Notes under the pieces: generated by a model
Database searches by the model: none
What the model saw: the letters and a program-made list of their open reading frames with translations, nothing else
Told to the model about the DNA's origin: nothing
Shown here: positions 1 through 64,000 of the stretch, one piece after another
Numbering within the stretch: the stretch's first letter is position 1
Layout: each line of letters opens with the position of its first letter
Assembly: GCA_018296165.2 (NCBI GenBank)
Contig: JACKQL020000145.1
Span: 1-64,000, forward strand
Length of the DNA: 64,000 nt
DNA from: Termitomyces sp. T153
Lineage: Eukaryota; Basidiomycota; Agaricomycetes; Agaricales; Lyophyllaceae
Direction of reading: 5' to 3'
Program-made: the position numbers and the translations under genes

Positions 1-1256
1 TAGTATTGAGCAAAAAACCTTCTATTCCAGTTTCTGAACAAAAGACTATCAACTTTACACATTCTACATTAATACTGCCTTCTGAAGCTTTTTCCATCTC
101 AAAGCATCTTCAATGCTCTCTTCACCAATAGTAGCATAATAAATTATTCACACCATTCTTTTCTCAGAGGCTGTCATAATGTAGTTAAATATTTATTGAG
201 AGCAGGAAAAGTTGGAGATGATCAGGAGTAAGTTGACTCCAAGGTATAGGAACTGATTACTGTAAAACTATAAGAATTCATACTTTCAATGCTGAACCAT
301 ACACCTTGGAATCAGAAAGCCAACATACAGCTAGCAGCACTCCAGTCCAAGTATAGCCTCACTTTGTTTGATTTTACAATTCAATGTTGGTACCACCTAA
401 CATTACAGAATACACTTCCAAGTCAGAGGCTATCAGCAATCAGACTCAAGTCAGATTTATAGTCAAAACATAGTGTATGTCATAAACTTCTCAAAGTCCT
501 TCAGGAACCATAGGTTGCCTAGGGATATATACAGGGCAATCATTCTCCTTTCTAAAAAAATAAGTAGAAGGTTTTAAGAGTCAAGAAAACATCTTATGCC
601 ACTTCTTTGGCCATTTTTGATCATAAATTCATTGTTCTGAACTTTTTTTTGATAGGAAATACATGCATGGGACATGTTCCTTTCCCAAAGAACAGCCAGA
701 AGTGTTCCTTGAGGAGTTGGATTAAAAGACAGTACAATTTCACATAAGTAAGACTGAAAATAGTTAAATATTGCCTAAAATATTATGTCTGGAACTTTTC
801 ACACATAGTCAAAGGATGGTTCATATCTATCAAAGTAGTCTACTATAATTTTTTTGGAAAAAACCTGTTCCAAGTGCAAAAAACAGCCAAGTTACCCAAA
901 AAGGAAGGTTCTTGGTTAGCAGCTGACAAATTTTAGTCAGCACAATTCAAAAGTTGTCACATATAATAGGTGCACAGCCACTTTCCCAGGAGTCATCCCA
1001 TATATTCTAGATCTACACCTCCTCTCACACCCCCATATCAATAATGTTTAAGGGCTGTCCTTCCAATGTTATATTATGTCCTATGATTGAACTATCATGA
1101 AACCAGGTCCTAGACAAAGAATCAATAAATTGGCACATAAAATGCTGGTTTGCAAAGTGTACAACACCTTTAAGGTTATATTATCAGTTGTCAGTTCCCA
1201 GTATTGGTATGTTGAATGTTCTGTTCAATGTTATCTGTATGCTGGATGGATACATT
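1..1256. other. AT-rich decayed DNA without a recognisable gene
   Basis: No open frame of useful length and almost no CpG. A short stretch at about 345-400 resembles the minisatellite unit found at the Helitron arm at 12218-12480 (same 'cctcactttgttt' core and 'acaattcaat' follow-on), so part of this DNA may be a remnant of the same repeat family. Nothing else is recognisable. Confidence 0.5.
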
Positions 1257-1261
1257 AAAGG

Positions 1262-3555
1262 TGTCAGGTTCTGCTGACCATGGGGACTCAGCTGCACTGG
1301 GCAAATCCTTACTAGGTGGATGTGATTCCCTGCACTGATAACTGGGCACTCAGAGAAGTTCTAAATGTGGGGGGCTTACAAGGATAAGTGATGGGAAGTG
1401 ATCCAAGAAAGTCTGGGGTGGTCTGGAGGAGTGTAGGACAAGTTGCAGGGAGAGGGACAGGCTTGGCAGGGTGTCAGGTACAAGTCCCTAAGTGAGTATT
1501 GTAGGTGCAGAGGAAGCGGAGGCTACATGAGTGATGGGAGTGGAGCTGGAGCTTGATGGGGGACTGATGGAAGTTGATGGAGTTTGGGGCTGAGCAAGTA
1601 GCAAGGTCTGGAGCTGATTTAAAGGATGTTTGGGGTTTGTAATCATAAGTGCAGAGTTTGTAAAAGTGTTAAGTGTCACGACCCATTCCCCGAAACCCCG
1701 CACATCGTTCATCAAACCCCCAAACCCCCAAAAGGACCCCCAACGCTCCGCTGAACTTCCGCCCATGCCCCGCGCCTACTTTGGCTAACTCCGACGCCCC
1801 CCCCCCGGCTAACTCCGACGGCCCCCTGGCCAACTTCGGTGCCTGCCCCGCAGCCACTGACACTTACCCTGGGCTTCCCAAACCCCGAGAACCACCCCCG
1901 CTGTTCCCGATCTTCGCCCCCCATCATTAACTCAACACCCTGCTTCCTCCGACCTATTCCGGAGTATCACAACAACCTCGGGGCAACCCGCGTTCTCAAA
2001 TGATCCCATCAACGTATCAGCGCGGCACAATCTTCGATCACAACCGACACCCGCCCACTCCGTCAAGCCCCGCCAAGCCCCGCCGCCACAGCCGACGTAC
2101 CCCGAAGTCCTCCGGTAGTCAGTATATAAGTCATCGAGTAGCTCTTCGTACTCTAGTCTTGATATTGCTTAACGTTACCTATGGTCTGATTGTTTCCTTT
2201 TCGTGTTTCATGTTTCGTGTTCCGTGTCTCGTTCTCCAGTCTCCCGGTCTTATCTCAGTCTCCCGGTCTTGTCTTGTCTCCATTTCGTTATCATTCTCAT
2301 TATCGTTTCGTATCTCCACTCAAATCTACTCCTGTTCCATATCGTCTCGTCCGACGCTGTCTCGGTGACTCCGTCAGACCATTGTGCCCACGTCTTCATC
2401 ATCCCTAATGACCTCACGAACTCCGCGATTACAATTACGAACCCCGACACTCCTTTACCAGGTCCGAACCTCACTCTTCGCTCGGTCCCGGACTCCATCA
2501 GCTCCAAATGATCTCCCATCAAACCTCGGCTCTGTCCCCATTGATCACACAGCCACCTACTCCCTTGCTTCCGCAAATCTCCCGTACGGCCTTCTGCCTG
2601 AACCCCGCCAAGACCGTCTCGTTTCCCCACAATCTGACTTCTCCGGACCTTCCCGGATCTGTCTGGATCACATCTCCCCAACTACCCGCGCAACCCACCC
2701 GGACCCGGAACGTCTTTGAGTGTTCAGTTACCAATGCAGGGGAATCACACCCGCCTAGTAAGGACTCACCCAGTGCAGCTGAGCCCCCAGGGTCAGCGGA
2801 ACCTGACATTAAGGGTTGAAAAGAACTTGAGCACAATGAAGAAAACAAATCAGATGAAACAAGACAGAGCTGAATGGAATGAGGCAAGATTGAGATGAGA
2901 TGGAAATAAATTCAGGCAGAGATACAAAATGCTAATGAGGATGATGATAGAATGGAGATGAGACAAGACTGGGAGACTGAGAGTAGAGGAATGTAACACA
3001 GGACACAAAATATGAGAGAGAAACAATCAGACCATAGGTAATGTTAAGCAATAGGTAATATCAAGACTAGAGTATGCAGAGCTACTTTATGACTTATATA
3101 CTGGCTACTGGAGTGCTCTGGGGGACAGCAGGTGTGGTGGTGGAGCTTGGTGGGGCTTGGCAGAGTTGACAGGTGTCGGTTGTGATTAGAAGGTGGGCTG
3201 TGTTGATATCTTGATGGGATCAGTTGGGGATGTGGGCCATTCTGAGGTAGTCATGATACTCCAGAGTGGGTTTGGGGGAACCAGGTTGATGGGCTGGTGA
3301 CAAATGATGGAGTCAGGAATATTGGGGGATGGTTCCAGTGGTTCAGGAGAGCCAGGAGAAGCATTGGCAGCTGCGGAGAAGATGTCAGAGTTGGCCAGCG
3401 GGCTGTTGGGGTTTGCCAGAGAAGTGTCAGAGTTAGCTGGAGTGGGCATAGAGAGTAGACAATGGTTTGGAGAGGTTGATGGGGCATTGAGGGAGGCTCT
3501 GGAGGAGTGGGCAGGTTGGGAACAACATGTGGAGGTCCAGGGAGTGGGCATGACA
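1262..3555 (-). repeat. Old family B Gypsy LTR, minus orientation, split by a younger LTR
   Basis: The sequence starts TGTCAGGTTCTGCTGACC and ends with CATGACA, the two ends of the family B LTR read backwards. Removing the inner insertion (1674-2813) leaves about 1.15 kb, the normal LTR length here. Flanks are AAAGG (1257-1261) and GAAGG (3556-3560), a 5-bp target-site duplication with one mismatch, so it is a solo LTR. CpG is almost absent, in sharp contrast to the LTR inside it. Confidence 0.8.
1674..2808 (+). mobile_element. Young solo LTR, Ty3/Gypsy family B
   Basis: A 1135-bp LTR running from TGTCACGACCC to CGGAACCTGACA, flanked on both sides by a perfect 5-bp target-site duplication TTAAG (1669-1673 and 2809-2813). 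It is rich in CpG and closely similar to the two LTRs at 20114-21272 and 25061-26224. It carries a TATA box (TATATAAG, 2123-2130); 33 nt downstream lies GTCTTGATATT (2156-2166), the proposed transcript 5' end. No internal region is present, so it arose by LTR-LTR recombination. Confidence 0.92.
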
Positions 3556-3650
3556 GAAGGCTAGTACAGGTGATGCATATACCATGTTAACTTGGTAAGA
3601 TGAGTGGGCAGCACATATCCAAAAACAAGATTCTGTGAGGAAATCTGGAT

Positions 3651-3995
3651 CTAATAAATGTTGTTGTACTGAGCATTTGGTTGTGTCAAGCAGAACCATC
3701 TGACAAAATTTGAATTTAAAACACCTCTCCTGATTACATAACTGCCTGGACATATTAGATTAGAAATGTATACATCCCTCCTTAAATGGATCAATTCTTC
3801 AACCACTGAATGGACACTCATAAGTGCACCAGAGATCAAAGTGGCAGGATCACTTCTCAGTTTGTCTCTTACAAAATCCAGCCCCAGAGACTGACTCTCC
3901 ATGGATGCAAACACTCTTTCTATATGATGGATAATTGAAGCACCTGTGGTATGAAATTTTGTTGACCAAAATGAACCATTTTCTTTCTATAGGTT
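3651..3995 (-). pseudogene. Putative exon or gene fragment of unknown function
   Basis: On the minus strand an open stretch follows a possible splice acceptor (TATAG, about 3990) and reads ENGSFWSTKFHTTGASIIHH, then about 85 residues including ESQSLGLDFVRDKL and LISGALMSVHSVVEELIHLR. It looks like real protein (amphipathic helices, few low-complexity runs), but I do not recognise the family. It lies in CpG-depleted DNA between two solo LTRs, so it could be a decayed host gene exon, a captured gene fragment or part of an unrecognised transposon. Confidence 0.3.
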
Positions 3996-4555
3996 AAAAA
4001 ATATTGTTACTGTTGCTGTCAGATTCTGCTGACCATGGGGGCTCAGCTTAACTGGGCAGGTCCTTACTAGGTGAATGCAATGTCCTGTGCTTATAACCTG
4101 GCATTCTGGGGAGGTCCAGACTTCAGGTACTTGTGAGGATGAGCTAAGAGAAGTGGTCCCAAGCAAGTCTGGGATGGTCTGTGGGAGTCTAAGACAAGGT
4201 TCAATTATGAATGTTTGAGGGTTGTAGACATATGCATGGAGTTTGTAATGGTGTTAGAGTTGAAAGGAACTTGGGCAACAATAAAGGGAACTGAGGCAGA
4301 CAAGATGAGACAGAGTCAAGATAAGAATGAATAGATTGAGACAGTGATACAAGACAATAACAAGATAAGTCTAGAAACAGAGACAAGAATGGATGTAACA
4401 GGGACAAACATAACAAGAAACAAGTAACCACAGGTAATATCAAGATTATCATAACAGATGTTATTCTATAGCTTATATACTAACTACTGGACCTCCCCCA
4501 GGGACTGTGGGTGCAATGGCAGGGCTTGTTGGAGCTGCACAGGGTTGACAGGTGT

Positions 4556-5557
4556 TGTAGTACTGGGTTAAAGTAATATTGATAGTTCTGGGGCTTTCTT
4601 GAAGACTTAGGAAGTCCACTCCAATTCCACACTGATGTCTTGATAAATGTTTGAGGTTGAGGTTTACTTCCAAAATATTTCTATTCTGAATGTAGAGGTG
4701 TTTCAACAAACTCCAGCCTAAGTGATTCACTCCCTGGGAACCACTGAGCCTTTGCCTATTAATTGCCTATCTATTTGCTACTCTACTTGGGCTATTTATA
4801 CCTCTTTCTACAGTGCACAGACCACCCCCTACATGTGACTTTTGGTTCCATACTTTCCAGCCCCTTATTCATAACTGTTATTCTAATTCCCCCTTTTGGC
4901 ATACCTGTTTCAGTGCCACAGGCCAGTTCCTGGTTCCATCATTCCTCCTTTGCATTCTTAGCTTCTATTTGCCTCATTTATCTCTCCCTCCTTTGTATTT
5001 CTTCCATTCATATTCTTCCCCATTCAGTTTCTTCCTTTCTTCTTCCTTTATTTATTTCATATTCTTCCCCATTCAGGTTCTTTCCCATTCAAGTTCTTCC
5101 ATTCATCTGTCCCCTGCCATTCATTCCATTCATCTTCCTTTGTTCATTTCATATTCTTCCCCATTCAGGTTCTTTCCCATTCAGGTTCTTCCATTCATCT
5201 TCCTTTCCCTTCCCTTCATTCCATTCTTTCTCATTCATTCCCCCTTGACCTCCTTTCAGTCAACATTCCAATCTGGTTATTCTTAGATCAGATCTAGATC
5301 TTGCCAGAATTGATGCCACTCAGGTGCTTTTGCCAGTCCCATGCTTCCCCTCCCCTTACAGTGATTGGACTATTATTGAGTGTATAGTCTATTATAGTCC
5401 TTGTCCTATCCTGTTCTGTATTTCTTCTAGTGTATTTAAAGGGATAATGTTGCTGGAACTTGTTTTACCAGGAGGCTTACAGTTTTCAGCCTTGATAAAT
5501 GTTTGGTTTGACTTCTGGTGTTTATTATATTCCCAATGGTGTGACAACATCATATCA
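4556..5557. mobile_element. About 1-kb insert with TG...CA ends (possible solo LTR)
   Basis: Interrupts the LTR exactly where the sequence resumes after a repeated GTGT (4552-4555 and 5558-5561). Ends are TGTAGTACTGG and CATATCA, consistent with an LTR of another family. It holds a pyrimidine-rich block (about 4960-5230) of imperfect tandem units built on 'ttcccattcaggttcttcc'. The Phe/Ser-rich open frames there are a by-product of that composition. No coding domain is recognisable. Confidence 0.6.
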
Positions 5558-5867
5558 GTGTCAGTTCTGATTAGATGGCAGGCCACAGTGATATTATGAT
5601 GGGAACTGATGGAAATGCGGTCCACTCTGTAGTTGTTGGGGAGTTCTGCAGTTTAGTAGGTCAAGGAGACAAGTCAGTGATGTGTGCTGGTTTTAGGAGA
5701 GATGTTGGAGGGGCCTGGGGGCTTAGGGAAAGGAGAAGGAGTAATGGGGCCTGCAGAGAACATGTTGGGGTTTGCCAGGAGGCCATTGGGGTTTGCCAGG
5801 GAAGCATTGGAGTTAGCCAAGGTGGGCACTGTGGGTGAAGGAAAGTTGAGGTGAGTTGGGAGGGTGT

Positions 5868-6222
5868 TGTAAGAGCAACCTCCAGAGCAATGGATCAGAG
5901 TCATGCAGCTAGCAGAGGGGAATCCAAAGTATATTAGTGGAGTAGACAACAATACAAATCAGTAACTAATCACCTAGCAGAGGGGAATCCAAAGAGAACA
6001 AGTTTAAGGATCCTTGCTGCTTGGCACAGTGCATCAGCAGGCAGTGGAGGTGTGGGAACTACTGTACAGGTGGCCGGAGCTACTCCTAACCCTAGGGCAA
6101 TGGTTGCTGAGATAATACAGAGAACTCCAGAGTTCTCTGGAGATCTGAGCTCCAGAGACATTGAACAAGCTGCAGAGGTGCTGGAACCAGTTATGGAGGT
6201 TGGAAATGGAAGTCCCCTGACA
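5868..6222 (-). repeat. 3' LTR of family A Gypsy (minus copy)
   Basis: Pairs with 11566-11916. Begins TGTAAGAGCAACC and ends AGTCCCCTGACA on the plus strand. The polypurine tract lies directly inside it (6223-6237). Confidence 0.9.
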
Positions 6223-6237
6223 TCACCCCCCCTCTAG
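6223..6237 (-). other. Polypurine tract of family A Gypsy
   Basis: On the element strand it reads CTAGAGGGGGGGTGA, immediately followed by the LTR start TGTCAGGGGAC. The same tract precedes the 3' LTR of the plus copy at 29058-29072. Confidence 0.85.
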
Positions 6238-6244
6238 CATGCAA

Positions 6245-9200
6245 CATCTCAATGTGCAGGGTAGAAGAAGTCCCTGATTGCTTGGTCCACTTCTGGTAGA
6301 ACTTCTTAACAAGTCCAGGGGCATGTACATTCTCCTTTGGCTCCCAGGAAATATCCTTGATTCCATAGCCTTTTCACTTCACCTTGTACTGTAGTCATCT
6401 CCAGAATAAACAGCTGTTCAGGATTTCTTCCACTTTGTACTCTTTGCTGTTGCTGACCACCACTGGGGGTAGTGGAGGTGGCAGCTGTTGCCCTGGGATA
6501 GGATCTTTAGGGGCCAGGGTAAGTTTGACCACATTAAACACCAGATGAAGCTGGCACATCCCCATGGGGAGTCAGAGTCGATAGGCCAAGGGTCCTACCT
6601 GTTGTTCCACTGTGAATGGCCCTAACTGGTGGTGTGACAGCTTCTTTGAGGGATGGGTGGTCATAATGTTAGAGGCATTCAGGTAGACTCAATCCCCAGG
6701 CTAATATCTGTGCTCTGGGGTCCTCCTGCAGTCATAGTATTGTGCTCTATCATCTTTTGCCATTGCTAGTGCAGCCCAGGCCTCTTCTTGTGACCTCTTC
6801 ATCTGGTCCACAAATCTGTTTACTGCCTCATTCTCCAAGAGTCAGGCCTGGGGTTTAAAACCCATGCAAGGATGCCATTCCATGTCAAGGAAGAATGGGG
6901 AAAATTGGGTGGATGCATGAACATGGTTGTTGTACTGGAATTTGGCATTGGAAAGGAGTTTGTCCCAGTCATCTTGGCACATGTTGCAGAAGAAGCAGAG
7001 ATACTGTTCCAACTCCTAGTTTACATGCTCCATCTGGCCATTGGACTGTGGATGGTAGGCAGTGATAGTGTGGAGCTTTACTCCGAGCAGTTGGTAGAGT
7101 TTGTGGGTAAACTCTGCCATGAATTGTGGTCTCTGATCTGAGACATAGGTGTTGGAGAGGCCATGGAGCTTCCAGACATTCCTCCAGTACAGGTTTGTGG
7201 CACCCATGGTGGAGCAGGTGGTGTGGGTTGGAATGAAGTGTGCTCTCTTGCCATACAGGTCCACCACCACCATGATTGCATCATAACCATGGGCATCAGG
7301 GAGCTCTACAATGAAGTCCACAGATGCTATGCTCCATCATTCCACAGGCACCAGTAGCAGGTGTAACTGTCCATAGGGGAGTTGGCATTGGGGCTTGGTC
7401 TGGAGGCAGAGATCACAGGTACTGGTGTAAGACCCAATGTACTGGGACATCTGGGGCCACCAGTAGTTCTGTGATACTAACTCCAGTGTCTTCCACTGCC
7501 CAGGGTGCCCTGCAATGCAGGAGTCATGGTGTTGCTCCACAATCCTCTGACGGAGCTCCAGGATGTTGGGGATATAGATATGGTCTTGGAAGGTCAGGAT
7601 TCCATCCCAGAGGGCCCATTCATCAGTGCAGACTGCCTTAACACCAGTAGCATGCTCTGACTTCAGCATCCAAGTGGCCTGCACCACAAGCTCCTCCTGT
7701 CAACCATCCCTATTACCCCATTGGATGTCCTGGAGAATGTCTGCCTCTGCTCCATTGACAACTAGGCCCTCCATGGCTTGGATCACAAACAATTTGGAGT
7801 GGAGGAGCACAATGTTACTGTTATCCCCTTCCCCCATTCTGTGGTCTGCCCTTCAGGACAGGGCATCTGGTTTCCTCATGCTCTGGCCAGGCTTGTGGTG
7901 CAAGAAAAAGTCAAAGAAGGTAGAGGGACCATCAGGCCTGCTGGCAATTGAGCTTCTTGGCTGTCCAGAAGTATTCAAGGTTCTTGTGATCCATCCAGAC
8001 CTTGAACTTGTGCCATGTGCCTTCCAAGAAGTGCCACCACTCCTCAAACAACTGGATGATGGCCAACATCTCCTTGTCATGGATCTTGTAGTTCTGCTCC
8101 ACTGCATTCAGGCTTTTGGAGTAAAAGGCCACTAGGTGCCACTTCCCATCCTCTGGAGATTGCTGTGAGAGCACTGCCCCAGTGGCAAAGTCAGAGCTGT
8201 TGGCCTCTATGTGGAAGGGAGAGTTGTTGTCTGGGAAGAGGAGAACAGGTCTGGAGGTCATGGCATGCTTGAGAGTGTTGAAGGCCATCTGCTCTGGAGG
8301 TCCCCAGCTCCACATAACATCTTTTCCTGTGAGGTCAAACAGTGGGCAGGCATGATGTGAGAAGTCCTGGATGAATCTCTGGTAGAAGTTTGCAAAGCCA
8401 AGGAATGCCTGTACCTCCTTCTTGTTCTAGGGCTCTGGCCACTCCGCCACACCTGCCACCTTCACCAGGTCCATCTCTGCAGTTCTGTGGGAGATGATCA
8501 GGCTGAGGTACTCAATCTGGGTTTGTTTGAACTTGCACTTCTCTGGCTTGAGGTAGAGCTAGTGCTGGTGGAGGCATTCCAGGATGAGACAAGTGATCCT
8601 ATGGTGTTCCTCCAGCATTTTGGTGTAGATGAGGATGTTGTTGAGGTACACGCACACTACACCCTCTGCAATGAGGTCCCAGAAGATGTTGTTCATCATG
8701 GTCTGGAAGGTGGCTGGGCTGTTGGTGAGACTAAAGAACATAACAAGTGGCTCAAACAATCCCCAGTTGGTCTGGAAGGCCACCTTCCACTCATCTCCCT
8801 CCTGAATGTGCACATTGTTGTAACCCCACCAGACATCCAGTTTAGTGAAGTATCACGCACCCTGGAGGTTGTTGATGAGCTTGGAGATGAGGGGGAGAGG
8901 GTAGCAATTCTTCACCATCATGGCATTGAGTACCTGATAGTCCTGTACCAGTCAGAGGGAGCCATCCTTCTTTTTGATGAAGAAGACCAGAGAAGCCATT
9001 GGGGATTTGGATGGACAGATATGACTGGAGTCCAAGTTCTCCTGGAGGAAGGCATCAAGCTCATCCTGCTCTCTGGGTGCAAGGGGGTAGACCTTACAGC
9101 TGGAGAGTGCTGAGTTAGGCAGCAGTTTGATGGTGTGGTCCCACCTCTTGTGCTCTGGAAGTGAGTCAAAGGAGGCCTTGGAGAATATGTCCTCAAATGC

Positions 9201-10010
9201 ATGCAAGTAGGGGGGTACTACATTCCAGAACTCTCAAGGTGTGGCATTGGCAGCAAAGGCCTGGGCCAGCCACTGGGATGTAGTCTGGCTAGCCCTGATC
9301 TCCACAACAGAGGGCAATGGGTGGATAGTGGTAACATAAATTTGATCCCCTACCTCTATTGCTTCATCTGGGAGCTCTAGTTTATATATACCACCAAACT
9401 CCCCTTCATGCTCCTCCTCCAGGGCTCTGCTGTTGCTCCAATCATCCTCATAGAGGGCCTTTTTATGAGGGAACACCAGAGGTGGGGGGCCCAGGAGGTC
9501 TACATTGGCAAAGGGGAGAGGGCCGGCATGACATGCTTGGATGGCTGTGTGCTCTCAAACTTGGGTCTGACACTCTGCTCTATCCTCCACAGTGCAGGCA
9601 GAGCACTTCCTGGGGCATCTACTCATGGTCACCTCTTCTTTGGTCCAATCAACCTTATTAGGCTCTTGAAGCCACGTGAACCCAAGGATCATGTCTTGCC
9701 TTCCCAAGCTGGTGACAGCAAATATGGCACACTCCACATGATTCCAATAGCAGAGAACCAGGTTGATTACAGAGCTAATTGCACCAGCTTTGTTGAGCAT
9801 TCCGTTGATGTTGTAGACAGGAATGGGCTTGGGAAGGGGCTGTATGGTCAGGCATGGCATTTGACAAACTCCGAGTCCAGGAAAAGTCCCATTGCTCTGC
9901 TGTCTAGGAGAGCTGCAACTCTGCGGTTTTGCTGGGGGTCTGTCAACTTGATCTCCACATCAAGGTGCAAGGAATGGGTGGATGAGCCAGAGGCCATTAG
10001 ATACTGTTGA
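6245..10010 (-). pseudogene. Degenerate Gypsy pol: protease, RT, RNase H, integrase, chromodomain
   Basis: The protease (about 9920-9555) reads LLDSRAMGLFLD, with Arg where the active-site Gly of DSGA should be. Reverse transcriptase (about 9206-8560) has FFSLTNSPATFQTMMNN and YLNNILIY instead of YLDD. RNase H (about 8315-7850) includes FHIEANSSDFATGAVLSQQ and IHDKEMLAIIQLFEEW. Integrase (about 7687-6900) has the HHCC finger (HHDSCIAGHPGQ ... TCDLCLQTKPQ) and the core MDFIVELPDAHGYDAIMVVV. A chromodomain (about 6480-6270) includes KGYGIKDISWEPKENV. It needs several frames and cannot be functional. Confidence 0.9.
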
Positions 10011-10233
10011 GGCATTTGGCATGCCCAAGTGGGGCTGCACTGTCAGATCTTTGGAGGTGTTGAAGAGCTTGGCAAGGGCTCTGGAGTTAGTATTTGTATG
10101 TCTGGAAGGGGGCTTTGAGGTTCTTCTGTCTCAGAATGAAGGGCATCAGAAAAGGCAGTTTCATTTTCTATTGACAGACAAGAGAACCTGTTAGCAACTA
10201 GCAATGGAGGCATACACCTCATCTGTCACTTGA

Positions 10234-11480
10234 CTAAAAATCCCCCTCTAGCTCTGGAGGTGAGGTGCTCACATTGGCTTCCTCTAGAGTCAACTCCAAT
10301 GAGGGCTTGTCCAGTGATGGAGCTCCAGCAGTGTCTTTTGCAGCCAGGAGCTGCAGGAGAAGTTCCTCCTGCTCCATTGCAAAAAAGTAGCGGACCTCCA
10401 GGCCCAGGGGACAGTGCTGTGCAAAGTGCCCAGGCTTCTTGCATCTATAGCATAACAGTGGGGCCACATGGAGTTGTTGGGCCACATCCACATCCATAGG
10501 AATCCCTGGGGGTAGGGGACAAGTGGCAGGGGCAGCTGGAGCAAGGGCTGGTGCTGGATGAGTAGGCGTGGGGTGGCAGAAGTTGCTGACCAGAATGGAG
10601 CACATCATAGAATGGGGGCAGCAGAGCTCCCTCCATATCTCCATGAGCTGCCATTGGTCCTGGGCCACCTCATACTATGACACAATCTTTTCATTGTTGG
10701 GGAGCAACTCTCTGCCAGGTTGTCAATGCGTTCCACCAAGGTGAGGTGCAAGCTATTCTGGAAGGTGAGGCACAGCTGGAGGCTGTCAGGGTAGGTGGCC
10801 TGTTTGACCAGTGATCAGAACAAGTTGATGTACTCATCCAATGTATGCTTCCCTTGTCTGTACTGCTCCCTGTCATGCAGCATCAGTGCCATGGTCTTGG
10901 CAGGGTCCAATGGAAAAAACTCTGCATGGAAGTCCTTCTTGAAGGTGGCCCAGTCCAGGAAGCTCCCCACACCTCTGACACAGCAGAAAACTCACAGCAC
11001 ATAGGTGGAGGCACATCTAGTCTTCATGTATGACAGCACCCAGGCTATTTTCAATGCATTGGAGTCAAAAGCATCCCTACTGAGGTGGATGTAGGTGAGG
11101 CAGGACTGTAGGAATCACTCCCCACCAGAGTGAGCACTATTATATGTGTCTGACAGCACTGGGCAAGAGATCTGTGGCTGCAGGGTCACTGGAGCTGCCA
11201 GAGCAGGTGCTGTGGCAGGCAGAGATGGTTCCTTAGCCTTGAAAGGGGCGGAGTTAGGGCTTAGGCATTCTGGCAAGACCTGGAGGGACTGAGAGATAAG
11301 ATCTGTTGTCTAATGGAGGGTAGAGAGTTTGGTCATATGGTGGGTGAGAGATGATTGTGTTCATTGCCCCTGGGTTTCTAGGTGGAGCAGGTGAGTTCAG
11401 GCTTTGTTCTGCAGGACTGGGGCCTCTGAGGGTGTGTCTGGGTTGGTGAGCTGAGATATAGAACTCTGCAATGCTTAATT
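10234..11480 (-). pseudogene. Degenerate Gypsy gag with CCHC zinc knuckle
   Basis: The C-terminal part (10234-10668) contains the nucleocapsid knuckle CYRCKKPGHFAQHC (CX2CX4HX4C) and ends in PPELEGDF, as in the plus copy at 19336. The capsid part (about 10690-11040) is readable only across frames. A Ser/Pro-rich N-terminus lies near 11.2-11.5 kb. It would package the element RNA; this copy is inactivated. Confidence 0.8.
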
Positions 11481-11552
11481 CTGGCAGAGAAGTGATGGAT
11501 AGTGGCTCAGAGGTTTCTTGCAGCTATGCAGGGCTTCTAGGCCAGTTTTAGG

Positions 11553-11563
11553 AGACTTGTTCT
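11553..11563 (-). promoter_or_regulatory. Putative self-primer binding site of family A Gypsy
   Basis: On the element strand AGAACAAGTCT lies 2 nt inside the 5' LTR. Its reverse complement AGACTTGTTCT occurs within the LTR itself (plus-strand copy at 11694-11704), an 11/11 match. This is the arrangement of Tf1-type self-priming, where the transcript 5' end folds back as primer. Confidence 0.6.
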
Positions 11564-11565
11564 GC

Positions 11566-11916
11566 TATAAGGGCAACCTCTGGAGTGACGGATCAGAGTC
11601 ACACAGCTAGCAGAGGGGAATCCAAAACTATATTAGTGGAGTAGATGATGATACAAATCAGTAAATAATCACTTAGCAGAGGGGAATTCAAAGAGAACAA
11701 GTCTAAGGATCCCCGCTGCTTGGCATGGTGCATCAGCAGGCAGTGGAGGCATGGGAACTACTGTACAGGTGACCAGAGCTACTCCTAACCCTAGGGCAAT
11801 GATTGCTAAAGTAATATGGAGAACTCTGGAGTTCTGGAAAGAGCCCTGGAGATGTCAAACAAGCTGCAGAGGTGCTGGAACCAGTCATGGAGGTTGGAAA
11901 TGGAAGTCCCCTGACA
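11566..11916 (-). repeat. 5' LTR of family A Gypsy (minus copy)
   Basis: 351 bp, paired with 5868-6222, ending at the GGTGT target duplication. It contains the 11-nt motif at 11694-11704 complementary to the primer site at 11553-11563. No clear TATA box lies upstream of that motif. Confidence 0.9.
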
Positions 11917-11997
11917 GGTGTTGGGGGGGGGGATTCTGGGGAAGTGGGGTGGCTTGGGCAGAGGTCTGGCAGTCTAGGAGCAGGTTGTGACAGTTGC

Positions 11998-12160
11998 ATC
12001 ATATGCACAACTATTGTCGCTCTATAGGAAAAATTCAAACAAAATCAAGTGAATGTGGATAAGACATAGTGGACAGGAGCTAAAGATGAATAAGGCAGCA
12101 ATCATATATACAATTGATTAGTAATAAACCCAAAAGGAGTAAGACAATTTGTCATATGTA
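11998..12160. other. Short spacer, nothing recognised
   Basis: AT-rich, CpG-poor DNA between the nested LTR and the left Helitron arm. No gene or repeat boundary could be supported. Confidence 0.4.
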
Positions 12161-12164
12161 TGAC

Positions 12165-12440
12165 TGACAAGCTATAGTCTGTGCCAAAGGCAGAGACCTG
12201 TAGCTCTTGCTAAGTCCCAGACCTAACCTCACTTTGTTCAGTCAGGTTCTGGAGATTCTAACTCAATGTTGAGATCCAGACCTGACCTCACTTTGCTTGG
12301 TTAGGTCTTTGTAATTGATAATAAATGCCAAGATCCAGACCCAACCTCACTTTGTCTGGTCAGGTCTTTGTATTTGTTGAGTCAATGTTAAGATTCAGAC
12401 CCAACCTCACTTTGTTTGGTTCAGTCATTGTATTTTGTTA
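12165..12440. repeat. Left arm: imperfect hairpin plus four 60-bp tandem units
   Basis: An imperfect palindrome (about 12172-12206, gctatagtctgtgccaaagg / cagagacctgtagctc) is followed by units repeating every 59-60 bp; the core 'acctcactttg' recurs at about 12224, 12284, 12345 and 12405. The right arm at 17262-17455 is the reverse complement of this arrangement. Confidence 0.8.
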
Positions 12441-12740
12441 AGTAACTGTTGCTTTTATCTTACAATTCAATACCAAAATTTTATAAATAAACCAATCATG
12501 TATCTAGATTACAGTATCAACAAAATACTACAATGTCAACTGGGACATATTAGAGATGGTAAACATTATCAATGTTAGTATTTACAAAGTAAATATTTAA
12601 ACTGTCACACTTACATCTGTAAACTATTCAGAATATCTATAGTGTACTGTCAGGCTATACATATTAGGTGCTGAAGTTCATAGAAGTTAGCAATTTGTTG
12701 CTTGAATCCATCAAAAGTCACACTTATATTTGTAATCCAT

Positions 12741-14250
12741 TCAGTATTTCTTGATAGATAAGATTTTCAGCCTTTCTTGATGTGTTTTCTGAGTCCAAAA
12801 TGACTTTAATACAATCTCCTGATGTGCATCAAAAAAGTGCAAAATAAAGTTGGCCATGTGCAAAAACTCCTGATTAAAGGTCCAATGCAACATGCTTGAC
12901 TGATTAGAGTTCTTTCCAGAAAGAATGGTATGGTCCAGGTAATACTGATCATCTTGATGTTGATCAATATGATAATAAGTGGCAGAGATCAATCAAGTGA
13001 CAGAATTGTCATCACAGATTATGGTTTCTGGAAGTTGTACTGTTTCTCCAGACCCAGGATTTTTTCCAGCACCAATATCCAATAATCAAGCTGCATGAGT
13101 AATGTTATCAGGAATCTGATCCAATCTCATGGTTTGAACCAAGTAGTGGACTTAAATCTGATTCCAAACTTGTCCTCTTTTGAGTGAAGCAGCAATTATC
13201 TGCTGCCTGAGTCCTCATTGGATAACTGGGAGAGTTTGCCAACAATCTCCTCCAAACACCACAGTCTCTCCACCAAGAGGAACATCCTTCTCCAGAATGT
13301 CTCAGAATCTTTTATCTACAGAGTAAATGGCATTTTTGTGTTGCATTGGGACTTCATTCCAAATCACAACTTTGGTCTTGAGTGAGAGTTGAGACAACTG
13401 AGTTCCTCTCTTGATATTGGCAATGGATGTATCCAGAATGTCATGACCCATTCCTAGTGTCATGACCCATTTCCAGAACCCTGGACCTTGTTCCCAGCCA
13501 CCTTGCTCCACTGGAGTTCCCCCCCCAACTCCCCCTTTGACTCCCTCACCTTTGTTCACCCACAACACCCACTCTAGATAACTCCAACACTTCTCTGGCA
13601 AACCCCAATGGCCCCCTGGCTAACTCTGGTGCCTTCCCCACAGCCTCCACTTACCCTGCACTTCCAATACTTGCTTCCAGACTTGTGCCTGACACCCCTT
13701 CAAGTCCAAACCTTCTCCATACCTTGTCTTAGACTTCTCTATACCACCCCAGACTTGTTTGCACTGCTCTCCCTTGCCTATCCTCACAAGTATCTGAAGT
13801 CCAGACCATCCCTGAATGCTAAGTTATCAGTGCAGGATGTTGCATCCATCTACTAAGGACTTGCCCAGTGTAGCTGAGCCCCCATGGTCAGCAGAACCTG
13901 ACACAGAGCAGGAATGAGAATTTTGAAGCTTGAATGTGCAGTTCTACCATCCTCCAGCAATAAAGCAGCAATCCCAGATGATGCTACACATAATGCTACA
14001 TTGTCCACTGGACTGAACAGCAGAAGCCAAAGTATTGCAGACAAATGTTTTGCCACATCTACCTGCACTGTGAATGAATATCATCTTGCCCAAATTGTTG
14101 TCCACAGAGTCCATAACTTCATTGAAGGCCCCCAGTTGTTCACCATTGAACCTGGCCTTGTTTTCATCCACTCTTCTTTTCAACTCCTCAACATCATAAT
14201 AGAGTGTATCTGCAATGCTACTTCTACTGGAAGTTGAACTGAGCCAAAAC
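12741..14250 (-). pseudogene. Helitron PIF1-like helicase, broken
   Basis: The 5' part (14183-13920) reads AFNEVMDSVDNNLGKMIFIH followed by the Walker A SAGRCGKTF and, after a frameshift, VALCVASSGIAALLLEDG RTAHSSFKI (motif Ia). After an LTR insertion the frame resumes at about 13440-13210 with VIWNEVPMQHKNAIYSVDKR (motif II region) and PLGGETVVFGGDCWQTLPV (motif III). These are hallmark Helitron helicase segments. Downstream decay extends to about 12741. It would unwind DNA for rolling-circle transposition; this copy is dead. Confidence 0.82.
13439..13903 (+). mobile_element. Solo LTR remnant (family B) inside the Helitron helicase
   Basis: Runs from TGTCATGACCC to GAACCTGACA and is flanked by CAGAA (13434-13438) and CAGAG (13904-13908), a 5-bp duplication with one mismatch. 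At 465 bp it is internally shortened relative to the roughly 1-kb family LTR. The first 14 bases are repeated about 20 bp downstream. It splits the helicase between motifs Ia and II. Confidence 0.75.
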
Positions 14251-14479
14251 TAGAGTTAGGCACCAATGATGGACAGGTTGATTGACAGGTTGACTTGCAC
14301 TAACCTTCCCTTTTGGGGTTGCATGACAATTGTTACATTATGGGGCCTGCCTTCCTGGAGACTTTTCCATCATCACATATCAGTTTATCTGATAGAACCT
14401 GATGTACTCTGGATCTCATGTGTACTATCCAGGACTCATGTAGCTACACATTAACACATCAAGATTACCTTCCAGCACT

Positions 14480-16240
14480 TCCAGCTCCTGGTCAGTCTCA
14501 TCACACTCAGCCCACTGATCAGAATGCAAGTAGTGACAATGATGATCTTCCACATCCCTCCAAAGCATTTGCTCAGGTCCTCAGCCAGTTTCCCAGTCAT
14601 TTGATATGTTTGATACACATTTCTTGAGTAATGGTGCCTTTGCTGAGCCACCCCAACCTTGTAACATGTTGCATCTTGCTCCATGCAATCAATGTGTGTC
14701 TGCAGCCCCCATAGCACTACTGAGATCTGGTTTTTCATACCAGTCACATTAGTCTTCTTCTACTGTCTAATATAAATACAAATCACATTATACCTCATAT
14801 TCCTGTTATTTCTGCTCCAGATCCTCAGCCATCAAAGCCTGCAAGTCATGATGTGCTCATTGTATGACTTAACACTAAGTTCAGGACTTGTTATTCCTTG
14901 AATACACAATAGATCACACAAAAATAGGCTTTTAAATTATTTGAATAGATTGGGTTATAGATTGTAATGGCTAAAGGCTCTTAACAATAAGAAATACCAT
15001 GCAGAAACACTAATAATTATGAAGTAGTGAATGAGGCCTAAGGAATCCACACACTGGGGACCTAGAGCCTATTATGCTAAAACTTAAACTTTTAATCTTT
15101 GTTCTCCTTCTATTTATACTTTCCAGTTCATGCATGGACCATTGCATCATCTGTGATGCAAGTCATGTGTATTTTCCTCTTTGTTGGGGTTAATCTTTGT
15201 TAGCCTGACTTTATTCCTTCTTCTATGGACTTATTCTGTTATTCCTGCTCCCCAGACCTTCCATCACATGTTCTCATAGCTTTGTAGATGTCTGATGACC
15301 CTATTAACATGCTATCCAACATGTATTATGCCCTTCTCAATGTGTTCTCCTGTGTTCCACTCTCTTTTCTTTATTTTCAGGGTTTTCCATTGATTGGATC
15401 ACTTGGCCATCTTGGTGATCTTGTTCTTCTTGTAATGTGGCTGTCTTTTTTATCAGCTCTGGATCTCCTGGCCCCAGTTGACTCTGTGATGGGATCACAG
15501 CTTTATTCCATGCAGTTTAGGGTTTTCTCCATTGTGCTCAATGCTGATGATATGTGTATACCCATTCACACATGAATTTTGCAAATAATACTCTATTATT
15601 GAACCTATTACCAGCTATTAGAACAGATATGAAATACTATAATAGTTGTGACTCTGTGACTATAGCCAATTGTAGTGACAACCAGGCATGCATGCCAGGA
15701 TGTGGGTGGTATATTCAAATATCCCCTTGTTGGATGGAGCTGTGGATTACCAGCTTTATAGAGCTTATGGGCTATACTACTAAAGGCTACTAGGAGAGTC
15801 TTGAGGAGCATATGCCAGAAGGACAGAGACCTTTGTTAATGTGCCTTGCTCATGATTGGACAAAGGTGGTATTGGAGAGTCAGGTGCTGCTTGCCTAACC
15901 TAAGAGATTTGTAGCATTTTGGACTAGAATGTCAAAGCTTAGGCCAAAAGCTGTCAGATCACAAAAATTAAGTTTTCATGTGAGCAGTGGAACTGGAATC
16001 ATCATCCAGCAAGTTGTGGCACAACAATTTGATCACTGGGTCACCCAGACACCACTTCCAGAGCCTTGTGAAGTGGCTTAGAACCTAGGGCACTCTGATA
16101 GGAATGCTTCAGGTTCAGAATAGGAAAGCCTTTGCCCAGAAACAGCTTTATTCAGACCAATGACCATATGAGTGGGGCTCAATACCCTTTTCCCAGCAGT
16201 CCAGACACTCTATACCCTATACCCTCTGATAGCTGGATTG
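14480..16240. other. Unclassified decayed DNA between the Helitron Rep and helicase parts
   Basis: Contains only short frames in CpG-depleted DNA. A plus-strand stretch (about 15360-15800) has an intron-acceptor-like 'ttctttattttcag' and a few reverse-transcriptase-like words (ANNTLLLN), too little to name. It may be Helitron spacer, an inserted element or both. Confidence 0.35.
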
Positions 16241-16248
16241 CCAAGTTT

Positions 16249-16412
16249 GTGTCAGGTTCTGCTGACCACAGGGGCTCAGCTACACTGGGCAAGTCCTTAC
16301 CAGGTGGATGTGACATTCTGCACTGATAACCTGGCATTCAGGGATGGTCTGGACTTCAGATACTTGTGAGGGTAAGTGAGGAGTAGTGGTCTGAACAAGT
16401 CTGGGGTGTACT
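16249..16412 (-). repeat. LTR end fragment (family B) in the Helitron Rep gene
   Basis: Begins TGTCAGGTTCTGCTGACC, the reversed 3' end of the family LTR, and matches about 160 bp of it before Helitron coding sequence resumes directly after (VEVCASVVAIKY on the minus strand). The rest of the LTR is missing. Confidence 0.65.
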
Positions 16413-17260
16413 TGATGGCTACTACTGAAGCACAGACCTCCACAGTCATGTGGCATTTGTACTTGAGAGATAACATTGTATGGGACAACATCACAATTGT
16501 CATAACAATGACCATTCTTTTTAAAGAAGCACCCATTGTCAGGTTTGGCATATTGAGGATAGCCATTATCCCATACTGAGTAGCCTCTTGAAATTTCTTT
16601 GTGTATTTCTTAGAATGTTTGCCATCTACCATGCACTTAGCATTAGGTTTGGCAGCTCCACATGGACCATGGACCATGTTGGTAGTAACAACCTAATAAC
16701 AAAGATAAGCAACTGAATTCAGAATTTAAACAAAGCCAATACCTGATACAATTGAGGTTGACTAACTGGATCTGGAATTTGGGCAGAGACAATGGACTCC
16801 ACATCAGGTGCATCCTTAATCCTGTGATGAAGAGGGGAAAAGATCAGGATGTGCATATGTGGAAGTTCTCTCCTTTGGAATTCAATGATATGAACATAAG
16901 CACACAACTGCCAAAGAGACCTTCCTTAAATATCCTTCACCACAGCATTTCTTTGAGTTCAAATACTCTGGCTACAGTATCAGCAGCTGTATGCTTTTTC
17001 CCATTGACTGCAGGTTCTTTCAAGAGAGCTTCTTCAATTTTTGACCACTTTGGATTGGCAGTCATAGTCAAAAAGAGATCAGATTTTCCAAAATTCCTGC
17101 AGATAGCCATAGAGTTCTGGAATAATTGCTGCATCTGTTGATCATTCCCAGTATAGGAGGAAGGAAGGATAACAAGATGCCTTTGTAGAGTGACTTCTTC
17201 ATATCCAGCAGCAGCATCTACTAAGGGTGCTTATGGGGGAATCCCCAACAAAAATGAGCA
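16413..17260 (-). pseudogene. Helitron Rep (HUH endonuclease) domain, broken
   Basis: Minus-strand fragments in order: DAAAGYEEVTLQRHLVILPS, QNSMAICRNFGKSDLFLTMT, then AYVHIIEFQRRELPHMHILI, which contains the HUH-type His-x-His (PHMH) metal motif, and finally the stretch ending CHMTVEVCASVVAIKY. This is the standard conserved track of Helitron Rep proteins, which nick and re-join DNA ends. Several stops and frameshifts are present, and the downstream part is cut by an LTR fragment. Confidence 0.82.
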
Positions 17261-17261
17261 T

Positions 17262-17455
17262 GTGCATTTGTTCAGTTGGATCTGGGACTTAGCATTGAGT
17301 TGGAAATACAAGGACCTAACCAAATGAAGTGAGGTTGGGTCTGGGACTTAGCATTGAGTAGAATATTGAGGACCTAACCAAATGAAGTGAAGTTGGGTCT
17401 GGGATGAAGCAAGAGCTACAGGCCCATGCTAAAGGCATGGGCTGTAGCTCATTTC
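17262..17455. repeat. Right arm: 60-bp tandem units ending in a near-perfect hairpin
   Basis: About 2.5 units with the core 'aagtgaggttgggtctggga' spaced 59-60 bp, followed by a strong hairpin at about 17414-17451 (gagctacaggcccatgc / ggcatgggctgtagctc). This is the inverted counterpart of 12165-12440. The sequence 9 nt after the hairpin is CTAG, which fits the CTRR consensus of Helitron 3' ends but could be chance. Confidence 0.78.
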
Positions 17456-17655
17456 CAGTCTAGAAAGAAGGAAAGATAACAAGATGGCTTTGTGGAGTAA
17501 CTTCTTTATATCCAGCAGCAGCAGAAATCTCCAACAAAAATGAGCATGTAGAAGTCAATGCACCAAAAAGGCTTCATGAGAACAAGAGAGTTTTTGCATG
17601 CAATAATATATAAGGTGGGCATCTACTGGGGAAAAATCAGTGGCTATGAAGATAG

Positions 17656-18024
17656 TATCAGGAGACTTTCATTTCCAACTTCCATGACTGGCTCCAGCAC
17701 CTCCACAGCTTGTTCAACATCTCTGGGGCTTCTTCCAGAACCTTAGAGTTCTTTGGAGAACTGCAGAGTTCTCCATATTACCTCAGCAGTCATTGCTCTA
17801 GAGTTAGGAGTAGCTCTGGTCATCTGTACAGTAGTCCCCATGCCTCCACTGCCCACTGATGCACCACACCAAGCAGTAGGGATCCTTAGACTTGTTCTCT
17901 TTGGATTCTCCTCTGCTAGGTGATTAGTTACTGATTGTATTGTTGTCTACTCTGCTAATATACTTTGGATTCCCCTCTGCTAGCTGTGTGACTCTGATCT
18001 GCTGCCCTGGAAGTTGCCCTTATA
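17656..18024 (+). repeat. 5' LTR of family A Gypsy (plus copy)
   Basis: Starts TATCAGGAGAC (from TGTCAGGGGAC) and ends TTGCCCTTATA. It holds AGACTTGTTCT at 17888-17898. The adjoining primer-site region (18027-18037) reads AGATCAAGTCT, complementary to that motif at 10 of 11 positions. Confidence 0.9.
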
Positions 18025-18120
18025 GCAGATCAAGTCTTCCAAAACTGGTCTGGAAGCCCTTCATAGCTGCAAGGAACCTCTGAGCCACTACCCATCACTT
18101 CCCCACCAGGACTAAACACT

Positions 18121-19336
18121 GTGGAGTTCTATGTCTCAGCTTGCCAACTCAGACACACCCTCAGAGGCCCCAGCCCCATAGGACAAAGCCTGGACTTGCC
18201 TGCTTCACCTAGAAACCCAGGTGCAATTAATGCAATCATCTCTCACCCACCATACTACCAAGCTCTCTACCCTCCATTAAACAACCAATCTTATCTCCCA
18301 ATCCCTCCAGGCACTGCTCAAATGCCTACCCCCTAACTCTGCCCCCCCTGTGGCCATAGAACCAGCCCCAACTGCATCTGCACCCATCTCTGCAGCTCCA
18401 GTGACCTTATGGCCATGGATTCTGTGTCCCATGCTACCAGACATGTATGACAGTGCCTGCTCTGGCAGGCAGTGATTCCTGCAGTCCTGCCTCACCTATA
18501 TCCACCTCAGCAGGGATGCCTTTGACTCTAACATGTTGAAAGTAGCCTGGGTGCTGTCATATATGAAGACCAGACATGCTTCTACTTATGTGCTGCGAGT
18601 CTTCTGCCACTCCAGAGGTGTTAGCAGCTTTCTGGACTGGGCTGCCTTTGAAAAGGACTTCTGTGTGGAGTTTTCTCCATCAGACCCCACCAAGATGGCA
18701 GCCTTGACACTATGCAATAGGGAGCAGTATGGACAAGGGAAGCATACACTGGATGAGTAGATTGACTCATTCCAGGCTCTGGTGGAGTAGGCCACTTACC
18801 CCGATGGCCTCCAACTATGCCTTACTTTCTGGGATGGCTTGCACCCTGGACTGGTGGAATGCATTGACAATCCAGTAGAGAGTTGCCCTAATGATGAAAA
18901 GATTGTGTCATGGTATGAGGTGGTCTGGGACCAATGGCAACTCATGGAGATCTGGAGGGAGCTCCACCACCCCCATTCTGTGCTGTGCTCAGCTCCAATC
19001 ATCAATCTTTGCTACCCTGCACCTGCCCATCCAATGCTGGCCTTTACTCTAGCTATCCCTGCAGCATGCCCCCTGTTACTGGGAATCCCCATGGATGTGG
19101 ATGCTGCTCCGCTGCTGTACTGGAGATGCCAGAAGCCTGGGCACTTTGTATGGCACTGCCTCCTGGGCCTGGAGGTACACTACCTTTCCATGGCAGAGTA
19201 GGAGGAACTTCTCCTGCAGCTGCTGGCTGCAAAGGATGCTGCTGGAGCTCCATCACTGGATGAGCCTACACTGAAGTTGACTCTGGAGGAGATCAGTGTG
19301 TGCACCTCACCTCCAGAGCTGGAGGGGGATTTTTAG
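18121..19336 (+). pseudogene. Family A Gypsy gag, decayed
   Basis: A Pro/Ser-rich N-terminus (18121-18340) is followed by a capsid-like segment (18533-18760: FCHSRGVSSFLDWAAFEKDF and the following residues), the linker LVECIDNPVESCPNDEKIVS and a knuckle C-x2-C-x4-H-x4-C at about 19120-19165 (CQKPGHFVWHC, with the first Cys now Trp-flanked). It ends ELEGDF at 19336, as in the minus copy. Stops interrupt it at several places. Confidence 0.82.
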
Positions 19337-19347
19337 TTGAGCAACAG

Positions 19348-20108
19348 ATGAGGTGTACACCTCTGTTGCTGAGTGCTAACAGGCTCTCATGTCTATTATT
19401 AGAAAATGAAACTGCCTTTTCTGACACCCTTCATTCTGAAACAGAAGAACCTCAACACCCCTCTTCAGACATACAAACACTAACTCCAGAGCCCCCACTG
19501 AGCTCCCCAACACCTCCAAAGGTCCATCAGTGTGGCTCCACTTGGGCATGTCAAATGCCCCAACAGTATGTGATGGCCTCTGCCCCATCTGCCAACTCCC
19601 TGCACCTCAATGTGGAGATTGAGACAATTGACACTCAGCAAACCCATAGAGTCACAGCTCTTCTAAACAGCAGAGCAATGGGACTGTTCCTGGACTCAGA
19701 GTTTGTCAAATGCCATGGCCTGACCACACAGCCCCTCCCCAAGCCCATTCCTGTCTACAATATTGATGGAATGCCTAACAAAGCAGGTGCCATCAACCCC
19801 ATGGTTGATCTGGTCCTCTGTTATTGGAACCACATGGAGCATGCCATATTTGCCATCACCAGCTTGGGAAGGCAGGATATGATCCTTGGTTTCATGTGGC
19901 TCTAGGAGCACAACCCCAAGATTGATTGGACCAAAGAGGAGGTAACCATGAGCAGGTGCCCTCAGAAGTGTTCTGCCTGTGCCACAGAGGACAGCGGAGC
20001 ACTGCACCTAGGTTTGAGAGCACACAGCCATTTGTGCATGTTGTGCCGGCCCTCTCCCCTTTGCAGATCTAGACTTCCTGGATCCCCTGCCTCTGGTGTT
20101 CCCTCATA
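19348..20108 (+). pseudogene. Family A Gypsy protease region, decayed
   Basis: Contains the retropepsin region LLNSRAMGLFLDSEFVKCHG (about 19660-19720), where DSGA has become NSRA, then QPLPKPIPVYNIDG and SLGRQDMILGFMWL, the usual flap and alpha-helix part of Gypsy proteases. It runs into the insertion at 20114; the continuation is at 26230. Confidence 0.8.
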
Positions 20109-20113
20109 GAGAG

Positions 20114-21272
20114 TGTCAGGGTCCGCTGACCTCGGGGGCGCAGCTGCACTGGGCGAGTCCTTACTAGGCGGGCGTGATTCCCCTGCATTGGTGACCGGAC
20201 ACTCAAAGACATTCAGGGTCCTGGTGGTTTGCACGGGTAATTGGGGAGATGTGATCCAGACAGATCCGGGAAGGTCCGGAGAAGTCGGATTGTGGGGAAA
20301 TGAGACGGTCTTGGCGGGGTTCAGGCAGAAGGCCGTATGGGAGATTTGCGGAAGCAAGGGAGTAGGTGGCTGTGTGATCAATGGGGGCGGAGCCGGGGTT
20401 TGATGGGAGATCATTTGGAGTTGATGGAGTCCGGGACCGGGCGAAGAGTGAGGTTCGGACCTGGTAAGGGGTGTCGGGGTTCGTAATTATAATCGCGGAG
20501 TTCGTGAGGTCGTTAGGGTTGATGAAGAATTGGGCACAAGGGTCAGACGACGTCACCGAGACGGCGTTGGACGAGACATTATGGAACAAGAGTAGATTCG
20601 AGTGGAGGTACGAAACGATAACGAGAACGATAACGAAAAGGGGACGAGACAAGACCGGGAGACTGAGATAAGACCGGGAGACTGAGATAAGACCGGGAGA
20701 CTGAGATAAGACCGGGAAACTGAGAGTAAGGAGAAAGAGATACGAAACGAACACGAAACACAAAGAGGAAACAATCAGACCATAGGTAACGTTAAGCAAT
20801 ATCAAGACCGGAGTACGAAGAGCTACTCGATGACTTATATACTGACTACCGGAGGACTTCGGGGTACGTCGGCTGTGGCGGCGGGGCTTGGCGGGGCTTG
20901 ACGGAGTGGGCGGGTGTCGGTTGTGATCGCAGGTCGTGCCGCGCTGATACGTTGATGGGATCGCGGGTTGTTCCGAGGTTGTCGTGATATTCCGGAATAG
21001 GTCGGAGGAAGCAGGGTGTCGAGTTGATGGTGGGCGAAGATCAGGAATAGCGGGGGTGGTTCTCGGGGTTTGGGAAGCCCAGGGTAAGTGTCAGTGGCTG
21101 CGGGGCAGGCATCGAAGTTGGCCAGGGGGCCGTCGGAGTTAGCCGGGGATGTGTCGGAGTTAGCCGAAGTAGGCGTGGGCATGGGCGGAAGTTCGGCGGA
21201 GCGTTGGGGGTCCTTTTGGGGTTCGGGGGTTTGATGGACGATGTGCGGGGCTTTGGGGAATGGGTCGTGACA
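20114..21272 (-). repeat. 3' LTR of the young family B element
   Basis: From TGTCAGGGTCCGC to GGGTCGTGACA. It contains four 19-bp tandem units (gagactgagataagaccgg) at about 20650-20725; the solo LTR at 1674-2808 has fewer. On the element strand it has a TATA box and the GTCTTGATATT motif at the same spacing as the other copies. Confidence 0.93.
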
Positions 21273-21285
21273 TCACCCCCCTTTC
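21273..21285 (-). other. Polypurine tract of the young family B element
   Basis: On the minus strand GAAAGGGGGGTGA directly precedes the LTR start TGTCACGACCC. This fixes the polarity of the element as minus. The decayed family B copy has the equivalent AGGGGAGGTGA at 59090-59100. Confidence 0.85.
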
Positions 21286-21482
21286 AGCGTCGAGACCCTT
21301 CGAGACGCGGGGCAGGACGGGGATCGGCAGGGCGTGGGAGTCGAAGCCGAGCAATATTGATCAATCCGCAGCGAGTGATAGCGGCGTGGGAGGCGAAGTC
21401 GAAGCGCGGCCGCCGTTTCGTCAGGGTCCTCCTCACTCAATTTAAAGCTTTGGGCGTGCCCCGGGGTTTCCCAAATTTCGTC

Positions 21483-22613
21483 ATGTCTTCCCCCAGCGTT
21501 CCAGTGGTTTCTCCCGCCGATTTAGACGAGGTGGTGGTGTATGACAGTGGGGGTGAGGAGTTCGAGCGTCGGCGCCGGGGTAGCGTTAGGGACCGGAGTC
21601 GTAAGTGTTGTCGAATTCTCCTTTCGGGATGGTTAACGGGGTTCCGGTAGAGTCGTCCGTAGTAGTAGTGGTGGACTTTCCGGGGGTTCCGAAGCGGACC
21701 AAGTTTCGTCCCGCGGTGCCAAAGGGGAAGGGGGCGTCTTCGGTGGTGGTTCGGGGAAAGCGTCGAGCTTCCCCACCCTCGGGGGCGGGACCCAGCAAGA
21801 GGCCGCGTGGGCGCGAGTTGTCGGCGGGGCCTCCCGAGTCTTCCCTCTTTTCCCCTGTCCCTGGCGTTCCCTCGGAGCGGTCGTCGAGTCCCTCCGCGCC
21901 GATTCCTTCAATCACGGAGGTCTTCCTTCGCAAGCAGGTGGAGGCCTTGACGACGTCGTTGGCAGTACGGGAGGGGGAGCTCCGCCGGGCGAGGGAGGAT
22001 CGTGACGCGGCGCGGACGGAGAAGGAAGCGATGGAGCGGGAGAGGAATACTTCGGTGCGCGTGGCGACGGAGCGGGCGCTAGAGGTGCGGGGTCTGCGGG
22101 AGCGTCTGGCGCAGGTGGAGGGGCAACCCGCGGGGGAAGCGGAGGGGCGGGGACGAGTTCCGGAGGGGGATGCGTTGTGGGCGGAGCTGGAGGCGGCGAG
22201 GCGGAGGGAGGATTGGTTGGCCAACGAGGCCGCCTCGGGTCGCGCGGGGATTCTTCGTGAGTTGTCTCCCGTTCCTTCGTTCGTTATTGACGGTTCATTT
22301 TCGGAGTTTAGGCTGGGTGCGGGAGCATCGGGTCCTCTTGGACGGTGCCTCCGCGGCGTTCGCGTCGATTCAGGACGGGTTGACGCAGGGGTCCGCGGTC
22401 CAGCCTCCGGAGTTGCAGCAGGGAATGGCGCGGTTGGAGAGGTTGCTGGCGGGGCATCGGCGACGCAATGCGGTGGCCCCGGGGTCGTGGTGGGAGGTGG
22501 CGGCCGATGCGGGGGAGGCATTGCCGGGGTTGGCGGAGATCCTAGCGGTGGTGCGGGCCCAGATGGAGGTCGACCTGGGGGTTGGGTTTCCGGGAGGTTC
22601 GGGGAGGGAGTGA
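21483..22613 (+). CDS. Antisense coiled-coil protein of family B Gypsy elements (spliced, 341 aa)
   Basis: Three exons: 21483-21600, 21651-22256 and 22312-22613, 1026 nt in all, ending in TGA. Intron 1 (50 nt) is GTAAGT...TTAAC...TAG and intron 2 (55 nt) GTGAGT...TTGAC...TAG; both leave one base of a split codon and the joined frame is open throughout. The protein starts MSSPSVPVVSPADLDEVVVY, has a basic Ser/Pro-rich stretch, a long charged coiled coil (about residues 110-230, REGELRRAREDRDAARTEKE) and a C-terminal domain with WVREHRVLLDG, LLAGHRRRNA, WWEVAADAGEALPG and MEVDL. It is encoded opposite to the LTR polarity, next to the 3' LTR. A decayed homologue at 57937-58760 keeps intron 2 at the same codon. 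Function unknown; a nucleic-acid- or Gag-binding role is only a guess. Confidence 0.85.
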
Positions 22614-25048
22614 GGTGGGTGTGGGCCTCGTTTCTTGTCGCTCTTGGACTTGCTGCCTTCCCGCCTATTGTATATATGATTTTTTGTACGCGAACATGTC
22701 ACTTCTTGGTCCCTGGGCGTGTGAAGTGAGATTTTTAGTTTTGTCTGAGGGCGAAGTAAGCGAAACACGCAGGGGTGTGAGAGGGAGTGGAATCCCTAGT
22801 GAGTTCAGAGGCGGGGGTTACGTCCGCTAGTGCCGTCTGCGCTGGCTAGTCCCGGGGTTGGTCGGGACGGGGCGGGGCATCGCAGGAGGGCTCCCGGGGT
22901 CTGTCGGGGTTGGTGGGAGTTCTCCGGTGGGGTCCCCGGCATTTCGGGCGGTGTCGTTGGATTTGTTTCTCGGAAATTTTCGACTGGGGGTGTAGGGGAC
23001 GTGCGCCGTTTTGGTAGTAAAGGGTGGCCTTTGAATTTTGTACGGCGCCCAACGGGTTCGGGGCTTTGGTTGTCTTGGCGGTGCGGTGGGCGGGGGGTAA
23101 TGGGGGTCTTCCCATGGTCTAGCCCTTGCGTCGGTATTGGTGGTGAAGGCGGGCGGGCCTTTTTTTATTTATTGGCGGGGTTGGGTGAGGCGGGGTTCGT
23201 CTTCGCAGTATAGTTGGTCCGGGTCGGGGTTGTGTTCTGGAGTGCTGCGTCTGTGGGCGGGCCTGCTTCGGGTGGCGCTTTGGTGTGCTCCGGAGTGTCG
23301 ATGACCGAGGGGGTAGGATGCGGGGTGATCAGTCCCAACCAGTTCCTTCGGGTCCGGGGCCCAATTTGGGGTTCCGGGTCATCTACGTGATATTGCTCTC
23401 CTGACCAAAGGTAAGCCCACGGCGGACAAAGGGGGTCTTACGTATTTCTGATACTTCCTCGAGTTCGGAGGTTCGGGGGTCAGTGGTTCCTTCATCGGGA
23501 AGAAGTGGGTGGTCCCGGAGTCGACTCAAGGGTCACTTGGTGGGGGTTTGTTGGTTGTTCCTGGTTGTTGGGGCGGCGGGAAGGTCGGCCGCGGGGGGCA
23601 CTGGAGTGGGGCTCCCCGGGAGATGCGGCAGGGTCGGATTTACTCTTCGTTCGTGTTCCGGAGCGGTCCGGAGATTGTGCAAGTGCAGGGGTGATAGTGG
23701 GGGGAGGCACTGCCAGCTTGTCTGGAGGCCCCGGTGATGTGGCCCCTGTTCGGGCGGACATATTCCGGTGTAGGGGCGGGGTTCGGAGTGGGTGGTGATT
23801 TCTGTTGCGGAGTTGGGGCTACCAGGGCATCGTTGTTGAGCCGGCGCTGTGAGTTTTCTTGGTCAGATGTCGGGGTCGGAGCGGAGGCCCTGGAGTTGTG
23901 TCGCCAGGGTCCGGAGCCGGGTTGATGGGTTCGGAGGGGTCTGGGTGGGACTGTTTCGGGCTGGCGCGGGGTCGTTTTGGGTCGTCGAGCCAGATGGGGG
24001 AGGTCTGTTGAGGATATGGGAGCGCGTGCCCTTGGGGTTGTCGGGTCGCTTAAATGGCCGATCGTTGTTTTCTGGATGATGGTGGGGCTTCTCCCTCCCT
24101 TGTATGAACATGTCAGCGAATTTAGAGCACTTAGGGAACTACTTCGTATAGGGTCCTTTTTCCCTATAGTTAGTTCGGGGTGGCCCCTATGCTGGGGATT
24201 CCTTCGTGGGAGGTGGCGTAGTCTGGTGGCGGAGTGTAAGCTCGGGGATGTTTTGGTCCTGTTCCGGGGTTGTCAGGGTCGGGTCGGGGAAGTCGGGGCC
24301 CCTTCATTTGTTGGGCGGAGGTGACGGCCGATCGATCGAGGTCCGGAAGCAGGTCACGGGGTTGGAGCATAGCCTAGGTCTGAGGTTCTTGTCCTGTGGT
24401 GGATTCGAGCTTGATTTCGATGGTTTCGGGGTTAGTTGTCGGAGGGTTTATTTCCTTGGAGGGGGTCGATAATAGGGTTTGGTGATGTTGTTGGTGATTA
24501 GTCGCGTTCGTCGGTCGGCGGGGTTGCTGGGGGGCCGGTGGATCCACAGGCGGGCTTCGGGGAAGCGCGTTCTCAGTGGTTTCTTTGTAGCTGGCGATCC
24601 TCGCGCTGTGGGTGACTGTTCCATGGCAGGTTGGCATTATTGTGGGTCGGAGGGCTGGCGCGGTGCCGGAGACCTTGTTACTCATTTGATCGGATGGTCG
24701 CCAGGCTTTAGGATGTTATTCTTTGGGTGATGTCGGGGTCGACTTTGTGCGAGAGAGCGGAGTTGGCGGGGAGTGTAGGGGTGGGGTGGAAGATGAGTTG
24801 ACGGTTTGCGCGAGGGGTTGGGAGTTGGGTGTGAGTTGGGGAAGGTGTCCGTGGGGGGAGCCGTTGTATGAAAGTAACTGGAGCGGAGGGGACGTTTGGT
24901 GTCGGATCCACGACTCAATGTGCCTCGGCAAATTGGGCAGGGCCGTATGAATCATAAGGGTTCCCCGGCGCGGGTAGACCATAGACATCGGAGTTATTTG
25001 ATTGTGTGTGCGGAGATAATGCGGGCATCACGGACGGGGTAAGGTCAG
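22614..25048. other. Internal non-coding region of the young element
   Basis: GC- and CpG-rich DNA with only short, low-complexity Pro/Gly/Arg frames on both strands. No gag, protease, RT or integrase motif was found. Shortly after the antisense gene, 'tatatatgattttttgta' (about 22670) could serve 3' end formation. This region probably replaces the lost gag-pol, as in large retrotransposon derivatives (LARDs). Confidence 0.6.
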
Positions 25049-25060
25049 GTCTTGATATTA
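25049..25060 (-). promoter_or_regulatory. Self-primer binding site of the young family B element
   Basis: On the element strand TAATATCAAGAC directly abuts the 5' LTR. It is complementary to GTCTTGATATT in the same LTR (plus-strand coordinates 25746-25756), 33 nt downstream of the TATA box (25782-25789). This fits Tf1-like self-priming by the mRNA 5' end; it resembles no tRNA 3' end that I recognise. Confidence 0.75.
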
Positions 25061-26224
25061 TGTCAGGGTCCGCTGACCTCGGGGGCGCAGCTGCACTGGG
25101 CGAGTCCTTACTAGGCGGGCGTGATTCCCCTGCATTGGTGACCGGACACTCAAAGACATTCAGGGTCCTGGTGGTTTGCACGGGTAATTGGGGAGATGTG
25201 ATCCAGACAGATCCGGGAAGGTCCGGAGAAGTCGGATTGTGGGGAAATGAGACGGTCTTGGCGGGGTTCAGGCAGAAGGCCGTACGGGAGATTCGCGGAA
25301 GCAAGGGAGTAGGTGGCTGTGTGATCAATGGGGGCGGAGCCGGGGTTTGATGGGAGATCATTTGGAGTTGATGGAGTCCGGGACCGAGCGAAGAGTGAGG
25401 TCCGGACCTGGTAAGGAGTGTCGGGGTTCGTAATTATAATCGCGGAGTTCGTGAGGTCGTTAGGGTTGATGAAGAATTGGGCACAAGGGTCAGACGTCGT
25501 CACCGAGACGGCATCGGACAAGACAATATGGAACAAGAGTAGATTCGAGTGGAGGTACGAAACGATGACGAGAACGATAACAAAAAGGGGACGAGACAAG
25601 ACCGGGAGACTGAGATAAGACCGGGAGACTGAGATAAGACCGGGAGACTGAGATAAGACCGGGAAACTGAGAGTAAGGAGAAAGAGATACGAAAACGAAC
25701 ACGAAACACAAAGAGGAAACAATCAGACCATAGGTAACGTTAAGCAATATCAAGACCGGAGTACGAAGAGCTACTCGATGACTTATATACTGACTACCGG
25801 AGGACTTCGGGGTACGTCGGCTGTGGCGGCGGGGCTTGGCGGGGCTTGACAGAGCGGGCGGGTGTCGGTTGTGATCGAAGATCGTGCCGCGCTGATACGT
25901 TGATGGGATCGCGGGTTGTTCCGAGGTTGTCGTGATATTCCGGAATAGGTCGGAGGAAGCAGGGTGTTGAGTTAATGATGGGTGGGCGAAGATCAGGAAT
26001 AGCGGGGGTGGTTCTCGGGGTTTGGGAAGCCCAGGGTAAGTGTCAGTGGCTGCGGGGCAGGCACCGAAGTTGGCCAGGGGGCCGTCGGAGTTAGCCGGGG
26101 ATGTGTCGGAGTTAGCCGAAGTAGGCGTGGGCATGGGCGGAAGTTCGGCGGAGCGTTGGGGGTCCTTTTGGGGTTCGGGGGTTTGATGGACGATGTGCGG
26201 GGCTTTGGGGAATGGGTCGTGACA
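25061..26224 (-). repeat. 5' LTR of the young family B element
   Basis: 1164 bp, paired with 20114-21272. On the element strand: TATATAAG (25789 to 25782), then 33 nt later the proposed transcript start GTCTTGATATT (25756 to 25746), then the four 19-bp units, then the end CTGACA at 25061. Confidence 0.93.
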
Positions 26225-26229
26225 GAGAG

Positions 26230-29010
26230 GCCCTCTACAAGGATGTTTGGAGCAACAGCAGAGCCCCAGAAGAGGAGCATGGAGGGGAGTTCGGTAGCAT
26301 ATATGAGCTGGAGCTCCTAGACAAAGCAGTAGAAGTGGGGGATTGAATTTATGGCTACCACTGTACACCTGCTGCCCTCCATTGCAGAAATACAGGCTGG
26401 CCAGACTATGTCTCAGCTGCTGGCCCAGGCATTTGCTGCTAATGCCATGCCTCAAGAGTTCTGGGATGTGGTATCCCTCTATCTTCATGCATTCAAGGAT
26501 GTGTTCTCCAAAGCTTCATTTGACTTGCTTCTAGAGTGCAAGAGGTGGGACCCTGCCATCAAACTGCTACCAGACTCTGCAGCCTCCAGCTGGAAGGTCT
26601 ACCTGCTTGTGTCCCAGAAACAGAACAAGCTCAATGCATTCCTGCAGGAGAACCTGGACTCTGGTCAGATTTGCTCATCCAAGTCTCTGATAGCTTCTCT
26701 GGTCTTGTTCATTAAAAAGAAGGATGGCTCCCTTCAACTGGTCCAGGACTACTGGGTACTCAACACTATGATGGTTAAGAACTGTTACCCTCTCCCCTTC
26801 ATCTCCAAGCTCATCAACAACCTTTGGGGTGCATGATACTTCACTAAGCTGGACATTCAGTGAGGTTACAACAATGTGTGCATTCAGGAGGGAGATGAGT
26901 GGAAGGCTGCCTTCTGAACCAACCAGGGATTCTTTGAGCTGCTTGTTATGTTCTTTGGACTCACCAATAGCCCTGCTACCTTTCAGACCATGATGAACAA
27001 CATATTCTGGGACCTCATAGTGGAGGGCATAGTGTGTGTGTACCTTGATGACATCCTCATCTATACCAAAACACTGGAGAAACACTGTCAGATTGCTTGC
27101 CTTGTCCTGGAATGCCTCTGCCAGCACCAGCTCTACCTCAAGCCAGAGAAGTGCAAGTTTGAACAAACCTGGGTCAAGTACCTTGGCCTGATCATATCAC
27201 ATGGAACCACAGAGATGGACCTGGTGAAGGTAGCAGGCATAGCAGAGTGGCCAGAGCCCAAGAACAAGAAGGAGGTGCAGGCATTCCTTGGTTTCACAAA
27301 CTTCTACCAGAGATTCATTCAGGACTTTTTGCACCATGCCTGTCCACTATTTGACCTCACTGGAAAGGATGTTCCATGGAGTTGGGGACCTCTGGAGCAG
27401 ACAGCCTTTGACACTCTCAAGCATGCCATGACCTCTGGACCTGTCCTCCTCTTCCTGGATGACAGCTCTCCCTTCTAGCTGGAGGCTGACAGCTTCAACT
27501 TTGCTACTGGGGCTATGCTCTTGCAGCAATCTCTGGAGGATGAGAAGTGGCATCCAGTGTCCTTTTACTCCAAGAGCCTGAACATGGTGGAGTGGAACTA
27601 TGAGATCCATGACAAAGAGATGCTGGCCATCATCTGGTCATTCAAGGAGTGGCAGCACTTCCTGGAAGGTGCACAGCACAAGTTTGAGGTCTGGATGGAT
27701 CACAAGAACCTCAAATACTTCTAGATGGCCAAGAAGCTCAATTGCTAACAGGCCCAGTGGTCCCTCTACCTTGCTAACTTCAACTCCTCTTTGCACCACA
27801 ATGGTATATTGGGTCCTACACTAGTACCTGTGATCTCTGCCTCCAGACCAAGCTCCAGCACTGACTTCCCCATGGACAGTTACACCCACTACCCATGCCC
27901 ATGGAACAATGGAGTGTGGCATCCATGGACTTCATTGTAGAGCTCCCTGATGCCCACAGTTATAATGCAATCATGGTGGTGGTAGACCTATATGGCAAGC
28001 AAGCACCCTTCATTCTGACCCACACCACCTGCTCCACCATGGGCACCACAAACCTGTACTAGAAGAATGTCTGGAAGCTCCACAGTCTCTTCAATGCCTA
28101 CATCTCAGATTGGGGACCACAATTTGTGGCAGAGTTCACTCAGGAGCTCTACCAACTGCTTGGAGTGAAGCTCCACACCACTACCACCTACTACCCACAG
28201 TCCAATGGCTAGATGGAATACATAAACCAGGAGTTAGAGCAGTATCTCTGCCTCTTTTGCAACAAACACCAAGACAACTGGGATGAACTCCTCCCTGATG
28301 CTGAATTCCAATACAACAACTACATTCACATGTTCACCCAGTTTTCCCCATTCTTCCTTGACATGGGACAGCATCTGTGCATGGGTTTTGAGCCCCAGGC
28401 CTGGCCCTCAGAGAATGAGGCAGTCAACAAATTTGTGGACCAGATGAAGAGGTTGCAGGAGGAGGCCCAAGCAGCACTGGCAAAGGCAAAGGATGACATG
28501 GTGCAATACTATGACTGTGGGAGGACCACAGAGTGCAAATATCAGCCCGGAGATCAAGTCTACCTGGATGCATCCAACATTATGACTACCCAGCCCTCAA
28601 AAAAACTGGCACACTGTCAGTTGGGACCTTTCACAGTGGAATGACAGGTAGGACCTTTGGCCTACTAACTCTGGCTCTCCATGGGAATGTGCCAGCTTCA
28701 TCCAGTGTTCAATGTGGTCAAGCTAACTCTGGTCCTTAAAGATCCCATTCCAGGGTGTTGTCTGCCCCCTTTGCTGCCCCCCATGATGGTTAACAACAAC
28801 AAAGAATACAAGGTGGAGGAAATCCTGGATAGTTGTTTATTCTGGAGATGACTACAATACAAGGTGAAGTGGAAAGGCTATGGGATTGAGGATATCTTCT
28901 GGGAGCCACGGGAGAATGTACACACCCCCAGACTTGTCAAGGAGTTCCACCAGAGACATCCAGAGGCCCCACATGCCATACAAGGGATCTACCCTATCTT
29001 GCCAGCAGAC
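26230..29010 (+). pseudogene. Family A Gypsy pol, decayed (RT, RNase H, partial integrase, chromodomain)
   Basis: Continues the gene cut at 20108. RT (26351-27060) includes FIKKKDGSLQLVQDYWVLNT (YWxLN from YRxLN, CGG to TGG), FGLTNSPATFQTMMNNIFWD and an intact catalytic YLDDILIY. The thumb/RNase H part includes YLGLIISHGTTEMDLVKV, LGFTNFYQRFIQDFL and EIHDKEMLAIIWSFKEW. A deletion near 27.8 kb removes the integrase zinc finger; the core resumes at 27900 (MDFIVELPDA) with YISDWGPQFVAEF and YYPQSNG. Chromodomain words (KGYGIEDIFWEPRENVHTPR) lie at 28870-28940. Several TGA/TAG stops derive from CGA or similar codons. Confidence 0.9.
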
Positions 29011-29057
29011 TGAGCAATCAGGGACTTTTTTTACCTTGCGCATGAAGACACTGCATG

Positions 29058-29072
29058 CTAGAGGGGGGGTGA
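29058..29072 (+). other. Polypurine tract of family A Gypsy (plus copy)
   Basis: CTAGAGGGGGGGTGA directly before the LTR start TGTCAGGGGAC, identical to the tract of the minus copy. Confidence 0.85.
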
Positions 29073-29421
29073 TGTCAGGGGACTTCCATTTCCAACCTCT
29101 GTGACTAGTTCCAGCACCTCTGCAGCTTGTTTGACATCTCCAGGGCTCCTTCTAGAACCCTGAAGTTCTCTGTATTGCCTCAGCAGTCATTGCTCTAGTG
29201 TTAGGAGTAGCTCCAGTCATCTGTACAGTAGTTCCTATGCCTCTGCTGCCTGCTGATGTGCCACACCAAGCAGCAGGGATCCTTAGACTTGTTCTCTTTG
29301 GACTCTCCTCTGCTAGGTGATTAGTTACTGATTGTATCATTGTCTACTCCACTAATATACTTTGGATTCCTCTCTGCTAGCTGTGTGACTCTGATCCACT
29401 GCCCTGGAGGTTGCCCTTACA
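29073..29421 (+). repeat. 3' LTR of family A Gypsy (plus copy)
   Basis: 349 bp from TGTCAGGGGAC to TTGCCCTTACA, followed by the GATAG duplication. AGACTTGTTCT lies at 29285-29295, 212 bp from the LTR start, the same offset as in the minus copy. Confidence 0.92.
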
Positions 29422-29426
29422 GATAG

Positions 29427-30880
29427 GGCAGTATTCCTGGTATGTAACTACAAGGACTCAATACAGCATATGCTTCTTGAGTTCTGGGCACCAGGCAAAG
29501 AGGTGATGTGGAAGACAGTGAAGGAATGGGTGGAACAGGAAGGGAGACATGTGAGTAAGGCTCAGTATTGGGGAAATAGTAAGCAAGGAGAAATATGATT
29601 GAAGATGGAAGAAGGTGTCCATGGAGCAAAGTTGAGACTATACAAACTATTATTTACAGAAGCAACATCAGCAATATGGGCCTCACAGTGTAGACAGTAG
29701 GAGAGTAATTGGTAACAAAGAAAGAAATGGCAAGGGGACTATCCCAAGAGATGTAGACAGCTTGATAAGGAGAATTGATGTAAGAATACAACTGGACTGC
29801 TTACTTGCCCAAGGTAAAGAGGGCAACAAGGGTGGAGATTGATGAAAGAGATGCGGAAAGGCTTGCTGGTGAACAAAGGCAACTTGCCAAAGGATTGGCC
29901 AAGGTAAGCTGAGGTTTTCTAGTAAATTAGTGGGTATTTAAATATTCAATATTCACTGCCCAACTTGCAGTCTTCAAAAATAAGGGATGACATTGGTGCA
30001 GGAGTCCACATAGTATTCAACACCATGAGTGTGTATAAAACATTTCCTCTGCAACCCAGCAGGTACAACAAGCTAACTCCTAAAAAGGGGCAAGATTGTT
30101 AATGGCTGACTGCTACCTAATAGGGTAACACTCCTTGAAAAAAAAAAGAATGCTCTTAACACAAAGTGATATTCCTACTATATAGCAAACATAATAAGTC
30201 ATCAGGACCTCTTCTGTATAACATGTCACAAGTTCCTATGTTGAACTAGTGCATTTCAGGGGTTCTTGACTTTAAACTCATGTACACACACTCTCACATG
30301 TATTAGATCATACAGAGCCCTGCCAACCAAGTTTGTACCCTTGAGTTGAAAGTCAGTACTCTGCCCCTGACAATGGACAAGGTCAGCCTGTCAAGGTTGA
30401 AACACAAGTTTGCACACACCCTTGGTGTTTTTGCCTTTGACTTTGATGCAATGGAAAATAACTCTCCTTTAGGCACATCCTGCCCTCTGACAATCACACT
30501 TTCCTTGCTTCTGACTATTGATCCATGCTGAGCATAGTGAATTAAATTGGGGATGGATTTGGAGAAGACTTGCTTACTGGAAGAGGTTGGGTCAGATTGC
30601 AATCTGATGGATTCAAAGGAATGAGGTTGAAGTGTTTGCAGAATTTGTGAACAAAGAAATTGGTCTTGGAGAAGATTGATTTATTGACAACTTCAAGGAT
30701 CATCAATGGCAATTTGCCTTCAATCCTATACATGGTATTGCTAGGACTCTGGGATTCAGTTACACCATAATTAGCAAAACTATAGTAATCAGTGACAATG
30801 TCTATGAATCTTGAAAGAAAGGTAAATATACAGTAAGGCTAATTGTCTCAGCATCAAAGACTGTGACTTCAGAACCAGCT
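29427..30880. other. Decayed DNA with an unidentified protein-like stretch
   Basis: CpG-poor. Minus-strand frames at 30542-30733 (YRIEGKLPLMILEVVNKSIF and onward) and 30303-30602 (SIVRSKESVIVRGQDVPKGE, then RVCANLCFNLDRLTL) read like pieces of one protein across a frameshift, but I do not recognise the family. The rest (29430-30300) has only short frames. Confidence 0.35.
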
Positions 30881-31770
30881 GGAAGTGTCTGAAGACCTTC
30901 GATATTTTTTACCAGGTCTGGAGTCTAGGATGTGTTCTGAGACCAGGAGTGGAGCAGCAGTGCCAAAACAAGGTTTGGCAGCACCACTGGGGGTCTTGAA
31001 CAAGTGTGGAACAGGTGTAGGGGTTCTGTGGAGCAAGTTTAGAGGTTCCATCCTAATGGGGAAGGTCATTGATGCAGACTTGATGAGTTGATGGCAGGAT
31101 TTGATGGTGGGGTTGATGGTGGGGTTGAGTGATTGGGGTGGTCCAGGAGAAGTAAGTCAAAGGAGGGGAATGGGGCCATGGAGGGTCATGACAATACTCT
31201 CCTTCTAGCATTGAGACCCTCAAGACATGCATGTGACCAAATGGAGTTCCAGTTGGTTCTCTGGAGATCACCAGCATGGTTGATGTTGTGGGTTCCAGTG
31301 ATTACTTTGTCTTCTCTCACTGTTGTTATGTCTGCTGGTATCCCTACTTGAGAGTGGTGTAGTGCTAATGCCCCTGTGAGTCCTCCTTTAAGTTTTCAGA
31401 GTTTGGTTGACCTGTTTCAGTGCCAAAACTGTATGCTTCATGGTGATGATTGCACCTTCTGTTCCTTTGTGGCTTTGGAGACAGCAATCCAAGGGTGCCT
31501 GGTGTTACATGTTTAGGTGGCTTAGAGCTGTTTGTCCTTGAGATCCTTGTTGGGGCTTCTGTCATCCTTCTTGGCCAATCTCCAGAGGTTCCTCCTCTTC
31601 TGAGGCCATTGCTTGCAGGTGGACCTCCTGGTTGGGTGCAGAGGTACCAGGTGGGTAGCCCATTGCTAATAGAGGCCTGCCACCAGAAGGGGTCCTGGGG
31701 TTGGCAGGGCATGGGAGGTAGGAAGTACAGGCCTGCCAGCCAGAGCCATGAGGGTTGGGAGGACCATGGC
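30880..31770 (-). repeat. Fragment of a family B element: LTR end plus adjoining internal DNA
   Basis: About 30880-31191 resembles the family B LTR in minus orientation and ends GGTCATGACA. The next bases (31192-31240: ctccttctagcattgagaccctc, then caagacatgcatg) match the CpG-decayed version of the DNA inside the young element's 3' LTR (ctttcagcgtcgagaccc, then ttcgagacgcg at about 21280). So the LTR/internal junction is preserved. Further internal sequence runs to about 31770, where Copia gag sequence starts. Confidence 0.6.
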
Positions 31771-31772
31771 AA

Positions 31773-33122
31773 GGTTCATCATGCCTGTGGTTATAGTAGT
31801 TGTCTTGCACTCCAACATGCCTCCATCACTGCTTCTATGAAGAAGTACTAGACTATGGAGGCCTGGATCAAAGAAGTATGCTCTCTTGTCAATCACCTTA
31901 ATGCCATCAACATCCCCACATCTGATGAAGACATCTTTGTTGTCCTCACTGTGGGTTTACCCCTCCCTATGAGACAGTCATCATTTCTCTCAATGCCATC
32001 ACCTTGACAGAGCTTATGCTCAACATTGTCATCACTCACCTACTCAATGAAAAAAGTAAGGGGCGTGGTGGCTCAGCTGGCACCATTGCATCCCAAAGTG
32101 GGTCACATGATCTGCAAGTGCAAGGTCGGGGTTTTGACTCTGGCTGAGTGCGCCTATGTGGAAAACACCTTAGACACCATGTGGGTTATTCAATGCTGCC
32201 GGAAAGCCACTGCCCGCATGTGCTGACTTGGGAGGCTTTGTGGTGCAGGCTGGTGGGGACTGACCAATCAGCATGTGGTTCGATGAGGCATGGTGACCAC
32301 CACGCTTGTGATCTGATGAGAAAAACAGAGGATTTCCCTGGCGCAATGGATTTGGGAGAGGGCTAAGGTCTTCACTGACCAAGCAGGTCGTGGTACGGGT
32401 AGGGGTGAGAATAGGATGCCAATAGTTTGATCAGGCTGCCAATGCATTGTGTGGTCCATCAGATGGTTTGGTTGAAGCGCCAATTTGATCGGGTGCCTAG
32501 CTTGAAGGGTGCGGCATGACTGTCATTGGAGCAGATGCTGGATCATTCCGTTGTGGGTTCCTAATCTCGGGATCAATCTTCTGAAGGTAGCCTCTGGGCA
32601 TGGGGAAGGGTTTAGTCGTGAGACCCTTGCTAGTGATGTGGGTTAATTGGCAGCCAGAGCTGGGCATAGAGACCTATATGGGACATGACCAACACATGCT
32701 AGTAAGCCCTGCCGAGTACAGCTGGGTTTAGAAATTGGGACGGCACGTTAGCGGCAGATGGTATGGGGATTTAGTGGTGGGAAGTAGTATGAACTCTGAT
32801 AAAGTCAAATTGTAGTAAAGTGGCTATGAGGCATAACCGGCATTGGCTGAAAAGAGATCTGGCCGGAGAACTAGTTGGAGTGTCTGTAATTACCATCCCC
32901 CCATTACGTACTGCGGGACCTAAGATACAATGGTCAGGTGTAAACTAGGGCCTCGAAGAAAATAATAACAAAGACTCACTCACTCACTCACTCAATGAAA
33001 AAAGTCATCAGAATCTCACTTGCCCTGTTGTTCCATCTGAGCCTGAGGAGAAATCTGCTAGAGAAGCTATACTTGCAATGAGGAAGGAAAAGTACACCAT
33101 CATAAATGTTTTGCTTGAGAAG
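31773..33122 (+). pseudogene. Copia gag remnant, interrupted by a retroposon
   Basis: Plus-strand codons from about 31773 match the gag of the complete element at 45600-45845 (KVHHACG..., ITASMKK, TMEAWIKE...LNAINI, SDEDIFVVLT). The frame is cut at 32057 by the 932-bp retroposon and resumes at 33006 up to the polypurine-like 'gcttgagaag' before the LTR at 33123. Only the last part of gag survives. Confidence 0.75.
32058..32989 (+). mobile_element. Long tRNA-headed retroposon (SINE-like), young
   Basis: 932 bp flanked by a perfect 16-bp target duplication ACTCAATGAAAAAAGT (32042-32057 and 32990-33005). The head GGGGCGTGGTGGCTCAGCTGG contains a Pol III A-box-like TGGCTCAGCTGG, and about 45-60 nt on GGTTTTGACTC resembles a B box (GGTTCGANTCC). 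It ends in AATAATAACAAAG followed by (ACTC)4. CpG is retained, unlike its surroundings. No ORF of note. The long, variable target duplication and 3' simple repeat point to LINE-machinery mobilisation. Confidence 0.8.
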
Positions 33123-33267
33123 TGTTGAGGACAACAAGCTCATATGGGCTGAATGGACTTTAAACTTTAATATGTTAACTGATAGACAGATGTTGTTGTA
33201 GTTACAAGCTTCTGGGCACTTGTGACACCACATGCTCTGATTCTTTTCTCTGTCTGATTTCCCAACG
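33123..33267 (+). repeat. Copia LTR (relative of the gag-only element)
   Basis: Starts TGTTGAGGACAACAAGCTC and ends TTTCCCAACG, matching the 140-164-bp LTRs at 44937 and 45845. It follows the remnant gag at the same distance and is therefore its 3' LTR. The 5' LTR is missing. Confidence 0.8.
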
Positions 33268-33623
33268 CCTGCATGATCATATCATACTTATTGGGCTCTA
33301 TGTCATCTGGAAAGTTAGTTTTGCTTGTTTGGAAGCATTGTATCTCATCACAGCAGGAAATCATTACGTTACAGCGTGGCAAGAAATGGCGCTGGTGCCG
33401 CGTAGATCTTCATATATTTTCCTGGGCAAAGTCTAAGGCTTTGTGCCCCGTAAGTACTTATGGCAAGGTTGGGTATTGGCACCGTTGTTCAAGAAAAGGT
33501 CTCCGTTTTGGGCTACTTGTCAATTAGAAGGATATACGCCTTGTGGTGGTTAGTGAACCTATCACTGATCGAGTTCCGAGATTGTCGAATGGAGACAGGA
33601 CAAGAGGTAACGTGGTTTGAGAA

Positions 33624-35525
33624 CTATGCAACCTGTCCCACACCACCATCAATCTTGAATCGCTTTACACCATCCTCCGTACCCCACGGTACCTCTTCCT
33701 CCCAATGCGTGACAACAATCACCCCCTGCTCGGGTCCCACTCCGCCTTCTCTTAGATACCGCCTCGCTGCCCTCACCATCCCTTCTCCCATTCCGCTCCA
33801 TACCTCATCCAACAGAATCAACGGAGCACGACCCACGAGCGCACGCATGAGTAACACCATGCGCTGCCCGCCAACCGACAAATCCACAAACTTGCGTTTA
33901 CTAAACTCTTCTGCTACGGCACGTGCCGAGACGCCGTTTGGAACGACACCGGTCTCCCACGTCGCAGGACTGAGAGCCTCTAGCACTTCCCAGCACCGAC
34001 TTACGCGCCACGCGATATCGGCTTGGGTCACGGGTTGTAAGACACCAAGCCCCACATTTTCGCGACCGACTGGAACAAAGCCGCCGTCAAAACCGGTGCC
34101 AATAGCGTCCCAGACACGCATGCCGGCGTGACGCGGGAAGGCATCGAAAAGTTCAGGTGAGAGGACACCTGTAAGAGACTGGAGGTGTGGCGTTGAGATT
34201 CGCGACCGCGGACGTCCATGGAGGTGCAGGTGGCGCTGAGTATATGATTGAGGATGGTCACCGGTCAGAAGAGAGAGGAGAGTTGTTTTGCCAGAGCCTG
34301 ATGTCAAAGGTCAGATCGTGCAGAGACAGAGGGACATTATGTTACCATTTGAGCCTTGGAGATGCCATCGCTCACCTTGGCGGATTTGCCAATCGATGCC
34401 TCTGAGGACCTACGTAAATCCAACGCTTAGAGCCGTAATTATTGAAGAAACGAAACAGACTCACCGATCTAGGACCATATTTTACACTGACATTTTGCAT
34501 GTCCACAAGTAGCTTATCCTGTCCTGAGCGTGCCATCTGGACGACGGGTCTATCGACATCTACATGTGTAATTTTGGGCACCACATCATCCTTGGGTCCT
34601 GTTACAACTTTGGACCCATGTACAAAAGCAACATGCGTGATCCATTCGGGAATGGGGTCATGTGTACGAAGACCAAGTATCACACGGGGAGTTTTGGCTG
34701 CATGTAGAGTACGAAGGACCTCTAGCAATGTAGGCCGGTTCTGAACGTCGAGACCAGCTAAAGGTACCTTCAATATTCAACGTTCTTCGAGATGTAGAGT
34801 CCAATGACGCACTGAGGGGTTCATCCAGTAATAGCAATTCAGGTTTCCTCAACAACGCCTTGACAATACGCGCACGACGCGTCTGTCCGTTGCTCAAAAC
34901 AATGATTGGGAGGTCTAGGAAGTCACGAAGCCCAATCTTGTCTACAAGCACGTCGAACGCCCGTCTTTCCTTATCTGGCATCCTTTTCGGTGCATCTCCG
35001 TCTGCGCGAGGCAGCTCGAGCTCTGGAAAGGGCGGTGGAATTGTCTCAGGGAACATGGACTGGCGCAAGGTGATACGGTCTTCTTCGCGAACAGCACCAT
35101 AACGAGCACTATAGTCATAGAATGCGTCTCCAGCGGCGCGGCGGCGGTTGCTAAAGGAAACAGACACGATGTTCGTAAATGGATCACGGCCCACCTCCGT
35201 AAGAGCAGGGAAAAGACCACCGGGAGGTGGTGGAGTTGGTGCTAACCGCAGGTGGCCAAGGAGAGTCTATTGAATATGCTCAGAGGTTTTGACAGATAGG
35301 ACGAGAAAATCCCACCTCGAGTAGTGTGGATTTCTCTCCAGAGCCAGAGCCTACGACTGCCCACGCTTCATCCTCGTGAATAGTCCAAGAGAGATCGCGA
35401 AAGACAGGTGATGCAGTGTTAGAGTCACCAAAACGATAGACGTTGGCCTTTGGTATGTACACAAATGGTATCCGTGTCGTTGAGTAGTGCTTAACCGAGC
35501 AGAATATGCGTCTGGGCAGTGTCAT
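33624..35525 (-). CDS. Mitochondrial-type tandem ABC ATPase (YDR061W-like)
   Basis: Five exons (35525-35316, 35266-34813, 34757-34465, 34409-34346, 34297-33624) join to 1695 nt, 564 aa. The introns are 49, 55, 55 and 48 nt, all GT-AG with continuous frame. Two nucleotide-binding domains: NBD1 with VVGSGSGEKSTLLE, signature LSNGQTRRARI and Walker B ELLLLDEPLTGLD; NBD2 with GSNGSGKTTLL, signature LSVGGQ and Walker B LILLDEVWSG. No transmembrane helices. The N-terminus (MTLPRRIFCSVKHYSTTRIP) is basic and Ser/Thr-rich, like a mitochondrial presequence. Length and layout fit the fungal YDR061W family (ModF-like soluble ABC ATPases), whose substrate is unknown. NBD1 has Glu where the Walker A Gly before Lys is expected, so ATP hydrolysis there may be altered. 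Confidence 0.92.
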
Positions 35526-35801
35526 GACACGTCTTCGAAGACGCGTACAAATCTATCGAGGATTCTGAAGAATGGCAGAGGCAGTGAGATAACTTTCGTT
35601 CGGCCGGATGGGCCGTGATGTCTGTGCGAGCATTTGGTCTTTCATTTGGTATGAAACAGGTCCCTTGTATACTTACCCTGTCGGCGTTTCGGGTATATAC
35701 GTGCCCTTGTATGACACGCGTTTGTAATGATCAGCGACCTCGTCAAGAAGTACAGGTACACGTGACAATGAAACGCACGGACCCACTACGAATCCTATAA
35801 A

Positions 35802-36000
35802 TTAGTCGGTGCACTCTTGTTGTCTCCTTAGAACATACTCATCAGGATCTATTTTATAGAAACTGACCGAGTCTCGCATTTTTACAAATGCCACATCCTT
35901 CAAATCCACTCGATGACTTTCGCGCTCCCTCGTTACACTGAGAACATGGCTCTGTTCACGCAGAGTCTCGAGGACGTTTGGCACTTTTTCTGGGTTTGTT
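35802..36000 (-). CDS. Possible small exon, hypothetical
   Basis: An open minus-strand stretch reads PNVLETLREQSHVLSVTRER and about 35 more residues (DLKDVAFVKMRDSVSFYKID...) before TAA at 35802. It is bounded upstream by an acceptor-like AACCCAG (about 35990). It retains CpG and has a protein-like composition, so it may be the last exon of a small gene lying head-to-head with RRP46. A possible first exon (MKASLIKIVLNGNEWYVQ, about 36155-36090, ending GTAAGA) does not join in frame. Not recognised. Confidence 0.35.
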
Positions 36001-36327
36001 CGTGAGGACAGTCAGGAAAGGAGCCAGCGAGGAGAGCGTTTGTCTGATGGATTCTTAGTATAATTTTGTAGAATATGTACTAAGCTTCTTACTTTAATAT
36101 ATTTTGGACATACCATTCGTTGCCGTTAAGAACAATTTTTATCAATGATGCTTTCATGTAATGCAATTCACTTCTGTATTCTTTTGTCTGTTTCTCATTT
36201 ATTGACCTCTAATTTAAGGTATTAACGTTGATAAAACATTCACTTGGCCTGGCAAGTTGAAAATTTATTCAAGTGATCTTTTGATCGATCACGGATCAAA
36301 CGGTCCGTCATTTTCTCTCTAACTTCC

Positions 36328-37122
36328 ATGTCTCGCTTGCAGGGACGCCAACCATACGAGTCGCGGGCGATTCAAATTACTTTCGACGGCCTTGCGCGCG
36401 TCGATGGTTCTGCACGCTTCAGCTTTGGACCCATATCCGCCCTGAGCTCTGTCAGTGGGCCCATCGAGGTCCGTCTTGCGTCCGAAAACGCGTCTCAGGC
36501 AACCCTTGAAGTCCTCGTGCGTCCGCTGTCGAACGTACCAGCGACAGAAGCGAAGGCTCTCGCTGCAACCGTTCGAGGGCTTCTAACTCCCTCACTGATT
36601 CTCGCAAACAACCCACGTACGCTCGTGCAGATTGTCGCGCAGGCGCTTGTGCCATCAGGGTCTGGTTTAGGTTCAAAAAGCTCCAACGCAAACGCGCTGA
36701 CTGCAGTGGTGGTGAATGCGAGTACGCTAGCGCTTCTCAATGCGGGATCCATACCGATGCGTGGAGTGATATGTGCTGTCGCTGTTGGCCGGCGGAAGGA
36801 TACTGGTGCAATGGTAGTGGATCCGGATCAGGGCGATGGTATCTTGGATGCGGACGGCTGCTTCGCTTTCATGTTCACTCGGCATGACAAAGATGTGCAG
36901 GCAGGATGTGTGTGGACAAACTGGAAACAGAGTACAGGAGATGAAAATGTGCTGAGTGAGGCGAGAGAGTTAGCCGGCCGGGCAGCTAGGGATGTATATA
37001 CTGCGATTCATGCGAGCGTGGAGAGCATGGGTAACGCGGAGCCAACAATCGTTTTTCCTGTGCGAAAAAAGGACGCGATTGTGGAACATGACGATAACGA
37101 TGATGATAAAATGGAAATTTGA
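36328..37122 (+). CDS. RRP46: Exosome complex component RRP46 (RNase PH-like)
   Basis: A single 264-aa exon. The start MSRLQGRQPYESRAIQITFD leads into LARVDGSARFSFG, the conserved opening of Rrp46-type RNase PH folds. It continues with SSVSGPIEVRLASEN, LEVLVRPLSNVPATEAKALA, LLTPSLILANNPRTLVQIVA, NALTAVVVNASTLALLNAGS and IPMRGVICAVAVG. Rrp46 is a catalytically inactive ring subunit of the nuclear/cytoplasmic exosome, which degrades and trims RNA. The C-terminus is acidic (EHDDNDDDKMEI). 'cttgcag' just after the ATG resembles a splice acceptor, so a different first exon cannot be excluded. It is divergent from the ABC gene about 0.8 kb away. Confidence 0.93.
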   Translation: MSRLQGRQPYESRAIQITFDGLARVDGSARFSFGPISALSSVSGPIEVRLASENASQATLEVLVRPLSNVPATEAKALAATVRGLLTPSLILANNPRTLVQIVAQALVPSGSGLGSKSSNANALTAVVVNASTLALLNAGSIPMRGVICAVAVGRRKDTGAMVVDPDQGDGILDADGCFAFMFTRHDKDVQAGCVWTNWKQSTGDENVLSEARELAGRAARDVYTAIHASVESMGNAEPTIVFPVRKKDAIVEHDDNDDDKMEI

Positions 37123-37643
37123 CACTTGGTTGGTTTCCTTGTTTAACTTTTCTCTTCAGGCGAGACTGACACTAACCTGGATCGACAGTAATATTCCTGT
37201 GCCATGCAGGGCATGATAGAGTAGCCTGTCGAGTTGTAACGGTCCCCTAGTGCTCCCTGCCAATTCCTGGTGTAACTCTGAACGAATACAATCTGGGAGT
37301 ATGCATCCGAATCAACCTTTCATGATGACTCTATATTGAGCACATTGCTGTGTGCAGGACATGTATTCGAGAGGAGGGACCGCAAATAGATCAATATATA
37401 CCAGGTACACTCATAGTATGAAAACGACGACGGTGTAAGTATCCGCTGACTAGTATCTTAAGGGTGCATGGAGATCGAATTTCAGCTGGGATGATGTCGA
37501 AGTGGAGATAGAAAACAGAATTACAGTCCTAATTCAACATCTATTCTCAATAATAAATATACTATTAGATGCCTCCTCACAAAGCCCAATGCCGCCCATT
37601 GCGCTAACTCACCTACCCACGCTTGCACGGATCGCACTTTCCA
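37123..37643. other. Downstream intergenic DNA
   Basis: Non-coding DNA after RRP46 with normal CpG content. I see no further gene or repeat up to the MITE at 37652. Confidence 0.5.
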
Positions 37644-37651
37644 CTGCCCAC

Positions 37652-38206
37652 TAGTGATGTACCAGACTCGGCTCAAAGCCTGAAGCTGGCCAGAAGCTGA
37701 ACTCGAAAAAGCCGAGCCGCCACAAGCCATGGTTCAGGCTTTGGACGGCCTGTGGCTCAGGCTTGGGATTTTGAGACCCTGAAGCCTGGGCCTGAGTCGC
37801 GGCTTTCTGTGACTGAGTTGTACTGGTATACCAGCTTTACAAACAGTGAAATTTTTGTTAGAAAGCTTTATTTATACTTATAGTAATATAGTAGCACATC
37901 CAACAATTTTTTCCATGTGGTCAACACTGATATTCACCCATGATTGTTGTGAAAACTCATTATTCATACTTCAGTCCATGTTCAAAGTACATTTTAGTAG
38001 TGAAAGACTTATTCTATTCTCCCTCACATTGTCCCTGGCTGCTCAGTCTGGTAGTAAAGCTGCGGCCCAAGCCTGAGCTGGGTCAGACTTTGGCCAGGCT
38101 TGGGCTCACAGCTCAGGCTTGATATTATACAAGCCTGAGCCTGGAAAAGCCCTATGCTCATGCTCAGGCTTTTGAGCTGGGCCTGGCTGGGCCTAACACA
38201 TTACTA
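37652..38206. mobile_element. Non-autonomous hAT-type MITE
   Basis: 555 bp with ends TAGTGATGTACCAG and, reading back from the other end, TAGTAATGTGTTAGG. The 8-bp target duplication is CTGCCCAC (37644-37651) and CTGCCCAT; the second copy is at 38556-38563 because a solo LTR landed at the element's edge. Both subterminal regions are packed with short repeats of AGGCTT/GCCTGAGC type, as in hAT transposase-binding ends. The AT-rich centre has no transposase. Confidence 0.78.
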
Positions 38207-38207
38207 C

Positions 38208-38551
38208 TGTTGTGATCTGGCGGACAGAGGCACAAAGGCACCGTGAGTATTGGCCACCGGGCGAATGAAAACAATGAAGTCAGGGCCAATGTGCATGGCC
38301 ATCGGACAAAGGACAATGGCATAGAGAGCTATATATACTACGTACCAACAACGGGCACCCTCAGTCGTTTGTACAGAAACACTGAGGGTGAGCTTGATAC
38401 ACTATCATATCTGATTCGGACACTATACTTACGATAGACTTAGATATTAACATTCTGTGCTACTTATAGGTACGCACAAATAACAGTCGTTTGTACAGAA
38501 ACACTGAGGATATTAACATTCTGTGCTACTTATAGGTTTCATATTCTAACA
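38208..38551. mobile_element. Solo LTR, Copia-like
   Basis: 344 bp from TGTTGTGATCTGG to ATTCTAACA with a perfect ACTAC duplication (38203-38207 and 38552-38556). It contains a TATATATAC box (about 38330) and an internal duplication: CAGTCGTTTGTACAGAAACA is at about 38364 and 38487, and ATATTAACATTCTGTGCTAC at about 38444 and 38508. Related CAGTCGTTGACTAC motifs occur at 44681 and 44786 near Copia pol sequence. CpG is retained. Confidence 0.85.
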
Positions 38552-38710
38552 ACTACTGCCCATGTAACCCAGAACATCAATGCTCTCCCACTGTACATGC
38601 TTGTTCCCTCTCTGCATCCCAACAAGACAAGGACACAGACAGACATACTGTCTCTGGCCAATTATATGATTGCAATGCACAATGACATCTTCATTATGCA
38701 CTGCACAATC

Positions 38711-39575
38711 TGTCATGTTCCACTGACCATGGGGGCTCAGCTTAACTGGGCAAATCCTTACTAGGCAGATGTGATGTCCTGCACTCATAACCTAGTGCTC
38801 CAAGGAGGTCTGGACTTCAGATACTTGTGAGGATAAGCTAAGGGGAGCAGTCCAAACAATTCTGGGGAAGTCTGGGGAAGTCTAAGACAAGGTACAAATA
38901 AGAGTTGGGCTTGAGGGATGTCCAGGCACAAGTCTGGGGCAGATATTGTGAGTGTGGGGTAAGCAAGAGTCATGCAAGTAACAGGAGCAGGACTGGAGCT
39001 TGATGGGAGATCAAATAGTGTTGATGGTTCTGTGGCCAAGTGTAGGATGAGGTCCAGAGTTAGTTATGAATGTACAAGTCATAACAATATGAACAATGAT
39101 CAGAATGAAGTTAGAGTCAAAAGGATATCAGGCAACATGAAAGGAAACTGAAGCAGAGGAGACAAGACAGAGTTGAGACAAGACTGAGACAAGAACAAGA
39201 TAGATTGAGAATGATATGAGACTGGAGATGGAAGACAGAGACAGAGACAGAGACAAAACTGGGAAATGTAACAAACACAGACATAAGCAGGTAAGTAATA
39301 TCAAGACTACCATAGCAGATATTACTCTACAACTTATATACTAACTACTGGATTTCCTCCAGGGACTGTGGGTCTGGCAGCAGGGCTCATTGGAGCCATG
39401 TGGGGTTAATGGTGATCAATTGGCAGGCTGTGGTGATATACTGATAAGAACTGATAGGATTGCAGGCCACACCATAGTTGCTGGGAATCTTCTGGGCTGG
39501 TCAGGCAGATTGTGGAGACAAGTTGGTGGCATATGCTGGGGTTAAGGGTGCTGTTGTGTGTACCCAGGAGCTCTA
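38711..39575 (-). repeat. Truncated family B LTR, minus orientation
   Basis: Begins TGTCATGTTCCACTGACC and follows the family LTR through the 'taatatcaagac' R motif (about 39298) and the TATA region (about 39335). It loses similarity near 39575, before the normal end. CpG-depleted. Confidence 0.72.
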
Positions 39576-39596
39576 ATGACCACTTGGTCACTCTGG

Positions 39597-40250
39597 AAGG
39601 TCCAGGAGGACATTATGTGTCCTTATGAATAGCATACCTACAATCAAATCATATCCCACAGCATTCATGCCTTGTGGCCATTGATGTCAACCAAAGTGAC
39701 AAGACATTCCTTGTCTTGCACAGGCAGCACTGGCTAATCCATGGCTTCTTTCAACACTATGATCCAAACATGATGCAACCTCATTGGTAGGTTCTCACTC
39801 TCTACCCTCAGCAGCAGGTACCTCAGTGAGGGCATATAGTCCTCACTATCACTATCCCAGGTATAATAATCATGTTTGTATGTCTCTAATTCCACATACT
39901 CCTCATCCTTGGCCTGAGTCCCATTTGACTCATCCACATGTTCATCATCAACTTCACCAAGATCATTGTCCTGCTCATCATTGGTATCTCCCACACACAT
40001 CCAAGGGAGCAGCAGTGTGTGCTGTTCACACTAACATACAAGGAGCTGGTTTACCCTGCTCCCTGCATTCTTGGGCAGAGTGGCCAACTTTCCCACACTT
40101 GTAGCACATAGCAGATTGTCCAGCATCTTTGCCTGGTTGTGGCCAACATATCCATGTGAATGAGCCATCAAGGATTGATGGCAGGGCATAGGGAAAGTGG
40201 CAAGGTTTGGAGGCAAAGTCAAGGAATAATTGTGTGTTTACATAGAAATA
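39597..40250 (-). pseudogene. Gypsy gag-protease fragment of a third family
   Basis: On the minus strand a canonical nucleocapsid knuckle CYKCGKVGHSAQEC (about 40110-40068) is followed, after a frameshift, by an acidic linker (39990-39740: MCVGDTNDEQDNDLGEVDDE and onward). The start of a retropepsin domain follows (CLVTLVDINGHKA, about 39705-39665). The acidic spacer distinguishes it from families A and B. Both ends are truncated. Confidence 0.7.
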
Positions 40251-40394
40251 TTCAATGATGGATAATCATAATTGGAAACCAACATAAAACCAACTGTGGG
40301 TACTTTTTATTTGAGTATACAGAGTATAAGGAGGTATTATCATCACGCAATTGTCCACATGCTTCTACATAGTGACCGAAGAACTCCATTAACC

Positions 40395-40502
40395 ATTCGT
40401 ATTGGCTCGGAAGGAAATTGTTTTTCAGCCATTTGTATCAACTAGGAAGGATATTGTCTTTGAACCATTTGTGTCGGCTGGGAAGGAAATTGTTTTTCAA
40501 GG
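40395..40502 (+). repeat. Three 36-bp tandem repeats
   Basis: Units start at 40395, 40431 and 40467 and share 'gaaggaaattgtttttca' with substitutions. As 36 is a multiple of three they encode a 12-residue repeat (core KEIVFQPFVS) at the start of the ORF 40402-40821. Confidence 0.8.
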
Positions 40503-40821
40503 ATGTAACCCAGGATATCGGGTAAACAAGAGTACACAATTGGTCATGCTACATGCTTTGCAACCAGACTCAGCACTGCCTAAAATAGGGATAGACGGCC
40601 ATCTGCAAGAATATATGTATGATTGTTCATGGAGAACAACAGCTTCATCCACCATTGGATCATTTGTAACCCTGTGTGGTGTCAACAAGCTTGTCTTTCA
40701 AATGACAATGCAGCTGGAACTTGATTATGTCAGTCTTTTTTTCAAGAATGATGTATTCAAAAGGTGTAGGATTGTCCCAAGCTCTAAGCCATGGGCTAGT
40801 GTCACAAGGAGTGTAACATAG
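40402..40821 (+). CDS. Hypothetical ORF beginning with 12-residue repeats
   Basis: 139 codons starting MARKEIVFQPFVSTRKDIVF. After the repeats come QLVMLHALQPDSALPKIGID and a Cys-containing tail. No family recognised and no obvious domain. Codon content and the mixed CpG state are ambiguous, so this may be a chance frame across a minisatellite or a small lineage-specific gene. Confidence 0.2.
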   Translation: MARKEIVFQPFVSTRKDIVFEPFVSAGKEIVFQGCNPGYRVNKSTQLVMLHALQPDSALPKIGIDGHLQEYMYDCSWRTTASSTIGSFVTLCGVNKLVFQMTMQLELDYVSLFFKNDVFKRCRIVPSSKPWASVTRSVT

Positions 40822-41282
40822 GCTGCATGGAAGCCAGACATGGTATGGTTATGGAATATAACAGTGCCATACAAAGCCATTCAATATTTTTTCAATGCCA
40901 CTATTTGGCCACAATGATGCTTTGCATAACTACATTAGAAGAATTCTGTGGGGGTAAGTTTCTCAAGTAAGCATCCTAAGTAGAGAAAAAAGGATTCATA
41001 TCTGCTGTTACAATGTTGATGTCTACCTCTGTTAAGTAATAGCTGAGATCAGAATCAGTAAGAATATGCCTTGTGTTGTTGCCTTTGTTCAGCAAAAACA
41101 ACAACAACTCACAAAAATGTGTGGATGTTGGTGAGTGTGCATGTGTGCATGTGTGTGAATCAGTGATCTGTGCTGGCAAAGTGGTTAACTTTATTTCAAA
41201 GAGCTGGTTACATAAGTTAATATAAGTATGTCTAGCCCCTACAGTATATCTTGGGGTACGGTCTACGAGCACTCCTTCCAGG

Positions 41283-41458
41283 GTAGTGCAAAGCAGTAAT
41301 TAGACCTCAAGAGTCGCAACATCAATGGTGAGACAATATATATATATACCTGTAGTGCGAAGCAGTAATTAGACTACAGGTGACAGTAAGTATTTTGTAG
41401 GTCAAGGTAGGTAATGAATGACATACCCTCAGGAGTCGCAACGTCAATGGTGAGACAA
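41283..41458. repeat. Interleaved duplicated modules
   Basis: 'gtagtgcaaagcagtaatta' at 41283 recurs at about 41353, and 'gagtcgcaacatcaatggtg' at 41312 recurs at about 41432. The two modules alternate, separated by an AT microsatellite (41336-41348). The surrounding 40830-42170 has no convincing gene. Confidence 0.6.
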
Positions 41459-42199
41459 CTGAGGGAAGACGGATTTGCATATCGGAATATTTATAGGTGA
41501 ACAATAAGGTTTTGAACAAAGTATAGTAAATACGGTGAGTGGGGATTTGACAACGGCATAACATATGGTGAGTAGGAAAAAGGAAAAAGATTGAATAAAA
41601 TAAAGCAAGACACAACGTCGTACCTCAACATCTAGTACTCCGGCCAGACACCTTTTCAAATTATATTATCAGCTGATACGATACACGGCGTGGTAACAAT
41701 TACCGTGACGACGTACATACCTAAAACAAAGCATCCGATTTCTTAATCAAACTCACTGGAGACTGGAGCTGACATGACATATGTACAAGTAACTCTCATG
41801 ACGATTGACTACTATTTGATCAATTGCTGGTTAGAGCGGAACGACGACACCAAATCTCATCTGTTGTTTGTACAGTGGGAAACCATGGTCCATCTAATAT
41901 CAATAGGTCGGTAAATTATATGTAGTGTTGGACTAGGGGTGATGCCAATACAACGTATGTAAGTGGCTATTCTTGCTGAGTCTACTCCATGAGGCCTGGC
42001 CGTCTGAGGGAGCATTGAGAGGGGGCTTTTGAGTGATCTTGGGGTTGTCCTCCGGCAAATCCCGAAGTATTTGTTGTTGGGGTTCAACGTTGAAAGCTTT
42101 ATACTGACCGGACCCTGACCAGAGTCTCGTCAACTGTTTGTCCTCTCCTCTCCTTCGTTATTTTGAGAAATTTTGTTTCTGGACATCTTTTTCCAACTC

Positions 42200-43573
42200 A
42201 TGCGAGCTCACCCAACCCACACAATGATATTTCCTGTGGAAGTATTATCCAGCATCGTGCGACAAGCAACGCTCGTGCCAGAAGTCCTCGACACTTCTCC
42301 CTCCATCTATTTCGAGAATCACGATGCAGTGATTAGAGGTTATTGCGATTCCATGAAAACAAAAGTTTCTCTCTCTTTGGTTTCGAAGACTTTTCACGAT
42401 GTTATGGAGACTTATCTGTATGAAGTAGTGATGATATTCCGATTCCAATATGTTCCAACTCTCCTGCAACGTCTGCACTCCATATCTCCTGCATCAACCA
42501 CTCCTCGAGGACATCGATGCCGACGACTCGATCTTTATTTAGGTGTCGGCAGCATTCCGTACGACGAGGAGGCATGGTATGAAGGCGGCCACACTTTATG
42601 GGGACTAGTTCCTGCGTGTCCTAACCTGGAAATACTGGTGGCTCGAGTAATCCGAAGCAAGTTGTACATGCCGTGCCTTACTCACAAGGCTTTATGGAAG
42701 ACTATTGCTGTGTGTTGCGCGAAGACCATCCGTCGTCTTGATTTATTTGGTTTAGGAATACGTATGGACCGCGTGGAGATGATGTTACGACATCTCACAA
42801 AGCTCGAAGCATGTAGTATTGGTCACGTCACGAAGTTTGATCCTTTGAAGGACATCTATGATGACGAGGAACCAAAGCAGCGCGTCATTTCGAAAGGGCG
42901 TTGCTACGCTCCTATTGTCTTTGAGGATGACTGGGACTATTCAACGCCCTCCGGATACTTCAACCCCTTGACTGTGTCAGAATTTAAGGCAGCAAAAGAA
43001 GATTCCTGTTGGCCGCCATTCACCACTTCTGCACCATACACTCTTCCGCATCTACACACATTACGTCTCGACGACTTTGATTCGGAGAGGATGACTCAAT
43101 TCAACTTCCCTCGCTTGCGACATCTTGACATGTTCTGCTTTTCCAAGATTGAATATCTCAGCAGTAGCCGAGGTTCTATCCCAGATTCTCTTACACACCT
43201 GACATATGCTGGGAGAAGCGCTTCGATCGCCCAAATAATTGGTTTTTTCCCTCAGCTGCGGTTTTTGAATCTCCCCACTGAATATTGCGAGTTTCCCGAT
43301 TCACACTTTACAAATCCTCATGCATGCCTCGAGGTTGTAGAGCTAGCTACCTGGTATTGCTTCTTCGATCCCAAGCCCCAGATCAAAGAGATTCTTGTCG
43401 CAGTTCAAAACAGGAATTTGCCTAGCCTGCGCATGATTCAAGTTACTCGACCCGGGAAATGTGCTGTTTTTGATGATTTATTTCCTGACGAAAAGATTGA
43501 GAGTGCGGCTTTGGGTTTAACTCTGCAAGTGGTCATAAGAAAGAGACCTATCTTCTCATTCCTGGCTAGATAA
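42200..43573 (+). CDS. F-box-like protein with LRR-type C-terminus
   Basis: 457 codons from the ATG at 42200; the next ATG at 42224 starts right at the F-box-like segment and is equally possible. The N-terminus MIFPVEVLSSIVRQATLVPE, then LSLVSKTFHDVMETYLYEVV, follows the F-box-like pattern of the large Agaricomycete families (LP..V/L..I......L.LVSK.FH....PYLY). The remainder has spaced Leu-rich segments (CPNLEILVARVI, RRLDLFGLGIRMD, LPHLHTLRLDDFD, SLTHLTYAG, FPQLRFLNLP) typical of degenerate LRRs. Presumed to act as a substrate adaptor of SCF ubiquitin ligases, but no partner is known. A TATA-like 'ctttatactg' lies near 42097. CpG is normal, so this gene is not decayed. Confidence 0.75.
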   Translation: MRAHPTHTMIFPVEVLSSIVRQATLVPEVLDTSPSIYFENHDAVIRGYCDSMKTKVSLSLVSKTFHDVMETYLYEVVMIFRFQYVPTLLQRLHSISPASTTPRGHRCRRLDLYLGVGSIPYDEEAWYEGGHTLWGLVPACPNLEILVARVIRSKLYMPCLTHKALWKTIAVCCAKTIRRLDLFGLGIRMDRVEMMLRHLTKLEACSIGHVTKFDPLKDIYDDEEPKQRVISKGRCYAPIVFEDDWDYSTPSGYFNPLTVSEFKAAKEDSCWPPFTTSAPYTLPHLHTLRLDDFDSERMTQFNFPRLRHLDMFCFSKIEYLSSSRGSIPDSLTHLTYAGRSASIAQIIGFFPQLRFLNLPTEYCEFPDSHFTNPHACLEVVELATWYCFFDPKPQIKEILVAVQNRNLPSLRMIQVTRPGKCAVFDDLFPDEKIESAALGLTLQVVIRKRPIFSFLAR

Positions 43574-43979
43574 CATCACGGTCGAGTCAGGGTTGCGTGT
43601 TAAACCCTTCATGATGTTTTTTCCGGACATTACAATTGAACAACATATGATAGGCTCAGTCGGAGGACAAGATAGACAGTTGACTGTATAGAGACGGGGG
43701 GAGCGATGATCTGTATAAGTAACTGGCTATGAGTGTTATTGTGTATCACGACATGCAGTAGGGTTCTACTGGTGTGATTTATCAGCTTCCAGGTTTTGCT
43801 GATGTATAAGTATTGTGCTTGCTTTTTACGAGGCTTTCAGTGAAGTGGGGATGTCATATGGAGTACGAAAGGAAGGGCATATCAATGCAAATTTCATTTT
43901 TAAATTGCTGTTGTTCAGCTTCGAATTAGCATTGCTCATGTGTTGTCGCTGCAGTTTCTACCATGCATATATATTGTTG

Positions 43980-44594
43980 TCAATAAACTGTATTAAAAAT
44001 TACTGTTGACTGTCCAGACCAGTTGGGTCCAATGCTCACTTCAACACTATGCATCACATCCATGTAATATGCAAAGATGTCCATTACCATATATACAGTA
44101 CAGCCATTCCCTGAAGTTGTTGAAGACGTCAGGCCTGGCACGGGTGGCATTTTGGAGAGGGAGAGTCCCGGGAATCGTGTCTCGTCAAAGACAACGTCTC
44201 GAGAAACGACGATCTTCTTGGTACTGAGGATATAGATCCTCCAGCCAGCCTGGTTGTTGGGATATCCGATGAAGATTCCTGGGAGCAACTGTCCTTGGAG
44301 CCCTCTTCTTTTGTCTCTTCCGAGTAGCATGTACGCCGCGCAGCCGAAGATGCATAGGTGACCTATGCGAGGCTTCTGCTGTTTAAACGCTTCGAACCAC
44401 GTGATGTTTTGTGGCAGGGCGGATGTGGGGCAGCTGTTGTGGATGTGTCGGTAGGCATTCAAAACGTGAGTCCAGAAGCTCTGGGGGAGATTAGCTTCTG
44501 CTAGCATCAAAGTGAGTGCTTCTTCAATCGTTCTATTTAGACGTATCGACGAGGGCTCACAAGGACTTGAAGGCGCACACAGAGCACGTGACAA
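43980..44594 (-). pseudogene. Copia pol fragment (integrase C-terminal part)
   Basis: The minus strand encodes LNRTIEEALTLMLAEANLPQ, FWTHVLNAYRHIHNSCPTSA, WFEAFKQQKPRIGHLCIFGC, GIFIGYPNNQAGWRIY and VVSRDVVFDETRFPGLS, the post-catalytic integrase region of Ty1/Copia elements. Neither the upstream catalytic core nor the downstream RT is present. CpG is retained, so it is younger or less methylated than the Copia copy at 47-49 kb. Confidence 0.85.
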
Positions 44595-44599
44595 ATCGA

Positions 44600-44931
44600 G
44601 GCAAGGGAGAGGGATCAGGGGTCAGCAGAAAAACTATACAGGAGAATGGATATAGACGGAAGTGGAACAACGGGACAACCTCAGTCGTTGACTACACCGA
44701 CTGAGGCATGTCCCATGGTCATGAGCAGTTGCAGGAAACTAATATTACTTAGTATTATATCTAACAGGTATATACAAGCAATACAGTCGTTGACTACCGT
44801 TGAGGATGGGCCGTTGTGGCACACGGCAGGTCCGAGGTCTACATACAATGGGTTGCTGATCACTTAGTTAGGAAGAGAACAGTATAACAATGACTTCTCA
44901 ATAAAAATATTTTTTCCTACACTAGGTTGGT
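44600..44931. other. Copia-associated flanking DNA
   Basis: Contains two CAGTCGTTGACTAC motifs (about 44681 and 44786) with TGAGG context, related to the duplicated motif in the solo LTR at 38208-38551, and 'agtattatatctaacaggt' (about 44750), also seen at 47138. It probably contains a rearranged Copia LTR. No gene. Confidence 0.45.
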
Positions 44932-44936
44932 AAAAG

Positions 44937-45076
44937 TGTTGAGGATAACCGAGCTCACGTGATAGCGGAATTGACCAATCGGACATTGAACTTTATTACG
45001 TTAACTGATAGAACGTGCTTCTCAGCACTTGTAATATTGCATGCTCTGCTTCTTATGCCTGTCTGATTTCCCAACA
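44937..45076 (+). repeat. 5' LTR of the gag-only Copia element
   Basis: TGTTGAGGATAACCGAGCTC to TTTCCCAACA. It retains several CpG sites (for example CACGTGATAGCGG, CCAATCGGAC) that read TG or CA at the same places in the 3' LTR. Confidence 0.85.
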
Positions 45077-45317
45077 CAAATGCTAAGCATCTCGCAAATA
45101 CCTTGAGTGTCTCACCCCTGCCCCACAAAGGCCAAATTTTGTACCCTGCCATGTGAAGGCCAAATTTCACACCTGCCCCCCAGAGGCCAAAATCTGTTAC
45201 CTGCCCCCTGGAGGCCAACATTCATTTTGTGTTGCAAGTGCCAAATCTTGTGGAGACTCTTGAGATCCAACTGCCTACTCCTTTTATCTTTGCTGCTCTC
45301 TATTTCCATTTTCTTTC

Positions 45318-45844
45318 TTGGTCACCATCATGATGGATTCAGCACCTATGGATGGTTCTATTTGCTTTCCACATCTCTCTCACACAAACTATGTCAAGTG
45401 GGCAATGCACATGGAGGCTGTGCTGGTTTTTCAGGGGTATTGGGACTTGTTTGAGGAGAAGGTGTTGCTAAAGGATAAGGAAGGTCTGGAGGTGAAGAGG
45501 ATGAAGAAGAGGATGGCTGAGGCTAGGGCAACATTGATTCTTAGTGTGGAAGATGCTCAACTTGCCCATATGACTGACCCAAACCCCTACACCATCTGGG
45601 AGAATCTTGCCAAGGTTCATCATGCTTGTGGTTTTGGTAGTAACCTTGCACTCTGTTGTGCCTTCATCACTGCTTCTATGAAGGAAAGCCAAACCATGGA
45701 GGCCTGGATTGGAAAGTCTGCTCTCTTGCCAACTGTCTTACTGCCATTGATGTTTCCACTTCTGATGAAGACATCATTGTTGTCCTCACTGCTGGTCTCC
45801 CCCCTTCTTATGAGACTGTTGCAAATGTTTTGCTTGAGGGGAAG
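45318..45844 (+). pseudogene. Copia gag polyprotein of the gag-only element
   Basis: Starts near 45318 (MDSAPMDGSICFPHLSHTNY) and continues VKWAMHMEAVLVFQGYWDLF, MKKRMAEARATLILSVEDAQ and ENLAKVHHACGFGSNLALCC, the UBN2/gag-polypeptide pattern of Copia. At about 45680 the frame shifts to TMEAWIGKS..., ending ...YETVANVLLEGKC at the LTR. There is no zinc knuckle, protease, integrase or RT. Apart from the frameshift it is fairly well preserved. Confidence 0.8.
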
Positions 45845-46008
45845 TGTTGAGGATAACCAAGCTCATGTGATAGTGGAATTGACTGATCAGACATTAAACT
45901 TTATTACATTGACTGATAGACAGATCTGTCATAGCTATGCACTTCTCAGTGCTTGTAACATTGCATGCTCTGCTTCTTACACCAGGTTCTCTGTCTGATT
46001 TCCCAACA
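45845..46008 (+). repeat. 3' LTR of the gag-only Copia element
   Basis: Matches 44937-45076 with a small insertion and CpG-type transitions; ends TTTCCCAACA followed by AAAAG. Confidence 0.85.
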
Positions 46009-46344
46009 AAAAGGTATGAGAGGAAAAAAATGTTGCCAGCACCAAGCTGCACATGCCAGTGGCAAAGCTGCACTGAAAGGAAATAGGGTAGTGGAACATC
46101 CTTATATAGAACAAAAGATGAAATGAAAAAAATGAAAAGACATGTAAAAAATCAGTAGAAGGCTTCTAGTTGGAGGGCATGTCAAATCATTGTCTGACAT
46201 GCTATTGCAAGATGAACAATGGACTAACATGTTTTTAATCATCATTATAAACACATTATGAGTTTTGCTTTCCTTTTGTCTAGTACTAGAGTACCTATAA
46301 GTGAATGCTTCATTGAGATGTTGCTTGGGGTATGCATTGACATG

Positions 46345-46735
46345 TGATGGACAAGCTGATCATCATGGGAGCATAGTTCACATGCAATATCAACACAATG
46401 ATGATTACCAATGCAGTTGATGCAGCAATAGATTACAAAGCATGACATGTGACTTTGCATTTGCTAGGCATGGACAAGCTGATCATCATGGGGGCATTCA
46501 CATGCAATATCAACACAATGATGATTACCAAAGCAATTGCTACAGCAATTGAATACAAAGCATAGCATATGACTTTGGTCTTACTAGGCATGCATAAGCT
46601 GATCATCATGGGGGCATTCACATGCAATATCGACAACACAATTATGATTACCAAAGCAGTTGCTGCAGCTATAGCTTACAAAGCATGACATGTGACTTTG
46701 GCTTTGCTTGGTGCAGTCAAGCTGATCATCAACTT
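46345..46735. repeat. Tandem repeat, about 122-bp unit, three copies
   Basis: The core 'aagctgatcatcatgggg' occurs at about 46353, 46476, 46596 and 46719, with intervening 'cacatgcaatatcaacacaa' and 'gattaccaaagca' segments. Units are diverged and AT-rich. Confidence 0.8.
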
Positions 46736-46880
46736 ATTAAGTGATTTTAATTGCCCAATTGCCCAATTGCAGTAATTTTTGAACACTAGGAACTTTCAAG
46801 CATAATATTGCCTCTGCCTTACAGAGCTGTTGTTACACCTGAGTATATGCAAAAATTAAATTAAATTAAATTATTGGATA

Positions 46881-47085
46881 CACATCACATGTATAGCAGA
46901 AAGATAACTGGAAGGGAGCAAAAATTGAAGACAAGCTCTGGCTATATTGTTGGTTTCACATCACATGCACAGCAAAAAGGTAGCTGGAAGGGAGCAAAAA
47001 TTAAAGACAAGCTCCAGCTATATTTTGGCTATACATCATGTGGAAGGTCACATGGGAACAAAATTTGAAGACAAAATTTGGCACA
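46881..47085. repeat. Tandem repeat, about 76-bp unit, 2.7 copies
   Basis: 'cacatcacatg' followed by 'ctggaagggagcaaaaatt' starts at 46881, 46957 and about 47032. It lies just upstream of the Copia gag-pol fragment and may belong to its LTR; 'agtattatatctaacaggtt' at 47138-47157 could be that LTR's end and primer site. Confidence 0.7.
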
Positions 47086-47255
47086 GGATCAAGGAGTAAA
47101 GCCTCATCTACTTTGTAGACCTCTGAACACTGACTGAGTATTATATCTAACAGGTTATCAGCCCCATGCCACTTAGTAAATTGTGCACAACTCACAAAAA
47201 AATTTTCCAAACACTGAACCCTACCAGAATTGACTAAAAGACCTGAAAATATAAA

Positions 47256-48943
47256 ATGTCTCAAAACCCTGCCCAATTCCTGCCTCTATCTGACAAAAAA
47301 TTCAACAGTTCAAACCGGGTTCTGTTCAAGACAACAATAACTGAGACTCCCTGTGGGCACAGCCTACCAGGCTATCTCACAGGCAAAATCATGAATCCAG
47401 ACTCTGCCAACAACAAAATGATGACCCCTGCCCCCCCATGCAGACCACCTGATGGGGCTCTCCAAATCCTACTTTGGATCAATGGGCCCAGCATGATGCA
47501 TATGCAAGAAGTATGGTGATGCTCAATGCTGTCAATCCTATTAGTGCTAGCATTGAAATGGATGGGTCAGTGGCAGATGTATGGAGGTTTCTGACAGCAC
47601 TGCATGATAGCAAAACCAACCTGGCCCTGCTCCACACAGAAGAAGAGTTGTCATCAATCAGGTATGCTGATGATGCAAACATTGAAACTCACTTCAAAGC
47701 TATGCAGACTGCCTGGGCAAGGGCAAATGACCAAGATGCTGGAATCAATGATAGATGGTTATGTGCTTATCTGATCAAGTCTATGCCAGTGTCATGGGCT
47801 GCAGTGACTGGGTCCCTGTTGCATGAGGGGACATCTGCCAAGGTCATTGTTCAGCTTACAACCCATGCCATGCTCCTCCATAGTGCATCCACTGTTGCCC
47901 CTGCTAAGTCAGCCTAAGCCCTAGTTACTCAGATCAGACATCAAGGAAAGCCCAGTTGTCACTTGCTCAAACCCAAATTATGGATGACTTAGGTATATCA
48001 CAAATAAGTGTTTACACAAGGGAGGAGGGCTCAAGGGGCAATACCTGGACTGGTGGAAGAGGGGCTGTGGTGGTGATCCTACAGCTGTTCAGCCAGTGAC
48101 ACCAGGTAGCACCACAGTCACAACACCTAACCCCCAGGCAAACTCCATGGTGGTGTTGGCTAGCAGTACTTGGTGCCTAGCTTTCACAACATTGACACAT
48201 GCTGCCAATTACACTAGTCAAGTGACTTATGCAGACTTGGCTGCCAATAGGCATTTTTTCACCAATTGTGAGATGTACCATGAGCTAGAGGCAGCTGCCA
48301 GTACTGGTGTCATGGCTAAGGGCACTTTTGGAATCCTTAAATATGGCAGGGTTTGGAAATGGGTCAAGCATGGGAGTGAGGTCATTGAACTGATTTTTGA
48401 GGATGCCTTACATGCATTGAACCTGGATCACAACCTTGTATCAATTGGCTCTCTTGTTCAAAAGGGGGTCAGGTTGAGCATTGACAATGCTGGCACCATG
48501 CTCCATATGGCTGATAGCAAACCCATCATGCACTGTCCCATGTCTGGTACTATGTTTGTGGTCAATTTTATTCCTCCACCTCCCTCTGCCTTAGTAGCAC
48601 AAGTCATTGCACCACCCAATTACTCTTGAGACTTGGCACCATTGTCTAGGGCACATTGGTAAGAGCACAATTTGCAACATGGTTTGCCATGTGGTTATGG
48701 ATGGCCTCTATATGACAAAAATGTCCTCCTTGGAAGATGCAAGGATTGCATCATGGGCAAGCAGGCAAGACACCCCTTTGACATTGAAGTCCTGCCTGAG
48801 CTGCAGCCATACAAGTGCATTGCATTTGACCTTTGGGGTGCTGCTAGAGTGCAGACAACAAATGGCAAGACCCTTATGATCCAACAAGTCCAGGGGAGTA
48901 TTGAATAGATCACAAGGACTTGATGGCACACACACATGTGACA
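47256..48943 (+). pseudogene. Copia gag-protease-integrase fragment, decayed
   Basis: The gag opens at 47256 (FLPLSDKKFNSSNRVLFKTT) and shifts frame to WAQHDAYARSMVMLNAVNPI, VADVWRFLTALHDSKTNLAL and MPVSWAAVTGSLLHEGTSAK. A damaged zinc knuckle lies at about 47962-48010. The protease region (48096-48629) reads TYADLAANRHFFTNCE, where DSGA has become DLAA, and VSIGSLVQKGVRLSIDNAG. A GAG-pre-integrase/HHCC part (LGRCKDCIMGKQARHPFDIE) and the start of the core (CIAFDLWGAARVQTTNG) follow before truncation at about 48943. RT is missing. CpG almost absent. Confidence 0.85.
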
Positions 48944-49245
48944 ATGATAAGACCCTATTCTTGCTGAGTACAGATTTCTGTCTTTTTCTATGTGTTGGTG
49001 ACTTCCAGATTTTCTGGTTTCTACTTGATGTAACAATTATGTGACTTCATCACATGTGGTCTAGACTCTCAGTCCACCAACTGACATTCCCCTAGCACCC
49101 TCTAATGCCCCTCCTAGCAAGGTCCCCAACAATGTTTCATTTCTTGGTATTATTACTATAAATTTCATTCTTTCTTGATTTGGACTTATTTCCTTCATAT
49201 GCACCACCCTAGCGACTAGCATGCTGGCTGTCATTCCAGGTGTTG
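48944..49245 (+). repeat. About 300-bp dispersed repeat (copy 1)
   Basis: From 'tgataagaccctattcttgc' to 'cgactagcatgctggc' this matches 62812-63105 over its whole length, including a hairpin-like catgtgac / gtcacatg at about 49039-49060. It has TG at one end but I could not fix both ends. It may be an LTR or its 3' part. Confidence 0.65.
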
Positions 49246-49469
49246 TATTAGCTACACTTTGGGTGATTGACTTGCCCAGCCATTCCTCCTGACTTGCCTA
49301 TGTTGCTAGTGACCCTTTTCACCATTATTGACTCCTTTAGTTTCATGACCTTTTCACCATTATGGACTCCTTTGAGTTTCACCACCTTTACTTACTATCT
49401 ATACTGTCATGTTTTCTATACTACTATCAAAGAATTGCACCTCATTATTAGCCCCAAACTCCAGATTTA

Positions 49470-50965
49470 CAGTGACTCAAAAAACTGTCCCAATGTTTTA
49501 TACTTTTTGAAAGATGACATTGGCATGAAGGATTGGAAGCATTTTAAATTCTGGTTAAATCATGTAAAATACTATGGCATCATAGGTATATATTGCATCT
49601 TAGTTTATGTAATTCAAATCAAAACTGATGGAGTAATGGCCATGTTAAAATATTCACTCATTGGGACAGTCTTTTGAGCATCTCTAATTTTACAGGTTTA
49701 TCCCTATTTTAGTCAGAAATAAAGAGTAAGTTGCATGTGAGAATATCAACAGAGTCATGTGACCATATTTGGTTATACTTGGGAGTGGTTCAAGTTGGTT
49801 GAACTACACCTTGACCTTCAACCACCATCATGAAAGCTACTTCTCCTACACAATGCTCTACTATTGCTTCTCTCCTTGCTCAAAGGTATTCTCTGCATCA
49901 GATTGAGGCTAAAACTGGTCTAGGGAAGTCTACTATTGGGAGGATTGGTAGAGAGTTGGAGGTGGACAAGGAAAACCATTCTGGAGGCTGTTCAGCTAAG
50001 CTTACTCCATGCAATAAACAGGCTATTTGAAGGAGGAGGGGCATTAGTCTGCTACAAAGAGGAAAGTTCCTATGCTCAAAGCTAGACATCAGCAACTACA
50101 ACTTAAATGGGCTCAAGAGCATCAGTTCTAGACTGTAGAGGACTGGACAAGAGTGTTGTGGACAGATGAGACAAAGATTAACAGGATTGGGTTAGATGGA
50201 AAGCAGTATATGTGGAAACTACAAGAAGAAGGCATTTCAAACTGAACCACTACACCTACTATGAAACATGAAGAAGGGAATAATCTCATGGTATGGGGCT
50301 GTATGAGTTGGAATGGGGTAGGAAAGCTGGTAGAGGTGGTGGAGATCATGAATGCAGACCAGTACTGTGAAATTTTGGATGACAGAGCAAAGAAAAGCTT
50401 TGAAAAGTTGAATGAAGGAGGGTGCCCACTACTTTCAACAGAACAATGACCCCACACACAACTCCAAGAGGGCTAAGAAGTGGTTTGAAGACAACAACTT
50501 TGATATCCTCTGGTGGCCAGCCCAATTCCCTGATCTTAATCCTATTGAAACCTCTGGGAGTACCTCAAGAAGCAGCTTAGGCAGTATGAAACACCTCCTC
50601 ATGGTGTGCATGAATTGTGGGAGAGGGTTGCAAAGGAGTGGGATGGAATACTAGCAGAGATGCCAAAGACTGATAGAAAGCATGCCTAGAAGGATGCAAG
50701 CAGTTATCAAGGCAAATGGAGGACATACAAAGTACTAAATACCAAAATTAGAGACACTCAAAAAACTGTCCCAATGAGTAAATATTTTAAAATGGCCATT
50801 ACTCCATCAGTTTGAATTTGAACTATATAAATCAAAATGCAATTTGTAGCTATGATGCCATAGTATTTTACATGATTTAACCAGAATTTTCAATACTTCC
50901 AATCCTTCAAGCTAATGTCATCTTTCAAAAAGTATAAAATGTTGGGACAGTTTTTTGAGCTACTG
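49470..50965 (+). mobile_element. Tc1/mariner DNA transposon with about 225-bp terminal inverted repeats
   Basis: 1496 bp. The left end is CAGTGACTCAAAAAACTGTC, preceded by TA (49468-49469); the right end read backwards is CAGTAGCTCAAAAAACTGTC. The terminal repeats (49470-49695 and 50740-50965) are roughly 88% alike. Inside each, the 20-mer CTCAAAAAACTGTCCCAATG recurs in opposite orientation near the inner border. The central region encodes a broken transposase. It sits in the decayed DNA upstream of the family B Gypsy copy. Confidence 0.88.
49830..50745 (+). pseudogene. Tc1-type transposase, broken
   Basis: The N-terminal HTH part reads CSTIASLLAQRYSLHQIEAK TGLGKSTIGRIG (49850-49950). The DDE domain then appears across frames: VLWTDETKINRIG (first Asp, about 50155), GNNLMVWGCMSWNGVGKLVE, YFQQNNDPTHNSKRAKKWFE and WWPAQFPDLNPIE (Glu, about 50550). 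The second catalytic Asp (QQD in relatives) is Asn here. It ends with WEYLKKQLRQYE and ERVAKEWDGI-type sequence. Cut-and-paste transposase, inactive in this copy. Confidence 0.85.
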
Positions 50966-51369
50966 ACTCTCTCTTACCCCATTCTCAATGTCTGCACATA
51001 ATTACACATACTCACCCACTAGCTATCTAACCAATGTCTATAATAGACCAGTACTTAAAACTTATTATGCCCCATTCTATCTGACCCTGCCTGCAGATTG
51101 CTATGTTGCACCCACTCCCCAATATTGGGTTCCAGACTAGAATCAGGCACTCTATGCCCCTTCCATCAGTCAGGGAATGCACCCAGACTGGCAATGCTCC
51201 TTGTTGTACCCCACTGAAGGGACCTACCCCTGCATGCTACCAGAAGGACTGCCTGGGACCCTGATAGCCACATGAGCATCCTCAGCCCCAGCCAATTCAG
51301 CCTTCATCACCCCAGAGCCCTACTATCCCTACCCAATCCATGCTGCAGCTCTGGTCTCACTAGAAAAAC

Positions 51370-53640
51370 TAGACCACTACTCCCCCCCTCAGCCCCAATC
51401 CTCCACTGCATTCTTGGTCCAGACTCCACCTTCTTCTAAACAGCAACAGGTTGGAGCCTGCACCCAGCAGTGTGACAAAGTCTTCTGCTCTCTGCATCTC
51501 CTCCACAGAGTTTGCCAAATGCACTTGTGCCCTCCTTATCAGCCTCAGACACCACAACATCTGCAGGACTCCAGAAACATGGGCAGATTACCTTCTTGAC
51601 TTTCACAAATGCTACCAGCTGAGCACTCTCTCCAAGAGCACTTAGAACACTCTAGGAATAGATGCCAACCTTCAAAACAAACTATACACCCTGATTGAGG
51701 AAAACCACACCAGTCTGAACCCCTGACAATTCAAGGGCCTGTTGGATCCAGCCTGCTCCTTCCATGTACAACAAGAAGAACTGGTCAGAGCATGGATTGA
51801 AGCCCCAGCTCCTATCCCTTGCAATCAGGAAGAACTCAATGCCACCTCCAATATCCTGAAGTCCTTCAACTCTATAGGAGGATTCTTTGACCAACCCACT
51901 GCTCACACCATGGGCCTCTTGGCATGCCCCCAAGCATACTCTGTTTCCAGTGCTTTCCACACCTGGAACTAACCCCCAGGACCTGAACCATGCACTCAGA
52001 GATCCCCTTAACTCAATCCCATCAACAATAATCTTGCCCCCAACCACACCCTCTCCTATATTGATGAGCCAGAAAACCCTAGCAGGAAACCTGCTCCTTG
52101 GAATGGAGCCCTAGGGACCCTCTAGGACAGGCCCCCCCCATGTTGATCTGCATGCCTCCTGTGGTAACACACCCTAAAATGTGCCCTTGCCCTGCCAATA
52201 TGCTCCAGCCCCCTTACATCAACCCATGGGCCCCAAAGCACCCAGACCCTCTATTCCCCCTGACTAGCCTCAACCCCTCATTCCTCCAATCTCTCTGCTG
52301 AACTGACCCCCTGAGGCTAACAGCAACTTTGGGACCCCTAGAGGACTCTCCTCCCTGTTGGGCCCTGGGGCCTTCCTCAGGCAACACTGGCCCACCTCTG
52401 GATAGCAGACCTCCAGGTGGATGGAGCCTGGCCATGGACACCTTCCCCTCTCAGCACAGAGGCAGGAATAACTACTACTATTATTACAATGCCAGACTCC
52501 TGCCCCAAACCCAGAATGCCCAAGACAACATTCACAATGCATTCACTTGGAAAGGTAAACTTGACATCCAGAAGCCAGAGCCCCTCACTGGCTGCAAACC
52601 CCAGAAATGGAGGACCTTCCTGATCCAATGTTTCACTATGTTCTAAGCTAAGCCTATGACCTTCCAACTTCAGAGCCATAAGTGGCCTTTGCTGCCTCAT
52701 ACCTACAGGGCATCACCTTTGACCACTACATAGCACTCCAGTTTGACCCCAACAACCCAGTACTCTTGAATGGCTTGCTTTCACTCAGGAATTTTCTAGT
52801 AAGTTCAGAGTATGTGACACTGTAGCAGAGGCAGAAGAAGACCTCTTCAACCTCCAGATGTGTGACAATGAATGGTTCATGACATTTATTATCTAGTTTG
52901 AACAAGAGGCCTATGAAACAGGCTGGAATTACAACACCCTCTCATTTTCCCTCTGCTGCATGCTCTTTCAGAGAATCAAGGAGATTCTCTGCCTTGCACC
53001 CAAGCAGTCCATGTATGATGGTTACAAGGCACTTGTCACACAGATTGATCAATGTTATTGGGAAGACTGGAGCAAGAACAGCTCTTAGTTGAAAGTACTT
53101 GTAGTCCAAAGATGGGAGGCCTACAATGAGTGGTAGGCCTGGAATGCAGGAAACAAACCAAGGGTCTGGTAAGAGGCCATGTGGAAGGGGCAACACTTGT
53201 CAGAATTATGGACAGAGAACTAGTGCAGCCTGAGGGCTAGAACTGGGGCCAGCAGATAGGGAAAACAAAGGAGAATAAAGGAAAACCATAAGGAGGGAGA
53301 ACAGGACAGAGAGGGAATGAGACATTCCCTGACAGCCAGTACTAATCAACCACCAGGACCCTGCCCCCCACCCAACTCAATGCAGCCAACCTCCACAAGA
53401 CTCCAGAGCCCCTGGATCCCAACCCCAACAATTCCCATGACCTGGACAATGTCCCAACCCCTACAGAAGATAAAGAGGCCCTATGCACAAATTGGAGCAG
53501 GAACAGACTCTGGATTGACATACGAGGGGAGACACAGGAGAAACAATAAAAAGAGGGCATGTACATTTTATGTGGCAAGCAGGGACATTTCATCAGTAGT
53601 TGCTCTGAGTGCCAGGTAATGGGACACACCATATGGACTA
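51370..53640 (+). pseudogene. Family B Gypsy gag, decayed
   Basis: A Pro/Ser-rich N-terminal part (51414-52300) is followed by the capsid FTWKGKLDIQKPEPLTGCKP, KWRTFLIQCF..., FAASYLQGITFDHYIALQF and, across frames, NLQMCDNEWFMTFI and FEQEAYETGWNYNTLS, the standard Basidiomycete Gypsy gag pattern. The zinc knuckle reads CGKQGHFISSC with CTFYV/ILCG frames at about 53560-53610. Many TAG/TGA stops. Confidence 0.8.
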
Positions 53641-54219
53641 TCAATGGGGAGGACTGCAATTACTAGTTCACAGAAAACAAATCAGCAGTTTAGGTCCTGA
53701 AGATGCACTAAATTGCAGATCAGACACCAACATTTTCTCCACCCTGGTCACACTCCTCTGCACAATGGTTTTCTCTCTGGACACTCTCAAAACATCTCCC
53801 CTTCTCTGCCAGCTCTGTCCCAACCCTGGTCAACAGCAGTGCAACCAACAACTTCATTGATAAATCCCTGATGGCACTTGCTCCACAACCCCCCAGCTCC
53901 TCCCCACCCCCATCCTTCTAAAGCTCTTCAACAGTGATCCTACCTCTACTGAAGACATCACCCTTTGTGTGGAGATGTCCATTACTTTTGCCAATGGACT
54001 TGACAGGACCTCTGGCTGTTGGCCATGAAATTGCATGCTCCCACACTCCTTATTCTCATGACAACCAACCCCCACATTGACTGGCTCAGCCTCACCCTCC
54101 ACCTTGACCAGGATAGCTTGCCCAATGCCAGACCTGTCCCTTTTGATATCTCACCCCACCCTAAGGGCCTGGAAGACACCACCAATGTCCCCTGGACCCC
54201 CCCCCAACAACTCCACTCA

Positions 54220-57200
54220 AAGTCTGCACAATCATTCATCATCAATGTTCTACTGGGCAACTCCTCTATGGTCCTCCCAGCCCTTGTTGACAGCAGAGCC
54301 TCCAGCATGTTCATCAGCAACCAGTTTGAGACATCAACTCCAAGCATGCCTAACAGCCACCATCCCCCTCCACCTCCAGTTCCCTTTAGACTCTGACAAC
54401 CCCAACTCCAACCCCAGCAACTCCAGAGCCACCAGCATTCCCACCATAGGAAAACCAAGAAGAGAAATAAGATACACTCCCACCCCAGTCCTCCTTGAAT
54501 ACATTTCAAAGACTTCTCCCTAACATTCCCTAAAACTAGTACAAAGGTCTGAAATATCTGACCTGGCACCCTTAGGCAACTCCAGACCCCACTGCTGCAA
54601 CTCCAACACCTAATTACACTGACCTGGAAGCCCTCAACATTGAAATCATCAGCACTGTTCCCTTTGCATGCATCCTATAAGTCAGCACTCCTGCTTACCA
54701 GCTCCAGATCACCCTGGCACTACTGGCAGAGCACCTATACACTAGTACCACCCCACCAGAGTCAAAAATGGAGGAACAGATTTTGCATGAAGTAGTTTCT
54801 ATGAAGTATCATGAATTTGTTGACATATTCTCCAAAGGAACTGCAAAGGAGCTCCCTCCACACCAATCTTATGACCACAAAATTGATCTCAAAGAAGGCA
54901 CCTCCCCTCCATTTGGCAAGATCTACAACATGTTGGAAGTCAAACTCCAGGCTCTCAAAGACTACCTCAATGACATGCTCAGTAAAGGTTTTATATGTCC
55001 ATTGATCTCCACCACTGGAGCTCTAGTTCTGTTTTCCAAGCAGGACAGCTCTCTCTGCCTCTGCATTGACTACTGGGAACTTAACAAATTCACCAAAAAG
55101 AACTGGTATCCTCTTCCCCTGATTAGTGACTTTGTTGACTGCCTCTGCAGTGCAAAGATCTACACCAAGATAGACCTCTGCTCTGGCTACAACAATGTCT
55201 GGATTGCTCCAAGGCATGAATGGAAGACTGCCTTCTGCACCTGCTACAGCCTCTTCAAATAGCTTGTAATGCCCTTCAGAATGACCAACTTCCCTGCCAC
55301 CTTTCAGTACTTCATGAATGACATCTTCCACAACATGAACAATGTTTTTGTTATCATATACTTGGACAACATTCTGATCTACTTGAATTCCCTAGAGGAA
55401 CATCCAGAGCATGTCTGCTGTGTCCTAGAACAACTCCAGGAGTACCACCCCCATGCCAAACCCAAGAAGTGCTCCTTCCACACCATGGAGGTCAAATACC
55501 TTGGAGTTATTGTTACTCCAGATGGCATATGTATGGACCCAACCAAGGTCAAGGCCATTCTCAACTGGCCTCCATTGCAAAATGTCAAAGAGGTACAGTC
55601 TTTTCTGGGGTTTGCTAACTTCTATTGCTGGTTCATTGACATCTACTCTGGGATCATGAAACCCCTCAATTGGATCACCTGGAAGAACACCTCCTGGGAC
55701 TAGAATAGCAAATGCTAAAGTGTTTTCACCCTCCTCAAAAAGACCTTCACCTCTGCCATTTTGACCCCTCCCTGCTAATAGTACTCAAATGCAATACCTC
55801 TGACTATGCCATTGCTGCAATACTCTCCCAGTTGGACTCCAGAGGGAAGGATCTCTGCCCCATTGCCTTTTACACCCATTTGATAATCCTCACAGAGCTC
55901 AACTATGACATCTATGACAAAGAACTCCTTGCTATCATCAAAGCCTTCTGGCAGTGGAGAGCCTACCTTGAAGGAGCCCTGCATCACATCCAAGTCTACT
56001 CCAACTGCAATGACCTATGATACTTCACCACCACCAAGCAGCTCAGCTGCTGACAAGCTTGTTGGTCCAAAGCACTCTCTGAGTACAACTTCACCATCCA
56101 CTATTGCCCTAGTTGACTTGGTACAAAACCCAATGCCCTCACCCAAAAGCCTGATGTGTATCCAAAGAAGTCATTTGAAGCTGAGTAGAATGCATTTAAC
56201 CATTAAGTGGTAATCCCCCCCAAACACCTTTATGCCATGCTGATTATGAATGAAGAAAAGATCCTTCACCAAATTTGAGATGCACCTCTGGACCCTTTCT
56301 GCACCCAGCATGATCCCTGCAACAACTCTGCTGATGAGCCAGCAGCTGACCAACTCTTCACACTACCCCTGGACCATTTACTCTTACTCCAGGAAGGATG
56401 TATCTATGCTCTGGACCACAAGCCCATTCACCTTGGCATAGTCTGGTGGCATCACAATTACAAACTCTAAGGACATCCAGGAATCCATAAGACCCTCCAA
56501 CTCATTTCCCAGACTTACTTTTGGCCAAAAACGAAGCAGGATGTCATACAATACATATGGGTCTGCAAACCATACTTCCAGGCCAAGGTACTCCACCATC
56601 ACATCTATGGCCTGCTGAAACCCCTCCCCATTGGCTGCCACCCCTGGTCCTTGATATCAATGGACCACATTAGAAAGCTTCCTGACTCTGAAGGCTTTGA
56701 TGCCATCTTTATTGTCATCTGCTGCCTCACCAATTAGCAAGCTATCTTCATCCCCTGCCACACTACCAACAACACTCTGGAGTTTGCCAGGCTATTCTTC
56801 CTCAAGCATGTATTCTCCAAGCATAGACTCCCAGACAACATCATCTCTAATCACAGCCCTTTCTTTGTCTCCCACTTCTAGCAATCATTGTGCAAGGCCC
56901 TCAAAATAAAGACTAACCTATTAATTGCCTATCTATGGAAACCAATGGACAAACAGAATGAGTAAACCAGACCTAGAACAGTATCTCCACCTCTACATTA
57001 ATTATTTACAGAACAACTGGTATGCAGAACTTCCCCTCACCAAGTTTACTTATAATAACACTCCTTACTCAACCACCAGAGTTTTCCCTTTTTATGCCAA
57101 CAAGGGATACAACTCCCAGCTCATACTATTGCTTAAAGATATCCCCTATGATCCTCCACCAGTTCTTCTGGGACAAAATCAACACTGCCAATCAAGCCTA

Positions 57201-57660
57201 TTCCAAGCATGCCAATACTCAATGTGACCCCACTCCCAACTGGTCTCCTAGAACTCTGGTTTGGCTTGATTGATGCATCTTCAAGACTCAGAGGCCCTCC
57301 GTCAAGCTTGACCATAAATGACTTGGCCCCTTCAAGATCCTCTGAAAGGTCTTGACTCATGCCTACAAACTCAACCTATCTCTGGGCCTAAAGGGCCTCC
57401 ACCTAGTTTTCCACATCTGCCTCCTTGAGAAATATACTCTGGACCCCTTTCCTGGACAACACCTCAGCCAACTACCACCTGTCAAAGTCAAAGATGAGTA
57501 TCCCTACAAAGTTGACTAAATCCTTGACTCCCACCTCATCTGCAGTTGACCCCACTACCTGATCTATTGGAAGGGCTACAGACCCAAGGACAACACTTGG
57601 GAACCCTGCAAAAATTGCTCTGGCACCCCTGCCAAACTCTGGGACTCCCATCAATGACAC
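54220..57660 (+). pseudogene. Family B Gypsy pol, decayed
   Basis: Protease: ALVDSRASSMFIS (DSGA changed to DSRA, about 54285-54325). RT: HEFVDIFSKGTAKELPPHQS, LCIDYWELNKFTKKNWYPLP (YRELN changed to YWELN), MPFRMTNFPATFQYFMNDIF and YLDNILIY (YLDD changed to YLDN, about 55360). RNase H: KCNTSDYAIAAILSQLDS and YDIYDKELLAIIKAFWQWRA. Integrase: QTYFWPKTKQDVIQYIWVCK, then the core around 56690-56940, where the SDRG motif reads SNHS. Chromodomain: DEYPYKVD...YLIYWKGYRPKDNTWEP. Catalytic residues are lost mainly through CpG transitions. Confidence 0.88.
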
Positions 57661-57936
57661 CTTACCAAGCTCTGAGACCTCCAGGATTAGTTGACATAGA
57701 TGGTATTAGTGGGCATAACTCCTGCCTCTGGATTTATTAGGAATTCAACTCCCATGAGTAAATCACTGCATATTCTATTTCTAATCTCCTTACTTAAATC
57801 TGAAATTTCATTTGTTTCACACCAGTCAAAGCACAATCCAAGAATCAGTATGACACAAACTACAAAAAACAATATATGACAAAATGGAACTGCAAAAGGT
57901 GCAAGAGAAAAGGGAAACAAGGTCCAGACCCCCCCA

Positions 57937-58760
57937 TCACTCTTCCTCCCCCTCTGAAACTACCCTTGCCACCCTCCCAATCAAATCCACCTCCATATGG
58001 GCTACCACTATGGCCAAAACCTCTGGATGCCCAGGTAGGAGCTCCCCCACATCAGTTGCCACCTTCCACCATAAACTGGAGTCTGCTGCATTCCTCCACT
58101 GGTGCCCTATCAGCAGCTGCCCCATCTGTCTGAACCTCTGCTCTAGCTCTGGAGAAAGATTCCAGGCATCTGTGCCAGTCCATTTCTGCACTGATACATG
58201 AGTGGCCAACACCCTGTCCAGGAGAATCTGGTGCTCACAAACCCAGTCTGCCATGTGTTAGGAGAGCTGGAATAGGAGGAAACAAGGGACTCACACATAA
58301 TCCCCCTCTGCCTCAAGGCTGCCTCATTGGCCAGCCACTCCTTGTGCTTTCTTGCAGCCTCCACCACTGCCTGGAGCACACCCACTTCTGGTACTAACTG
58401 CTGTACCCCCTGCTTTGCCCATGCCTCCAACTGCCCCAACTGCTCCTGCAGTCCCTGTGTAACAGCCTTCTAATTCCACTATGCCATATATCCATCCCTC
58501 CATGCCATATCCTGCTCCCTCTGCATTGTGTCACAATTTCCCCCCACTCTCTGGAGCTCCTCCTTGCAGGTTTCCAACATCCTTGTTAGTGCCTCTACCC
58601 ACTAGTGCAAGAGGGCCTTGGAAATTGAGGAGGATGGCTTGAAACCTGGATCATGCCCACTCCCAGGATGGGCATTGATGAGTGTGCCTGTAGAGCTAGG
58701 GCTGACTGCAATAACAACCATGGAGTTTGGGAGGAGCCTCTAGACAGGCCCACCACCACT
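57937..58760 (-). pseudogene. Antisense coiled-coil gene remnant of family B Gypsy
   Basis: The minus strand reads VVIAVSPSSTGTLINA, ALLH*WVEALTRMLETCKE, LQEQLGQLEAWAKQG, KEWLANEAALRQRGIM, then an intron (about 58293-58247, GTGAGT...CTAAC...CAG). After it come YWVCEHQILLDRVLATHVSV, LIGHQWRNAADSS, LWWKVATDVGELLPG and AHMEVDL, ending EGEEE at 57937. It aligns end to end with the intact protein at 21483-22613 (WLANEAA, LLDG, RNA, WWEVA, MEVDL), and the intron splits the same codon before WV. The gene is tail-to-tail with pol, about 280 bp after the chromodomain. Confidence 0.85.
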
Positions 58761-59088
58761 GCTAATAACTCTGCAAAATGAGTCAGTCCAGCCCAAACAC
58801 AGAACCAGTGTACCTACAACTATGATACATTGAGTCTATTTTTTTTGGTCCTGCCACTAGTCAAGCTTTGCCTGCTGATCCTTGTATTCTGCACATATGC
58901 CTGTGCATTTCTTGTTAGAAGGTGGAGGAGTTTGAGATGCTGACAACAACAATGAGGTTGAGAGATCATTTGCAAGAGAATTGAAGCAGCCTCAGGGTAC
59001 ATCCTGACCCTTTTTAATTTCTTGGAGGAGCTTTCTGATGGATGACAATCCTTGCTTTGACTTTGTTCCCCATGCTGCTGCTGCTGAA

Positions 59089-59100
59089 CAGGGGAGGTGA
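59089..59100 (+). other. Polypurine tract of family B Gypsy
   Basis: CAGGGGAGGTGA directly before the LTR start TGTCACAAC; equivalent to the tract of the young element. Confidence 0.8.
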
Positions 59101-59760
59101 TGTCACAACTCACTTCCAGACTACCAGACCTCTTTCCAAGCCACTTTCCAAGCCACTCTGCTTTCTTGGAGTCCCCCCCACCACCCTCTCAACTCACTCT
59201 GACCTTTATTTACCCATGGTGCCTGCCCTGGATAACTCCAACACTTCCCTGGCAAACTCTGACAGCATTCTAGCAAACTCCAATGTGTTCTCTATGGGCC
59301 CCATTACTCTCCTTCTCTTCCCAAGCCCTCAGGCCCCTCTGACATCTCCCCTAACCCCAGCACATATCACTGACTTGTTTCCTTGACCTACTTGACCACT
59401 CTGAAACTCCCTGACAACTATGGAGCAGACCACATCTCTATCAGTTCCAATCAGAATATCACTATGGCCCACCATCTGATTAGAACTGATACCCATCAAT
59501 CCTGCATGGCTCCAATGAGCCCTGCTGTTGCACCCTCAGTCTCTGGAGGAGGCCTAGTAGTTAGTATATAAGCTGTAGAACAATATCTGTTACAGTAGTC
59601 TTGATATTACCTGTAGTTACTTGTTTCTTGTTACACATTTGTCTCTGTTACATTTCCCAGCCTTGTCTCCATTTTTATTTCTGTCTCTAGTCTGATGTCT
59701 CATCTCTATTCTATTTTGTTCTTGTTTCTATCTTGTCTTGACTCTGTCTCATCTCATAGC
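59101..59760 (+). repeat. Truncated 3' LTR of family B Gypsy
   Basis: Starts TGTCACAACTCACTTCC. TATATAAG (59565) is followed 33 nt later by GTCTTGATATTA (59598-59609), the same spacing as in the young LTRs. Similarity stops at about 59760, where a second family B pol fragment begins. Confidence 0.8.
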
Positions 59761-60643
59761 CTGGCTTGACAAGTTGCAGGTACTATTAAGCAGTATCCAG
59801 TATCATGATGCTGTGAGTCACAACATTGAATATCTTGGAGTCATTGTTGCCCCAGATGGAGTATGCATGAATCCAGCCAATGTCAAGGCCATTCTCAACT
59901 GGCTCCCACCCTGGAATGTCAAAGAGGTACAGTCCTTCCTGGGATTTGCTAAATTCTACTGCAAATTCATTGACAACTACTCTGGGATCATGAAACCCCT
60001 CAACTAACTTATCCAGAAGGACACCCTGTGGAGCTGGGACAGCAAGTGCCAGAGCATATTCACTCTTCTCAAAAAAGCTTTCACCTCTGCTCCTATCCTC
60101 TGCCACATTGAACCTGCTCTGCTTATTGTACTCAAATGCAATGCCCCCAACTACACCATTGCTGAAATACTCCCAGATGGATCCCAATGGGAAGAACCTC
60201 TGCCCTATCACCTTCTACACCTGCTTGATGATCATCATGGAGCTCAACTACAACATCTACAATAAGATGCTCCTCACCATTGTTGAAGCTTTTTGGCAAT
60301 GGAGGGTCTACTTTGAAGGAGCCCTGCATTACACACAGATCTACTCTGACCACAAAAACCTACAGTATTTTACCACCACCAAACTACTCAGCCACTGACA
60401 AGCCTGCTGGTCTGAGACCCTCTCCAAATATGACTTCACCATTCATTATTGCTCTAGCTGATTTGGTGTCAAACTCAACACCCTCACCCAGAGACCAGAT
60501 GTGTACCCCAAGAAGTTGTTTGAGGCTGAGTGCAATGTGTTCAACCACCAAGTGGTAATCTTTCCTAAACATCTTCATGTTATGCTAATTATGAATGAAG
60601 AAGGAAGTCTCTACCAAATCTAAAATGCACTCCCACATGCCTT

Positions 60644-61621
60644 TGTCAGGTTCTGCTGACCACAGGGGCTCAGCTTAAATGAGTGAGTCCTTGCTAGGCA
60701 GACACAATGTCCTGCACTCATAACTCGCACTCCAGGAAGCTCTAGACATAAATACTTATGAGAGCAAGCTGCTGGGGGGTCTGAGTAAGTCTAAGGAGGT
60801 CTGACAAGGCTCTGGGAAGTCTAAGACTAAGGGCAAGCATGGAGGTTTGTCAGGTACAAGTCTGGGATTGAATACTTGGAAGGTGGGGCAACTGGAGGTA
60901 ATGCAAGTAATGGGAGTGGGACCAAGCTTGGATAGGTGATCAGATGGAGTTGAAGGATACCAGGGCCAAGCATAGGACAAGGTCTGGAGTTAGACAGGAA
61001 TGTACAGAGTCATAGAAATATAGACAGGAATCAGAATGGAGATATACTTAAAAGGAGATCAGGCACACATGAAAGGAAACTGAGATAGATAAGACAAGAT
61101 GGAGTCAAGATGAGATAGAGATGAGAATGAAATAGAATTGGAAATGAGATGAGACAAGATTGGAGACAATGAGACAGAACCTAGAGAGGAAACTAGGAAA
61201 CAAGATGTAATAGGACACAATCATTAATATCAAGACTCTTATAGCAAATATTACTCTACAACTTAAATACTGATTACTGGGCCTTCTCTGGGAATTGCAG
61301 GTCTGATGGCAGGGCTTGTTGGAGCCACATGGGCTGGATGGGTGTTGGGTCTGATCAGGTGGGCCATAGTGACACATTGGTTCAGGCCTGTGATGTGTGT
61401 GTGCCAGAGTTTAGAAGAAGCAGTGGGGATACTCAGAAGCTCAGTTGTGTTTGGAGGAGTAACAGGGCCTGCATGGAAGACTTCAGAGTTGGCCAAAGTA
61501 GTGTCAGAGTTTGCTGGAGCAGGCACCAGGGGTGAGCAAGGGCTGGGGGCAGGTTGAGGGGCTAGGGGGTATTTTGGGGAAGTGGAAGATGCTTGGGGAG
61601 GTCCAGGGATGGGTTGTGGCA
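60644..61621 (-). mobile_element. Solo LTR of family B inside the Gypsy fragment
   Basis: 978 bp from TGTCAGGTTCTGCTGACC to GGTTGTGGCA (from TGACA), with a perfect GCCTT duplication (60639-60643 and 61622-61626). The 'ttaatatcaagac' R motif lies at about 61227. The integrase deletion on either side predates this insertion. Confidence 0.87.
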
Positions 61622-62661
61622 GCCTTCACCACCCCAAGACCATCAAATAGATGGAGTGAGTAAACTAGACCTTGAAACAGTATCTCCACCTCTATATTAA
61701 CTACTTACAGAATAATTGGTGCAAAGAACTTCCCCTCACTAAGTTTACCTACAATAACACCCCCCACTCCACTACTGGGGTCTCTCCTTTCTATGCTAAC
61801 AAGGGAATCAATCTCCAGCTTACTCTGTCACTCAAAGATATCTTCTCCCATGTTGCCCATGAAGTTGCCCAAGACCTCTGGTCCCTCTACTAGTTCCTTT
61901 AAGACAAAATAAACACTGCCAACTGAGCCTACTCCAAGCATGCCAACACCCAATGTGAAACCACCCCTAACTAGACCATTAGCACCCTTGTGTAGCTTGA
62001 CCAGCATAACTTCAAGACATGAAGGCCCTCTATAAAGCTTGACCACAAGCAACTTGGCCCTTTCAAGCTTGACCATAAGCAGCTCAGCCCTTTCAGGGTC
62101 CTCCAGAAGGTCTTGACTCATGCTTACAAGCTCAACCTACCTCTGGGCCTGAAGGGCCTCCACCCAATTTTCCATATCCACCTCCTCAAAAAGTATGCTC
62201 TGGACCCCTTCCCTGGACAATGCCCCAGTCAACCCTTGCCCATTCAAGTCAAGGACAAGTACCACTATGAGATCAACCACATCCTCAACTTCCACCTCAT
62301 CCATGGTTGATTACACTACCTGGTCCATTGGAAGGGCTACAGACCTGAAGACAACACCTGGGCATCCCAGAAGAACCTCTTCAGTGCCCTGCCAAGCTCT
62401 GGGATTGCCACCAATGACATCCCACCAAGTTCCAGGACCCCCAGGACTAGTACTTACAGACAGCAGTAGTGGGCATAACTCCTGCCTCTAGATTCACTAG
62501 GGATTCAACTCCCACCAGGAACCTCCTGTGTATTTTATTCCTCTTCTTTTACATATTCTGAGGAATACTTTTTTTACATCAGCAAAACAAGGAAGTTCAA
62601 GAGATTATAATACAATTACAGTACAAGATGTTATGACAAAGCATACAAACAATCTAAGAAG

Positions 62662-62812
62662 AACAAGAAGTAAAGTCCAGGGCTGCCTCACTCCCTTCCC
62701 CCCTTCAGGATCCCCTTGTACATTTCTGCCACTGCCAACTCCACCTCCATCTGTGCCACCACCATTGCCAGAATCTCTGTGAACCCAGGTAGGACTTCCC
62801 CCACATCTGCAG
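62662..62812 (-). pseudogene. C-terminal piece of the antisense coiled-coil gene
   Basis: The minus strand reads ADVGEVLPGFTEILAMVVAQ followed by MEVELAVAEMYKGILKGGRE and a stop near 62680. It matches the C-terminus of the intact protein (ADAGEALPGLAEILAVV, MEVDL). It lies downstream of the chromodomain in antisense, as in the other copy, and is cut at 62812 by a dispersed repeat. Confidence 0.75.
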
Positions 62813-63105
62813 TGATAAGACTCTAGTCTTGCTGAGTACAGATTTCCATCTCTTCCTATGTTTTGGCAACTTCCAGATTTCCTAGTTTGTATGCAATGCA
62901 ATGGTCATGTGACTTTGTCACATGTGGTCTAGACCCTCAGCACACTGACTGACCTTTGCCCTAGTACCCTCTGGCACCCTCCTAGCAAAGTCCCCAACAA
63001 TATTTCTTTCTTGGTATCATTACTGCAGTTTTTATTATTTTCTGATCTAGTCTAATTTTCTTAATATGTGCAGCCCTAGCAACCAGCATACTGGCACCAC
63101 ATGTA
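62813..63105 (+). repeat. About 300-bp dispersed repeat (copy 2)
   Basis: 'gataagactctagtcttgct' to 'caaccagcatactggca' matches 48944-49245. It has cut into the antisense gene remnant, so it arrived after it or marks a deletion breakpoint. A hairpin catgtgactttgtcacatg lies at about 62907-62925. Confidence 0.65.
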
Positions 63106-63687
63106 ACTCACTCATTGACAAAATCAATGACCTCTCTCCAGGAGGACTGTAATGGAATGGGCCCTCTGGCTTATTTTCAACTCAGTAGCACCCCCCCCCC
63201 AGCCCCAGTCTTTGTCCTTACCACTGTGTGTAGTCACTTTTTCCACTATAGAATTTAATCATACACACTTGGGACTGGGGACTGAGGCTCATCCAACCAA
63301 CTGTCACATTTTTTTGTATATCCAGCCCTAGTAGCTCTCCACTGTGGCTATAGTGGAGAACTGGCTGTTCACTCATATCTCTGCTTTCCTTTGACTTCTG
63401 GACCCCTTTCTGAACTCCTTTGGAACCTTTTTTCTGCTATTGAAGGTTTCTTCCTTGTTAGAAGGATTGGAGAAGGTTTTGGGATGGATGGAATGTGTTT
63501 GAGAATGAGAGGTGGATGTCATCAGGAGACATTGGGTCATATCTTAGAAAGGAGTGCTTGGTTTGCCTCAGTTTCTTTTGCACCTTCTTTCACTCATCTC
63601 TAGGACCTTTCTAATACCTGCATTGCCCCATATACCCACCCTCTTCATGCTCTATGCTTGATGTTGTGCTCAAACACTGATTCATCA
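63106..63687. other. Decayed DNA without a recognisable gene
   Basis: CpG-poor. The only frames are short (for example 63391-63603) and match no family I know. Confidence 0.45.
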
Positions 63688-63955
63688 ATATCTTGTGATC
63701 TGCTGGACCATTTCCTTCAATTCTAGCATTTTTAGACTTGCCTTGACCAGTGCCACTCAGCAATGTCTGATTCTGTACCAATCCAAGTGAAAGTTCCCTC
63801 TCAGTGCTGTCATTATCATTCCAAACATCAACCACAGATATCTTGTGATCTGTGGGACCATTTGCCTCAATTCTTTCACTGCTGGACTTGTGTCAACCAC
63901 CACTTTCCAACAATACCTGGCTTTGCACCAATCCAAGCCATGGTTCTTGTTTGAG
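63688..63955. repeat. Two tandem copies of a 150-bp unit
   Basis: 'tcttgtgatctgctggacca' at 63691 and 'tcttgtgatctgtgggacca' at 63841, each followed by 'caattct', 'gacttg' and 'accaatccaag' at matching positions. Function unknown. Confidence 0.75.
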
Positions 63956-64000
63956 ATTGTCACCATTGTTCATCACCTCCATCATCTCACCTCATGACTC

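Follow-up and report, generated by a model that had tools for sequence, protein, structure and literature searches.

We found that a young LTR retrotransposon of Termitomyces sp. T153 carries, antisense to its genomic RNA, a three-exon gene that is under codon-level purifying selection and has a homologue in an autonomous Gypsy relative. The element lies in the stretch of DNA analysed here (64,000 nucleotides, hereafter the window), and the relative on contig C2 of the same genome. With moderate confidence, we favour the account that this is a spliced antisense accessory gene encoding a regulator comparable to HBZ, and that the element in the window is a derivative without gag-pol. The features on which the analysis is based are as follows (positions are those of the window, except for the last line).

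20114–26224, minus strand: whole LTR element with paired LTRs and a target-site duplication (TSD); internal region of ∼3.79 kb
20114–21272, minus strand: 3′ LTR (left on the plus strand), 98% identical to 25061–26224
21273–21288, minus strand: polypurine tract GCTGAAAGGGGGGTGA, adjoining the left (3′) LTR
21289–21482, plus strand: presumed promoter and 5′ leader of the antisense gene, from conservation against the C2 element
21483–21600, plus strand: exon 1 of the antisense gene, with ATG, acidic stretch and RRRR; wobble at mod 3 = 2
21601–21650, plus strand: intron 1, 50 nt, GTAAGT..GTAG, phase 1, the same phase as intron 1 of the C2 gene
21651–22256, plus strand: exon 2, with nuclear-localisation-like basic patch KRR..KRPR and presumed coiled-coil stretch; wobble at mod 3 = 1
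22257–22311, plus strand: intron 2, 55 nt, GTGAGT..TTAG, phase 1, with the position and phase of intron 3 of the C2 gene
22312–22613, plus strand: exon 3, with C-terminal region WVREHRVLLDGASAA...WWEVAADAGE...MEVDL; wobble at mod 3 = 2
25047–25060, minus strand: primer site AATATCAAGACC, adjoining the right LTR, with its complement in the element's own LTR directly behind the TATA box
25061–26224, minus strand: 5′ LTR, with minus-strand TATATAAG at about 25789–25782 and the self-primer GGTCTTGATATT 32 nt on
C2 370359–381173: autonomous Gypsy relative, LTRs 98.5% identical, gag-PR-RT-RH-IN order by Pfam

The two LTRs were identical at 1141 of 1164 aligned positions, with 5 gaps, and were flanked by the TSD GAGAG at 20109–20113 and 26225–26229. 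The CpG observed/expected ratio was normal in the element (1.03–1.17) and depleted in the surrounding older elements (0.01–0.03), so that it is a young insertion into old elements. In the older elements at 17000–20100, 26300–29000 and 50900–59820 the ratio was 0.006–0.03, a loss pointing to strong CpG-directed mutation of repeats.

Directly inside the right LTR the minus strand was found to read ATAATATCAAGACC, and its complement GGTCTTGATATT was located within the LTR, 32 nt downstream of where TATATAAG starts. This complement extends over 12 nt, a length that was reached in 2 of 20000 base shuffles. The C2 element has the primer site TAATATCAAGACT and holds AGTCTTGATATTA in its LTR at an equal distance from TATATAAG, giving a 13-nt complement; in both elements the complement starts 32 nt after the start of TATATAA, and the last base differs between window and C2 by a covarying C/T change in both primer site and LTR. 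Tf1/sushi-type Gypsy elements prime themselves from a complementary RNA 5′ end. The element in the window is predicted from its primer site to be self-priming in a Tf1-like arrangement, with the complement near the presumed RNA 5′ end, and the C2 element shares with this type the SH3_Tf2-1 domain after integrase; Tf1 is not known to have an antisense gene. Self-priming is a described mechanism (PMC2864245). With at most one mismatch, the primer-site pattern occurred at 803 places genome-wide and its reversed control at 2; elements related to this one thus form a large part of the repeats of the genome.

A polypurine tract nearly identical to that of the window precedes the 3′ LTR of C2. On contigs C1 and C2, a primer site was found within 9 kb upstream of 11 of the 15 listed RTs, considering the first 100 of the 803 sites. 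The last of these is at C2:2325364, and two of the four RTs that lack a site are located past it. RT and site shared the strand in 10 of these 11 cases (3972–4199 bases apart), and one RT was on the other strand (2924). All 10 gene copies on the two contigs had the primer site on the opposite strand, 2196–3911 bases away. On the basis of the polypurine tract, the primer site, the gene order of C2 and these site strands, the genomic RNA of the element is the minus strand and the gene is antisense to it, in agreement with the minus polarity that the earlier note had read from a polypurine tract at the left LTR and a primer site, now seen to covary, at the right LTR. The opposite polarity was rejected: a primer site read on the plus strand had at most 7 nt of complement to the LTR, and no polypurine tract was found at the right LTR.

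The exons join without a stop into a frame of 1026 nt, encoding 341 aa and the stop codon, as had been claimed from the window alone together with GT-AG introns of 50 and 55 nt. The genome search (72.4 Mb, 307 contigs) with the window product gave at least 126 matches from 116 scored candidates, so that the gene is a repeat family. For comparison of copies, an alignment of 56 was used, consisting of the window copy, 29 of the 30 loci of the first search (L012 is the window itself and was left out), 7 further loci, and 19 copies chosen for their divergence. Both introns were present in all 56. The splice sites of intron 1 were kept as GT in 55 and as AG in 56 copies, and those of intron 2 as GT in 50 and as AG in 56. 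In the closest subfamily, 26 of the 29 copies with full coverage had the whole frame intact; these 29 are the best-scoring ones and therefore a sample that leans toward intact frames. Over all subfamilies, the frame was open in 32 of 49 fully covered copies. An in-frame insertion of 54 nt was found in exon 2 of six copies (L055–L059 and L061); L055, L058 and L059 additionally had one of 12 nt in exon 1, likewise in frame.

The product had been said to fit no family, and database searches bear this out: the 341-aa sequence gave no Pfam match up to E 1, three pieces of it gave no match in NCBIfam, and it had no match in a PDB sequence search. A pattern search for relatives in viral contigs returned 20 matches, none of them a relative.

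The dN/dS between the window copy and 19 copies of other subfamilies was 0.17–0.29 at dS 0.12–0.47, where the diverged copies (subfamilies B, C and D) were read over the gene only, so that part of this selection could have acted in elements with pol. Counting transversions alone, pN/pS was 0.12–0.19. The gene is thus under codon-level purifying selection, and the ratio near 1 that had been named as evidence against a functional gene was not what the subfamilies display. Against three close copies the ratio was 0.74, 1.10 and 2.96, with few changes each, which fits copies decaying once they have inserted; comparisons within or between decayed subfamilies averaged 0.29–0.58. Fixed differences between subfamilies A and C were 34 synonymous to 9 non-synonymous and single-copy changes, which include those of CpG decay, 134 to 224 (Fisher p = 2.8e-7). 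The other reading frames gave ratios of 1.2–1.3, with the exception of the mirror reverse frame, whose pN/pS was 0.32.

This exception bears on the reading that the real gene is a 370-aa, stop-free minus-strand frame (22698–21586) running in the same sense as the genomic RNA, of which the plus-strand exons would be a mirror image. Such a frame is indeed open over most of the gene, and with transversions only the pN/pS of the mirror reverse frame (0.12) and of the true frame (0.14) were similar. The two were separated by the wobble position, which shifts at both introns. When the A–C differences were sorted by coordinate mod 3 (0, 1, 2), the counts were 1, 1, 8 in exon 1, 5, 30, 8 in exon 2 and 3, 0, 9 in exon 3, so that the wobble phase runs 2, 1, 2 across the exons (table 30, 8 versus 1, 17; p = 1.6e-7). 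The minus-strand frame predicts remainder 1 throughout, but only 1 of 10 differences in exon 1 and 0 of 12 in exon 3 fell there, and the homology to C2 falls in the plus-strand frames. We consider this reading very improbable and rejected it by the wobble-phase test. In intron 1 the counts were 5, 1, 4, with no codon pattern, and in intron 2 they were 2, 1, 0. Intron 1 changed at 0.23 per site, roughly two- to fivefold the exon rate (0.05–0.10), whereas intron 2 (0.064) was not faster than the exons, so that the rate contrast rests on intron 1.

The gene is G-rich on its strand (43% G) and long open frames are present on both strands, and it might be asked whether chance frames and splice-like sites in such a composition mimic a gene that makes no protein. 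Against this, the selection acts on codons and its phase switches at the introns, the 12- and 54-nt insertions of relatives stay in frame, and the position of an intron is shared with a family of 47% identity. The dN/dS and phase tests, in both the window and the autonomous families, leave a composition artefact with almost negligible probability, and it was rejected. The spliced gene model fits the data, and the earlier proposal that introns are retained here in a spliced gene is borne out to the extent that splicing appears to be written in the substitution phase at both introns.

Gag, protease, RT, RNase H, integrase and SH3_Tf2-1 of the C2 element were all found on the strand of its primer site, and from this order it was assigned to the Ty3/Gypsy LTR retrotransposons. 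The domain after integrase scored 59.3 bits as SH3_Tf2-1, and chromodomain models gave no match to E 0.1 (1304-aa frame). Antisense to these genes, 3′ of integrase, lies a gene of four exons (124, 239, 871 and 311 nt) with introns of 51, 49 and 51 nt, encoding 514 aa. The window product (exons 2 and 3) was 47% identical to it over 296 columns. The phase of intron 1 (phase 1) is common to both genes, and intron 2 of the window corresponds in position and phase (1) to intron 3 of C2. The part of C2 between those introns, with CASCTRRGEQCEFEEPASGVRRDTSVCLPCRSRHEKC, is absent from the window family, and was probably lost there rather than gained by C2.

Selection was also seen in the longer gene. 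In 15 of 16 copies of C2 type, dN/dS against C2 was 0.25–0.40, and the 16th, a near-identical copy with 9 differences, gave 0.74. At the 49-nt intron the wobble phase shifts, as counted over 14 copies (L098 and L099 were left out as too close). The third intron was 51 nt in most of the 17 copies, 57 nt in one, and 52 nt in five diverged ones, in which splicing would be needed to keep the frame. In one otherwise open copy, L084 (C1:1056500–1058600), the 3′ portion of intron 1 has been lost together with the beginning of exon 2.

The cysteines of the autonomous product are spaced C-x2-C-x6-C-x15-C-x2-C-x6-C, which is the spacing of Zn2Cys6 clusters. Of 17 copies, 16 retained all six, with a stop inside the motif in two of these; the 17th was frameshifted there. 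Pfam Zn_clus (PF00172) scored the cluster at 15.4 bits (E 0.02) with a cut-off of 21, and the cluster was not among the 21 matches of a genome-wide Zn_clus search. On its sequence the protein was therefore not filed as a member of the Zn2Cys6 family, since the spacing fits but the score lies below the cut-off. The genome also gave one hydrophobin match and 110 KDZ transposase matches; together with the 21 Zn_clus matches, these are in keeping with an agaricomycete.

Between window and C2, the noncoding internal positions 1–217 were 76.7% identical over 223 columns. Conserved AATATTGATC, GCGGCCGCC-like and ATTAAAA-like stretches stand between the polypurine tract and the ATG, and these ∼200 bases are a promoter candidate, whose activity is suggested by conservation.

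The genome-wide layout was examined with a 421-aa stretch of the C2 gene as query (99 places scored) and an RT list made up of the best 150 of 2302 candidates. It was found that 78 of the 99 matches lie 566–3684 bases 3′ of a listed RT, 72 of them at 2372–2462, and that all 78 are antisense to it; the other 21 have no listed RT within 6 kb. At least 78 of the 150 listed RTs, a list unsorted by family, thus have a match of the antisense gene 3′ of them and antisense. By its placement between pol and 3′ LTR, the C2-type gene corresponds to an antisense accessory ORF of the aORF-3R layout. The window itself holds a third related family with this layout.

50967–57417, plus strand: decayed gag-pol of the third related family (tblastn with C2 gag and pol)
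57940–58760, minus strand: decayed antisense gene of the third family (window product as tblastn query; 46.6% over 88 aa in the best piece, E 4e-28)

In the third family, the antisense gene lies close to the 3′ end of integrase and on the other strand from pol. The Gypsy groups at 6530–9221 (minus strand) and 26453–28716 (plus strand) had no such antisense gene by tblastn at E 1e-3. When the C-terminal part of the third-family product was used as a second query, 150 places were listed, 98 of which were not among the first 99. With the nearest listed RT 5′ of the match, 21 of these were antisense (2281–2465 bases), 1 was sense (4421) and 76 had none; counting every listed RT within 6 kb, there were 21 antisense and three sense neighbours. 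The question put by the earlier note, whether relatives lie antisense and 3′ of Gypsy integrases, is thus answered positively for this genome with listed RTs as the marker, for 78 of 78 matches near such an RT in the first search and 21 of 22 in the second. The single capture of a host gene, named there as the outcome that would speak against its reading, was rejected on the copy number and the consistent placement 3′ and antisense of RTs.

In the internal region of the window element (21274–25061), no gag or pol protein match was found below E 0.2. The lone trace of pol was 70 bases of DNA that resemble part of C2 pol (72.9%, E 1e-5). With LTRs, primer site and polypurine tract and without gag-pol, the element was classed from its architecture as a non-autonomous, LARD-like derivative. 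LARD-type elements are non-autonomous, have LTRs, primer site and polypurine tract but no gag-pol, and occur in many copies; the window family has the same architecture, but differs in keeping a spliced gene under selection. A copy on C17, 80–93% identical to the window, was in register over internal positions 1834–3627, leaving no room for pol; it deviated only by a solo LTR inserted there and some 145 additional bases. The elements without pol are therefore not only the youngest. Among the 10 gene copies of C1 and C2 with a primer site 2.2–3.9 kb off, two had protein identities of 88% and 86%; like the C17 copy, these short distances are an indirect sign that copies of subfamilies B, C and D may lack pol. 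Four LTR copies with no gene close by, on C46, C38, C17 and C16, were solo LTRs with 5-bp duplications (TCACC, GGTCT, ATATG and CTAAG); three of them sit inside related internal regions and the C16 one does not, and none led to gag-pol.

These data raise the possibility that the lineage without gag and pol persists on a sole selected gene, a spliced antisense regulator favouring its own LTR family, to which we assign a chance slightly short of even. If true, selection on a trans-acting protein would be visible in an element that is unable to move alone. The selection on the shorter form suggests an advantage to the own family. Were it to have acted in elements without gag-pol, this would mean a family-specific advantage and not a general replication function.

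The AlphaFold model of the product was poor, with a mean pLDDT of 47.4 and a pTM of 0.22. Its sole confident part was one long helix at about residues 161–210 (pLDDT 74–87), which is presumed to be a coiled coil. The basic stretch KRRASPPSGAGPSKRPRGR resembles a bipartite nuclear-localisation signal. From the predicted helix, the basic stretch and the promoter candidate, we infer a regulator of the HBZ kind. In the account favoured here, the gene would be an accessory gene of a self-priming Gypsy group, with a promoter of its own near the 3′ end of the element, and would be transcribed against the genomic RNA and then spliced. Its introns would survive because the genomic RNA carries only their reverse complement, in which they cannot be spliced. 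The autonomous product, with its six-cysteine cluster, basic patch, long helix and conserved C-terminal region, would be a nuclear, dimerising regulator of the transcription of its own element, as HBZ is for HTLV-1. The element in the window, without gag-pol and without the cysteine cluster, would be a derivative that retains the remainder of the regulator and presumably lives on the gag-pol made by its relatives.

Since the window family lacks the cluster, DNA binding by the cysteines, if it occurs, would not be the whole function. A role at a later step, in nuclear import, tethering for integration, or as a particle component on the RNA of the own family, would suit the persistence of purifying selection on the cluster-less version, and the conserved C-terminal region with the presumed coiled coil would fit a protein–protein adaptor. 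We regard such a helper as unlikely, although its probability is not negligible: 16 of 17 autonomous copies retain the six cysteines with the spacing of Zn2Cys6 clusters, and for a particle component one would hardly expect a strand and leader of its own. Another reading of the same loss is that the short protein, which retains the presumed dimerisation part without the presumed DNA-binding part, pairs with the full autonomous protein and blocks or redirects it, as a self-limiting or parasitic antagonist. An antagonist of the supplier of its own gag-pol would be hard to keep by selection unless it favoured its own family, and we give this reading a small chance. The regulator of own-family transcription is the reading that we prefer.

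Antisense accessory genes are a known class. The earlier note held that antisense extra ORFs are known in some plant Gypsy elements, which is correct (PMC7264820) but too narrow, because the fungal Gypsy element Boty of Botrytis cinerea also has an additional antisense gene, brtn. Like the C2-type elements, Boty carries it between pol and the 3′ LTR (PMC7264820, PMC8365987, PMC4227169). It is set apart by its description, as the parts of these papers that deal with brtn mention no introns, no zinc cluster and no family with the antisense gene only. Among plants, the aORF-3R elements comprise maize Grande (gene23), rice RIRE2 and Retand (TRP28). For the antisense gene of Grande, an own promoter and a nuclear protein are described (PMC7264820, PMC11963269), and the TRP28 genes of Retand, some elements of which are non-autonomous, are thought to bind DNA (PMC11963269). 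These elements belong to another host kingdom, and introns are nowhere mentioned in the relevant parts of PMC7264820 or PMC11963269. No TRP28 match was obtained in the Pfam search of the window and C2 products.

Spliced antisense transcripts are known from HTLV-1 to -4, which encode HBZ (HTLV-1) and APH (HTLV-2/3/4); HBZ is nuclear and regulates the LTR as a bZIP-type protein (PMC10186651). As in the window, a spliced antisense gene stands at the 3′ end of an LTR retroelement, known here from sequence. The HTLVs differ in being animal retroviruses and, according to the account in PMC10186651, in expressing HBZ from the 3′ LTR, whereas the conserved leader here is internal to the LTR.

Among the papers listed from the open-licence PMC literature, none was found to describe a Gypsy element of a basidiomycete with a spliced antisense gene, which is not proof of absence. 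Within the literature examined, there was no counterpart to the several introns, to the architecture with a cysteine cluster, or to a family without gag-pol in which the antisense gene alone is kept; what appears to be new is a multi-intron antisense gene, regulator-like by its predicted features, in an agaricomycete genome where elements without gag-pol retain it as their only gene. What antisense genes do in LTR retrotransposons is described as an open question (PMC7264820, PMC11963269), and here one gene can be compared between elements with gag-pol and elements that keep almost nothing else. Its multi-intron structure means that correctly spliced reads, even from many copies, would be attributable to the antisense strand alone. 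A 'hypothetical protein' whose gene has introns can, in genomes such as this one, belong to a retroelement.

Two minor observations concern the arrangement of related elements. LTR copies of the window family adjoin each other in a tandem-like manner, 0 to a few dozen bases apart, at C1:1553718–1555868, C13:1128639–1130945 and C108:13373–14843. In the window, the stretch 59825–62816 contains a plus-strand pol fragment, a minus-strand match of 30 aa to the antisense gene (62816–62727) and a plus-strand primer site at 61224.
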